From assembly GCF_016744175.1 (NCBI RefSeq), contig NZ_JADGEV010000036.1, positions 1 to 40,806 on the forward strand: a stretch of 40,806 nucleotides of DNA, in the 5' to 3' direction. Every line of letters begins with the position of its first letter. Positions within the stretch are counted from its first letter, which is position 1. The notes beneath the pieces were generated by a model. The model saw only the letters and a list, made by a program, of their open reading frames with translations. It did not search any database and was not told where the DNA came from. Origin of the DNA: Neptunomonas sp. (GTDB taxonomy: Bacteria > Pseudomonadota > Gammaproteobacteria > Pseudomonadales > Balneatricaceae). A program made the translations under genes and the position numbers. Shown in pieces: positions 1-40,806 of this stretch.

Positions 1-909
1 GATACCCGTAATCATACAAAATGCTTCGCCAGCCACCCTAGATACTTCTGGGTCTTCCATGTATTTCAATAATCCAGGAACCCAAAATGGATCCCCGCTA
101 ATACCTGCCCCCATCATCGCAAGTCGTACCGTTTTCTTGTCTTGCACTAGATGCTGTAGCAGGTTTTTCAGCTCATCTGAAGGTAAGACTCGAGCAACAA
201 GCGGCATCGCGCGCGTAGCAAATTCGGTGTTATTGATAGTCTGCTGCTTTAACAGATCAATCGCCAACCTGTTGCCAAGCAAAACTGAGGACCAGTTCGA
301 CCAGAAACTATACATGGCACTAGCACTGCTTTGAAAAGAATTGAGTTCAGCCTGTAAGTCTTTACGACCCAGCTCACCGATTGATCGCAGTGCCCGTGCT
401 ACATGTAGCTCATCCTCCAACGATAGTGCTGCTTGTAATGCCTTTCCCGGATCGATTCGATGTAATGCACATGCGTTAATGCCCAATGCTAAATAAGATG
501 GATCATTGGCATTTAAAAATGATTGTAATAGACCAGACGCGTGCTCGGCCGGATGCCACGCCAACGCCGACACTAGTGCGCGATAGTTTTCCCGGCTAGT
601 TTTTGCTACATCCATGACACAGTTAAGCTTTTCTCCATCCAATGCTGCCACTGCCAACCAAGCAGCAACGAAGACCTCCCCCGGTTCCCCAAAGCTAAGC
701 GCAGCACAAGCGGCTTTCCAACCAGCGTCTCCGGCCACCAGCAACCCATCAAGATGCGCTTCAAGCCTATCATCCAGCTCGGCTAAGTCTTTTAAATCAT
801 AGTGGGGTTCATATACAGCTGCATCACGCTGTAGCCACAAGAAAGCGGCATCTTCTGTATGACGTTCGATAATAACCGGGATGGCTTGTACTGAATTGAG
901 GGTATTCAT
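1..909 (-). CDS. TIGR02270-type HEAT-repeat T6SS-associated protein (partial, C-terminus off window)
   Basis: Reading leftwards from an ATG at 909 the frame stays open to base 1, so at least 303 residues are present and the C-terminus is outside the window. The protein begins MNTLNSVQAIPVIIERH, with many short Ala/Leu-rich helical segments typical of HEAT-like repeats. The last visible part (EDPEVSRVAGEAFCMITG) matches the ending I remember for TIGR02270 family proteins, which are common in T6SS clusters beside DUF2169/DUF4150 genes. Their molecular role is not established. A decayed copy of the 5' end of this gene lies at 2183-2480. The family call is from remembered sequence style, not a search. 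Confidence 0.75.
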   Translation of the reverse strand, partial: MNTLNSVQAIPVIIERHTEDAAFLWLQRDAAVYEPHYDLKDLAELDDRLEAHLDGLLVAGDAGWKAACAALSFGEPGEVFVAAWLAVAALDGEKLNCVMDVAKTSRENYRALVSALAWHPAEHASGLLQSFLNANDPSYLALGINACALHRIDPGKALQAALSLEDELHVARALRSIGELGRKDLQAELNSFQSSASAMYSFWSNWSSVLLGNRLAIDLLKQQTINNTEFATRAMPLVARVLPSDELKNLLQHLVQDKKTVRLAMMGAGISGDPFWVPGLLKYMEDPEVSRVAGEAFCMITGI

Positions 910-1104
910 AGTTACCTATACTCCCTTATAAGTACCCATTAGAGGATCTTCATCATGCGGATAAACCGCCACCACGAGAAGAGATCGAATAAAGCTCACT
1001 GTTAACGCTATTCTAAAAAACCTGAGTACCACTATAAGCCTAACACGCCTTTTATTATGACAAAACAGGCTTGACTTCCTTACTTTTTAAGTAAAGCATG
1101 AAAT

Positions 1105-1139
1105 AGCGCTCTCTCGCTGAGCCATTCAGTGAGAGCGCT
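1105..1139. other. Large inverted repeat in the 910-1340 intergenic region
   Basis: A 9-bp arm (AGCGCTCTC, 1105-1113) plus CTGA (1117-1120) pairs with TCAG (1126-1129) plus GAGAGCGCT (1131-1139), leaving a 5-nt loop and a small asymmetric bulge. A weaker hairpin (TTACTT/AAGTAA) lies just before it, near 1080-1095. No T-run follows on the plus strand, so it is not a clear intrinsic terminator; a regulatory or structural role is possible. I see no gene in the remaining bases between 910 and 1340, which must hold the promoters of the two flanking divergent genes. Confidence 0.5.
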
Positions 1140-1340
1140 CAATATTTGAACGACATAGACAAATTAGCTCAATCAATTAGGGAGCGACCAATGCATCCTT
1201 CCTTGTCCCATTTATCTCTTTATGGGTTAACGCTTTACGAACGATCAAAACTGCGTACTTTTAGGGTGATGCTGATGTCTATCTATGCCTAGGAAAGGCA
1301 GCGTTTATTTTTTACTCATTAGATAATGAAAGGATTAAAA

Positions 1341-2048
1341 ATGGACAACTCAAAAGTAAACGAGATTTGGAATGAAGCAGTAACTGAAGCGAGCAACCGA
1401 TCGAAAGGCAGTTTTAAGAGAGCACTTTGGTACGGAACGAACACTAACAAGGGTGCTCGCAAAGCGATGCGTAATGCCCCAAAAAAAATAATGCTGGGCT
1501 CACTAGATTTTGCTGGGATCGCACCAGGTCTAAGCACAATTATAAGCAGCGCTGCGGATGCAGCAATGACTGCCGGCAAAGAGCACTATAGCGCTCATAT
1601 AAAACCTCTCCGAAAATCAAAACCCACAAGCTCAGATGAAGCAGTTCGTAAACAAGTAAAAAATGCGGTTAAAGATATGAAGTCAAATGCCTTCCAAGTT
1701 ATTGACCGAAATCTAGTAAAACTTAAAGATGCAAGTAAAAAAGTAGCACCATCAATCAGAGACTTAATGGCTGCAGCCCCAAGCACGGTGTATCAAGCAC
1801 CCTTGCCGGGTAGCAATATGCCCGCTGGAATGGGCGGATCCCACAACAGTGAGAAGCAAGCTCAGAAAGCTCACGAAGCGTTACGTCATATCGCAGAAAC
1901 AGAATACTATATTGATAAAGAGATGGGCTTAGTAAAATCATTGCAGCAAGCCTTAGTATCGCTAGAAAAAGACTTGAATACTATGCAAGAAAAAACTCAG
2001 AAAACTCGCAAGGAGACTATGGAGTATATAGAGCTATCTATGGATTAA
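1341..2048 (+). CDS. Hypothetical helical/coiled-coil protein inside the T6SS region
   Basis: This is a 235-residue protein with no family I recognise. The ATG at 1341 is chosen over the in-frame ATG at 1326 because AAAGGA (1329-1334) sits 6 nt upstream of it. The N-terminal half is basic (KGSFKRALWYG, GARKAMRNAPKK), followed by a small-residue hydrophobic stretch (LDFAGIAPGLSTIISSAADAA) and a Lys-rich middle. The last 60 residues form a heptad-like helix (KSLQQALVSLEKDLNTMQEK) suggesting a coiled coil. It is the only plus-strand gene within the T6SS block, lies between an intact and a decayed TIGR02270 gene, and is closed by a terminator. It could be an effector, an immunity protein or an unrelated insertion; nothing in the sequence decides this. 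Confidence 0.75.
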   Translation: MDNSKVNEIWNEAVTEASNRSKGSFKRALWYGTNTNKGARKAMRNAPKKIMLGSLDFAGIAPGLSTIISSAADAAMTAGKEHYSAHIKPLRKSKPTSSDEAVRKQVKNAVKDMKSNAFQVIDRNLVKLKDASKKVAPSIRDLMAAAPSTVYQAPLPGSNMPAGMGGSHNSEKQAQKAHEALRHIAETEYYIDKEMGLVKSLQQALVSLEKDLNTMQEKTQKTRKETMEYIELSMD

Positions 2049-2062
2049 CTTAGTTGTTAATG

Positions 2063-2090
2063 ACGCCCTCTTTCGGGAGGGTGTTCTTAG
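2063..2090 (+). terminator. Hairpin terminator after the 1341-2048 gene
   Basis: ACGCCCTC (2063-2070) pairs with GAGGGTGT (2077-2084), with one G-U pair and a 6-nt loop, 14 bases after the stop codon. The trailing sequence is only moderately T-rich (TCTT), so termination may be partial. Confidence 0.65.
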
Positions 2091-2182
2091 ATAAAAGGCT
2101 GGAGCAAAGATGCCACAACAATTTAGGCTTTAACTTTACGCATAGCCATGGCATATCTTACGACAGTTAGCTTCTCGCATTT

Positions 2183-2480
2183 TGCCAAGCGACGCCCTAG
2201 TGTAAGAAATGAAACACGGTAGTTTTCGCGGTTAGTGTTTACTACATCTGCGACACAGCTGAGCCAGCCCTTCCAAAAATCATTCAAGACCGACACCCAG
2301 CTTTTGAGTCATAATGGGGAGCATATACAGCAGCATTACGTTGCAATCACAAAAAAGCGGTACTTTCTCGGTCACTAATACAAATAAGGTATGGCCGGAA
2401 CTGCATTTAGGGTATTTATAGTTACCAATACCCCCTTGATAAGTCTTCATTCATTGGAGGCTTTGAGCATAGAGAGCCGA
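2183..2480 (-). pseudogene. Decayed duplicate of the TIGR02270 gene 5' end
   Basis: This stretch aligns by eye with about 555-970, the start and upstream region of the intact TIGR02270-type gene. Matching blocks include GTAGTTTTCGCGGTTAGTG against the block at about 583, CATAATGGGGAGCATATACAGC against about 800, and AGGGTATTTATAGTTACC (around 2410) against 900-918, which covers the former start codon. The ATG is now ATA, there is a deletion of roughly 100 bases, and the frame is broken, so no product is expected. The match continuing past the start codon shows that the duplication included the promoter side. Confidence 0.75.
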
Positions 2481-2571
2481 CAAAAATATATTCTTTATTG
2501 CATCAAGGCAAAATTAAAAAAATGATTGGCCCAATAACTTATACACGGCAAATAGCAAGACTCCGTCATTT

Positions 2572-3471
2572 TCAGATTCGTGTCCAGAAGCTGTCACCTC
2601 TTATAAATGCATCGTACGGACCAACAGAATACAATTCTTTTTCGTTTTGAGTTGAAATAAGCTTCAGGCAACTGATGGTATCACCTTCTTCTGATACAAG
2701 GTCACTCTGCAATTTGCCACCTCTCAAGCTATAGACGGCGAAATCAGACGCAATAAAAATTACATTTTGTGTAATCGCAATATCCTGAAAATTGATATCA
2801 GCTTCAACGTTGATATAACTCCATGCATCGATATTGCCAGCGACAACAGCTCCATTGTCACCAACTATATAAAACCGGTCATCTTCGCGACAATAGACAA
2901 CTGAGTTAAGATTGGCATTCGTTGGCGAGCTTTCTCTAGACCAGCGCTCTTCCCGATAGGTCCAAATTTCACCCTGCCAACCAACGGCGCAAAGGACATC
3001 TCCATTACTGGCCATCGACGTGAATCCAATAATGCCTAGTTCGTTCTCACTACTTGGCGCACTGATATTCTCCCACGTTTCACTAGTTTTTCTCCGCATC
3101 ACCAATCTGCCCATGCCACAGACATAAACCTGATTATCAAAAGTGCAAATATGGGTGATCCCAATTTCGTCGGTGTAGTGGGAAAATGATAGACGAACCT
3201 CACCTGGAAAGATCTCACAAATATTGCCAGTGGAATCTACCGCAAATATTTGCATTTCGTCAGTGGCAGAATTGATTATCGATGTCATTCCAATAGCAGT
3301 CCAACCTGCAACTTCATTATAAATCTGCCAATTGTCATTATAATAAACACAAAAGTAAGAATGGGGAGAACCACATTCAAATTTCGCCACCTCTTCCACG
3401 CTAAAAAAAGGTATAAAATTCGTTTTTCCAGCAGTACAACCTGTAAGGAACCTGAACTTGTCTGTATCCAT
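2572..3471 (-). CDS. Beta-propeller-like protein, candidate immunity protein of the adjacent toxin
   Basis: A 299-residue soluble protein without signal peptide or membrane segment. It has repeated short blocks of the pattern hydrophobic strand, Gly/Asp turn, Trp-containing strand (for example GEIWTYREERWSRE, AVVAGNIDAWSYI, VLCAVGWQG), as in WD40/YVTN/BNR-type beta-propellers. The ATG at 3471 lies 17 bases after the stop of the toxin gene, so the two are almost certainly co-transcribed. A small unannotated gene immediately 3' of a T6SS toxin gene is usually its cognate immunity gene. The immunity role is inferred from position; the fold is inferred from repeat periodicity. Confidence 0.65.
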   Translation of the reverse strand: MDTDKFRFLTGCTAGKTNFIPFFSVEEVAKFECGSPHSYFCVYYNDNWQIYNEVAGWTAIGMTSIINSATDEMQIFAVDSTGNICEIFPGEVRLSFSHYTDEIGITHICTFDNQVYVCGMGRLVMRRKTSETWENISAPSSENELGIIGFTSMASNGDVLCAVGWQGEIWTYREERWSRESSPTNANLNSVVYCREDDRFYIVGDNGAVVAGNIDAWSYINVEADINFQDIAITQNVIFIASDFAVYSLRGGKLQSDLVSEEGDTISCLKLISTQNEKELYSVGPYDAFIRGDSFWTRI

Positions 3472-3488
3472 GTAACGTACTCTTTGAT

Positions 3489-4676
3489 TTAGTTTGTTGA
3501 AATAGGAGACGCAGGAGAAAAAGAGTCTAATGCGCTTTTATCGCTTTGCTCTAGTTTTCCATAGCTTGTCCCCCCCGTCCTAGTTGCGTTATGACTGGTT
3601 TTTTTGTTTAACTGATTGTCATCAAACTGGGTATTAAGCTGAGATTCTATGCATTCTTTAGAGCAGTTAGTTTGTGCCTCGCTTACTTCTGCGGAGGCTT
3701 TTATATGGTCTTCTAATGAGGCATCGAATACCGTGTCTCTCCCAACTTTCTTCTTCACTACGCCAGTTGGTGTTTGGCCGGACTTCTGCTCAAGCAGATA
3801 GTTAATGCCATGATGATGCTTACCGTGTGAACCCACAGAGTGCCCCGCCCCTTCTAGACAAATACACAGCATTTTTCCATGTTTATGACCTCCACCCACA
3901 CTCTTAACAGTACTCCAAGGTGGTATATGATGAGGTGTCTGACCGGGGCAACATCCCCTATCACCATCCTTCTCGGCATCAAAGGGGCGTAACTTGCATC
4001 GTCGAGCGCGTAAACACTCAGCATCCTTGTGTTTCTCCGCAACATTGGTCGATGCGATGGCCAACCGGCGTGTTCGCGATTTTTTCTTTTTTTGTGCCGC
4101 ACTCACCCTTTTCCCAATCTTATCTCTGGTAGCTTTGATTGGCATGCCAAGAGAACCGGGGCATGGCTCTGTTACACTTTCACAGGCTGTTTCCTCTGCA
4201 GTTTTTTCCTTTTTACAGGGGTGATCGTTGGCAAGAGCCACGCTATCAACATAAGGCCAAGGAACCGCCTCATTCGCAATCGGGCTTCCATGATTATTCG
4301 TCGTCAGATCAAAGTGTCGATCTACATTTTTCCCTTCAACTTTCACATCCATTGACCATTTAATGAAATAAACTTTCCCTGTATTTTTGCTTGAAATGAC
4401 TCCCTTTTTCGCAGCACAGCCCGCTTCATCACCCGTTGATTTTTTGAAGTATGATTTATTTTTCAGCATCACTTCATCATCAGTGATTTTTACGCTTTTG
4501 CTGCCACCTGAAGTGTCCGACGCCATAGCGGTATTCGGATAAGGCACAGGGATGCCTGGTGGTGTGGCTGGGTTTTCAGGAGGCGTCATGCAAACATCAG
4601 GAAAAGCAGCGATCACTTTTCCTGCGCCGGCTTTACAAGCGATTTCCATACCATTAGCAAACACTTCATTCGCCAT
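3489..4676 (-). CDS. PAAR-like (DUF4150) T6SS effector with C-terminal HNH/EndoVII-type nuclease domain
   Basis: A 395-residue protein. The start is placed at 4676 because GGGAG lies about 7 nt upstream, the ATG shares its A with the preceding gene's stop (TAATG), and the product begins MANEVFANGMEIACKAG as DUF4150 proteins do. Residues 1-150 are the PAAR-like tip domain (VIAAFPDVCMTPP, IPVPYPNTA). A basic linker (190-205) leads to a His/Cys-rich domain at about 240-300: CCPGQTPHHIPPWS, then CICLEG and SHGKHHHGINYLLEQ. This resembles the Tox-HNH-HHH class of predicted HNH/EndoVII toxins. Known biology: such proteins cap VgrG and carry a DNase into the target cell. The final 90 residues match nothing I know. 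The toxin class is recalled, not searched. Confidence 0.85.
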   Translation of the reverse strand: MANEVFANGMEIACKAGAGKVIAAFPDVCMTPPENPATPPGIPVPYPNTAMASDTSGGSKSVKITDDEVMLKNKSYFKKSTGDEAGCAAKKGVISSKNTGKVYFIKWSMDVKVEGKNVDRHFDLTTNNHGSPIANEAVPWPYVDSVALANDHPCKKEKTAEETACESVTEPCPGSLGMPIKATRDKIGKRVSAAQKKKKSRTRRLAIASTNVAEKHKDAECLRARRCKLRPFDAEKDGDRGCCPGQTPHHIPPWSTVKSVGGGHKHGKMLCICLEGAGHSVGSHGKHHHGINYLLEQKSGQTPTGVVKKKVGRDTVFDASLEDHIKASAEVSEAQTNCSKECIESQLNTQFDDNQLNKKTSHNATRTGGTSYGKLEQSDKSALDSFSPASPISTN

Positions 4677-5728
4677 TATTTTCTCCCAACCATTTGCCAA
4701 AACAGAACCATGGAAGAACGCTTGCCGTCATCGCTGCCTAGATGCGCTAAGACGTGATTGCCTTTGCTATATGATTTTTCACATGCCGACTTTAAAACGA
4801 TAACCATCACCATGCCCATAGCTGCGCCTACCTCACCTACACAATCTGACGGGTGCCAAAAATCAAATTCCGTCCGCTTAGTTCGGTCTACCCGGCTGAA
4901 AGCCAAGCTCGCTTCTTTGAAATAGTATTGCTCACCTGAAGTATCTGTAATTTTAAAATCAAGGATGCTTTCATTACAGTTTGCATCATTCAAGGACGCC
5001 TTAATCGCCGTTGTTAGGCCATCCGCCCGCAACGGTTCTTCGGAGTCAATGGTCGATTTCTCAACCCCAAAGCCCAGTCCCATACAAATCAACTGCTTTT
5101 CATCTGAAGCTTTAGGGGCTGTAACCAACACCGCTGCGGCTGCTTCGCCGGGTATAAAGCCATCGGAGTTTTGGCTTGTTAACACCCTATCTTGCTCTTC
5201 ATATACTCTTAGTGCAGGGCCTGTAATGAGGCTGTCCACACCAGCAACTATAATGTGTTCGGCTTTCTCTTTGTAAATCATCTCTCTGGCCTGACGCATT
5301 GCCACCAGCCCACCTACCCGTCCATGCTCGACAACTTTTGAGTCTTTATGAAAACGTATGCCTAGCTCCTCTTGAGTCTCAAAGAACACACGATTGCTCA
5401 AGTTCTCAACTCGCCCAGGGCGCTCCTTCTCAGCTAAACAGATAATGAGTGGCACCTGCTCTAAATCAACTTTGCCCTGCTGCGCGCACTCAATGAGAGC
5501 CTGTGCTAACATTTTTGCTAGTTTTCGTGTACCGCGCCAAGGCTGCTCTAAGGGAACTTCGCATGCTTGAATCCACTCACCGCCAGCATCTATAAACCGA
5601 GTTTCCTGAAAATTATCAATTGATGCCCGGATGGCTGCACATGTGCTTTTAGTATCTAGGCCAACACCTGTGACCATGCCCGTTGCAGTGATAGCCAATG
5701 GTTGCTTGCTTCTCTTAGCATCAGTCAT
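4676..5728 (-). CDS. Ketosynthase/thiolase-fold protein of T6SS effector module, probably non-catalytic
   Basis: 350 residues starting at MTDAKRSKQPLAITATGM. The ATG at 5728 overlaps the end of the DUF2169 gene (ATGACTGA) and follows AAAGGG. The fold is that of beta-ketoacyl synthases: TGMVTGVG near the N-terminus, AEHIIVAGVDSLI mid-protein, and DGFIPGEAAAAVLV after it. The strand preceding the nucleophile region reads VVEHGRVGGLVAMRQA, with no Cys where true ketosynthases have the catalytic Cys of the ACSS-type motif. Homologues of this type occur in T6SS clusters between DUF2169 and DUF4150 genes. A scaffold or accessory role in effector loading is therefore more likely than fatty-acid synthesis. 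Confidence 0.8.
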   Translation of the reverse strand: MTDAKRSKQPLAITATGMVTGVGLDTKSTCAAIRASIDNFQETRFIDAGGEWIQACEVPLEQPWRGTRKLAKMLAQALIECAQQGKVDLEQVPLIICLAEKERPGRVENLSNRVFFETQEELGIRFHKDSKVVEHGRVGGLVAMRQAREMIYKEKAEHIIVAGVDSLITGPALRVYEEQDRVLTSQNSDGFIPGEAAAAVLVTAPKASDEKQLICMGLGFGVEKSTIDSEEPLRADGLTTAIKASLNDANCNESILDFKITDTSGEQYYFKEASLAFSRVDRTKRTEFDFWHPSDCVGEVGAAMGMVMVIVLKSACEKSYSKGNHVLAHLGSDDGKRSSMVLFWQMVGRK

Positions 5729-6839
5729 CGTTATCGCCCTTTGAAGATGCGATATCTGCCAGCGATTTATAGTATGTTTTACCGAGCGTACGAGCACGCC
5801 ACCACGCTCTAGACTTATTACCTACCAATACTTGCGGGATCTCAAACATATTTTTTTTAAGAGGCAAGCTGCAACGCCAAACTATACTAAATACACCTTT
5901 TTCTGGTTCAATCAATAAAGTATCTATAACCGCTTGTTTATGTTCGTCACCTCCTCGCTTGCGAAAGAACACAACCGGCATATCAGCATTAGGGATCCTA
6001 AATGCAGCACTGCCTGATGCCGTAAGGTTCAATAGCTGAACAAGTTCTCCACCTTTAAGGTAATCACACTGCTGGTCTGCTGGGGCTGCTTGAAAGTAAC
6101 GATCATCAAAATCGGCTGGCAGGAATGGGAATACATCATCAATCCATTTTTGATCATAGGTACCGGCATATTGAAGCCGGTCAGCCCACCCCCTGCCAAG
6201 CGGCCCAAATGCCACTGGTTTATAGCTGCCATCAGGATTTTTAATCGCCTTCCCACGCTCTTCAGTATTGGGTAGCGGCGTATTATGAACGAGATCGTTA
6301 GTCAGATTTCGATGAAAACCTCTGCCAACCGGGTTAGGCATATAAGCATCATGCTTACTTGGGTCAGAGTGAAAATTATCCATTCCACCAAATGCAACAT
6401 CATAGGTAATATTCATTTTCACAAACGGATGTGCTTTAGTGATGCTGATGCCACCTCCACCGCCGGTGTACCACAAGCGATTTCCTACCACTTTAATTAC
6501 CTTGCTTATAGTAGATAACTTGAAGCCTGCTTCTACCGAACCGGCAGGTTTTCCATCTGGGGCATAGGCCGAGCCATTAAGTAAAACATCACAACGAGGC
6601 TTGAATGGAGCATATTCAGACTCATACAATGCAGCGGAATACCCCGGTTCACCACTAAACTGGTCTGCTTCAACAAGAGGCTGTTGTTGGTCGGCTAACT
6701 TTGCTTCTTCATTCTGGCTATTACCATCCATAGGCAACTGATAAGTACCCTTGATGACTACCACCAAACTTTCTCGGCCGGCTTTATCCACTCCCATGGT
6801 GTAACTGGCTAGCATTTTTGTTGCGTTAAGAAGCTCCAT
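5721..6839 (-). CDS. DUF2169 T6SS effector adaptor/chaperone
   Basis: 372 residues beginning MELLNATKMLASYTMGVDKAGRESLVVVIKGTYQ, the characteristic DUF2169 opening. Further family marks are DVLLNGSAYAPDG, KMNITYDVAFGG, NPVGRG and FGPLGRGW. Family knowledge: DUF2169 proteins act as adaptors that bind a PAAR/DUF4150-linked effector and load it onto its VgrG; the Agrobacterium Tde2 adaptor belongs to this family. Its place between vgrG and the DUF4150 toxin fits that job. The gene overlaps the downstream ketosynthase-like gene by 8 bases, indicating translational coupling. Confidence 0.9.
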   Translation of the reverse strand: MELLNATKMLASYTMGVDKAGRESLVVVIKGTYQLPMDGNSQNEEAKLADQQQPLVEADQFSGEPGYSAALYESEYAPFKPRCDVLLNGSAYAPDGKPAGSVEAGFKLSTISKVIKVVGNRLWYTGGGGGISITKAHPFVKMNITYDVAFGGMDNFHSDPSKHDAYMPNPVGRGFHRNLTNDLVHNTPLPNTEERGKAIKNPDGSYKPVAFGPLGRGWADRLQYAGTYDQKWIDDVFPFLPADFDDRYFQAAPADQQCDYLKGGELVQLLNLTASGSAAFRIPNADMPVVFFRKRGGDEHKQAVIDTLLIEPEKGVFSIVWRCSLPLKKNMFEIPQVLVGNKSRAWWRARTLGKTYYKSLADIASSKGDNDD

Positions 6840-6886
6840 TTATACCCCACGCTTATACTGTTCCATTGCCTTAAAAGTCACATATG

Positions 6887-7369
6887 TCAGTTCAACTGTA
6901 TTGATCCACCTTTAATACGGTTTGCCCCCGAAGACCGACTAAGTAAGTAAGTACCTCGGATGAGTATTTTCCCGGCACGGGTTAAGGTGATGCTAGCTTT
7001 ACCGCACTTTAAGACAACCTCTTTGGCGGCACTCAATGTAATAGAATCTCCATCCATTTGTACATTTAACGGATCAGACTCTGGTTCTTGCTTAACAGCA
7101 GGTTGGCGGGGTTGTATTCTACCAATAACCAGTGGCCTAGATGCATCGCCTCCCTCAAACAGCAATGCAACTTCACGGCCTATATCATCATTATTTAAAA
7201 TAACGGTTGCTCGGGCAGGCAAGCCAATAGGCGACTGGCTCTCAGGAAAAACAACCAACGGAACACCCGCTTGATCAATACCTGCCAATACTCCAATAAC
7301 AACATCAGACAACCCCGTTTTATCAATGTGTGCTGATGAATCATTTTTACTGGTTATTTTTGTTGTCAT
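6887..7369 (-). CDS. DUF6484-type VgrG-associated protein
   Basis: 160 residues. The start at 7369 (MTTKITSKND) is preferred over the in-frame ATG at 7381 because GGAGA lies about 7 nt upstream of the former only. The core is a small beta-barrel-like domain (DVVIGVLAGIDQAGVPLVVF, ARATVIL, EVALLFEGGDASRPLVIG), as in DUF6484. The C-terminal part (ITLSAAKEVVLKCGKASITLTRAGKI) resembles the terminal beta-helix repeats of the upstream VgrG (ITLTCGKASISMKKDGTI). This suggests it derived from, or packs against, a VgrG tail. It sits between vgrG and the adaptor gene in one apparent operon. A role in assembling the spike-effector complex is inferred from context. Confidence 0.8.
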   Translation of the reverse strand: MTTKITSKNDSSAHIDKTGLSDVVIGVLAGIDQAGVPLVVFPESQSPIGLPARATVILNNDDIGREVALLFEGGDASRPLVIGRIQPRQPAVKQEPESDPLNVQMDGDSITLSAAKEVVLKCGKASITLTRAGKILIRGTYLLSRSSGANRIKGGSIQLN

Positions 7370-7411
7370 AGCCGTCTCCATTAATCAATAAAATGTATAC
7401 CTACCTGATTA

Positions 7412-9610
7412 CTAATTTTGCAGGACTTTCTTACCTTTAATGATGATGTCCTTACTGGCTTTAACATCAACCTTACCGCTTCCTTTTATGGCTATGTCTT
7501 TACCGGATATGATGATCGTGCCGTCTTTTTTCATTGATATTGATGCCTTTCCACAGGTGAGTGTGATTGTATCGCCGGCATTTATAACCAGATTCTTACC
7601 GACGGTTAAGCTATCGTCTTCTGCAATTTCTGTTGAACGTTTTTTACCAACCGCAAGCGTTTGATTACCACCAATGGTTTCTGCTTGATCACTACCTATC
7701 TTTTGCGTTTGGTTAGCGCCAATGCCAATGGATTGATTAGCCCCCACATCAATATTTTGCGATGCACCTATTTCAGTAGTTTGTGCAGCACCGATAACAA
7801 CAGCCTGCATAGCACCTATAGCAATTTCTTGGGAAACACCAATAATGATGGATTCATTAATACCCACTGTGTGGGAGCGATTACTTGCTACAGTGACACT
7901 CTCACTAGCACCAACATTACGTGAGCGGTTGGCAAAAACTGTTAAGGCTTCATTATTCTGCACCGTCTCTGTGCGGTCATTTTTCACCGTTTCTGTTTGG
8001 TTATTACCAACGGTTATTGCTTGATCATTACCGATATCAACCGTTTCATTAACACCTACAGTTTCAGTTTTGCAGTTTTTAACCAGAATATTTTCATCTT
8101 TCTCCGCTTGGATATACAGCTCCTCACTGTCTTTTTTATCTTCCATACGGATTTCATTAAAGTTAGATGCACTACCGTTTGGCGAGCTGTGGGACTTAAT
8201 ACCACTTTGAGTTTTCTTATCAGGCAAACTGTATGGAGGCATATTATCGGCGTTATACACCCTCCCAGTAATAATTGGCCGATTAGGGTCGCCTTCTAAA
8301 AATTCGACCATCACCTCTTGAGTGATACGGGGGATAAACTGAGCCCCCCACCCCGGGCCAGCCCATGTTTGAGCAACCCGAATCCAGCACGAGCTATTCT
8401 CATTCATTTCACCGTATCGGTCCCAATGGAACTGAACTTTGACCCGGCCATACTCATCGGGGTAGATCTCCTCCCCTGAAGGCCCAACCACAACGGCAGT
8501 CTGAGGCCCTTGGACAAAAGGTTTTCGGCTAGTTCTCTCGGTTCGATAAACTGTTTTGCTATGAATAGCGGTAAAAGAGCACTGATAAGTAAGCGCGCTG
8601 TTATCTCCCCCACTGGAGTACTCGTTTGTAGAGATGTCCAGCTTCACGTTAACAACAAGGTATTCTCTATTTTGATCATCTCTTGGATGATCAAACAATG
8701 TAAAAAACCCACCCGAAGCCATACATCGAGCATCGGAATCTGCACTGACTTGTTCATAACCAACATGCCTCTCTTCAATGCGCTCCAATGCATATTGCTC
8801 TCCTGCATTGGCTTCTGTGTACTCACCCGGATAGTCAAAAACTTCAGCGTCTGATTGAGCATGGTTTCGCTCAATAATCCGATTAACTCTTAGTTTATTT
8901 TGTGGCGTTTTAAAATTATAGTCACCCAAAGCAACCGTACCCGGTTGTATTTCATAACCTAAATTCCAATTTGAAATGTGCTCAACATTTATCGTTTGAT
9001 CAATACCTGGCAAATGATATGGCAATTCAGGTTTTCCGCAGATGGGATCATGGGAGCTATAAGCATCCGATAGAACGACTTGATGCTTACCGTCTTCATG
9101 CTTGAAGTAATAATAGATCCCCTCATGCTCCATTAAACGGCTAATAAAATTAAAGTCACTCTCTCTATATTGGACACAATATTCCCACGTTCTGTACGTT
9201 CCACTTAGTGCATCAATAAAGTCACTAAAGCCGTTATCATTGAACACTTGTTTGATAATATCGGGGACTGCTTGTTCCTGAAAAATTCGACAATCAGCCG
9301 TTCTTGTAAGAAACCATAACCAAGGGTGCATTACCGCTTCGTAAACTGCATAGCCTCCTTCGGTTCGGTCGACTTGGGAGAAGTGCGAAATAAAACCATT
9401 AAAAAAGCGAAAATCACCACTCTCTAGCTCCATAGAAACCGTGACGTTTTGCCCTATAATTTTCTCTATTTTGATAGCTTCATCCAAGCTATACAGCACT
9501 AGGCTATACGAGAACAGTCGCCCCAATTCTTCTGTACCGTGCATGCGGACAAACAGAAGCTCATCTGGACCTAGCGGGGTTTTAATGGATACCTGTCTCG
9601 TTCCTTGCAT
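7412..9610 (-). CDS. vgrG: T6SS spike protein VgrG
   Basis: 732 residues. Residues 1 to about 480 are the gp27/gp5-like body: ELLFVRMHGTEELGRLFSYSL at the N-terminus, ESDFNFISRLMEHEGIYYYF, then the OB-fold EEIYPDEYGRVKVQFHWDRYG and WAGPGWGAQFIPRITQEVMVEFLEGDPNRPIITGRVYN. From about residue 500 the protein becomes a long repeat region with an 8-residue period (V-G-x-N-x-x-x-x type, such as VGNNQTETV), the beta-helical needle. Coding DNA for it (about 7600-8090) is itself repetitive. No extra toxin domain follows, so this VgrG is a carrier that works with the DUF4150 cap. The gene lies downstream of clpV with a gap of about 120 bases. Confidence 0.97.
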   Translation of the reverse strand: MQGTRQVSIKTPLGPDELLFVRMHGTEELGRLFSYSLVLYSLDEAIKIEKIIGQNVTVSMELESGDFRFFNGFISHFSQVDRTEGGYAVYEAVMHPWLWFLTRTADCRIFQEQAVPDIIKQVFNDNGFSDFIDALSGTYRTWEYCVQYRESDFNFISRLMEHEGIYYYFKHEDGKHQVVLSDAYSSHDPICGKPELPYHLPGIDQTINVEHISNWNLGYEIQPGTVALGDYNFKTPQNKLRVNRIIERNHAQSDAEVFDYPGEYTEANAGEQYALERIEERHVGYEQVSADSDARCMASGGFFTLFDHPRDDQNREYLVVNVKLDISTNEYSSGGDNSALTYQCSFTAIHSKTVYRTERTSRKPFVQGPQTAVVVGPSGEEIYPDEYGRVKVQFHWDRYGEMNENSSCWIRVAQTWAGPGWGAQFIPRITQEVMVEFLEGDPNRPIITGRVYNADNMPPYSLPDKKTQSGIKSHSSPNGSASNFNEIRMEDKKDSEELYIQAEKDENILVKNCKTETVGVNETVDIGNDQAITVGNNQTETVKNDRTETVQNNEALTVFANRSRNVGASESVTVASNRSHTVGINESIIIGVSQEIAIGAMQAVVIGAAQTTEIGASQNIDVGANQSIGIGANQTQKIGSDQAETIGGNQTLAVGKKRSTEIAEDDSLTVGKNLVINAGDTITLTCGKASISMKKDGTIIISGKDIAIKGSGKVDVKASKDIIIKGKKVLQN

Positions 9611-9731
9611 TATATTGACCCTAATAGTTATTCAGTTTGTTTGGATTCAACTTATTGACTATTAATACCTAAAGCGTCTTTTTTTATGCCATCTATGCTT
9701 TATTACACCAACATAGGCTTAACTTTATATT

Positions 9732-12548
9732 TCAGCTGAATTTATAAACAAATTCAGTTTTATCAACACCAACATGAACACGCTTGGCCACATCCCCTTC
9801 CATTAACTTCGTTAAAAACACCCGGCTAATTTCTGGTAATACCGTATTAGTAAGTATGGCATCTATCATTCGGCCACCGCTTTCCAGTTCGGTACAACGC
9901 GCAGCAATAAGCTTGATGACATCATCATCATAAGTGAATGGAATACCGTGGTTTTCTTGCACTCGAGCCTCAATACGACCTAACTGAAGCTTAGTAATCG
10001 CCGTAATCATTTCATCGCTTAAGGGGTAGTAGGGAATAGTGACCAGGCGACCTAACAATGCTGGCGGGAATATATTAAGCAATGGAGCCCGCAATGCTTT
10101 GGTTATTCCTTCGGGTGACGGCATAAGCTCCGGATCTTTACACAAGCCAGAAATTAACTCTGTGCCCGCATTAGTAGTAAGGATTATCAGGGTATTCTTA
10201 AAATCAATGACTCGCCCCTCACCATCTTCCATCCACCCTTTATCAAATACCTGAAAGAATATTTCGTGCACATCAGGGTGCGCTTTTTCTACTTCATCCA
10301 ATAGCACAACACTATAAGGGCGGCGTCTTACCGCCTCTGTTAATACCCCGCCTTCTCCATAACCTACATAACCCGGTGGAGCTCCTTTTAGCGTTGAAAC
10401 AGTATGCGCTTCTTGGTATTCGCTCATGTTAATAGTGATTATATTTTGTTCCCCTCCATAGAGGGCTTCAGCAAGCGCTAGGGCCGTCTCGGTTTTACCC
10501 ACACCCGATGTGCCCGCTAACATAAATACACCTATAGGCTTGCTCGGATTATCTAAACCTGCCCTTGAAGTTTGAATACGACTGGCAATCATATCCAAAG
10601 CATGCCTCTGGCCAATAATTCTTTCCTCTAATAAGTCAGCAAGTTTAAGCACAGTACCTACTTCATCTTTTACCATTCGCCCGACAGGAATGCCTGTCCA
10701 ATCCTGCACCACCGATGCGACTGCTTGCTCATCAACAATGGAGGAAATCAGGGGCGACTCCCCCTGCAACTCTTCTAAATTTTCTTGAAGACTCTTCAGC
10801 TGAGTAACTAGTTCAGCTCGCTCATCATCGGTTAGCGCTTCGCCACTACCCGTCTCATCGGATTGATCCTGTTGATTTATTTTTTCATTTTCCTCTAGCT
10901 TCACTTCAATAGTAGTGTCTTCATTTATTGCTTCACTATCTTCAAATGCTTCTTTGTAAAGTGGTTCTGAATCACAGGTATTATCCTTATCAGGTGCATT
11001 ATCTCCCCGTAGCCGAGACCTAATATCCAAAATCTGGGACACTAGGTCTTTTTCTCCTATCCACTTGAGGTCTAGTTGCTCTAAGCGTTGCTGTTCTTGG
11101 ATAAGCTTGGCTTCAGCCTGAAGCGATCTTTCAGAAGTATCGAGGCCCACAGCTGCTTCTCGAGCAATGATTGCCAGCTCAGTTTCTAGCGCTAAAATTC
11201 GTCGCTGGCTATCTTCTACTTCTGCCGGTGTCGCGTGTAAGCTAATTGCCACACGGGCGCAAGCCGTATCTAAAAGGCTAACTGATTTATCAGGTAATTG
11301 GCGGGCGGGGATATAGCGATGGGACAACTTCACAGCCGCTTCTAGCGCTTCATCAAGCATCTGAACGCTATGGTGGTGCTCCATCGTGCTAGCTAAACCA
11401 CGCATCATAAGAATGGCTTTTTCTTCACTAGGTTCTGATACCTGAACTACCTGAAAGCGACGTGTCAGTGCTGGATCTTTTTCGATATGTTTCTTGTATT
11501 CAGCCCATGTAGTCGCGGCAACTGTGCGAAGGCTTCCCCTGGCTAAAGCAGGTTTCAGTAAGTTTGCGGCATCCCCTGTACCCTGAGCACCACCAGCCCC
11601 CACAAGCGTATGTGCTTCATCAATAAATAAAATGATGGGCTTTTCAGAAGACTGCACTTCTTCGATGACCTGTTTAAGGCGATCTTCAAACTCACCTTTC
11701 ATACTCGCGCCTGCTTGCAAGAGTCCTACGTCGAGTGAACGCAATTCAACATCTTGTAACGGTGGTGGCACGTCGCCTCTAACAATACGTTGAGCAAAGC
11801 CTTCTACTACAGCCGTTTTCCCCACACCGGCTTCGCCAGTAAGAATCGGATTATTTTGCCTTCGGCGCATAAGAATATCGATGATCTGTCGGACCTCTTC
11901 ATCCCTACCAACGATGGGGTCCATTTCACCACTGCGTGCTTCTTCAGTCAGATCAAGCGTAAAGCGTTGCAGCGCTTCATTTTTACCCATTTGCGCGGGT
12001 GCCATTGCTGCACTTGCTTCGCCTGGCGTAGTGCTCCCTACTTGAAAACCATCAGAAGCATTGAGGCCTTCTTCAGGTGAACCACTCACAATTTCCCTAA
12101 AATGTTCTGTTAATACTTCATACTTTATTTTTGAAAACTCTGAGGATATTCGTTGTAGGTTGCTATTTAACGATCTCGTTTTGACAATGCCTACCATCAG
12201 GTGGCCTGTCCTAACTTGAGTTTCCCCGAATAATAAGCTGCCATATACCCACCCTCTTTCAACGGCATCTTCAACATGTGCGGACAAATCAGAAATAGAC
12301 GAAGAACCTCTGGGCAAACTATCTAGCGCATCCGTTAAATCTCTTGTTAAGACCGAAGGGTTAAGGTCAAAATGTTTTATAATATGATGTAAATCAGAGT
12401 CTTGTAGTTGCAGAATTTGATGCAGCCAGTGAACCAATTCCACATAAGGATTACCGCGTAATTTACAAAAAACAGTGGCTCCTTCTATCGCTTTATAAGC
12501 GACTTTGTTTAACTTCCCAAACAATGCTGCACGATTAATTTCCGTCAT
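9732..12548 (-). CDS. clpV: T6SS sheath-recycling AAA+ ATPase ClpV
   Basis: 938 residues. The N-domain (1-160) precedes AAA1 with Walker A GEAGVGKT at about 238-245 and Walker B ILFIDEAHT; AAA2 has GTSGVGKT and VVLLDEVEKAHPDV. The linker helices RYIPARQLPDKSVSLLD are typical of ClpB/ClpV. ClpV hydrolyses ATP to disassemble contracted TssB/TssC sheaths. Odd point: the middle region between AAA1 and AAA2 carries a long acidic, low-complexity stretch (about residues 520-590; KLEENEKINQQDQSDE and neighbours) that I do not recall from standard ClpV proteins, which makes this copy long. It lies downstream of tssG. Confidence 0.97.
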   Translation of the reverse strand: MTEINRAALFGKLNKVAYKAIEGATVFCKLRGNPYVELVHWLHQILQLQDSDLHHIIKHFDLNPSVLTRDLTDALDSLPRGSSSISDLSAHVEDAVERGWVYGSLLFGETQVRTGHLMVGIVKTRSLNSNLQRISSEFSKIKYEVLTEHFREIVSGSPEEGLNASDGFQVGSTTPGEASAAMAPAQMGKNEALQRFTLDLTEEARSGEMDPIVGRDEEVRQIIDILMRRRQNNPILTGEAGVGKTAVVEGFAQRIVRGDVPPPLQDVELRSLDVGLLQAGASMKGEFEDRLKQVIEEVQSSEKPIILFIDEAHTLVGAGGAQGTGDAANLLKPALARGSLRTVAATTWAEYKKHIEKDPALTRRFQVVQVSEPSEEKAILMMRGLASTMEHHHSVQMLDEALEAAVKLSHRYIPARQLPDKSVSLLDTACARVAISLHATPAEVEDSQRRILALETELAIIAREAAVGLDTSERSLQAEAKLIQEQQRLEQLDLKWIGEKDLVSQILDIRSRLRGDNAPDKDNTCDSEPLYKEAFEDSEAINEDTTIEVKLEENEKINQQDQSDETGSGEALTDDERAELVTQLKSLQENLEELQGESPLISSIVDEQAVASVVQDWTGIPVGRMVKDEVGTVLKLADLLEERIIGQRHALDMIASRIQTSRAGLDNPSKPIGVFMLAGTSGVGKTETALALAEALYGGEQNIITINMSEYQEAHTVSTLKGAPPGYVGYGEGGVLTEAVRRRPYSVVLLDEVEKAHPDVHEIFFQVFDKGWMEDGEGRVIDFKNTLIILTTNAGTELISGLCKDPELMPSPEGITKALRAPLLNIFPPALLGRLVTIPYYPLSDEMITAITKLQLGRIEARVQENHGIPFTYDDDVIKLIAARCTELESGGRMIDAILTNTVLPEISRVFLTKLMEGDVAKRVHVGVDKTEFVYKFS

Positions 12549-12608
12549 GGGTGCTCTCCTGCTATATCCTAGTTGCCCAACTTTTACCCCGTACTTCTTA
12601 CATCTTGT

Positions 12609-13637
12609 TCATAATAATTCTTGCATCGGGTTAAGGTGTAAATCACCAAAATCCTCTTCTGGGCTATGTTCGATCATCCACGTTGTCCATCCCAACTGCC
12701 CAAACACGCCTAAACAGGCGGGCTTAACTTCATCTCGTTGTAAAATAAGATTCAAGTCCCAATCAAACTCATCACCCACATAGTTACGTACAAGAGCAAT
12801 CAGCCTAATCAAACTAGGCCCCCCAGGTAACATTCTCTTAAAGTCTTCGAGATTTAAAGGGCCAAAGGTCAGCCTAAACTTGCTCTGACATTCCCACACC
12901 TTCTCTCCTAACGTGCTAGTCAGACCTAGGCTGCCGCTCATTTCTGACTCCCCTAGCCTCAATCGATCAGACTCAGGTATGACTAACCAAGAGCCTATGT
13001 ATTGCTCAAGGCTTGCAGGGACATGGAAGTAGTTTTTCAGGATAGCGAGCAGACCTTCAGCATTCTTTGTCTGATTAGAAAAGCGTCCACTAAAATGAAG
13101 TTTTGCATAATCGGGAATTTCATCACGATGTTTCAAGCTATCAGACCCAATGCCTATCAAACTACTCAATCGCCCAGAGAATTCATCATCTGCGGGCCTA
13201 TCCAAGTTGGTTGTTGGCTGTGAATCTGCCCATACACGGTAAAAAAGTGACAACATCCTGTGATGAAATATGTCAGTAAAACGAATAAGGCTTTCATCTT
13301 GAAAGTTACGAATACGATCACGCGTGTACTCAGTTAGGTGTAGAGGGAGAGGGCCGTTTGGCCCAAAAAGCCCGAAGAAAAAAACATTCAATCTAGGAGG
13401 AAACGATTCGGGGGTTTCAAATGAGGCAAGTGTCGAGGGTGCGAACGCTAGCGAGGGCTCTTGCCCTAACCTTATCGCATCATCTTTAGGCTTTACAGAA
13501 CAACCAATTTTGGCCTTGTTTGTATTAGCATTTTCAATACGTCTTAATGCCGTATAAAAGCCGTATCGATAGGGCTTTTGTACTAAATCCTGATACAACG
13601 TCAAATGATCTGACGCTGTCCGATTCTTACTGGCCAT
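12609..13637 (-). CDS. tssG: T6SS baseplate protein TssG
   Basis: 342 residues, starting MASKNRTASDHLTLYQDLVQ. Family marks are PYRYGFYTALRRIE, RLGQEPSLAFAPSTLASFE, FFGLFGPNGPLPLHLTEY and, near the C-terminus, LGWTTWMI. TssG forms the T6SS baseplate wedge with TssE, TssF and TssK. The start overlaps the end of tssF by 37 bases, so the two are translationally linked. The length is normal for the family. Confidence 0.96.
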   Translation of the reverse strand: MASKNRTASDHLTLYQDLVQKPYRYGFYTALRRIENANTNKAKIGCSVKPKDDAIRLGQEPSLAFAPSTLASFETPESFPPRLNVFFFGLFGPNGPLPLHLTEYTRDRIRNFQDESLIRFTDIFHHRMLSLFYRVWADSQPTTNLDRPADDEFSGRLSSLIGIGSDSLKHRDEIPDYAKLHFSGRFSNQTKNAEGLLAILKNYFHVPASLEQYIGSWLVIPESDRLRLGESEMSGSLGLTSTLGEKVWECQSKFRLTFGPLNLEDFKRMLPGGPSLIRLIALVRNYVGDEFDWDLNLILQRDEVKPACLGVFGQLGWTTWMIEHSPEEDFGDLHLNPMQELL

Positions 13638-15481
13638 TTCATTACCTCACCACGGTCTTCAGATTTTATAACCGTTTCAGTAAAAGAATTTATCGACACA
13701 TACCGTGCAAAAAAGTTATCAAGCACAGAACCCAAAAGAAAAATACCCGAACCAACAAACGCACTTTCATCGAATACAATGGTTATTTCTAAACCTCTTC
13801 CAAAGGCAATAGGCCCAGGTAATGGTATTCGTCGAGTTACCCCTACTGCATGTATAGAACGAATTCCCTCAATTTGTTTCGTTACTGCTGCATCATTGCT
13901 GTCACCGTACAAGGACATCAATTCACGTAGAGCGGCAGCGCCTCCTCCTTTATCATCATCAGCCAGTGAAAGGTAATTTAACGACAAGTGATTAATCAGT
14001 CTCCATGCAGCTTCGCCGCTTTTATGAGAGAGTGAAGGTTTGGGTTTTGTCGGACCTGATACACAGCAAATAGACGCAACCGGCGCGCTGATATCTAACG
14101 AAAAATCAGTTGAACCTCTACCTGTTGCCATTTTTAAAGGCAGATCCCGATTGGTACAAAGAGTTTGAACTTCTAATTGTTTCAAATCATTTGAAAAGGG
14201 CGCTTCATTTACATCCACCAAAGATACGTAAGTTTCACTACCGATATAGCTAGATCGTGGCCCACGCTGGCGCTGTTGCATCGAAAGAATTCTTCGCTCT
14301 CTGCGTACGCCGTAATAAGCCTGATGTTGAACAAAATCAGTTAAATCATTACACGCATAAAAAGGTAAAAAAACCTGCTTTTCATCTGCGTTGGTTCCAT
14401 ATCCTGTTACTGCATCAACTTGGAATACTTCAAAATCTGTTGGGCGCGTCCTATCAGGAACAACATGATAGTCTTCCTCAGACATTGACAAATGGACCCT
14501 ATCAGCTCTTTTTGGAAACAAATTTATAGCCGGGGTACAAAACAGAGAAAAGTCATTAATAGTTACACGGTTTTCAAGCTCAGGATCGTAGCGATCAAAC
14601 AGAATAATTAAATCAATTTCTGCATGCTTGCAGCGTTTTGTTACACTCCCTAACCCTGTGAAGTCAGCAAACAAAAACCTATCAGAAAAAGCAAAGTACT
14701 CTCGTAACAACCGATAACCACTGAAGCTTCTTGAGTCATCAGGCAATAATGATTGGTTATCACTAAATCCTACTTGGCGAATAGACTCAACTGGTAATAC
14801 TTCTACTAACGGAGAGGTGGACTCAGTTGAACGCAATAAAACAGCACAAGCATTACCAAAGACTTGTTCGTATAACCTAACTGCTTGCCCACCATGCCCA
14901 CTAAAATGCACGGTAAGATTATTTAGGGGTGTTTCATTAAAAGGCAGCCCGGTGGTTGATGATAATCTTAATCGCAATCCTGATTTAGGTTTAATACCAC
15001 GGGGCAAAGGTGCACTAGCAATAGACACCACATTTGAAAAATACTCGGCTTCTTTTATTTTAACAGGTAGCAGTTTCACATCATGGGCGGTTGTATATTT
15101 ACATGCCGTTTGCTCACCTTCTTTCAGGTTTCCTGTTAGCACCGTGCCTCTCGGTAAGCGGACACCTGCTTCAAGATTAGCCTGCGGCGAAGGTGTAAAC
15201 TGAACAACCGCCATAGACGGCGTGGGCGATAAATATTGAGGGTACACAATATTCATTATATTTTGCGTAAAACGAGGATACTCAGCATCAATACGCAACT
15301 GAACACGTGCAGCTAAAAAAGCAAAGCCCTCATATAAGCGTTCAACATACGGGTCGGACGTTTCAACACCATCAATGCCCAAGCGGCTCGCAATCTTCGG
15401 ATATTCTTTGGCATATTCACTGCCCATCTCTTTGATAAACTGCAATTCTCGCTCATAGTACTTTAAGAGTTGTGGATCCAT
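13601..15481 (-). CDS. tssF: T6SS baseplate protein TssF
   Basis: 626 residues. The N-terminus MDPQLLKYYERELQFIKEMG followed by EYPKIASRLGI and ERLYEGFAFLAARVQLRID is diagnostic of TssF (VasA/ImpG). The start could be ATG at 15481 or the GTG directly before it at 15484; GAGG in the end of tssE serves either, and the ATG gives the usual family start. TssF is the main baseplate wedge protein. The gene follows the tssE stop at once and overlaps tssG. Confidence 0.96.
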   Translation of the reverse strand: MDPQLLKYYERELQFIKEMGSEYAKEYPKIASRLGIDGVETSDPYVERLYEGFAFLAARVQLRIDAEYPRFTQNIMNIVYPQYLSPTPSMAVVQFTPSPQANLEAGVRLPRGTVLTGNLKEGEQTACKYTTAHDVKLLPVKIKEAEYFSNVVSIASAPLPRGIKPKSGLRLRLSSTTGLPFNETPLNNLTVHFSGHGGQAVRLYEQVFGNACAVLLRSTESTSPLVEVLPVESIRQVGFSDNQSLLPDDSRSFSGYRLLREYFAFSDRFLFADFTGLGSVTKRCKHAEIDLIILFDRYDPELENRVTINDFSLFCTPAINLFPKRADRVHLSMSEEDYHVVPDRTRPTDFEVFQVDAVTGYGTNADEKQVFLPFYACNDLTDFVQHQAYYGVRRERRILSMQQRQRGPRSSYIGSETYVSLVDVNEAPFSNDLKQLEVQTLCTNRDLPLKMATGRGSTDFSLDISAPVASICCVSGPTKPKPSLSHKSGEAAWRLINHLSLNYLSLADDDKGGGAAALRELMSLYGDSNDAAVTKQIEGIRSIHAVGVTRRIPLPGPIAFGRGLEITIVFDESAFVGSGIFLLGSVLDNFFARYVSINSFTETVIKSEDRGEVMKWPVRIGQRQII

Positions 15482-15486
15482 CACGA

Positions 15487-16056
15487 CTACCCTCTAGGCC
15501 TATCAAAAAACTCGAACAGTCCCGTTTCCAAATCAACCTCTGAGTTTAAATAAAGATGTTCGGGTACAGGCTGACCCCATATGTCACACTCAATTTCAAA
15601 ACATAGTGCATTACGTGACATTTCATCATTCTTTATAACTCGCACGCGGAGTGTCTTAGGCAGTATTCGTGGTTCAAAATTTAGGATAGTGCGGTGTATC
15701 TGCCTTTCCAATGTGCGCACATCAGTATTAGCAGCAACAGTACCAGCCAAGTCGGGAGTGCCGTAATTAACTACCGACTTTGCAACCCACGGGTAATCAG
15801 ACAGATCAACAACATTCTCTAGGTTTCCACTATTAAGCAGCCAAGAAAGATCACGCTTTACATACTCCCGCAGATTACGGGCAGTAATAACTAACCGATC
15901 AACAGGTTCTTTTTTACTTGTTCTTCCTGCTGTTTGTTTCACTTTTAAGGAATCTTCGTTAGCTCCTTCCCCATTCGGCTCCCGCCGGGCATTATCATCT
16001 GTCAGTCGATCCAGTAATGACGGCTGCAACCGGTCCTGCTGATAAAGTTCCGCCAT
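15487..16056 (-). CDS. tssE: T6SS baseplate protein TssE (gp25-like)
   Basis: 189 residues. QPSLLDRLTDD near the N-terminus and the gp25-like core (LRVRVIKNDEMSRNALCFEIECDIWGQPVPEHLYLNSEVDLETG) identify TssE, the wedge component homologous to phage T4 gp25. An extra charged segment (about residues 22-50) separates the two. The stop is within 6 bases of the tssF start, so the genes are in one operon. Confidence 0.95.
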   Translation of the reverse strand: MAELYQQDRLQPSLLDRLTDDNARREPNGEGANEDSLKVKQTAGRTSKKEPVDRLVITARNLREYVKRDLSWLLNSGNLENVVDLSDYPWVAKSVVNYGTPDLAGTVAANTDVRTLERQIHRTILNFEPRILPKTLRVRVIKNDEMSRNALCFEIECDIWGQPVPEHLYLNSEVDLETGLFEFFDRPRG

Positions 16057-16150
16057 TACTCAAACTCCTTAAATTAATTCCCTATTCTCGAGCGCTAATC
16101 AGCGAATGCCGTCCATAAAACCGTAAAGCACAACCATGAATAATACGTTT

Positions 16151-16942
16151 TCAAAGTGTATTGAACTCAATCAATCTCATATCTAATAATGAATATTCTT
16201 TCAAGTCTGTTGTTAACATTCGTTGGCCAAAACCGTAATACTCACCACTTTCTTTCTGTTCCCAGAGTGTTTTTTTTGCAAGTGTAACTAGGGAGTCATC
16301 ACTCATCTCTGACCTTACATAACGCGTAGGTATTAACCCCACAGACTCACCCTCGTTTGTCCAGACGAAATGCGCTGGCATCCAAACAACATCCCGTAAG
16401 TCTTCGGGGGGATCAAGTTCAACTTTCTTAATACAGTGAAAAGGAACCCAATAGTAATGTCCATTTATAACGGCTTCTAAAAAAGGACCGATACGGCTAT
16501 CCGCATCAGCTATCCAATTAAAGTGCTCGCCATCAATAGTTCCCGCTGTAGGTGGGGCTAACTCAAACCCTTTAGCACGCAGTTCTGCTGCTTGAGATAG
16601 CAGCCCTTGTGCTGATAGGCCCAGCGCTTGAATACACTCAGCCATCCAGGGTTCTGGCGTTCCGAAAATAATCGGTGAACGATGCCCTTCAAAAACATCT
16701 ATGCGTAATACTTCGCATCGCAATGCCTCTCGATATGTTTGGACCATAGCTAAGCAACTGTGATCTAAATCACCCGCAACCTTGAGTTGTGTCAGAGCTC
16801 GATCCCAAGCCCCCATTACTGACAATAATTGAAAAAGAAAGACTCTAAGCTCTGTCTTTGCAGGATCTGTTTTAACTTGCGTTTGAAGCTCAGCCAAAGC
16901 TGCAGCCAAATTCCCCTCTAACAAGCTTGTTTCTGCTGACAT
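16151..16942 (-). CDS. tagJ: T6SS accessory protein TagJ (ImpE/HsiE)
   Basis: 263 residues. The N-terminal third is TPR-like (LLEGNLAAALAELQTQVKTDPAKTELRVFLFQLL); the rest holds the ImpE signature (HFNWIADADSRIGPFLEAVINGHYYWVPF, LRDVVWMPAHFVWTNEGE, GLIPTRY). In P. aeruginosa H1 the homologue binds the sheath protein TssB and ClpV and is thought to aid sheath recycling. Its place between hcp and tssE is the same as in the H1 cluster. Confidence 0.93.
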   Translation of the reverse strand: MSAETSLLEGNLAAALAELQTQVKTDPAKTELRVFLFQLLSVMGAWDRALTQLKVAGDLDHSCLAMVQTYREALRCEVLRIDVFEGHRSPIIFGTPEPWMAECIQALGLSAQGLLSQAAELRAKGFELAPPTAGTIDGEHFNWIADADSRIGPFLEAVINGHYYWVPFHCIKKVELDPPEDLRDVVWMPAHFVWTNEGESVGLIPTRYVRSEMSDDSLVTLAKKTLWEQKESGEYYGFGQRMLTTDLKEYSLLDMRLIEFNTL

Positions 16943-17062
16943 AACCCAACCCCATTGGCATTAATGACCAAAAGAAAAAAGGGAACATACTGATCAACAG
17001 CGAATTAAAAAAGATGCTATTACCCTGCTCCCCGCCCTGACTTAGCGACTTTTTGTATACTC

Positions 17063-17542
17063 TTAAGCCTTTACATTCTTTTCCATATCCCAAGCAAACT
17101 CTGGCCCTGGAGTACCCGATCCATCTGGTAGTTGCTCTTGGTATTCAACTTTTACTTTGGCAAAATTAATCGAAACTTGTTCACTCAGCATCTCATCTCC
17201 TTGACTAGCTGCTGTTGAAATACTTGTCACTATACAATCTGTCATTGTTATGATGAGGTACTCCAAAGGATCCTCACCAGCTTTACGAACAACCAGCTTT
17301 GCTTCAGGAATATGCGAGCCTTTTGCACAACAAAGCATGAGATTACCCGTCGCTTTATCTAGGTAGTGAAGAAATGTTAAATCCTGAACGTTGACTTTAC
17401 CTCTCCCACCACCACCACCTTGGTGCATACTTCCTGACTGAGACATGCCCCAATTCCAACCAAGCACATCGATTTCACCGGTGTGCTCGTCATCCTTTGA
17501 TTCTCCATCGATACCCTCAAGTTTTATAAACATATCAGACAT
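17063..17542 (-). CDS. hcp: T6SS inner-tube protein Hcp
   Basis: 159 residues, starting MSDMFIKLEGIDGESKDDEHTG, with IDVLGWNWGMSQSGSMH, DLTFLHYLDKATGNLMLCCAKG and VSINFAKVKVEYQEQ, all typical of the Hcp ring protein that stacks into the tube. The glycine run GGGGGRGKVNVQD is in the loop that also exists in H1-type Hcp. The gene has its own gap of about 80 bases from tssC, which would allow separate strong expression, but no promoter is clear to me. Confidence 0.97.
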   Translation of the reverse strand: MSDMFIKLEGIDGESKDDEHTGEIDVLGWNWGMSQSGSMHQGGGGGRGKVNVQDLTFLHYLDKATGNLMLCCAKGSHIPEAKLVVRKAGEDPLEYLIITMTDCIVTSISTAASQGDEMLSEQVSINFAKVKVEYQEQLPDGSGTPGPEFAWDMEKNVKA

Positions 17543-17622
17543 GATGACTCTCCTTTCTAAGCGTTATTGTTATGCATATGTATAACAGTCACGACTACCT
17601 TGCTTGCTAGTTAGACTTGTTA

Positions 17623-19116
17623 TCAAGCGCCTTTAACTGAAGGTAATTTTGAAACCAACCTAAGAGAAACTGTCAAACCTTCTAGCTGATAGTGTGGTCT
17701 TAAGAAAAATTTCGAGGTGTAATATCCAGGGTTCCCTTCTACCTCTTCTACAACAACCTCAGCCGCAGCCAGTGGCTTACGTGCCTTAGTTTCTTCGGTG
17801 GAATTAGTTGGATCACCGTCAACATAATTCATAATCCATTTTTGCAACCATTTCTGCATGTCATCTTTTTCTTTAAATGAACCAATTTTGTCACGCACAA
17901 TACATTTCAAATAATGTGCAAAGCGACAGCTTGCAAAAAGATAAGGTAACCTAGCCGCAAGGTTCGCATTGGCCGTTGCATCAGGATCATCATATTCAGC
18001 AGGCTTCTGAAGGGATTGCGCACCAATAAAAGCGGCAAAGTCTGAATTCTTTTTATGCACTAGAGGCATATACCCATTTTTTGCTAGCTCTGCCTCTCGT
18101 CTATCGCTTATCGCAATTTCTGTTGGGCATTTCATATCCACACCGCCGTCATCCGTCGGAAATGTGTGAGTTGGCAACCCTTCAACAGCTCCTCCAGATT
18201 CAATGCCACGAATCCTGGAGCACCATCCGTACATCTTGAAGGAGCGATTAATGTTGACCGCCATCGCATAAGCAGAATTTGCCCAAGTGTATTTGCTGTG
18301 ATCTGCTCCTTCGGTGTCCTCTTCAAAGTCGAACTCTTCAACAGGGTCTGTGCTAATTCCGTAAGGAAGGCGAGAAAGAAACCTAGGCATAGCTAGCCCA
18401 AGATAGCGTGCATCTTCAGATTCACGTAAAGACCGCCAACCTGCATACTCTGGGGTTTGAAAAATTTTAGTCAGGTCTCTTGGGTTACTTAGTTCTTGCC
18501 AAGAATCCATCTGCATTAAATTAGGATCTGCAGCAGTAATAAATGGGGAATGGGATGCGGCGGATACTTGAGCAATTTCACCTAATAGCTCTACATCAGG
18601 AGGACTATGGTCAAAATAGTAATCACCTACTAAACAACCATAAGGCTCACCACCAAACTGACCATATTCTTCTTCGTATATTTTTTTAAAAACGGGGCTC
18701 TGATCCCACGCCGTGCCTTTGAATTTTTTCAGTGTTTTACTGAGTTCTTTTTTCGATATGTTCATCACTCTGATTTTTAGCATCTCATCTGATTCAGTAT
18801 TATTGATCAGATAATGTAAGCCACGCCAAGAGCCTTCAAGGTTTTGAAAATCATCGTGATGTAAAATCTGATTAACTTGGTCAGTCAGCTTTTGGTCTAT
18901 CTCGGCGATTAAAGCCTGAATAGTCCCTATGACATCCGAAGAGATAATTGCAGTATCTTTTAACAGCTGCTCGGCAAGTGTATGGACAGCTATTTCTACT
19001 GCTTCTTTAGAGCGCTCGGATTTTGGCTTAAACTCTTTCTTGAGTAGTGAATCAAAGTCGCTCGCTTCAACTACCTCACTTTCTGCCAATGGCGCTTGTG
19101 CTTCAATATCTGCCAT
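17623..19116 (-). CDS. tssC: T6SS sheath large subunit TssC
   Basis: 497 residues. Strong family marks are NLEGSWRGLHYLI, EYGQFGGEPYGCLVGDYYFDHSP, the RFLSRLPYG segment, and FAHYLKCIVRDKIGSF near the C-terminal region. With TssB it forms the contractile sheath around the Hcp tube. The start MADIEAQAPLAESEVVEASDF is about 50 bases after the tssB stop. Length is usual. Confidence 0.97.
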   Translation of the reverse strand: MADIEAQAPLAESEVVEASDFDSLLKKEFKPKSERSKEAVEIAVHTLAEQLLKDTAIISSDVIGTIQALIAEIDQKLTDQVNQILHHDDFQNLEGSWRGLHYLINNTESDEMLKIRVMNISKKELSKTLKKFKGTAWDQSPVFKKIYEEEYGQFGGEPYGCLVGDYYFDHSPPDVELLGEIAQVSAASHSPFITAADPNLMQMDSWQELSNPRDLTKIFQTPEYAGWRSLRESEDARYLGLAMPRFLSRLPYGISTDPVEEFDFEEDTEGADHSKYTWANSAYAMAVNINRSFKMYGWCSRIRGIESGGAVEGLPTHTFPTDDGGVDMKCPTEIAISDRREAELAKNGYMPLVHKKNSDFAAFIGAQSLQKPAEYDDPDATANANLAARLPYLFASCRFAHYLKCIVRDKIGSFKEKDDMQKWLQKWIMNYVDGDPTNSTEETKARKPLAAAEVVVEEVEGNPGYYTSKFFLRPHYQLEGLTVSLRLVSKLPSVKGA

Positions 19117-19164
19117 AACAAATCACTCCTTAATTCAAATCACATAACAATTGGGGTTATTGTT

Positions 19165-19668
19165 TTATTCCTCAGGTGTATTCTTTGTCGTAACGAGAGA
19201 TTGCAACAGCTCAGAGTCATTCATAATTTTACCTATCAACTCTTCTGCGCCCGTTTTACCGTCCATATAAGTAATTAAGTTTGATAGCTGCGTCCTAGCT
19301 TCCAATAACTCTTTGAGCCCATCCACTTTTCGAGCGACGGCTGCTGGTGAAAAGTCATCCATGCTGTCAAAACTGATATCAACACTTAAGTTCCCCTCAC
19401 CCGTCAACGTATTGGGAACTTGAAAAGCGACACGCGGTTTAATCGCTTTAAGACGGTCATCAAAATTATCCACATCGATCTCAAGCGCATCTCGATCAGC
19501 AACAGGAGCTAAAGGCTCTGCCGGTTTACCTGATAAATCTGACATAACCCCCATAACAAAGGGTAATTGAATTTTTTTCTCTGCCCCATATAGCTCAACT
19601 TCATACTCAATTTGCACACGAGGAGCTCGGTTGCGTGCTATGAATTTTTGACTGCTTGCCTTAGCCAT
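19165..19668 (-). CDS. tssB: T6SS sheath small subunit TssB
   Basis: 167 residues beginning MAKASSQKFIARNRAPRVQIEYEVELYG; also LPFVMGVMSDLSG, FDDRLKAIKPRVAFQVPNTL and DDFSPAAVARKV, all TssB (VipA) marks. The ATG at 19668 is preferred over the in-frame GTG directly before it, with GAGG 8 nt upstream. It partners with the TssC encoded next. Confidence 0.96.
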   Translation of the reverse strand: MAKASSQKFIARNRAPRVQIEYEVELYGAEKKIQLPFVMGVMSDLSGKPAEPLAPVADRDALEIDVDNFDDRLKAIKPRVAFQVPNTLTGEGNLSVDISFDSMDDFSPAAVARKVDGLKELLEARTQLSNLITYMDGKTGAEELIGKIMNDSELLQSLVTTKNTPEE

Positions 19669-19716
19669 CACAATTACCTCTTAACTATTCAGACTGTTGG
19701 TATAAAGACACTCTTT

Positions 19717-20763
19717 TTATGAGTCGTCACTAGGGTTACCTCCAATACTCTGAGCTTGCTTTAGCCCATCAGGCGCCATATCTTTAAGAATTTCCATAAA
19801 CCCCAGCGTTGATAAACGTTTAGCTCTTTGCATAAAAAGTGGGATTGGGCTAGAAGGCTCATGCCTTGTAAAGTAATCACTGATTCGATCCATCATCATC
19901 GCGGCATCTTCTCTTGATCGAATCTCATAGTTAGAAGACTGGTTTCCCGGTCGATTTACAGAAGTAACACCACTTTCTTGGGTTAAATCATCAACTGTAT
20001 CTATTGGCTCATTACGCTCAAGAAGGTACTCATTAACTATCGATGAAGCGTTCTTGATCACGCTATTTAAAGGCGAGAGGTCAGGCGCTTTCTCATTTCC
20101 AATTTGTTCAATTAGTATCTTATCTATACTAATTACACACTCTGATATTTCATTTAGTGTTTCAGAAATTTCTTTTAAATCATCGATTTTACAATCCATA
20201 AATGCAGCATAAATACTATTCATATCGGGAACGTTAGAACCTTTACTAGCATCCTCGGGCGAACTTGTTTTTGCAGCGACCACATCGCGCACTCCAAATT
20301 CACCTATGCCTTTTAAATAAACTAATGGAGCTTCCATTAAACCGTTTAAAATCATATCTCTATCGCACAGAGTTATTAATATATTAACTCTGAACGTAGG
20401 GTCGTAATTATCAAGGGGGTCTAATGCAGGATGTAAACTATCCCAATATTTTTCAAGCAACCCTTTAATAAAGAACAGTGAATTATTAAAACCGGAAAAC
20501 CCATTTATATGTAACTGAGCTCGGGTAAGAAGTAAGGCAAGGCGAAGGTCTTTAGATTTGGATAATAATGAAATTGAATCGAGGTTAACGGTTTTCCAAT
20601 CAGGAGGATCAGCAGCAATAGAGGCATCACCTAGGCTTTGCTCAGCTCGTCCTTCTGCCGCTCTAGCCAGGGCTGAAAACTCTGGTTCATATTCTAAGTC
20701 CTCCCCTGCGGGAGAATCAGAAGTAACCTCTGTTAATAAGCTATCTAAATCTATAGTAGTCAT
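19717..20763 (-). CDS. tssA: T6SS baseplate/tail assembly protein TssA
   Basis: 348 residues starting MTTIDLDSLLTEVTSDSPAGEDLEYEPEF, the ImpA_N signature (SPAGEDLEYD-type), followed by EQSLGDASIAADPPDWKTV and LLEKYWDSLHPALDPLDNYDPTFR. The C-terminus has the short TssA ending (RSREDAAMMMDRISDYFTRHEPSSPIPLFMQRAKRL). The ATG at 20763 has GGAAG about 9 nt upstream; an in-frame TTG two codons earlier is possible. It opens the operon tssA-tssB-tssC-hcp-tagJ-tssE-tssF-tssG-clpV-vgrG. Confidence 0.95.
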   Translation of the reverse strand: MTTIDLDSLLTEVTSDSPAGEDLEYEPEFSALARAAEGRAEQSLGDASIAADPPDWKTVNLDSISLLSKSKDLRLALLLTRAQLHINGFSGFNNSLFFIKGLLEKYWDSLHPALDPLDNYDPTFRVNILITLCDRDMILNGLMEAPLVYLKGIGEFGVRDVVAAKTSSPEDASKGSNVPDMNSIYAAFMDCKIDDLKEISETLNEISECVISIDKILIEQIGNEKAPDLSPLNSVIKNASSIVNEYLLERNEPIDTVDDLTQESGVTSVNRPGNQSSNYEIRSREDAAMMMDRISDYFTRHEPSSPIPLFMQRAKRLSTLGFMEILKDMAPDGLKQAQSIGGNPSDDS

Positions 20764-21201
20764 TATCAATTTCTTCCGGTTACGAAGCTCTAATCACATT
20801 CTAAAATCAAATAGAATGATGACTTGTCCGCAAAATAGAAGGGTATATAAAACTGTTGTACTTACTCAATATAAAAGCAATTTTTAATGCTTAAAGTGCA
20901 AACAGATCTATCAAGCCTTCTTATCCCTGAAAACCAAACCGCACAAGAAAAACTTATCAATTTATGTTTGAAAATCTTATTTAAAAACAACTAATTAAAT
21001 AGTTATTCATAAGTAAATATTCTGCATAAACTTCTATTCCAAAGCCCTTCTAACGTTCAATCTACACCAGACATCAATTAAAAATCAATCCTGAATAATA
21101 AATAAATGAATTTAATGATGAGATGTTCATTAACAACTATTGACGGTTTATCTGATAACTGACAGTTTACTAGGATGAGATAAACAATAAGAAAATTAAT
21201 T
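20764..21201. promoter_or_regulatory. Divergent intergenic region between tssA and the Ser/Thr kinase gene
   Basis: 438 AT-rich bases separate the start of tssA (minus) from the kinase gene (plus), so promoters for both must lie here. A TTGACG hexamer is at 21140-21145 on the kinase side, but I see no well-spaced -10 for it. A short inverted repeat (AACTA...TAGTT) lies near 20990-21005. I looked for a sigma-54 site (TGGCAC-N5-TTGC) on both strands and saw none. No coding sequence is evident. Confidence 0.5.
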
Positions 21202-22650
21202 ATGAGTGAAAACAAAAAAAATGATGAAACTGTTATATTGAATGATAAAACAGTTATAAAACATCAAATTAAAGACATAACAAAACCCTCTATCTCTCCT
21301 AGTTTATTAAAAGAAAATACTGATTTTAATGGAAGAGAAAATCCAACAAACGAATCCATAATTCAGGATAAAACCCCAATAAAATCAAAAAATTCCATTG
21401 GCATAGGATCAACTATAAATAATCGATTTACCATAGATAGATTATTGGGAAAAGGTGGTATGGGTATCGTCTACCGAGCACTTGATATAAGAAAGCAGGA
21501 AGCAAAAGATCGTGATCCTTATGTTGCCATTAAAATTCTCAATGACGAGCTGAAAGACCACCCTCAATTTTTTATAGCCCTACAACGAGAAGCTAGAAAA
21601 TCACAGACACTAGCTCACCCAAACATCATTACCGTTTATGATTTTGATAGAGACGATGAAACAGTTTACATGACCATGGAAATACTCAAAGGTGTTTCAT
21701 TAGAAGATTTCATTAAAAACAACCCTAATGGCGTTAGCATAAAATCTGCATGTAAAATCATACAAGATATCGCACAGGGGTTAAGCTATGCTCACGCCAA
21801 TAAAATCATCCATTCTGATTTAAAGCCTGGAAATATTTTCGTCTCTGATGACGGATCAGCCAAGGTGCTTGACTTCGGTATTGCCCGCGCGATGACAAAC
21901 CTAAGCGACATAGCCAGTGATAAAACGCTCTTTGATGCGGCTCAATTAGGTGGACTAACCCCCACTTATGCCAGTGTTGCAATGTTTGAAGGAAAAGAGC
22001 CCCACCCGAGCGATGATATATATGCATTAGGGCTTATCAGTTATGAACTACTGACGGGAAGGCATCCATATCAACGCAAACCCGCAAGCATAGCCATAAT
22101 AAAGCACAAAAAAGTTACACAAGTTAAAGGACTAAAAAACCATCAATGGAGTGCAATAGCCTCAGCTATTGAGTTAAAAAGAGAAAATAGAAATGCTAAC
22201 GCAGAACAATTTCTCGCAAAATTTAATGGCACTCCTTCTGCAACAAGGAACCTCATTCTTGTCCTGATTTTAACAATAACAATAATTGGCTCAGCTATGC
22301 TTGTTAAAAAGCCAAAAGAAGGGCCTGAAATTCCATTTGCATCTTTACCACAAAAAGTGCAACAAAATGTAGAGCAAGCTTTATATAATGGAAATCAATC
22401 ACTTAAGTTTAATGACTATAATGGAGCACTGCATTATTTCAACTATGCTTACGAACTTCATCCTAAGAATAAAGCATCCGTTGAAGGCTTAAACTTCGTT
22501 GTTGATAAAGTTCTTTTAAATATTAAAAACACACCTGAAACGCATTCTGATGAATCTAATTTAAAACAAGTAAATACTTTGCTGGGATACTCCTCTTTGT
22601 CTAATAATCAAGTACTTAAAAACATTAAGAAAGAATTAGAAGGAGAATAG
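21202..22650 (+). CDS. Transmembrane Ser/Thr protein kinase, T6SS-linked (PpkA-like)
   Basis: 482 residues. The Hanks-type kinase domain spans about 75-340: glycine loop LLGKGGMGIVY (81-91), catalytic Lys in VAIK (Lys111), catalytic loop HSDLKPGN (204-211) and DFG (224-226). The HRD Arg is Ser here, so it is a non-RD kinase. A single membrane helix (about 351-368) follows and then a C-terminal domain of about 110 residues with TPR-like pattern (NGALHYFNYAYELHPKN). The N-terminal 75 residues contain ETVILNDKTVIK, two Thr-Val-Ile blocks that could be phosphorylated and read by an FHA protein. Divergent from tssA, it probably controls T6SS assembly in the manner of PpkA; that role is inferred. 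Confidence 0.88.
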   Translation: MSENKKNDETVILNDKTVIKHQIKDITKPSISPSLLKENTDFNGRENPTNESIIQDKTPIKSKNSIGIGSTINNRFTIDRLLGKGGMGIVYRALDIRKQEAKDRDPYVAIKILNDELKDHPQFFIALQREARKSQTLAHPNIITVYDFDRDDETVYMTMEILKGVSLEDFIKNNPNGVSIKSACKIIQDIAQGLSYAHANKIIHSDLKPGNIFVSDDGSAKVLDFGIARAMTNLSDIASDKTLFDAAQLGGLTPTYASVAMFEGKEPHPSDDIYALGLISYELLTGRHPYQRKPASIAIIKHKKVTQVKGLKNHQWSAIASAIELKRENRNANAEQFLAKFNGTPSATRNLILVLILTITIIGSAMLVKKPKEGPEIPFASLPQKVQQNVEQALYNGNQSLKFNDYNGALHYFNYAYELHPKNKASVEGLNFVVDKVLLNIKNTPETHSDESNLKQVNTLLGYSSLSNNQVLKNIKKELEGE

Positions 22651-22689
22651 TAAAGAAATGAAGGTACGCATAAATTATTGATAAAAACC

Positions 22690-23592
22690 TTAATATCTCC
22701 TATCGATAAAAGCTTGATCTAAGCGCGACAAAATATTTGGCCATTCTGATTCCCAACAACACTTATGCCCGAAGTGTGGATACTTCCATACAGTACCACC
22801 ATGTTTTTTTATAAAAGATTCAGTGATACTTGGAGGTACCACTTTATCCATCATCCCTATGATATGTATGAATAAAATATCACTCCTAGTGTATGCTAGC
22901 TCTATAGGATTAATAGAATGATTTAATGGTAAAAAACCTTTCTCCCTTGCCCAATTTTTAATATCTAAATTCCCAGCAATGGTTACCACCGAAACCACAT
23001 TTGAAAGCCTGTTTGCTAGTAATGTTGCTATCACAGCGCCGCCACTGTATCCAAATAAAACAACCTCACTATCACCAGAAACTTCCCTTACCGCAGCTTC
23101 CATACTATTGAGTACATTTTTAGAATAACGGGCACTTGTCCACATCTCAGAAGTGCAACTCTCTTTTACCGCAAGCCCAAAATAACATGGACGACCCATT
23201 AAAATTGAGTGAGCACTATCAACAACCATTAATCTCAATATCAAAGGATCACTTGAAGTTGGATCACTTGAAATCCACTTTCCCTTAATCCATGGAATGC
23301 CATCTCCGCCGATGTAAATATGGATTTTAGTCTTTTTTTTCATACTGTTATGAAATACTACATGATCATGAATCGATGTTTTAAGTACTTCTTTTTTTAA
23401 CGAATATTTTACAATAGCCGTATCTATTTTATTGTTAAATTGAGTGCATCCATTGATTAGAAGCAGGAGTACAACTATAACCAAAGAAAACAATTTATAA
23501 GAAAACAACACTATTTTAATAACATATCTCCCATAAAATATTCCATAAAGTAATATACGCTTTAGAAAATAGAGAACACCATATAAACTCAA
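22690..23592 (-). CDS. Alpha/beta-hydrolase lipoprotein
   Basis: Up to 300 residues. Nucleophile elbow GYSGG (Ser183 in the longest form), oxyanion-side motif HIYIGGDGIPW (about 91-101), and a late His (HFGHKCC) give a plausible Ser-His catalytic set. A block resembling DPLILRLMVVDSAHSILMGRPC is, as far as I remember, typical of a family of uncharacterised hydrolases. The hydrophobic run ending in LLLLINGC is a lipobox with Cys49, so the mature protein is probably a membrane-anchored lipoprotein. No in-frame ATG precedes the lipobox: the longest start is TTG at 23592, while GTG at 23511 would give a normal-length lipoprotein signal. Convergent to the kinase gene; the substrate is unknown. Confidence 0.75.
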   Translation of the reverse strand: MSLYGVLYFLKRILLYGIFYGRYVIKIVLFSYKLFSLVIVVLLLLINGCTQFNNKIDTAIVKYSLKKEVLKTSIHDHVVFHNSMKKKTKIHIYIGGDGIPWIKGKWISSDPTSSDPLILRLMVVDSAHSILMGRPCYFGLAVKESCTSEMWTSARYSKNVLNSMEAAVREVSGDSEVVLFGYSGGAVIATLLANRLSNVVSVVTIAGNLDIKNWAREKGFLPLNHSINPIELAYTRSDILFIHIIGMMDKVVPPSITESFIKKHGGTVWKYPHFGHKCCWESEWPNILSRLDQAFIDRRY

Positions 23593-23667
23593 TATAAATT
23601 AATAACATAGCTCGCATTATAATCACAGGCACATCGGTTTAATAATAAAACGATAGCATTTGTATAA

Positions 23668-23694
23668 TTGACAAAAAACACATTTAGTGTTTTT
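23668..23694. promoter_or_regulatory. TTGACA box overlapping a perfect inverted repeat
   Basis: In the 139-base gap between the divergent hydrolase and caspase-like genes a consensus -35 hexamer TTGACA (23668-23673) is directly followed by an 8-bp perfect inverted repeat, AAAAACAC-ATTTA-GTGTTTTT (23674-23694). The repeat could be an operator for a promoter reading towards 23732; a good -10 is not obvious. It could alternatively be a weak terminator hairpin. Confidence 0.35.
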
Positions 23695-23731
23695 CTGAAA
23701 TAATGTACAAAACGATGCCAAGGATAGAGTC

Positions 23732-25330
23732 ATGAGTTTAGTACGAGCACTTAAAAAATCGTTCGTTTTACTTATATTTACTTCTATACTTTGTGGCTGT
23801 ATAAATACGCGGCCGACTAATCATCAAACATCTCACCCAAAAATTTCAGACCTTCAAATCATTGATTGCTTACTCCCAGGTCAAGTACGTAGGCTAGGAA
23901 ATAGTACTTACATAACTCCGCGAAGACCAACTAATACAACCGCAGCAGATTGTAGAATACGAGGCGGAGAGTACGTTGAATATGATCGTGCTAACTACAA
24001 GTCTTCTCTTAATGTATGGCTTGCTACCGCACGACAAGGCGATGCAGATGCACAAGTAAACGTGGGTGAAATTTTTGAACGTGGAACAGGCGGTGAGCCG
24101 AACTATAAAGCAGCGGCTATTTGGTATACCAAAGCAGCCAATCAAGGGAATGAACGCGCTCAATTTAATTTAGGGACACTTTATGAGCAAGGCTTAGGCG
24201 TTCCCAAAAATAAATTATTGGCTCTCAATTGGTACCGTAAAGCATGGGGAATGCCTACGGATGACCTGATTTTCCAATCCGCAGCAAAAAAAGAACAGCA
24301 ACTATTAAAAGCTAAGCTACAGAAAAAACTCAATGAAAAATCTTCACAAATAGGCTTACTAAAAAATCAAACTCAATCATTACGAGAAAATTTAAGGCAA
24401 AAGAACAGTGGTACTCAAACAAAGTTAAAACAACTAACGCAATGGATAGCAAAGCTTGAACAAGAAAAAGCGGAAGCTAAAACACAACTAACTGCGTTAC
24501 CCATTTTCCGAGAGCCTCAAGCAGCATCAACCTCTTCCAAACACTCACCAGTGAAACCTCTTTCATTAACGGATGTGAAATTTGGAAAGTACTATGCGCT
24601 AGTAATAGGCAATCAAAACTACACCCAGCTAGAAAGCTTATATTCTCCAAGGCGAGATGCAAAACACGTAGCCACAGTCCTAGAGCGTAAGTACGGTTTT
24701 TCTGTCCAGCTCCTTCTAGATGCAACTAATATCGAAGTCATGCAAGCAATTAATGATCTTAATGGTGTGCTTAGTCGTAATGATAACTTACTTATATTCT
24801 ATGCTGGGCACGGAAGCCGAGTTAAAAATGGCAGCACTGAAGACGGTTATTGGCTCCCCGTAAATGCCAACCCCCCTCCCACAGATACCTTTTGGGTTTC
24901 TAATGAGTTTATTACCCGCCACCTCAGCCGCCTGAGTGCTAAACGTGTCTTAGTTGTTGCTGACTCATGCTATGCAGGATTACTCTCAAATGCGCCCGAC
25001 TATCTTTTCATGGGCGACAAACCAAACTACACCGAAGAGTACTTACGCTATAAATTACAGAAAAAATCTCGACTAATTTTATCCTCCGGTGGAGACAAGC
25101 CCGTGCTTGATAATGCAGGCCAAGGACACTCAATATTTGCAAAAGCATTTCTGGAAGCCCTTGAATCTAATACTAAAATTATTGCGGGGCCTGAACTTTA
25201 CATAAAAATAAGAGACCGTGTGACCGAAGGATCACATGCTTTCGGATATGACCAAGAACCTGTATTTAAAGCAATCAAAGGGGCTGGCCATGAAGTAGGA
25301 GATTTTTTCTTTGTACCCTTAGAGACTTAA
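23732..25330 (+). CDS. Sel1-repeat / caspase-like (peptidase C14) lipoprotein
   Basis: 532 residues. A lipoprotein signal ends in LCGC (Cys23). Two Sel1 repeats lie at about 104-172 (DADAQVNVGEIFERGTGG, ERAQFNLGTLYEQGLGV), followed by a coiled coil at 185-255. The C-terminal caspase-like fold runs about 285-500: YYALVIGNQNY, catalytic His in YAGHGS (His360) and catalytic Cys in VVADSCYAG (Cys413), so both dyad residues are intact. AAGGATAG precedes the ATG. The predicted location is the inner face of the outer membrane or the periplasm. It is 42 bases upstream of the autotransporter-type gene. Family knowledge: bacterial caspase homologues cleave proteins, often after Arg/Lys; the target here is unknown, and the barrel protein next door is an obvious candidate. 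Confidence 0.88.
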   Translation: MSLVRALKKSFVLLIFTSILCGCINTRPTNHQTSHPKISDLQIIDCLLPGQVRRLGNSTYITPRRPTNTTAADCRIRGGEYVEYDRANYKSSLNVWLATARQGDADAQVNVGEIFERGTGGEPNYKAAAIWYTKAANQGNERAQFNLGTLYEQGLGVPKNKLLALNWYRKAWGMPTDDLIFQSAAKKEQQLLKAKLQKKLNEKSSQIGLLKNQTQSLRENLRQKNSGTQTKLKQLTQWIAKLEQEKAEAKTQLTALPIFREPQAASTSSKHSPVKPLSLTDVKFGKYYALVIGNQNYTQLESLYSPRRDAKHVATVLERKYGFSVQLLLDATNIEVMQAINDLNGVLSRNDNLLIFYAGHGSRVKNGSTEDGYWLPVNANPPPTDTFWVSNEFITRHLSRLSAKRVLVVADSCYAGLLSNAPDYLFMGDKPNYTEEYLRYKLQKKSRLILSSGGDKPVLDNAGQGHSIFAKAFLEALESNTKIIAGPELYIKIRDRVTEGSHAFGYDQEPVFKAIKGAGHEVGDFFFVPLET

Positions 25331-25372
25331 TAATTAACACTTGAGCTTGTACAAATAATAAAGGAGCTAGTC

Positions 25373-27088
25373 ATGATTAAGCCTGCTGCACTGTTGTCAT
25401 TAGTTAAGGCAAGTGGCCCATTAAAATATTTCACCTTACTCATACTTTTACAATGCCTTGTCTCCAAAGCATTGCTTGCTGCCTCAATCACCCCAACATC
25501 CTTAGACTTTGGCGAAGTAGTTGTTGGTCAATCGCCCAAACTCATCACTATAAATGTGTTATTCGATTCTACAGACGCGGGCAGCGATCTCTTTATTGGC
25601 TCCCCGAATAGCCCGTTTTTAATTAGTACTAACAACTGCCCTTCATTTGTCAGTACAACAAACGCTAGTTGTGACGTACAAGTTGCTTTTGAGCCAACAG
25701 CCAATGGAAGCTACCCGAGTAGCTTTGATATCAATGTTGGTAATACGGCCACTGAGATCTCTTTGACAGGGACAGCCAGTACAAAATCAACGACAGACTT
25801 AGTAAAAGATGAACTTATAAAATTTTCTAATGGAAACCCCAATATTATTGCGACTAGCGAGGCTATTTCTACTGCATGTGTTAGTGGCAATATAACAGCG
25901 GCATTGCAAAGAGATTGTAATTCACTCGTCCAATCAGCCTTTGATGGTAATGCTGCGACATCTACCGCCTTGGCACAAATCACACCAGAGACAGCAACAA
26001 AAGCTAACCAAACTACACAAAAAGGGGGCGCAACCCAGACAAGTAATATTAATTCACGTATCAGCGCTCTAAGAAATGGAGCTTTTGGTATTTCTCTTAC
26101 CGGCCTTAATCTCCAAACAGAAGACCAAAATATGCCGATCGGCCAACTTGCTCAGACCCCTCTTCGTATGAAAGGCGGCGGAGCTAGTGCTGACGATAGT
26201 ATCTTATTTGGACAAAAATTAGGTGCATTTATAACGGGCACAATATCTACCGGAGAAAAGGAAGAATCAAGCCTAGAATCAGGTTTAGACTTTGACACTT
26301 ATGGTATTACCGCCGGAGTCGATTACCGTATTTCAGATCAATTCTTCTTAGGTATTGCACTGGGATATATGAATACCGATACAAATTTTAACAATAGTAA
26401 AACCGAACTAGATACTAGAGGATATAGCCTAAGCACTTACGGTAGCTATTACACCACCCGCGGCTATTATGTTGATTTTTCAGCAACTTATGGAAAAAAT
26501 AATTTCGATCAAAAGCGCCATATAAGCTACCAACTAGACAATACAGTCAATGTAAACCAAGTTTTTACAGCGGATTATAGCGGCGATGTTTATTCACTCG
26601 TACTGGGTTTAGGCCGCGACTATAACAAAGGAGCTTGGTCTTTCAGCCCGAAAGTAGATTTGGAATATACTCGCGCAAATGCAAACCAAATCACTGAACA
26701 ATCCTCTGCTCCCACTGCTTTAGGAAGTGGTTGGGGTACGCAAATAGAGAGTACAGATCAAAAATGGCTAACCCTTCAAGTGGGCGGAAAGGTTTCATAT
26801 GCGCAGAGTACCAGCTGGGGAGTCCTGATTCCCTATGCCGAACTCGGTTTATTACACGAGTTTAAGCAGGACTCACAAACTATATCTGGAAGCTTTAGCG
26901 GTGATTTTGCTTCCAACCAACTACAAATCACGACTGACAACCCTGATAGAAACTATATGACACTGAGTATAGGTACATCCGTACAACTCAAACATGGGGC
27001 ATCTGGGTTTGTTAGCTATAGTACGCTTTTATCTAATAATGTATGGAGCGAAAACACTATTCGTTTAGGCATGCGCGCAGAGTTTTAG
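25373..27088 (+). CDS. Autotransporter-type outer-membrane beta-barrel protein with HYDIN/ASPM-like Ig domain
   Basis: 571 residues. A long signal peptide ends near ALLA-AS (about 36). Residues 37-130 form a choice-of-anchor-D/HYDIN-like Ig domain (ITPTSLDFGEVVVGQSPKLITINV, CDVQVAFEPTANGSY). A linker with four Cys in total follows, then a C-terminal barrel from about 290 (DFDTYGITAGVDYRISDQFFLGIALGYMNTD) ending in Phe after RLGMRAEF, as expected for Bam-dependent insertion. AAGGAG precedes the ATG by about 7 bases. The passenger region is short compared with classical autotransporters. In an apparent operon with the caspase-like lipoprotein. Confidence 0.88.
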   Translation: MIKPAALLSLVKASGPLKYFTLLILLQCLVSKALLAASITPTSLDFGEVVVGQSPKLITINVLFDSTDAGSDLFIGSPNSPFLISTNNCPSFVSTTNASCDVQVAFEPTANGSYPSSFDINVGNTATEISLTGTASTKSTTDLVKDELIKFSNGNPNIIATSEAISTACVSGNITAALQRDCNSLVQSAFDGNAATSTALAQITPETATKANQTTQKGGATQTSNINSRISALRNGAFGISLTGLNLQTEDQNMPIGQLAQTPLRMKGGGASADDSILFGQKLGAFITGTISTGEKEESSLESGLDFDTYGITAGVDYRISDQFFLGIALGYMNTDTNFNNSKTELDTRGYSLSTYGSYYTTRGYYVDFSATYGKNNFDQKRHISYQLDNTVNVNQVFTADYSGDVYSLVLGLGRDYNKGAWSFSPKVDLEYTRANANQITEQSSAPTALGSGWGTQIESTDQKWLTLQVGGKVSYAQSTSWGVLIPYAELGLLHEFKQDSQTISGSFSGDFASNQLQITTDNPDRNYMTLSIGTSVQLKHGASGFVSYSTLLSNNVWSENTIRLGMRAEF

Positions 27089-27766
27089 GGGATCTGCGAA
27101 CAAGCACCCTTTTACTATTCTACGGATCACATAGATAGGAAGGTCGTAACTCTAATATTGGACTTATTCGTACCTTCCTTGATATTCAAACCTAGGGAAG
27201 GTTTGGATGAGTACAGATTCTTACAGGAAGAAAGTCCGCAGGCTGTGGCACTAGCCCTAATGCTTTTATATATTCTTAATTTTCAGTAACCATTTACCAA
27301 ACAATGCGGACTACTTCATCATTAATGCTAATGGTTTACGAGAATATTTTTCCATAGAAAGCACTTATTATATTTCATCTATCTTGATGTCGTACTTCTT
27401 TGTACTTTTTTAATAGTTCCATTATTTCATGCCTTTAAAGTAATAATTCTTTAAGTAGTTCTCTAGTCAATTCTTTGCTATCAGCAACTAATATATAGAT
27501 AGTGGGAAGAATCATCTTTTGTAGTAATTGATAGAGTATTATTCTTTGCGCTTGACGTTGAATCTAATCCAAAGAAAATAGTTTCGCTACTAGAAGTAAT
27601 CACTCAGAATGAGGATGCTTCGGTTAATATTTCCCTTTGTGCTTTTACATAAGCATTAATCGGAGGAGCATTAGACGTATGAATAGAGTCAAATAACCGT
27701 GAAAGGGAAACTATTTCACCGGCAGCGGTTCGCTGCTCGATTAGAAATTCGTCCTTACTCCCGTAG
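27089..27766. other. Non-coding stretch with inverted repeats
   Basis: I find no convincing gene in these 678 bases. Just after the autotransporter-type gene, AGGAAGGT (27137-27144) can pair with ACCTTCCT (27172-27179), and CAAACCT (27187-27193) with AGGTTTG (27199-27205); one of these may end transcription, though neither has a proper T-run. The rest has stops in all frames and may be eroded mobile DNA. Confidence 0.4.
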
Positions 27767-28166
27767 GAAAATGACACAGAATATCAGCTTAAAGCATTGT
27801 TGCTGCGTAACAATATCAAGCCGACGGTCACGGATAACTGGTCGCAAAAACATCTGCGTTGGTTAACCGAACTCATTCTGCCTTATCCTAGCCAACAGAT
27901 CGTTCTCCAAGAGTACATACAAACGATTACTGAGCGCGTTAAACGGCTTGAACGTTTAGATAATGAGTTGATCCATCAGGTAAAAAACTGGCGCTATTAC
28001 CTCGTTGTTAAAGCGATACAAATGATTGATAAAACGGGGCAAACACTACAATGACGTGATCACGGCCATTGCGTGCGAGATGATTGCGTATATCTGGGCT
28101 ATCGCCAGAGAAGTGGTGCAATCGCCTGTTAATCCTCTCAATCATTTATCACGGGTGCCTGCATAA
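27767..28166 (+). pseudogene. IS110/IS1111-family transposase remnant
   Basis: An open stretch from 27767 encodes EYQLKALLLRNNIKPTVTDN and continues as KHLRWLTELILPYPSQQ... to NWRYYLVVKAIQ, the middle helical part of IS110-family DEDD transposases. It stops at 28054. From 28056 a second piece in another frame encodes ITAIACEMIAYIWAIAREV and ends at 28166, which is the usual C-terminus of the same family. The transposase_20 domain between them (roughly 150 residues) and the N-terminal catalytic domain are missing, so the element is dead. Confidence 0.75.
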
Positions 28167-28490
28167 TGATCAGTTTTGAGTTAGTGCATCGGATCGGACC
28201 ACGGCAGTGGCATAAGCTCCGACGGCGTTAGGCAGGCAACTACGTGAGTAGTTGATCCTCGAACATAGACTGAAGATCGGTACCACGACGCCCCCTCATT
28301 CAAGAAAGTAGTAAGGTAGGCGCTGCTCATTGAAGAATGAGTAATCCACGAATACCAGCATAAAAACCGATGACATTACCGGCCTCATTCAATGTGTTAA
28401 CTCATCCTATTTTGAGAAAAAAGCTTAAAGAAAAGCAAGTATGAGTGCGGGTGAACTTGACAGTGGGATGCGGCAAAAGCCTAAGTTAGC
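28167..28490 (+). mobile_element. Non-coding end of the IS110/IS1111-like element (possible former bridge-RNA region)
   Basis: Starting right after the transposase C-terminus, 300 bases without a gene hold several local inverted repeats, such as CAACTACGTGAGTAGTTG (about 28227-28244) and TCATTC/GAATGA around 28300-28350. IS1111-type elements carry their non-coding, bridge-RNA-encoding end downstream of the recombinase gene, so this may be what is left of it. I cannot fix the element's boundary. Confidence 0.35.
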
Positions 28491-28492
28491 TA

Positions 28493-28518
28493 TTGACGCC
28501 ATAGTCTCTTGTTATAAG
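28493..28518 (-). repeat. Truncated attC-like site
   Basis: On the minus strand TTATAACAAGAG follows directly on the stop codon of the lipoprotein gene, as the left half of the other attC sites here does. GGCGTCA comes soon after, close to the GGCGTTA expected at the right end, but the central stem is missing. The site is therefore partial or degenerate and abuts the IS remnant. Confidence 0.4.
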
Positions 28519-28519
28519 T

Positions 28520-28882
28520 TTACTCTCCTAAGTGAATTACTTTACTTAATTCACCTCTTTGAATATCTTGGATATATATTGCTTTGGGTTTCTTACTTGT
28601 TGAGTAAATGACTACTTTTGATTCAGTTACTTGAATACCATATATCCCAGATTTTATATATACACCACCTGGGTAACGACCAGACGTTGCATACCAACCT
28701 GCTCTGTTATTATGTAACCATTCATTTAGAACAACATATACTTCATCTTTCTTAGTGAGACTTATTCTCTGATCGGCATCATTGCTAAAAAACACTTCAA
28801 CTTCAGGTTCTAACTGAATATCAATTGGCTTACTGCAACTGACTAATACAATTGCGAATAATAAAACGATAATTCTGTTCAT
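28520..28882 (-). CDS. Small cassette-borne lipoprotein, unknown function
   Basis: 120 residues from the ATG at 28882: MNRIIVLLFAIVLVSCSKPI is a textbook lipoprotein signal (lipobox VSC). Longer in-frame starts exist but would bury the signal. The mature part is a small mixed-strand domain (EVEVFFSNDADQRISL, YPGGVYIKSGIYGIQV) that I do not recognise. The gene begins 10 bases after one attC-like site and ends 2 bases before another, so it behaves as an integron cassette gene. Confidence 0.7.
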   Translation of the reverse strand: MNRIIVLLFAIVLVSCSKPIDIQLEPEVEVFFSNDADQRISLTKKDEVYVVLNEWLHNNRAGWYATSGRYPGGVYIKSGIYGIQVTESKVVIYSTSKKPKAIYIQDIQRGELSKVIHLGE

Positions 28883-28891
28883 TTGATAACT

Positions 28892-29004
28892 CATAACGCC
28901 GTTATAATTAGCGTGGTTTGTGTAGTGTGGTTTTGCGGTAAAGTGGCGAAGCCACCGCAAAACGGAGCGTAGTAAACTACATCAGGTTGATGACCTTGTT
29001 AAAA
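28892..29004 (-). repeat. attC-like integron recombination site
   Basis: On the minus strand it starts TTTTAACAAGG (left core) and ends GCGTTATGAG (right core). In between lies a long imperfect palindrome: TTTTGCG/CGCAAAA enclosing GTGGC/GCCAC around a GAA loop. Size about 113 bp. The stop codon of the 28982-29176 gene lies inside it, as is common for cassette genes. Confidence 0.7.
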
Positions 29005-29176
29005 TTTTATGCAGTTGTACGCTATTATAAAAACAAACTACTACAACTGCCACTAAACTTAGCCGCACTCCAAGATGAGCATAAAATAGCTCTTGGTCGA
29101 CGCTGCCATACGATAGCAACATTGAGCCTATGCGGTATATTTCATATGAAATTGGCGCTGCCAGTAGAGCAAACAT
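28982..29176 (-). CDS. Small cassette-borne membrane protein
   Basis: 64 residues from ATG at 29176 with two hydrophobic segments (MFALLAAPISYEIY and VRLSLVAVVVVCFY). The same frame is open for 18 more codons upstream (through SFLSTLGKANLIYV) but has no start there, so the gene may be N-terminally truncated. It ends within the attC-like site at 28892-29004. No function can be assigned. Confidence 0.5.
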   Translation of the reverse strand: MFALLAAPISYEIYRIGSMLLSYGSVDQELFYAHLGVRLSLVAVVVVCFYNSVQLHKILTRSST

Positions 29177-29226
29177 TACATAAATTAAATTCGCCTTGCC
29201 TAATGTAGACAGAAACGAGGCATCTT

Positions 29227-29272
29227 GACAAACGGCAGCCTAAATAATAAATTTAATGCTCACTCGTTATCA
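29227..29272 (-). repeat. Possible degenerate attC site
   Basis: On the minus strand TGATAAC (29272-29266) and GTTTGTC (29233-29227) could be the left and right cores of an attC of about 46 bases preceding the small membrane-protein cassette. The central stem is poor, so this is tentative. Confidence 0.25.
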
Positions 29273-29354
29273 CAGGCATCTAAAGTCTGATAGTGATATT
29301 AATGGTAATTTTCCTAATCAGGAGCATACCAAGGCAGGCAGCCTTTATCATTAG

Positions 29355-29373
29355 GTACAAGTTATACTTGTAC
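29355..29373. promoter_or_regulatory. Perfect 7-bp inverted repeat containing GTTATAC
   Basis: GTACAAG (29355-29361) and CTTGTAC (29367-29373) flank TTATA. The repeat could be an operator just upstream of the nuclease-like gene. It also contains GTTATAC (29361-29367), identical to the right core of the attC-like site at 29855-29915, so it may instead be the left boundary of that cassette. Confidence 0.35.
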
Positions 29374-29374
29374 G

Positions 29375-29860
29375 GTGATACTAAATTGGGGGCTAAGCAA
29401 CCAGCTTACCCTTACCAGAAAGAGCACAGCCATTCGCTCTTCTGGCATTGATTTTGGTATTCATATACCTGTTAAAAATGCTGTTCGCACATTACCCGCT
29501 TCAAAACATTACAAAAATATCTCATACGAAACACTTGCCGCTAGCTGGTTTACTAATGACGGCTGGGAAGTATTGATGCCCCTTGTCGATCATGGATCAA
29601 AAACAGATTTAGTTATTGTTGACGACTCAAACTTTTACCGCATACAAGTAAAGTCGTTAGCCTCAAATGACGAAGAGTAAACTGTTCAAAACCAATGGGG
29701 GGATATCAAAATCGATTATGTGATTTTCTTTTCCCATACTGGAAATTGGGGGTATATCACGCACCCATTCAGAGAGAAAAGCAAGAAGCTAAACTCAGAT
29801 GGCCATATGCGATTCCACCAGCATGAAAAAAACTTTGCAAAAGCATTTCAGCGCATTTAA
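29375..29860 (+). pseudogene. PD-(D/E)XK nuclease-like gene with an in-frame stop
   Basis: The frame from a GTG at 29375 encodes 101 residues and then meets TAA at 29678-29680, but continues in the same frame for 59 more codons to a second TAA at 29858-29860. The core reads ETLAASWFTNDGWEV, then DHGSKTDLVIVDDSNFYRIQVKS, the D-(10-12)-(Q/E)xK pattern of PD-(D/E)XK nucleases, like the group-I-intron-associated/holiday-resolvase-like class. The part beyond the stop (DYVIFFSHTGNWGYITHP) looks like the natural continuation. The simplest reading is one nonsense mutation of a codon such as CAA. Its final stop falls in an attC-like site on the same strand. Confidence 0.65.
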
Positions 29861-29915
29861 CCGCTGAAACATCAATGAGCTGCAGGATAACAACCTTGCA
29901 ACTCACTGGTTATAC
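29855..29915 (+). repeat. attC-like site (about 61 bp) in plus orientation
   Basis: TTTAAC (29856-29861, holding the stop of the nuclease-like gene) and GTTATAC (29909-29915) form the cores. Inside, TGAGCTGCAGG pairs with CCTTGCAACTCA around a short loop, with one mismatch and one extrahelical A. Extrahelical bases and a length near 60 are hallmarks of attC. It points opposite to the other attC-like sites here. Confidence 0.55.
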
Positions 29916-29946
29916 ACCCATCCAAAACAAAGTTTTGAAGCAAAAA

Positions 29947-30879
29947 TCATATCCAAACTTTTTTTACAGCCCCCCTTTGCTCTCTAACAGCGCTACGTAA
30001 TTCATCAAAAAGTGCCAAGTTAAAATTAATTGTTCGCAACTTGGATTTACCCTCTCTTTTCGGTTTAACTAAGCCTAAAAGGGGGTACGACTTATCTTGA
30101 GTTTGGAGAGCAATGCGAGAATTCCTTGTTAATAGCTCCACAGGATTTTCAGATAACTCAATATTAATAATTTCAAACAACCAAATGGAAGTGTGTGTCC
30201 GGAATAAAATGCCTTTACGTATATCAATTCGCCTTTCATATATATCATATTTGGTAGTAACAGAGCGGAGTATTATATCTACAAATGTAGGTAAAAAGAA
30301 TATTATTGCAGCAAATCCTATTATATCTCTAAAACGGCCAAAATAGGTGTGTATCAAGCGCTTATCCAAATCTAAAAAGAGGATTAGAAACAATACACTA
30401 CCAATCAACAACATAATAATATGAATAGAAAAGCTTGTTGGACGTCTATACTTTGACGAATACAGCAACAAGCCAGGGCCATCTTCATCTTGTGTTTGAA
30501 AAACAGTTTGTTTTGGTTGATCAGCGACAGTTGGCTCTATGCCTAGTTCGGAAAGTTTTTTCTGAGCGACTTCCAAATCAGGGTCAATCAATAAAGCCAT
30601 ATGATACTTTTCTATCGCTTTATCTTTATCTCCCCTCCTCTCTTTTGTCAGCCCTAAATAATACCAAGCCAATGAGTTTCTTGGTTCAACCTCGATCAAA
30701 GCACTAAAGCTATCCCCAGCTTCCTTGAATTTTTCAAGCCTAAAGTCACATACACCCAACTTATATAACGCCTCAAAATTTTTATCAGAATTTTCTAGTA
30801 CTTCTGCAAAGAGTGGGCGTGCCAAGGTAATTTGATTTTTATTAAAGTACTGATTGGCTAATTTAAACTTAGATTCCAT
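29947..30879 (-). CDS. TPR protein with two membrane helices and a bacterial PH domain
   Basis: 310 residues. Three TPR units occupy about 1-115 (LANQYFNKNQITLARPLFAEVLENS, ALYKLGVCDFRLEKFKEAGDSF, AWYYLGLTKERRGDKDKAIEKY). Two hydrophobic helices lie around 155-172 and 187-205. The C-terminal 100 residues (YDIYERRIDIRKGILFRTHTSIWLFEIINIEL) look like a bacterial PH (DUF304/bPH_2) domain. GGGAG lies 8 nt before the ATG, and the stop of the OmpA-like gene is only 15 bases upstream, so the two form an operon. It probably sits in the inner membrane with TPR and PH parts in the cytoplasm. Function unknown. Confidence 0.8.
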   Translation of the reverse strand: MESKFKLANQYFNKNQITLARPLFAEVLENSDKNFEALYKLGVCDFRLEKFKEAGDSFSALIEVEPRNSLAWYYLGLTKERRGDKDKAIEKYHMALLIDPDLEVAQKKLSELGIEPTVADQPKQTVFQTQDEDGPGLLLYSSKYRRPTSFSIHIIMLLIGSVLFLILFLDLDKRLIHTYFGRFRDIIGFAAIIFFLPTFVDIILRSVTTKYDIYERRIDIRKGILFRTHTSIWLFEIINIELSENPVELLTRNSRIALQTQDKSYPLLGLVKPKREGKSKLRTINFNLALFDELRSAVREQRGAVKKVWI

Positions 30880-30894
30880 AAAGTTTACTCCCAG

Positions 30895-32799
30895 TTAGGC
30901 GGCTGGTGCATCTGATGCATTTTCTGCAGCTGCGGCATCTGCTGATGGAGGCGGCGATGGTGGTTCATCATCACATGAATTTATACTTTCCTTCGATTCT
31001 TCAACTTCGCCATGCTCATAATGATCTTCACCGTCCTTGTTATCTTCACCATCCTTAGTATCCTCGCCATCCTTAGTATCCTCGCCATCCTTGTTATCTT
31101 CCTTATCATGCTCGTCGAACAAGTCATTTGGTTCATCTGGATCAGGATAGCTCATATCCGACTCTGCAGTTGTTACCTCAGCATGATCGGACGACGAAAG
31201 TAAAACCATACTATCCTCATCTGTATCCCAAGGGTTCTGTATAGGTGTTGCACCAGAGGGGGGTGTCATAATGTCATTATCAGCAATACCTTCTTCATTA
31301 GGTAAGCATTCTAATTGAGGCCCATCTGGGACACCTGTATAAAAATGACCGTCAACTAATTGAGGCTCAGCTGGATCAAAGGGTTGTAAAATAATATCAT
31401 TACCGACGGGACCATTTGGGTAAGAAGTAATGCCTTCAGCTACTTGAGGTTCGTCTGAGTCAGGATGACCGTCCATATCCAATTCTACTGAATCAAAACT
31501 AACCTCATCTGAACCCCAGGGGTCTTGCGCGGATGCTGAGTCAGAAGGGTCTAAAGTAACACTATTGCCGGCTTGATCAGTTACTTCAGCCGCTTTTATC
31601 ATCTCACTGACTTGCTGGTTTATATCATCTACAGTAACAGCCCAACTTTGTATAATTAAAATACCATTACTTTCAATAAAATAGAGACCTGATTCATCAT
31701 AGCTAGATTTGTATCTATACTCCGAAGCGTTAAATGCTTTTTCCGCTCCAGATTGTATCGTGTGACCGCTAAAAATCGCATCAAGTCTTCCCTCAGAAAG
31801 CCGTGTAGGATTTGCACTCACATTAGGTCCTTGATCTTTTTCTACTAAGTAAGCCTGTATTGCATGTTTCTCTCTAGTGCTTAATTTTTCTACTTTCGGT
31901 AGTAAATGATTGTAAAGAGCCCTTTGAACATCTGTCATACTTTTTAGGTCAGCATCATAATTTTCATCGATACCAGCGGCTACTGCTATTGAAAGGGCTT
32001 GATACATGTCATATCGTTGATCAGCAATCTCTCCAGTTAAGTTCGATATAGCAAGATCAACAAAACTACCTAATATCGATTTACCTAAAGTTTTACCCAC
32101 TTGTAATGGATTGATTTTTCTCCCGCCTTTTAAAATACCCCAAACTTGCTCTTGAAATTCTTCTTGATTGTCAGATGGAGCAGCCATAATCGGATTTTCA
32201 GGCAGCGCTATATCCCGTCTTATTAGGTCAGCCTCAGGTTCAACCAACTTCTGGAATAGCTCTTTTCCATCTACCCAGTCTTGATCAAAGTTATCAGGAA
32301 AACGTTCATTTCTAAGCTCTGTCAGTTCTGATTCATCCTTTACGCCTTCCTCCTTTTCTGGGATAGGATCCGGGACATTATTATATTCAATGTCAATAAG
32401 AGCACTGCGACTCTCGGCCACATCATATTCAGCATTAGGGTTTTCTGGTTCATCTATTCCAGGCTCTACAGCCCACTCCCCCATCGGGATCACGCTTATT
32501 CTCTCAGAATCTACTCCTTGATCGACTAGCCATGCTTTTAGCCATTGGGCTCGTTTAAGAGATAGATTACGATTAAATGAATTTGAACCTGGATGGCTGG
32601 CATAACCGCGAATAATGACTTTATTATGAGTGCCAACAATATCGTGCTGTATTTTATCGAAATATTGAATCAAATTTTTCTGTGTTTTAAGGTCAGGTAC
32701 CGATTTTCCAAATTCGAACCCCACTCCATTTTCAGGCTGAGAAACGAATTCTTTTTCATTAATCGGGTCACCAAGTGTTATTTTTGACTTCCTACTCAT
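30895..32799 (-). CDS. Leaderless OmpA-like protein with acidic repeat tail
   Basis: 634 residues from ATG at 32799 (MSRKSKITLGDPINE), with GAGGA about 8 nt upstream; an earlier in-frame start would add 11 residues. Residues about 25-135 are an OmpA-C-like domain (NKVIIRGYASHPGSNSFNRNLSLKRAQWLKAWLVDQGV, RISVIPMGE, ESRSALIDIEY), the peptidoglycan-binding fold. There is no signal peptide or membrane helix, which is unusual for this fold. The middle (200-400) is helical and unrecognised; the last 220 residues are strongly acidic, ending in five or more EDxKDG repeats and an Ala-rich tail. It shares an operon with the TPR/PH gene. It could be secreted by a non-Sec route, for example the T6SS; that is only an idea. 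Confidence 0.75.
   Translation of the reverse strand: MSRKSKITLGDPINEKEFVSQPENGVGFEFGKSVPDLKTQKNLIQYFDKIQHDIVGTHNKVIIRGYASHPGSNSFNRNLSLKRAQWLKAWLVDQGVDSERISVIPMGEWAVEPGIDEPENPNAEYDVAESRSALIDIEYNNVPDPIPEKEEGVKDESELTELRNERFPDNFDQDWVDGKELFQKLVEPEADLIRRDIALPENPIMAAPSDNQEEFQEQVWGILKGGRKINPLQVGKTLGKSILGSFVDLAISNLTGEIADQRYDMYQALSIAVAAGIDENYDADLKSMTDVQRALYNHLLPKVEKLSTREKHAIQAYLVEKDQGPNVSANPTRLSEGRLDAIFSGHTIQSGAEKAFNASEYRYKSSYDESGLYFIESNGILIIQSWAVTVDDINQQVSEMIKAAEVTDQAGNSVTLDPSDSASAQDPWGSDEVSFDSVELDMDGHPDSDEPQVAEGITSYPNGPVGNDIILQPFDPAEPQLVDGHFYTGVPDGPQLECLPNEEGIADNDIMTPPSGATPIQNPWDTDEDSMVLLSSSDHAEVTTAESDMSYPDPDEPNDLFDEHDKEDNKDGEDTKDGEDTKDGEDNKDGEDHYEHGEVEESKESINSCDDEPPSPPPSADAAAAENASDAPAA
31024..31095. 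repeat. 18-bp tandem repeat, four units
   Basis: Four consecutive 18-bp units (ATCTTCACCATCCTTAGT and near copies) lie inside the OmpA-like gene and encode the acidic hexapeptide repeat (D-N/T-K-D-G-E). Unit number is likely to vary by slippage between strains. Confidence 0.9.
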
Positions 32800-32920
32800 A
32801 ATGCATTTCCTCTTTCTCAACGAGATAAACACTGGCCTTTATACTCTCACGGTGCAATTACAAAACACAATATAAGTTATTTTGATATTTATTCTTTCCG
32901 TTAAGGCGTAATTCTAAAAA

Positions 32921-33052
32921 ATGAGAATATCTAAAAAGAACCAACTAAAACTAAAAACCACTGCACTGCTATTAGTGATATTGCTTTTAATGGTAGTAGG
33001 GGCAGATTATGTCGTCGACTATTTTGGCGGCAGCTCTCATGTCCCTGAATAG
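32921..33052 (+). CDS. Possible small single-pass membrane protein (43 aa)
   Basis: ATG at 32921 opens a 43-codon frame: a basic N-terminus (MRISKKNQLKLK), one hydrophobic helix (TTALLLVILLLMVVGA) and a polar tail ending SSHVPE. The composition is that of a real small membrane protein. No good Shine-Dalgarno sequence is near, which lowers confidence. I see nothing else in the 440-base gap 32833-33272 except the hairpin before 33273. Confidence 0.4.
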   Translation: MRISKKNQLKLKTTALLLVILLLMVVGADYVVDYFGGSSHVPE

Positions 33053-33244
33053 GCTTACTACCTATCTATGATATCTTTTGCAATACCAGTCTCTTATGCC
33101 GCTAGTGCTTGTGTAAAAGCATTTGACGATAATGATTGATCGTAGAGAGTAATTCGAAATCATAATTTTTTTCCGCTTTAGTTTCTAAACAAACAAAACC
33201 GCCAATAAATAACATTTTTTTCTAGCGCGACGCCCCCTTACACT

Positions 33245-33270
33245 GAACAGCATCACCCTTGAGGCTGTTC
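33245..33270 (+). promoter_or_regulatory. Inverted repeat sequestering the ribosome binding site of the Mor-like gene
   Basis: GAACAGC (33245-33251) and GCTGTTC (33264-33270) form a perfect 7-bp stem whose 12-nt loop and 3' arm hold the GAGG at 33261-33264, directly before the ATG at 33273. It could be an operator or an RNA hairpin limiting translation. Confidence 0.4.
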
Positions 33271-33272
33271 AA

Positions 33273-33716
33273 ATGACTACTCAAATCGCCAAACTACAAA
33301 GCCTATTACCCGACTCGATCCATGCGGTGGCAGCGGCCATCGGTATGCCTGCCACACTCAAGTTATTAGAACGGTTGGGCGGTACTACATTGCCGATGCG
33401 CTTGGAGGTTAACCGTTTGGGTCGTGCGGCGCTTGATGCTTTGTCTCAACAGATAGGCCATGATGAAACCCAAAAGCTGGCGTTATATTCTGGCGGTGAG
33501 CCGCTGTATATACCCCAGTGTCATGTGGCCGTTCGTCGTTTGCGTGATCTAGATATCTGCTCTGCATTTGAAGCGGCGGTACGTGATGGAACAACGGCCA
33601 ACGCTGCCGTGACTGAGCTGGCTTTAAAGTACAAGCTGACTGATCGGTGGGTGTGGCGTATTTTGAAAGAGACGCCGATCCAGATTGAACCTGCCACGCC
33701 TGATCTATTTAACTAA
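33273..33716 (+). CDS. Mor/C-type phage transcription activator-like protein
   Basis: 147 residues. The pattern GEPLYIPQCHVAVRRLRDLDICSAFEAAVRDG, then VTELALKYKLTDRWVWRILKE, is that of the Mor/C family of phage Mu activators: a short beta-strand dimer region ending in YIP, then a helix-turn-helix. In Mu-like phages Mor turns on middle and late transcription. Here it precedes three tail-type genes on the same strand with no replication, portal or capsid genes. The 114 bases to the next gene would hold the promoter it might control. Confidence 0.65.
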   Translation: MTTQIAKLQSLLPDSIHAVAAAIGMPATLKLLERLGGTTLPMRLEVNRLGRAALDALSQQIGHDETQKLALYSGGEPLYIPQCHVAVRRLRDLDICSAFEAAVRDGTTANAAVTELALKYKLTDRWVWRILKETPIQIEPATPDLFN

Positions 33717-33830
33717 GCCATTTGAGCAGCCACTTAACTCCTTCCCCTAATCCCTTCGCACCACACTTAATACACTGCTGATATCACCACTATTGATCTA
33801 GCGTTTACGCAAACAATAAGGAATGTCAGC

Positions 33831-34247
33831 ATGTTTGAAAAACTACCACGACTCGCTATCCCTGGCAGCATGGCCGAATGCGCCAACTGTGTGGCGGGCC
33901 GCTCTGAATATATCGGCGAATCTAAATGGGGTATCAAGAACGGTATCGCCAACTATAACGACACGGCCATTAATCAATACGGCGAATGGAGTGTGGGCAA
34001 TATCCCGCTTAATGCAAAGCGCCTCACCGTGGATATCTGGGTGCAGACCACCAATAACCAGCCTGAAATAGACCGTGTTACTCGCCAGATTAACAAGCTG
34101 GCCGGAGTGCCTATTGTCTTTGATGCGAACAACGATGACACAGACCACGAAACCTACCGTGTATTCGGTATCTGCACCGACTTTTATCAGGTCGTTCCTT
34201 ACGCGACAGAAACCCAATGCAACATGGAAATATTAGGACTCAGATAA
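33831..34247 (+). CDS. Phage tail-associated protein
   Basis: 138 residues, MFEKLPRLAIPGSMAECANC, with AAGGA 8 nt before the ATG. The product is a small soluble mixed fold (YGEWSVGNIPLNAKRLTVDIWVQTTNNQPEIDRVTRQINKLAGVPIVFDANN) of the sort found as minor tail or baseplate proteins upstream of tail fibres in Mu-like phages. The assignment rests mainly on its neighbours. Its TAA overlaps the next ATG (TAATG). Confidence 0.5.
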   Translation: MFEKLPRLAIPGSMAECANCVAGRSEYIGESKWGIKNGIANYNDTAINQYGEWSVGNIPLNAKRLTVDIWVQTTNNQPEIDRVTRQINKLAGVPIVFDANNDDTDHETYRVFGICTDFYQVVPYATETQCNMEILGLR

Positions 34248-35707
34248 TGGCTATTGACCAACAGATTGCAGTATTCCCCCCGTTTCCCAAACGCCTAACC
34301 GAAGGCCGTATCTATGTGCCTCAGATGGACGCAGCGCTTAACCGACTAGAGACGCTAGATACCGAACTCAACACCTGGGGCCAAGAAGCCAACCAGCTGC
34401 AAATAGAGATTAACAGTGCCGCGCAATCGGCCAGTGCTGATAGTGATACAGCGCAAAACGCAGCAACAGTGGCGACAAACAAAGCAACACAAGCCAGCGA
34501 CTACAAAGACTCTATTGAAGCGCTAGCCGCTGCTGTTATGTCTGCGATGGGTTTACCCTCTCTGACCGGTAATGCAGGAAAGCGCTTAACCGTTCTTAGT
34601 AATGAAATGGGTGTAGCTTGGATAGGTGGTTTTGCACATCCCGCGTATATCAATAACGCCGCCACCGGCACTGTTGATTTGAACCTAAAAGCGGCCACAG
34701 TTTTTGAGTTAACACTCACCGGTGATGTCACCCTCAATGCTATCAATCTACCCACAGGCAATGAGCGTTCGGTTGCCTATCTGAATGGCACCAATCTTGG
34801 AAGTTACGCCGTTACCAGTAATATCGATTTTTCGAGTGTGGCATTGCTGGCGGGGTATTCCGTCTCGCAGATGAAAAAAACAGGGCGCACGTTCACGCCA
34901 GATGCGGCGGCGGGTTCTGAGTTAGCTGAAATGAAGCTTAGTAACGCAGGTGACAAGCTGATTGTTATGGGCAAAGGCAGCTCAAATGCCTCCATCATTA
35001 CGGTGTATCACTGCAACCAAGGACTTGACTCGATCACGCTTCACTCATCCCATACGATTGATTACACGTTCACAGGGTTGGATGTGTTTGCAATCAGTGA
35101 CGATGGCACAAAAATGGTCGTACGCAAATGGGCATCAAATGAAGTTGCTTACTGGACGTTATCAACTCCATGGGACGCTACAACCCTGACAAAAATAGGC
35201 GTTATTGCTCCGGCTCATTACAGTTCGATTGGCTATATATATGCAATGGCATTTTCGGGTGATGGTGCACGTTTTTACGTGGTTGACGGTGATTCGAGTT
35301 TGCTGTGGTGGGATATACCAACCGCATTTGACATATCCAGCATAGCCAGCGGCCCAGCTGGAAGCACGCAAATAACATCATCAAATATGGGGTTGGCTAG
35401 CCTAACAATCTTGCCTAATCATTCCGGCCTTATTATTACGAATGGGTATAACGATGACACGCATGGTCGCCGCCTGGAAAAGTGGGCGTTTCCAAGCATA
35501 GGCAATCCAGTTGGTGCAACGCTAGCAGAAGTATCCACCTCACTTTACGCTGATATGAATGTCCCCAGACGCAGCACATTTATTAATGACGGGTCGCGTG
35601 TTATTGCGTTCGGAAATACAAAAACATTGCATGAATACGACATTCAGACATCGCAAATTATCACGCTTCATCAAGTCGGCAATACCATCATCGCGAGGAA
35701 TACATAA
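34247..35707 (+). CDS. Phage tail fibre-like protein
   Basis: 486 residues from ATG at 34247, which shares its A with the stop of the previous gene. An N-terminal attachment part (PPFPKRLTEGRIYVPQMDAALNRLETLD) leads into a coiled-coil Ala/Gln-rich shaft (IEINSAAQSASADSDTAQNA), then a beta-rich region (ATGTVDLNLKAATVFELTLTGDVTLNAINLP) common in tail fibres. The C-terminal 250 residues look like a YVTN/WD-type propeller (ISDDGTKMVVRKW, FSGDGARFYVVDGD), probably the receptor-binding head. Part of a three-gene translationally coupled unit. Confidence 0.7.
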   Translation: MAIDQQIAVFPPFPKRLTEGRIYVPQMDAALNRLETLDTELNTWGQEANQLQIEINSAAQSASADSDTAQNAATVATNKATQASDYKDSIEALAAAVMSAMGLPSLTGNAGKRLTVLSNEMGVAWIGGFAHPAYINNAATGTVDLNLKAATVFELTLTGDVTLNAINLPTGNERSVAYLNGTNLGSYAVTSNIDFSSVALLAGYSVSQMKKTGRTFTPDAAAGSELAEMKLSNAGDKLIVMGKGSSNASIITVYHCNQGLDSITLHSSHTIDYTFTGLDVFAISDDGTKMVVRKWASNEVAYWTLSTPWDATTLTKIGVIAPAHYSSIGYIYAMAFSGDGARFYVVDGDSSLLWWDIPTAFDISSIASGPAGSTQITSSNMGLASLTILPNHSGLIITNGYNDDTHGRRLEKWAFPSIGNPVGATLAEVSTSLYADMNVPRRSTFINDGSRVIAFGNTKTLHEYDIQTSQIITLHQVGNTIIARNT

Positions 35708-36315
35708 TGCGCCAGTATGCACATGTGGTTGGACAACAAATCCTCAATACCAGTATCAGGAAAGGCACGGTGTATCAGGGGACGTTCTACAGTAATGATG
35801 TGGCCTTGCAGGCTAATTCTGAGCTGCTACCTGAAGTGAGTATTCAACCATCATATGACCCGTTAACCCAAGCACTAGCGATTGATCGTTACGAGGTCAA
35901 CGGCAATCAAGTCGATGTCATCTATGTTGCTATAGCCCGTAACCCTGACGATATAACCGCAGATAAACAGGCCGTTATTGATCAAATAGAGCAGGCTCAT
36001 GATGAGATATCGAAGCGTGCGGTTGGCGTCGATGGTATCAACTATCAAGGCGGTTGGCAGTCGGCGGTGGTAATTAATGGCTCAGCAGACATGGTCGTGA
36101 ATATGGGCGGTAGCAGCTGTAGTATTGTGGATGCCACCGGTACAACTCACGCACTCTCCATTGCAGAAACACGTAATGTGGCGACGCAAATATCCATAGT
36201 CTATCAAACAGGGTTTATGGCTAAAGTGGCCGCGTTAACAGCAGCGATCAGTGCCACTAACCAGGTTGAACTGGATGCGGCACTGAGTGGCTTTGTGGCG
36301 GGGTTTGTTGTTTAG
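35707..36315 (+). CDS. Phage tail fibre-associated protein
   Basis: 202 residues. The ATG at 35707 overlaps the stop of the fibre gene (TAATG), so the pair is translationally coupled. N-terminal beta-rich part, then a helical segment (DKQAVIDQIEQAHDEISKRA) and an Ala-rich C-terminus. I do not recognise a family; position suggests a fibre-assembly or baseplate protein. The gene ends only a few bases before an attC-like site on the other strand. Confidence 0.55.
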   Translation: MRQYAHVVGQQILNTSIRKGTVYQGTFYSNDVALQANSELLPEVSIQPSYDPLTQALAIDRYEVNGNQVDVIYVAIARNPDDITADKQAVIDQIEQAHDEISKRAVGVDGINYQGGWQSAVVINGSADMVVNMGGSSCSIVDATGTTHALSIAETRNVATQISIVYQTGFMAKVAALTAAISATNQVELDAALSGFVAGFVV

Positions 36316-36322
36316 GTGAAGA

Positions 36323-36371
36323 AAAAAACGCCGCATTCAGCAGCTTGTCCGCTGTAATGCTTTGTTATAGC
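36323..36371 (-). repeat. Short attC-like site at the phage-module/cassette junction
   Basis: On the minus strand CTATAACAAAG (left core, with the stop of the nucleotidyltransferase gene) is followed by GCATTACAGCGG pairing with CTGCTGAATGC across ACAAG, with one extrahelical A, and then GCGGCGTT. The right core degenerates into a T-run. The attC-type structure is clear although the site is only about 49 bp. Confidence 0.6.
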
Positions 36372-36847
36372 GCTGATACTTGCAACAATTCTTGGACATC
36401 AATATGGTCAACTTCTCGTCCCAGTAAACGTTTGTAACTGATCAGTTCTGGAATTGGAATAACTGGAACTTCCATGCCTAAGTAACTCTTGACAACCGAC
36501 GCAGAAAAGTCTGTATGTAACTCATACCAAGAACCATTTTCGGATGATTGAATTTTGGTTCCCGGAAACAAACCGATTTCTATTTTTTGTGATTGGTAGA
36601 TTAACTGAAAGTACTCTAAATCCCATGAGCCCTCGACGCAATGAGTTAGCGGCTTAGAAATATAGGGGGTAACCTCCGATAGAACTTTAGCCGCATCGGC
36701 TTTTTTAATGTAGAGGTCAATATCAGCGACCTCTCGGCTACCACCATGAATTGTTGCCGCAAGCCCACCAACGATTTGATACGCTACTTGTTGCGATTCT
36801 AGTAGGTTATTCAACCATTCCAATGCTACTTTAACTCTATCGCTCAT
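36365..36847 (-). CDS. Nucleotidyltransferase-fold protein (AbiEii/MNT-like), cassette gene
   Basis: 160 residues. VGGLAATIHGGSREVADIDLYI carries the GG...D-x-D signature of the DNA-polymerase-beta-type nucleotidyltransferase fold, with both Asp present. GAGGG precedes the ATG. Similar small stand-alone proteins occur as toxin or resistance-type transferases and in integron cassettes; the substrate cannot be told from sequence. The stop lies in one attC-like site and another attC-like site is upstream. Confidence 0.7.
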   Translation of the reverse strand: MSDRVKVALEWLNNLLESQQVAYQIVGGLAATIHGGSREVADIDLYIKKADAAKVLSEVTPYISKPLTHCVEGSWDLEYFQLIYQSQKIEIGLFPGTKIQSSENGSWYELHTDFSASVVKSYLGMEVPVIPIPELISYKRLLGREVDHIDVQELLQVSAL

Positions 36848-36875
36848 CCTGAACCCTCTGCTAATTTGACCCTGC

Positions 36876-36966
36876 GCTATAACGCCGCTATAAAAGACGC
36901 GCGCTAGCGCGTCCAGTGGAGGCCGTTTTTTTGGCCGGAACGGTTTTTGATAGCCTTGTTAGCTGG
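36876..36966 (-). repeat. attC-like integron recombination site
   Basis: On the minus strand it runs from AGCTAACAAGG to GCGGCGTTATAGC, about 91 bp, with internal inverted repeats (CCGTTCCGGCC against GGCCNNNAACGG, and GACGCGC/GCGCGTC). The stop codon of the 36959-37156 gene is in the left core. This is one of the clearest attC-like sites of the window. Confidence 0.75.
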
Positions 36967-37156
36967 GCGATGTATATTTGGAGCCAAAAAAGTGGCTTAC
37001 CATAACCAAAGATATTGTTTTGAAATGCTGCCAGATTTCGTTGCTAGCCTGTGCTTTGTTGTCACTATAATGAACATAAATAACAGAAGCTACAACCAAA
37101 CCAAGCATAATAAACACTGAGATCAGAATACGGATAGAGATTTTTTTTAAAGACAT
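36959..37156 (-). CDS. Small single-pass membrane protein, cassette gene
   Basis: 65 residues from ATG at 37156 (AAGG upstream; a GTG two codons earlier is possible). MSLKKISIRILISVFIMLGLVVASVIYVHY is a signal anchor; the short remainder is polar. It ends inside the attC-like site at 36876-36966. No function assigned. Confidence 0.6.
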   Translation of the reverse strand: MSLKKISIRILISVFIMLGLVVASVIYVHYSDNKAQASNEIWQHFKTISLVMVSHFFGSKYTSPS

Positions 37157-37338
37157 AAGCACCTTATCACTGCATCAGCAGTATTAAGTGCAATGTCTCC
37201 TAAGTGGTGTGAAGTAGAAGGATATTGCGGAAATATAGATTTGCCGTATTAGGTGGCACGACCATCACCAAGGGTATTAGCCCATCGCATCTAAGCGTTG
37301 GTGTTATTTTAAACCTATTACCTGATCAATGGAAGCCT

Positions 37339-37403
37339 GCTAACGCCTCATTGAGAGGCAAAAACCAGCTGTTTTTTGTCCTGCTGAAATGACTTGTTAT
37401 ACG
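37339..37403 (-). repeat. attC-like integron recombination site
   Basis: On the minus strand it runs from CGTATAACAAG (holding the stop of the 367-residue gene) to GAGGCGTTAGC, about 65 bp, with an internal GCCTC/GAGGC hairpin and the pair CAGCAGG-type/CAGCTGG-type arms. Core sequences agree with the neighbouring sites (TAACAA ... GGCGTTA). Confidence 0.7.
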
Positions 37404-38500
37404 TTTTTTCGCGAAAAATGTTCAATCACTTTCATACCGACAACGCTATTCCGATGTCCAAAAAAATCTAAATATTTTTTAATATCTGATGTTCCACTTT
37501 GACTAAGGATAAGCTTGTTAACCATAGAACGAATACCAAATTGATTAGAAAGTGTATTAATTGGTTGCCCCTTAAGTGCAACTTTCAGCACCCCAATACC
37601 AGCAGTAAAAGTAGGAGAATTGGTATCCACAGTTCCCATTGTTGAATCTACATATTGAGAGATAGAATGGAGAATTTTAGAAAATTTAGCTTTGTCCTTA
37701 TAACTACCATCGCTTAACGATATTTGATAACAATTTAGCCAATCCCTTAATTCTTGGTATTCTCCTCTCAACTCTAGAGCAACTTTAATCAAATCTTTTA
37801 CTGAATTTGACTCTTGTATAACTCGAATCGGTAACGGGAGCATATTTACATTTAGCGCGTATAGCTCTGAATTTAAGTTATGAAGCGAAGAAATAGAGGC
37901 TCTTTTATCAGATACAAAATCATTTAATTTTAAAACAGAGTCTTCATTTGAAAGTAAAATCCCAGCTTCTGTAAAAAAACGCTTTCTAACAGGATGAGGT
38001 GTGTAACCTTTTTCATATACAAACCCTCTCGCTAGCATACCAGCACCACCCCAAAGTGTTTGGGATAAATAGCTATGAGGAGTAGTTTTGTTTTCGAGAA
38101 AACCTACTCGATTTTCTTCATGATCTTTCTTTAAATCTGATGTGAGGCTCAAACGTTCAATAAATTCATCTCGCGGTCCTTGGAGCTTTTTATAATCGAC
38201 TAAAAACGGATAAGGACGTATAACTCCCTGAGAAAGTGCCTCTTGAAAAGGGTTACCTTCTCTATTCCATGCATTAATGAAGTTTTCTTCTACTAAGATT
38301 TGATCACGAAGGATAATATCAGTAATCAAATCGAATAATGCTTCGGTATTGATAATTGCACTGATACTGGCTTCGTAAGAATAGCTGTCCTTCTCTTTAT
38401 CAATCGTGATGTAGTGAGATTCACTTTCATCAATACCTGAGTTAATTAACTCACCAATATTTTGTAATGACCAGTTATCTGCAATAACACTTTGACTCAT
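37397..38500 (-). CDS. Hypothetical cassette protein (367 aa)
   Basis: A 367-residue soluble protein, starting MSQSVIADNWSLQNIGELIN, with AAGGA 7 nt before the ATG. No signal peptide or membrane helix. I do not recognise a domain; it is mostly helical, with YLSQTLWGGAGMLARGFVYEKGY in the middle and a C-terminus ending FFGHRNSVVGMKVIEHFSRKN. It is large for a cassette gene and sits between two attC-like sites. Many unknown cassette genes serve in defence or stress; that is only a general hint. Confidence 0.75.
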   Translation of the reverse strand: MSQSVIADNWSLQNIGELINSGIDESESHYITIDKEKDSYSYEASISAIINTEALFDLITDIILRDQILVEENFINAWNREGNPFQEALSQGVIRPYPFLVDYKKLQGPRDEFIERLSLTSDLKKDHEENRVGFLENKTTPHSYLSQTLWGGAGMLARGFVYEKGYTPHPVRKRFFTEAGILLSNEDSVLKLNDFVSDKRASISSLHNLNSELYALNVNMLPLPIRVIQESNSVKDLIKVALELRGEYQELRDWLNCYQISLSDGSYKDKAKFSKILHSISQYVDSTMGTVDTNSPTFTAGIGVLKVALKGQPINTLSNQFGIRSMVNKLILSQSGTSDIKKYLDFFGHRNSVVGMKVIEHFSRKNV

Positions 38501-38543
38501 TTAAAATCCTTTTAATCATCTCATGCACCAGACTGCTTGAAAC

Positions 38544-38593
38544 GTATAACAGTCTGTTTATGAGGAACGCGTCCTCATAATAATTATTATCAG
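38544..38593 (-). repeat. Degenerate attC-like site
   Basis: On the minus strand the right core GTTATAC (38550-38544) is clear, and a strong hairpin TTATGAGGA-CGCGT-TCCTCATAA precedes it, but the left core is only TGATAATAA. It directly follows the stop of the small 38590-38775 frame, as expected for a cassette. Confidence 0.45.
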
Positions 38594-38775
38594 GAATCCC
38601 TATAAGTCCTTTTACGATGCTCATATGGATTACAACCTATTGATACATCTAATAAAAATCCTGCCCTCATAAATGCTAAGTAATTAAGAGGGAAAGATTC
38701 TGCCTCATTCATCTCTGCTGATACGACCATAATTACACACTCAACAGACAAAGACACAGCTAATTGATGTACCAC
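38590..38775 (-). CDS. Possible small cassette ORF
   Basis: 61 residues from a GTG at 38775, open a further 14 codons upstream without a better start. It has a hydrophobic first half (LAVSLSVECVIMVVSAEM) and a polar, basic end (NPYEHRKRTYRDS). It ends at the degenerate attC-like site. The lack of a clear start makes it doubtful; it may be a remnant. Confidence 0.3.
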   Translation of the reverse strand: MVHQLAVSLSVECVIMVVSAEMNEAESFPLNYLAFMRAGFLLDVSIGCNPYEHRKRTYRDS

Positions 38776-38954
38776 TAATATAGACCACTGAACCCCTTCC
38801 TGTAAGCCTTACTAAGACCATCTGATTAAATAGATTCTGCCGAATTTAATTAAATGAGCCGCGCCGCGTTGATAATCAATATTTCAGACAACGTCGGCAT
38901 AAATAAAGAAGGTGTAAGCCACTAAGGGAAAATCAAAAGACAAGAGGAAGCGGC

Positions 38955-39073
38955 TCGATCTCCTGTAGAGAGTTGATCGAACCCCAATCCACAGTACATG
39001 GATACTGTGAACCAGCTAAGGCTCCCTCACCACGACGTCATGGCGGAGGTAGCCTATCAAATCTAACGATAGG
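38955..39073 (+). ncRNA. Structured 5' leader of com-dam (four hairpins)
   Basis: Between 38,955 and the com start at 39,081 four inverted repeats follow one another: TCGATC/GATCGA (38955-38960 with 38975-38980), ACAGTA/TACTGT (38991-38996 with 39003-39008), GGCT-CCTC/GAGG-AGCC (39020-39028 with 39046-39054) and CCTATC/GATAGG (39053-39058 with 39068-39073). All stems are perfect or nearly so. GAGCCGC (38856-38862) can also pair with GCGGCTC (38950-38956). This density points to a structured RNA controlling com/dam translation or transcription. Which RNA class is unknown to me. No gene is seen in 38776-38954. Confidence 0.55.
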
Positions 39074-39080
39074 TTCACAC

Positions 39081-39266
39081 ATGTTAAAGGATATACGCTG
39101 TACTAAATGTGAAAAATTATTAGCAAAAGCTAGTTTTTATACAATCGAAATCAAATGCCCACGTTGTGGGCACATTCAGAGGGCCGTGAGCCCCATCACT
39201 AAAGATGGAGTAACACATGGCAAAACCTCTCACACCCTGGATAGGCGGCAAACGTCGCCTGGCTAA
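39081..39266 (+). CDS. com: Com-like zinc-ribbon translational regulator
   Basis: 61 residues: MLKDIRCTKCEKLLAKASFY...IKCPRCGHIQRA. The two Cys pairs (CTKC and CPRC) and the opening closely match Com of phage Mu, an RNA-binding zinc protein that unmasks the ribosome site of mom. The frame is open upstream to 38973, but that part lies in the hairpin leader and lacks Com similarity, so the ATG at 39081 is used. The gene overlaps the methylase by 50 bases, the same layout as com-mom. Confidence 0.8.
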   Translation: MLKDIRCTKCEKLLAKASFYTIEIKCPRCGHIQRAVSPITKDGVTHGKTSHTLDRRQTSPG

Positions 39267-39987
39267 ACATATCTTACCGCTGTTCCCCGATCACCAATGC
39301 TATGTTGAGCCGTTCGCAGGAGCGGCGGCTCTCTTCTTTATGAAAGAGCCGTCAAAAGCAGAGATCATCAATGATATCAACGGCGATATGGTGAACTTAT
39401 ATCGGGTAGTAAAACATCACTTAGAAGAGCTATATAAACAGTTGAAATGGATGCTCTGCAGTCGACAAAACTGGGAGTGGTTACAAGCCACTCCCGTAGA
39501 AACTCTGACTGATATCCAACGAGCGGCGCGCTTCCTTTATCTGCAAAAGATAGCTTTTGGCGGTAAGGTCACAGGGCAAACCTTCGGCACCTGTACCACC
39601 CATCGTCCACGGTTCAATATCTTCACTATGGAACAAGACTTAGCCGATGCTCATTACCGTTTAGCTGGAGCAACAATAGAGAGCCTAGACTGGAAAGCCA
39701 TCATCAAGAAGTATGACCGCCCACACACTTTATTCTACTGTGACCCACCCTATTGGCAGACAGAAGGCTATGGAGTTGCTTTCCCCTTCGAGGAATACCA
39801 AACCATGGCAGAACTAGCAAAATCGATACAAGGAAACATGATAATCAGCATCAACAATCACCCTGACATACGGGCGCTTTTTAATGGATTAAACCTAAAA
39901 GAAGTAGATCACAAATACACGGTAGGAGGGGGAGCAAAAGCAGTCGCTGTAAAAGAGCTTATTTATACAAACTTCGAAATAAACTAG
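39217..39987 (+). CDS. dam: DNA adenine methylase (D12 class)
   Basis: 256 residues. N-terminal PWIGGKRRL, motif I VEPFAGAAALFF, an IINDINGDMVNLYR block and motif IV CDPPYW (about 174-179) are the marks of D12-class N6-adenine methyltransferases. GGAG lies about 7 nt before the ATG inside com. No restriction gene is adjacent, so it is an orphan methylase, probably phage-derived and controlled by Com as mom is in Mu. The recognition sequence cannot be read from the protein; the symbol reflects the family only. Confidence 0.9.
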   Translation: MAKPLTPWIGGKRRLAKHILPLFPDHQCYVEPFAGAAALFFMKEPSKAEIINDINGDMVNLYRVVKHHLEELYKQLKWMLCSRQNWEWLQATPVETLTDIQRAARFLYLQKIAFGGKVTGQTFGTCTTHRPRFNIFTMEQDLADAHYRLAGATIESLDWKAIIKKYDRPHTLFYCDPPYWQTEGYGVAFPFEEYQTMAELAKSIQGNMIISINNHPDIRALFNGLNLKEVDHKYTVGGGAKAVAVKELIYTNFEIN

Positions 39988-40011
39988 GCACTGATCGTGT
40001 GACAAAAAGTG

Positions 40012-40084
40012 CGCTAACGCTTTGCATACGGACGCGTGAAACGCGTCCCAGTCCGAAAGGCGACTTTAAATGTTTTTGTTATGT
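40012..40084 (-). repeat. attC-like integron recombination site
   Basis: On the minus strand it runs from ACATAACAAAA (carrying the stop of the 40079-40309 gene) to AAGCGTTAGCG, about 73 bp, with a perfect 8-bp hairpin GGACGCGT/ACGCGTCC around a 3-nt loop and flanking GTC/GAC arms. Confidence 0.7.
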
Positions 40085-40309
40085 GGTATACACCCCTCCT
40101 AAAAAACCGAGGGTAAAAACAACCCAGAAGAAGATGTATATATAGACTGTCCACTTCTTCTTAAGAATGTACTCGTTACTACCTACAACCATTGTTTCTA
40201 ATACGTTCTTTATTTTCTGCTTGCTGTAAAAAGCATTAGCTAGGGAGACAATAAAAATAGTCACTATCCCCAACCCACTCAAAGTCATCATGAGCTCAAA
40301 TATTGTCAT
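40079..40309 (-). CDS. Small two-helix membrane protein, cassette gene
   Basis: 76 residues from ATG at 40309, which has AAGG 5 nt upstream; the ATG at 40336 lacks a ribosome site. Two membrane helices (LMMTLSGLGIVTIFIVSLANAF and VYIYIFFWVVFTLGFLGGVY) flank a basic loop. It ends in the attC-like site at 40012-40084. Function unknown. I see nothing to annotate in the about 270 bases between 40,337 and 40,603. Confidence 0.6.
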   Translation of the reverse strand: MTIFELMMTLSGLGIVTIFIVSLANAFYSKQKIKNVLETMVVGSNEYILKKKWTVYIYIFFWVVFTLGFLGGVYTT

Positions 40310-40603
40310 ATCAACCTTAGGTTTAACGTTCCACATAGCATTTGTCTAATTTACTTCTATTTTTATCTTAACACCAAGAGCAATACAAGCATTGCTCTAG
40401 TTACAATTAATGTAAACCAGCATATATATCGCCAGCTCACTAGAAACGGTGAAGAGCCATATTTGAACAGAAATGACTCGATAGTGACTCTAAATTTCAG
40501 AACACTATTTGATAACTTTACTTCGTTCGTTTAGGTGGTGATTGAGGTGTACTTGAAGAGTGTTATTTATAGGCAGTTTGAGCTGAAGTAAGGATTAGAG
40601 CGT

Positions 40604-40645
40604 GTGCCAAAAAGACCGCAAATCAGTGCCAAAAAGACCGCAAAT
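40604..40645. repeat. Two 20-bp direct repeats, possible transposon end
   Basis: GTGCCAAAAAGACCGCAAAT occurs at 40604-40623 and again, without change, at 40626-40645 (period 22). Tandem repeats of this size at a TG-starting terminus are the style of IS21-family ends and also of Mu/Tn7-type transposase sites. No transposase gene is nearby, so it may be a solo end. Confidence 0.6.
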
Positions 40646-40710
40646 TTACAAACACATGCTGGATATTCGGAAAAGTATTCGGAAATAGCCGGAAAGCAAA
40701 TTGTAGACAT

Positions 40711-40732
40711 AAAAAAAGCCACCTAAGTGACT
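40711..40732 (-). terminator. Intrinsic terminator of the tRNA-Cys gene
   Basis: On the minus strand AGTCAC-TTAG-GTGGCT (one G-U pair) is followed by seven T, 9 bases after the tRNA 3' end. Confidence 0.8.
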
Positions 40733-40740
40733 GATTTTAA

Positions 40741-40806
40741 TGGAGGCGCGAGTCGGAATCGAACCGGCGTTAACGGAGTTGCAGTCCGCTGCATGACCAC
40801 TCTGCC
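40741..40806 (-). tRNA. tRNA-Cys (GCA), 5' end off window
   Basis: Read on the minus strand, the visible 66 bases hold a D-arm part, an anticodon loop with GCA (GGACTGCAACTCC), the T-loop TTCGATT, the acceptor 3' strand TCGCGCC, discriminator U and encoded CCA. GCA together with U73 identifies tRNA-Cys. About the first 8-10 bases are beyond the window. tRNA 3' ends are frequent integration sites, which fits the mobile DNA next to it. Confidence 0.93.

Follow-up and report, generated by a model that had tools for sequence, protein, structure and literature searches.

A recurrent set of PpkA-like kinase, hydrolase, caspase-like protease and autotransporter-barrel genes looks like an undescribed cell-envelope signaling unit, wired to type VI secretion in some bacteria only

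Kinases of the PpkA type receive different envelope inputs, among them TagQRST, RtkS and TssW. The PpkA-Fha-PppA/TagF pathway of Pseudomonas aeruginosa is built around a Ser/Thr kinase of the inner membrane that has a periplasmic domain and receives information from the outer-membrane lipoprotein and periplasmic protein of TagQRST, much as we propose below for a four-gene module; FHA, PP2C and TagF genes adjoin some copies of that module. The parts differ, however: TagR is an FGE-sulfatase domain protein and TagS and TagT form an ABC transporter, whereas no FGE-sulfatase or ABC-transporter match was obtained in Pfam or NCBIfam for the four module proteins, which comprise a caspase, a hydrolase and a barrel besides the kinase, and in most carriers of the short-form caspase no type VI secretion system (T6SS) was found. 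In RtkS-PpkA of Serratia marcescens and TssW-PpkA-Fha of Acidovorax citrulli, lineage-specific envelope proteins bind the PpkA periplasmic domain, but these are single input proteins, and the TssW paper does not mention a caspase. PknS-EcfK of Xanthomonas citri likewise joins a transmembrane Hanks-type kinase to the T6SS; it differs in that the target is an ECF sigma factor controlling T6SS expression, and its published abstract names no caspase, hydrolase or barrel.

On the protease side, Asplund-Samuelsson et al. (2012; PMC3501461) list 40 bacterial Peptidase_C14 sequences with Sel1 repeats, the domain pair also found in the caspase described here, and operons of caspase homologues that include various hydrolases, signaling domains and OmpA proteins; the dedicated N-terminal domain and four-gene neighborhood reported below are absent from the operon section of that paper. 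In keeping with an earlier note on this DNA, which knew of no described system of such composition, none was found in the open-licence papers searched, mostly judged from listings.

The window, by which we mean the entire 40,806-nucleotide stretch of Neptunomonas sp. DNA analyzed, carries a T6SS cluster on the minus strand (3489-20769) running from tssA to a PAAR protein and containing tssA, B, C, hcp, ImpE/TagJ, tssE, F, G, clpV and vgrG, followed by DUF6484, DUF2169, ketoacyl-synthase-like and PAAR/Tox-GHH2 genes. TssK, L, M, TagH, TagF and PppA lie on a separate contig of the same genome; a second kinase is encoded on that contig, which carries TssK, TssM, TagF and PppA, and the true PpkA of the window's T6SS may be this kinase. 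Beside the cluster, ORF coordinates and Pfam searches bore out the four open reading frames described in the earlier note. The PpkA-like transmembrane Ser/Thr kinase (21202-22650, plus strand, 482 amino acids; Pfam Pkinase E 1.4e-41) is indeed divergent from tssA, from which it is separated by 432 bases (20770-21201), and has its kinase domain at residues 77-319 (21430-22158), a predicted membrane helix at about 22249-22305 (hydrophobic peak at residue 350) and a C-terminal tail of ~114-115 amino acids ending at 22647. The hydrolase gene (22690-23592, 300 amino acids, TTG start) lies on the minus strand, which the note had left unstated; kinase and hydrolase are thus convergent, while hydrolase and caspase diverge across 139 bases (23593-23731). 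With the hydrolase gene reading against the other three, all on the plus strand, a single four-gene operon was ruled out. At 33-40 kb, a Mor-like activator and a DNA methyltransferase matched phage families, and of five other proteins scanned in that region one gave a weak match and four gave none. These phage-like matches do not touch the module, and a prophage origin for it was rejected.

The alpha/beta-hydrolase lipoprotein claimed by the note stood as to its fold. Its Abhydrolase_1 match in Pfam was weak (E 4.4e-5, below the curated cut-off), but its structure model (mean pLDDT 93.8) matches alpha/beta-hydrolases, and Ser183, Asp249 and His276 are invariant across 40 aligned rows. The Sel1-caspase lipoprotein (23732-25330, plus strand, 532 amino acids; Pfam Peptidase_C14 E 6.6e-24 plus Sel1) has its caspase domain at residues 285-515 (24584-25276), and His360 (24809-24811) and Cys413 (24968-24970), which the note had called intact, are correctly placed. 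A model of the protein (mean pLDDT 84.2, pTM 0.55) contains Sel1-type helices, a long helical stretch and a caspase fold whose best PDB matches are MALT1 and metacaspases. The His/Cys dyad is intact in 76 of 93 non-redundant caspases, the window's included, and lost in 17, and therefore proteolysis cannot be required everywhere; Asp411 (24962-24964) is retained in all 93. A dedicated N-terminal domain at residues 36-105 (23837-24046; best conserved at 41-92), the first part of which has no match in Pfam or NCBIfam, was found nowhere but at caspase genes (53/53 matches of its 70 residues, 376 genomes); 7 of 60 caspase places gave no match, some perhaps falling outside the 376 genomes drawn from 390. 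Judging by lipoboxes (Cys49 in the hydrolase; by a crude pattern, 60/93 caspases and 43/55 hydrolases), both proteins appear to be exported.

The barrel protein (25373-27088, plus strand, 571 amino acids; Pfam Autotransporter E 3.3e-51) follows the caspase by 42 bases, as claimed, with an NCBIfam barrel model spanning residues 113-571 and the Pfam beta-domain PF03797 at residues 286-550 (26228-27022), that is, at the C-terminus as in type Va autotransporters. The short Ig-like passenger was not recognized in these searches: no Ig-like family matched (E 0.001), and residues 1-112 matched no Pfam or NCBIfam family, nor was any passenger family matched.

The proposal that the four genes form a recurrent unit was borne out across genomes of the order. 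Caspases were divided into short and long forms, a split of our own in which the long list takes in a few relatives without the N-terminal domain. Scored as lower bounds, since each search took only the best candidates per genome (3 for caspase, 5 for sheath, 6 for hydrolase, 4 for kinase), and measured from start coordinate to start coordinate, the kinase starts within 8 kb of the caspase in 23 of 25 short-caspase genomes. The hydrolase does so within 12 kb in 18 of these genomes; an autotransporter barrel, likewise in 18, is no more than 6 kb away, against about 0.17 expected from the 52 barrels across these 25 genomes. The hydrolase is present in 22/25 short-caspase genomes versus 53/365 others (p 1.6e-14). 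For the locus sets, 113 loci (the window and L041-L152) were reduced to 93 by dropping 20 with a >95% identical twin; 80 loci were the best 80 of 538 confirmed relatives, so close kin are favored. With the window left out, the neighbor clusters spanning at least five families of the order were exactly the four module families. Among the 57 non-redundant loci flanked on each side by 6 kb or more, the kinase lies within 6 kb in 44, the hydrolase in 38 and the barrel in 32, and only 3 have none of these. Reaching four families each, the next clusters hold a PP2C-type phosphatase, confirmed by Pfam for the L072 member, and AMP-binding enzymes; in a second locus set the leading further cluster was TagF plus PP2C proteins; a fifth conserved partner was thus rejected, FHA, PP2C and TagF recurring in subsets only. 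At 7 of 13 loci (13 fetched of 40), the hydrolase has an autotransporter barrel no more than 3 kb away but no caspase or kinase, so these two may be a separate pair. A barrel is absent from the examined stretch in 19/25 loci of long-form or outlying caspases.

The T6SS link is real but does not define the module. T6SS genes lie within 10 kb in 10 of the 57 well-flanked loci, and in none of 13 hydrolase loci away from a module caspase (raw counts). On a caspase tree of 92 rows (one fragment <430 amino acids omitted; method 'quick', several long branches), the linkage changes at least six times. The window shares the gene order tssA(-) kinase(+) hydrolase(-) caspase(+) with L088 and L064, which belong to separate supported groups. 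In 8 of 12 T6SS-linked loci there is no barrel within 6 kb. The earlier note's wiring to T6SS firing found no support as a general role: a sheath gene was found in 4/25 short-caspase genomes versus 120/365 others (p 0.12), and although 'none found' in the other 21 is no proof of absence, because some genomes are incomplete, the T6SS was rejected as general partner of the short form. The note had said that a caspase-barrel pair mostly lacking kinase or T6SS would tell against it; the caspase is mostly with the kinase and mostly without a T6SS. Long-form caspases are more T6SS-linked than the short form, with a sheath gene in 21/29 long-form-only genomes versus 103/361 others (p 3.6e-6). By our own tally, T6SS-specific genes stand beside the caspase in 13 of the 21 T6SS-bearing long-form genomes, where TagF in G133 and G240 and TagH in G299 were recognized by our own HMMs only, these T6SS HMMs being single-sequence models built from the same loci. 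The examined stretch contained no T6SS-specific gene in G065, G067, G100, G169, G200, G260, G261 and G381, and G065, G200 and G260 have a PP2C gene there.

With a Hanks domain followed by a membrane helix and tail, the window kinase fits the PpkA layout; 52 of 56 relatives have a hydrophobic peak too, and the median tail is 116 amino acids. In a profile search of 390 genomes, each of the 22 best matches has a short caspase no more than 8 kb away, 11 of these matches being contained in the profile itself. A further 74 matches, ranked below these and not near a caspase, include 36 that start no more than 30 kb from a listed sheath gene (a lower bound, from 150 sheath places in 124 sheath-bearing genomes) and 19 in genomes that yielded no sheath gene. 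DxT[VILMQTR] motifs are enriched in the N-termini of 53 kinases, with 112 against 21.4 in shuffles and at least one in 47/53, while the remainder of these proteins holds 26 against 22.7; in the window kinase, DxT motifs occur at Thr10 and Thr17. Immediately upstream of one Zhongshania caspase (L078) is a gene whose product has two FHA stretches, the PP2C-type cluster covers four families, and PP2C or TagF genes adjoin other module copies.

The set recurs in many bacteria, often without a T6SS, and thus looks like an undescribed cell-envelope signaling unit, T6SS-wired in some bacteria only. Its composition, conservation, active-site residues, hydrolase and caspase folds and kinase relatives in T6SS clusters are computed observations; the localization of the proteins, their direct contact, the direction of signaling and its output are what we infer. 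That the four genes encode a trans-envelope signaling module we hold to have an even chance. The barrel would sit in the outer membrane, with caspase and hydrolase on its inner face, and the barrel, the caspase-like protease on its N-terminal/Sel1 scaffold and the serine hydrolase would sense or process something at the envelope. Together these three may control the PpkA-like inner-membrane kinase via its tail. To relay the signal, the kinase would phosphorylate threonines, in the first place probably those of its own DxT-rich N-terminus; FHA proteins would read these marks and PP2C phosphatases would remove them. Output could reach the T6SS through TagH/FHA, PppA and TagF in some bacteria, the window's host probably included; in most short-form carriers, where no T6SS was found, it would have to be something else. 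Going by sequence, the module is best read as an input arm for a PpkA-like kinase that mostly serves something other than the T6SS. Counted against it were dyad loss, barrel-poor T6SS loci, hydrolase-barrel pairs, the second kinase of the window's genome and the opposite strands of hydrolase and caspase, as well as the fact that, of the closest kinases outside the module, roughly one in two has no listed sheath gene nearby.

A doubtful but possible version makes the module a T6SS-independent protease-kinase system, in which a periplasmic Arg-specific caspase, with a partner hydrolase, would cut the outer-membrane barrel protein after the conserved Arg that precedes its barrel domain, the transmembrane Thr kinase would read the cut state, and T6SSs would have recruited the system as an input more than once. 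It is fairly unlikely that the set serves barrel maturation instead, the caspase cutting the barrel after a conserved Arg, the hydrolase acting as a lipid- or glycan-modifying helper and the kinase regulating only expression or activity. MALT1 and metacaspases prefer basic P1 residues, and these are the fold matches of a caspase family whose Asp411 never varies; in 40 of 93 loci, moreover, no more than 200 bases separate barrel and caspase. Arg234 (26072-26074, N-terminal of the barrel domain; site RIxALR, then xGAxG) is invariant in a 14-row alignment of barrels, and R[hydrophobic]xxLRx[GAS] occurs in 24/45 barrels beside His/Cys-intact caspases, against 0/7 beside degenerate ones and 3/28 distant barrels (33 loci fetched, 28 yielding a barrel), with p-values (0.0004 and 0.011) that are not tests, the motif having been picked after viewing the alignment and the rows being related. 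Because of this post hoc choice, cleavage at the motif is kept as a lead only. The three distant bearers (G149, G286, G321) come from genomes with a short caspase that has no barrel within 6 kb, but the caspase of G321 is itself degenerate (L062/L114), and 21 of the 45 barrels beside intact caspases, including most of the Zhongshania group, lack the motif. Neighboring barrels range from 278 to 1305 amino acids, the shortest perhaps cut. The N-terminus of an autotransporter may be exposed outside the cell, whereas the caspase would face the periplasm.

The dedicated T6SS damage-sensing or self-protection unit of the earlier note seems unlikely to us: TagQRST-PpkA of P. aeruginosa does sense outer-membrane damage (PMC11881912), and the linked loci and sheath enrichment of long-form genomes speak for such a unit, but the scarcity of sheath genes among short-caspase genomes speaks against it. 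A cell-death or anti-phage unit, whose kinase would sense attack and whose caspase and lipase-like hydrolase would kill the cell, is improbable. Caspase-like proteins do figure in the literature on bacterial conflict and cell death, and a PADLOC model named caspase matches residues 287-414 (E 1.5e-9); the PADLOC matches are, however, generic ones to kinase and caspase domains, with none for hydrolase or barrel, and no specific described defense system was recognized. Caspase and hydrolase also appear exported, and five Zhongshania and Spongiibacter loci retain their module neighbors, unlike mobile defense islands. Chance neighbors, co-inherited without functional link, are hardly credible: gene order and strand do differ between lineages, yet the same gene families stay together, in these varying arrangements, across six to nine of the order's families, and barrels are far denser than expected.

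Inputs to PpkA are known in few bacteria, and the module is a candidate input arm built of quite different parts. It would place a group of exported caspase homologues of bacteria in a defined genetic context, and its T6SS-linked, T6SS-free and degenerate copies permit comparative tests of the caspase's role. The named genera that carry it, Zhongshania, Spongiibacter, Parahaliea and others, have strains in culture collections, which makes direct testing possible. If the T6SS-independent reading were true, it would amount to a caspase-based envelope surveillance pathway in bacteria.

The window is an entire contig of 40,806 bases (C40) from a genome of 4.2 Mb, and T6SS genes were traced by open reading frames and family matches along its minus strand from tssA to a PAAR/Tox-GHH2 protein (20769 to 3489). 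A gap of 432 bases separates tssA from the PpkA-like kinase, which is encoded on the opposite strand, and the hydrolase (22690-23592, minus strand) is followed by the caspase and the barrel on the plus strand, with 42 bases between them. The four genes described in the earlier note as grouped beside a T6SS are all present, and the hydrolase lies on the strand opposite to the other three. Pfam support was strong for the kinase, for caspase plus Sel1, and for the autotransporter barrel, and weak for the hydrolase, whose predicted structure (very high confidence; top matches include esterases and lipases) supports the fold. Contig C89 of the same genome carries relatives of TssK, TssL, TssM, TagH, TagF, and PppA, as well as a second kinase of 576 amino acids (15586-17316); we infer that C89 and C40 are parts of one T6SS. 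Contig C86 holds a further T6SS with a kinase of its own.

VgrG, DUF6484, DUF2169, a ketoacyl-synthase-like protein, and a nuclease-like PAAR/Tox-GHH2 effector stand in tandem at 2572-9610, and the reading frame adjoining the effector (2572-3471, without a family match) could encode its immunity protein. Past the barrel, at 29947-32832 on the minus strand, Pfam matches identify a 645-amino-acid OmpA-domain protein and a TPR protein with a bacterial PH domain. The stretch 33273-39987 contains a Mor-like transcription activator and a D12 DNA methyltransferase, both matching phage families, one frame matching Aminoglyc_resit (PF10706) barely above the cut-off, and four frames with no match in Pfam or PHROGs. 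G+C content is about 34% over the kinase/hydrolase region (21001-24000) versus 41-49% across the T6SS genes, and the caspase was absent at E 1e-20 from seven other genomes of the genus; lateral gain of this region is therefore possible.

A caspase relative was detected at E 1e-25 in 54 of 390 genomes of the order, 25 of them with the short form. Neighborhoods were sampled from the flanks of the 24 other short-caspase genomes and from 80 further loci (the best 80 of 538 relatives). All-against-all clustering of neighbors at 32 loci, with the window left out, returned exactly four clusters spanning at least five families, namely, caspase (13 families), kinase (9), barrel (8), and hydrolase (6). 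Among 57 non-redundant loci flanked by 6 kb or more on each side, the kinase lay within 6 kb of the caspase in 44, the hydrolase in 38, and the barrel in 32, and only 3 had none of the three. Genome-wide counts served as the null, with p-values that are optimistic, the genomes being related. The 25 short-caspase genomes encode 52 autotransporter barrels, 19 of which are no farther than 6 kb from the caspase versus about 0.17 expected; the hydrolase was detected in 75 of 390 genomes (22/25 with the short caspase versus 53/365 others); and the top 22 kinase matches over the 390 genomes were all beside a short caspase, 11 of them belonging to the search profile. Gene order varies between lineages, so the genes have stayed neighbors despite rearrangement; the arrangement in the window, kinase(+) hydrolase(-) caspase(+) barrel(+), is identical in three other non-redundant loci (L076, L080, and L112) and recurs without the barrel in 11. 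These genes form a recurrent group: they are a module, not a coincidence.

Of 40 hydrolase places away from any caspase, 13 were fetched, and 7 of these loci have a barrel no more than 3 kb from the hydrolase but neither caspase nor kinase, so that the two may represent an older pair. In an eighth locus, L156, which also pairs hydrolase with barrel, HMM search identifies a 351-amino-acid caspase relative as well. The eight pairs away from module caspases are at L153-L158, L161, and L164, the barrels of L157 and L161 being identified by HMM only. Lipobox Cys49 and residues Ser183, Asp249, and His276 of the hydrolase are invariant in 40/40 aligned rows. None of the lipobox-bearing proteins has Asp at +2, and by the usual lipoprotein sorting rules these proteins are presumably placed at the outer membrane.

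T6SS genes were found within 10 kb at 10 of the 57 well-flanked caspase loci and, as a rough control, at none of the 13 hydrolase loci away from a module caspase. On the caspase tree, 12 T6SS-linked rows require 8 changes, at least 6 of them forced by supported branches. The order tssA-kinase-hydrolase-caspase is common to the window and loci L088 and L064, which fall in separate supported groups; this suggests that the T6SS link is old and often lost, with independent gain as the alternative. A general T6SS role of the module is not supported: VipB/TssC turned up in just 4 of the 25 genomes with a short caspase (G000, the source genome, and G023, G098, and G286) versus 120/365 others (a lower share, though not significantly so at p 0.12), and in G023 and G098 it lies on a different contig from the caspase. 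Among genomes with the long form only, the sheath gene was found in 21 of 29. In 13 of these 21, TagF, TagH, or TssK/L/M genes adjoin the caspase; the kinase accompanies it in 12 of the 13 and the hydrolase in 11, and no barrel occurs in the fetched stretches.

Below the 22 caspase-linked matches, the kinase profile returned longer kinases, most in open frames of about 600 to 1,500 amino acids. Away from any caspase there are 74 further matches: 36 begin no more than 30 kb from a listed sheath gene (a lower bound), 19 come from genomes whose sheath gene is elsewhere, and 19 from genomes where none was found; T6SS kinases thus appear to belong among the nearest relatives of the module kinase but not to be the sole ones. 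A membrane helix is present in 52/56 kinases, and their tails have a median length of 116 residues. DxT motifs, picked after the alignment had been inspected, number 112 in the N-termini of 53 kinases versus 21.4 expected, with no enrichment in the rest (26 versus 22.7), and may serve as sites of autophosphorylation and FHA docking. In Zhongshania (L078), the gene immediately upstream of the caspase encodes a protein with two FHA stretches, whose cluster comprises six loci.

The predicted caspase structure (good local but middling overall confidence; best matches MALT1 and metacaspases) supports a caspase fold. Across 37 rows, the mean share of the commonest residue is 0.82 in the caspase's N-terminal residues 41-92, 0.78 in the Sel1 repeats, 0.65 in the caspase domain, and 0.40 in the helical stretch between the latter two. 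Residues 36-105 gave 53 matches in 50/376 genomes, all at caspase genes. The His360/Cys413 dyad is intact in 76 of 93 caspases and degenerate in 17, 10 of them Halieaceae, while Asp411 is conserved in all 93, degenerate ones included. Halieaceae caspases that lost His or Cys (L109, L112, L114-L118, L126, L133, L135, and L151; L126 assigned by tree position only) appear to be natural pseudo-proteases, and their loci retain the kinase in all cases and the hydrolase in most. A motif defined post hoc, R[hydrophobic]xxLRx[GAS], would fit cleavage of the barrel by the caspase after Arg: 24 of 45 barrels that neighbor an intact caspase carry it, versus 0/7 that neighbor a degenerate one and 3/28 distant barrels; however, 21 of the 45 lack it. 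The caspase may be a protease or a scaffold.

Passages of the 2012 survey of prokaryotic caspase homologues (PMC3501461) describe Sel1 repeats and some operons with hydrolases, signaling domains, and OmpA; Sel1 repeats are common to both, whereas the four-gene composition does not appear in those passages or the operon section. Known inputs to PpkA, according to passages of PMC10482370, PMC6082577, and PMC12607579, are TagQRST in P. aeruginosa, RtkS in S. marcescens, and the outer-membrane protein TssW in A. citrulli, that of A. tumefaciens being given as unknown; TagQRST-PpkA responds to outer-membrane damage, as a passage of PMC11881912 states. By analogy with these envelope inputs, the simplest reading of the module is that barrel, hydrolase, and caspase would constitute a further envelope input arm linked to a PpkA-like kinase, one that may be able to serve outputs besides the T6SS.
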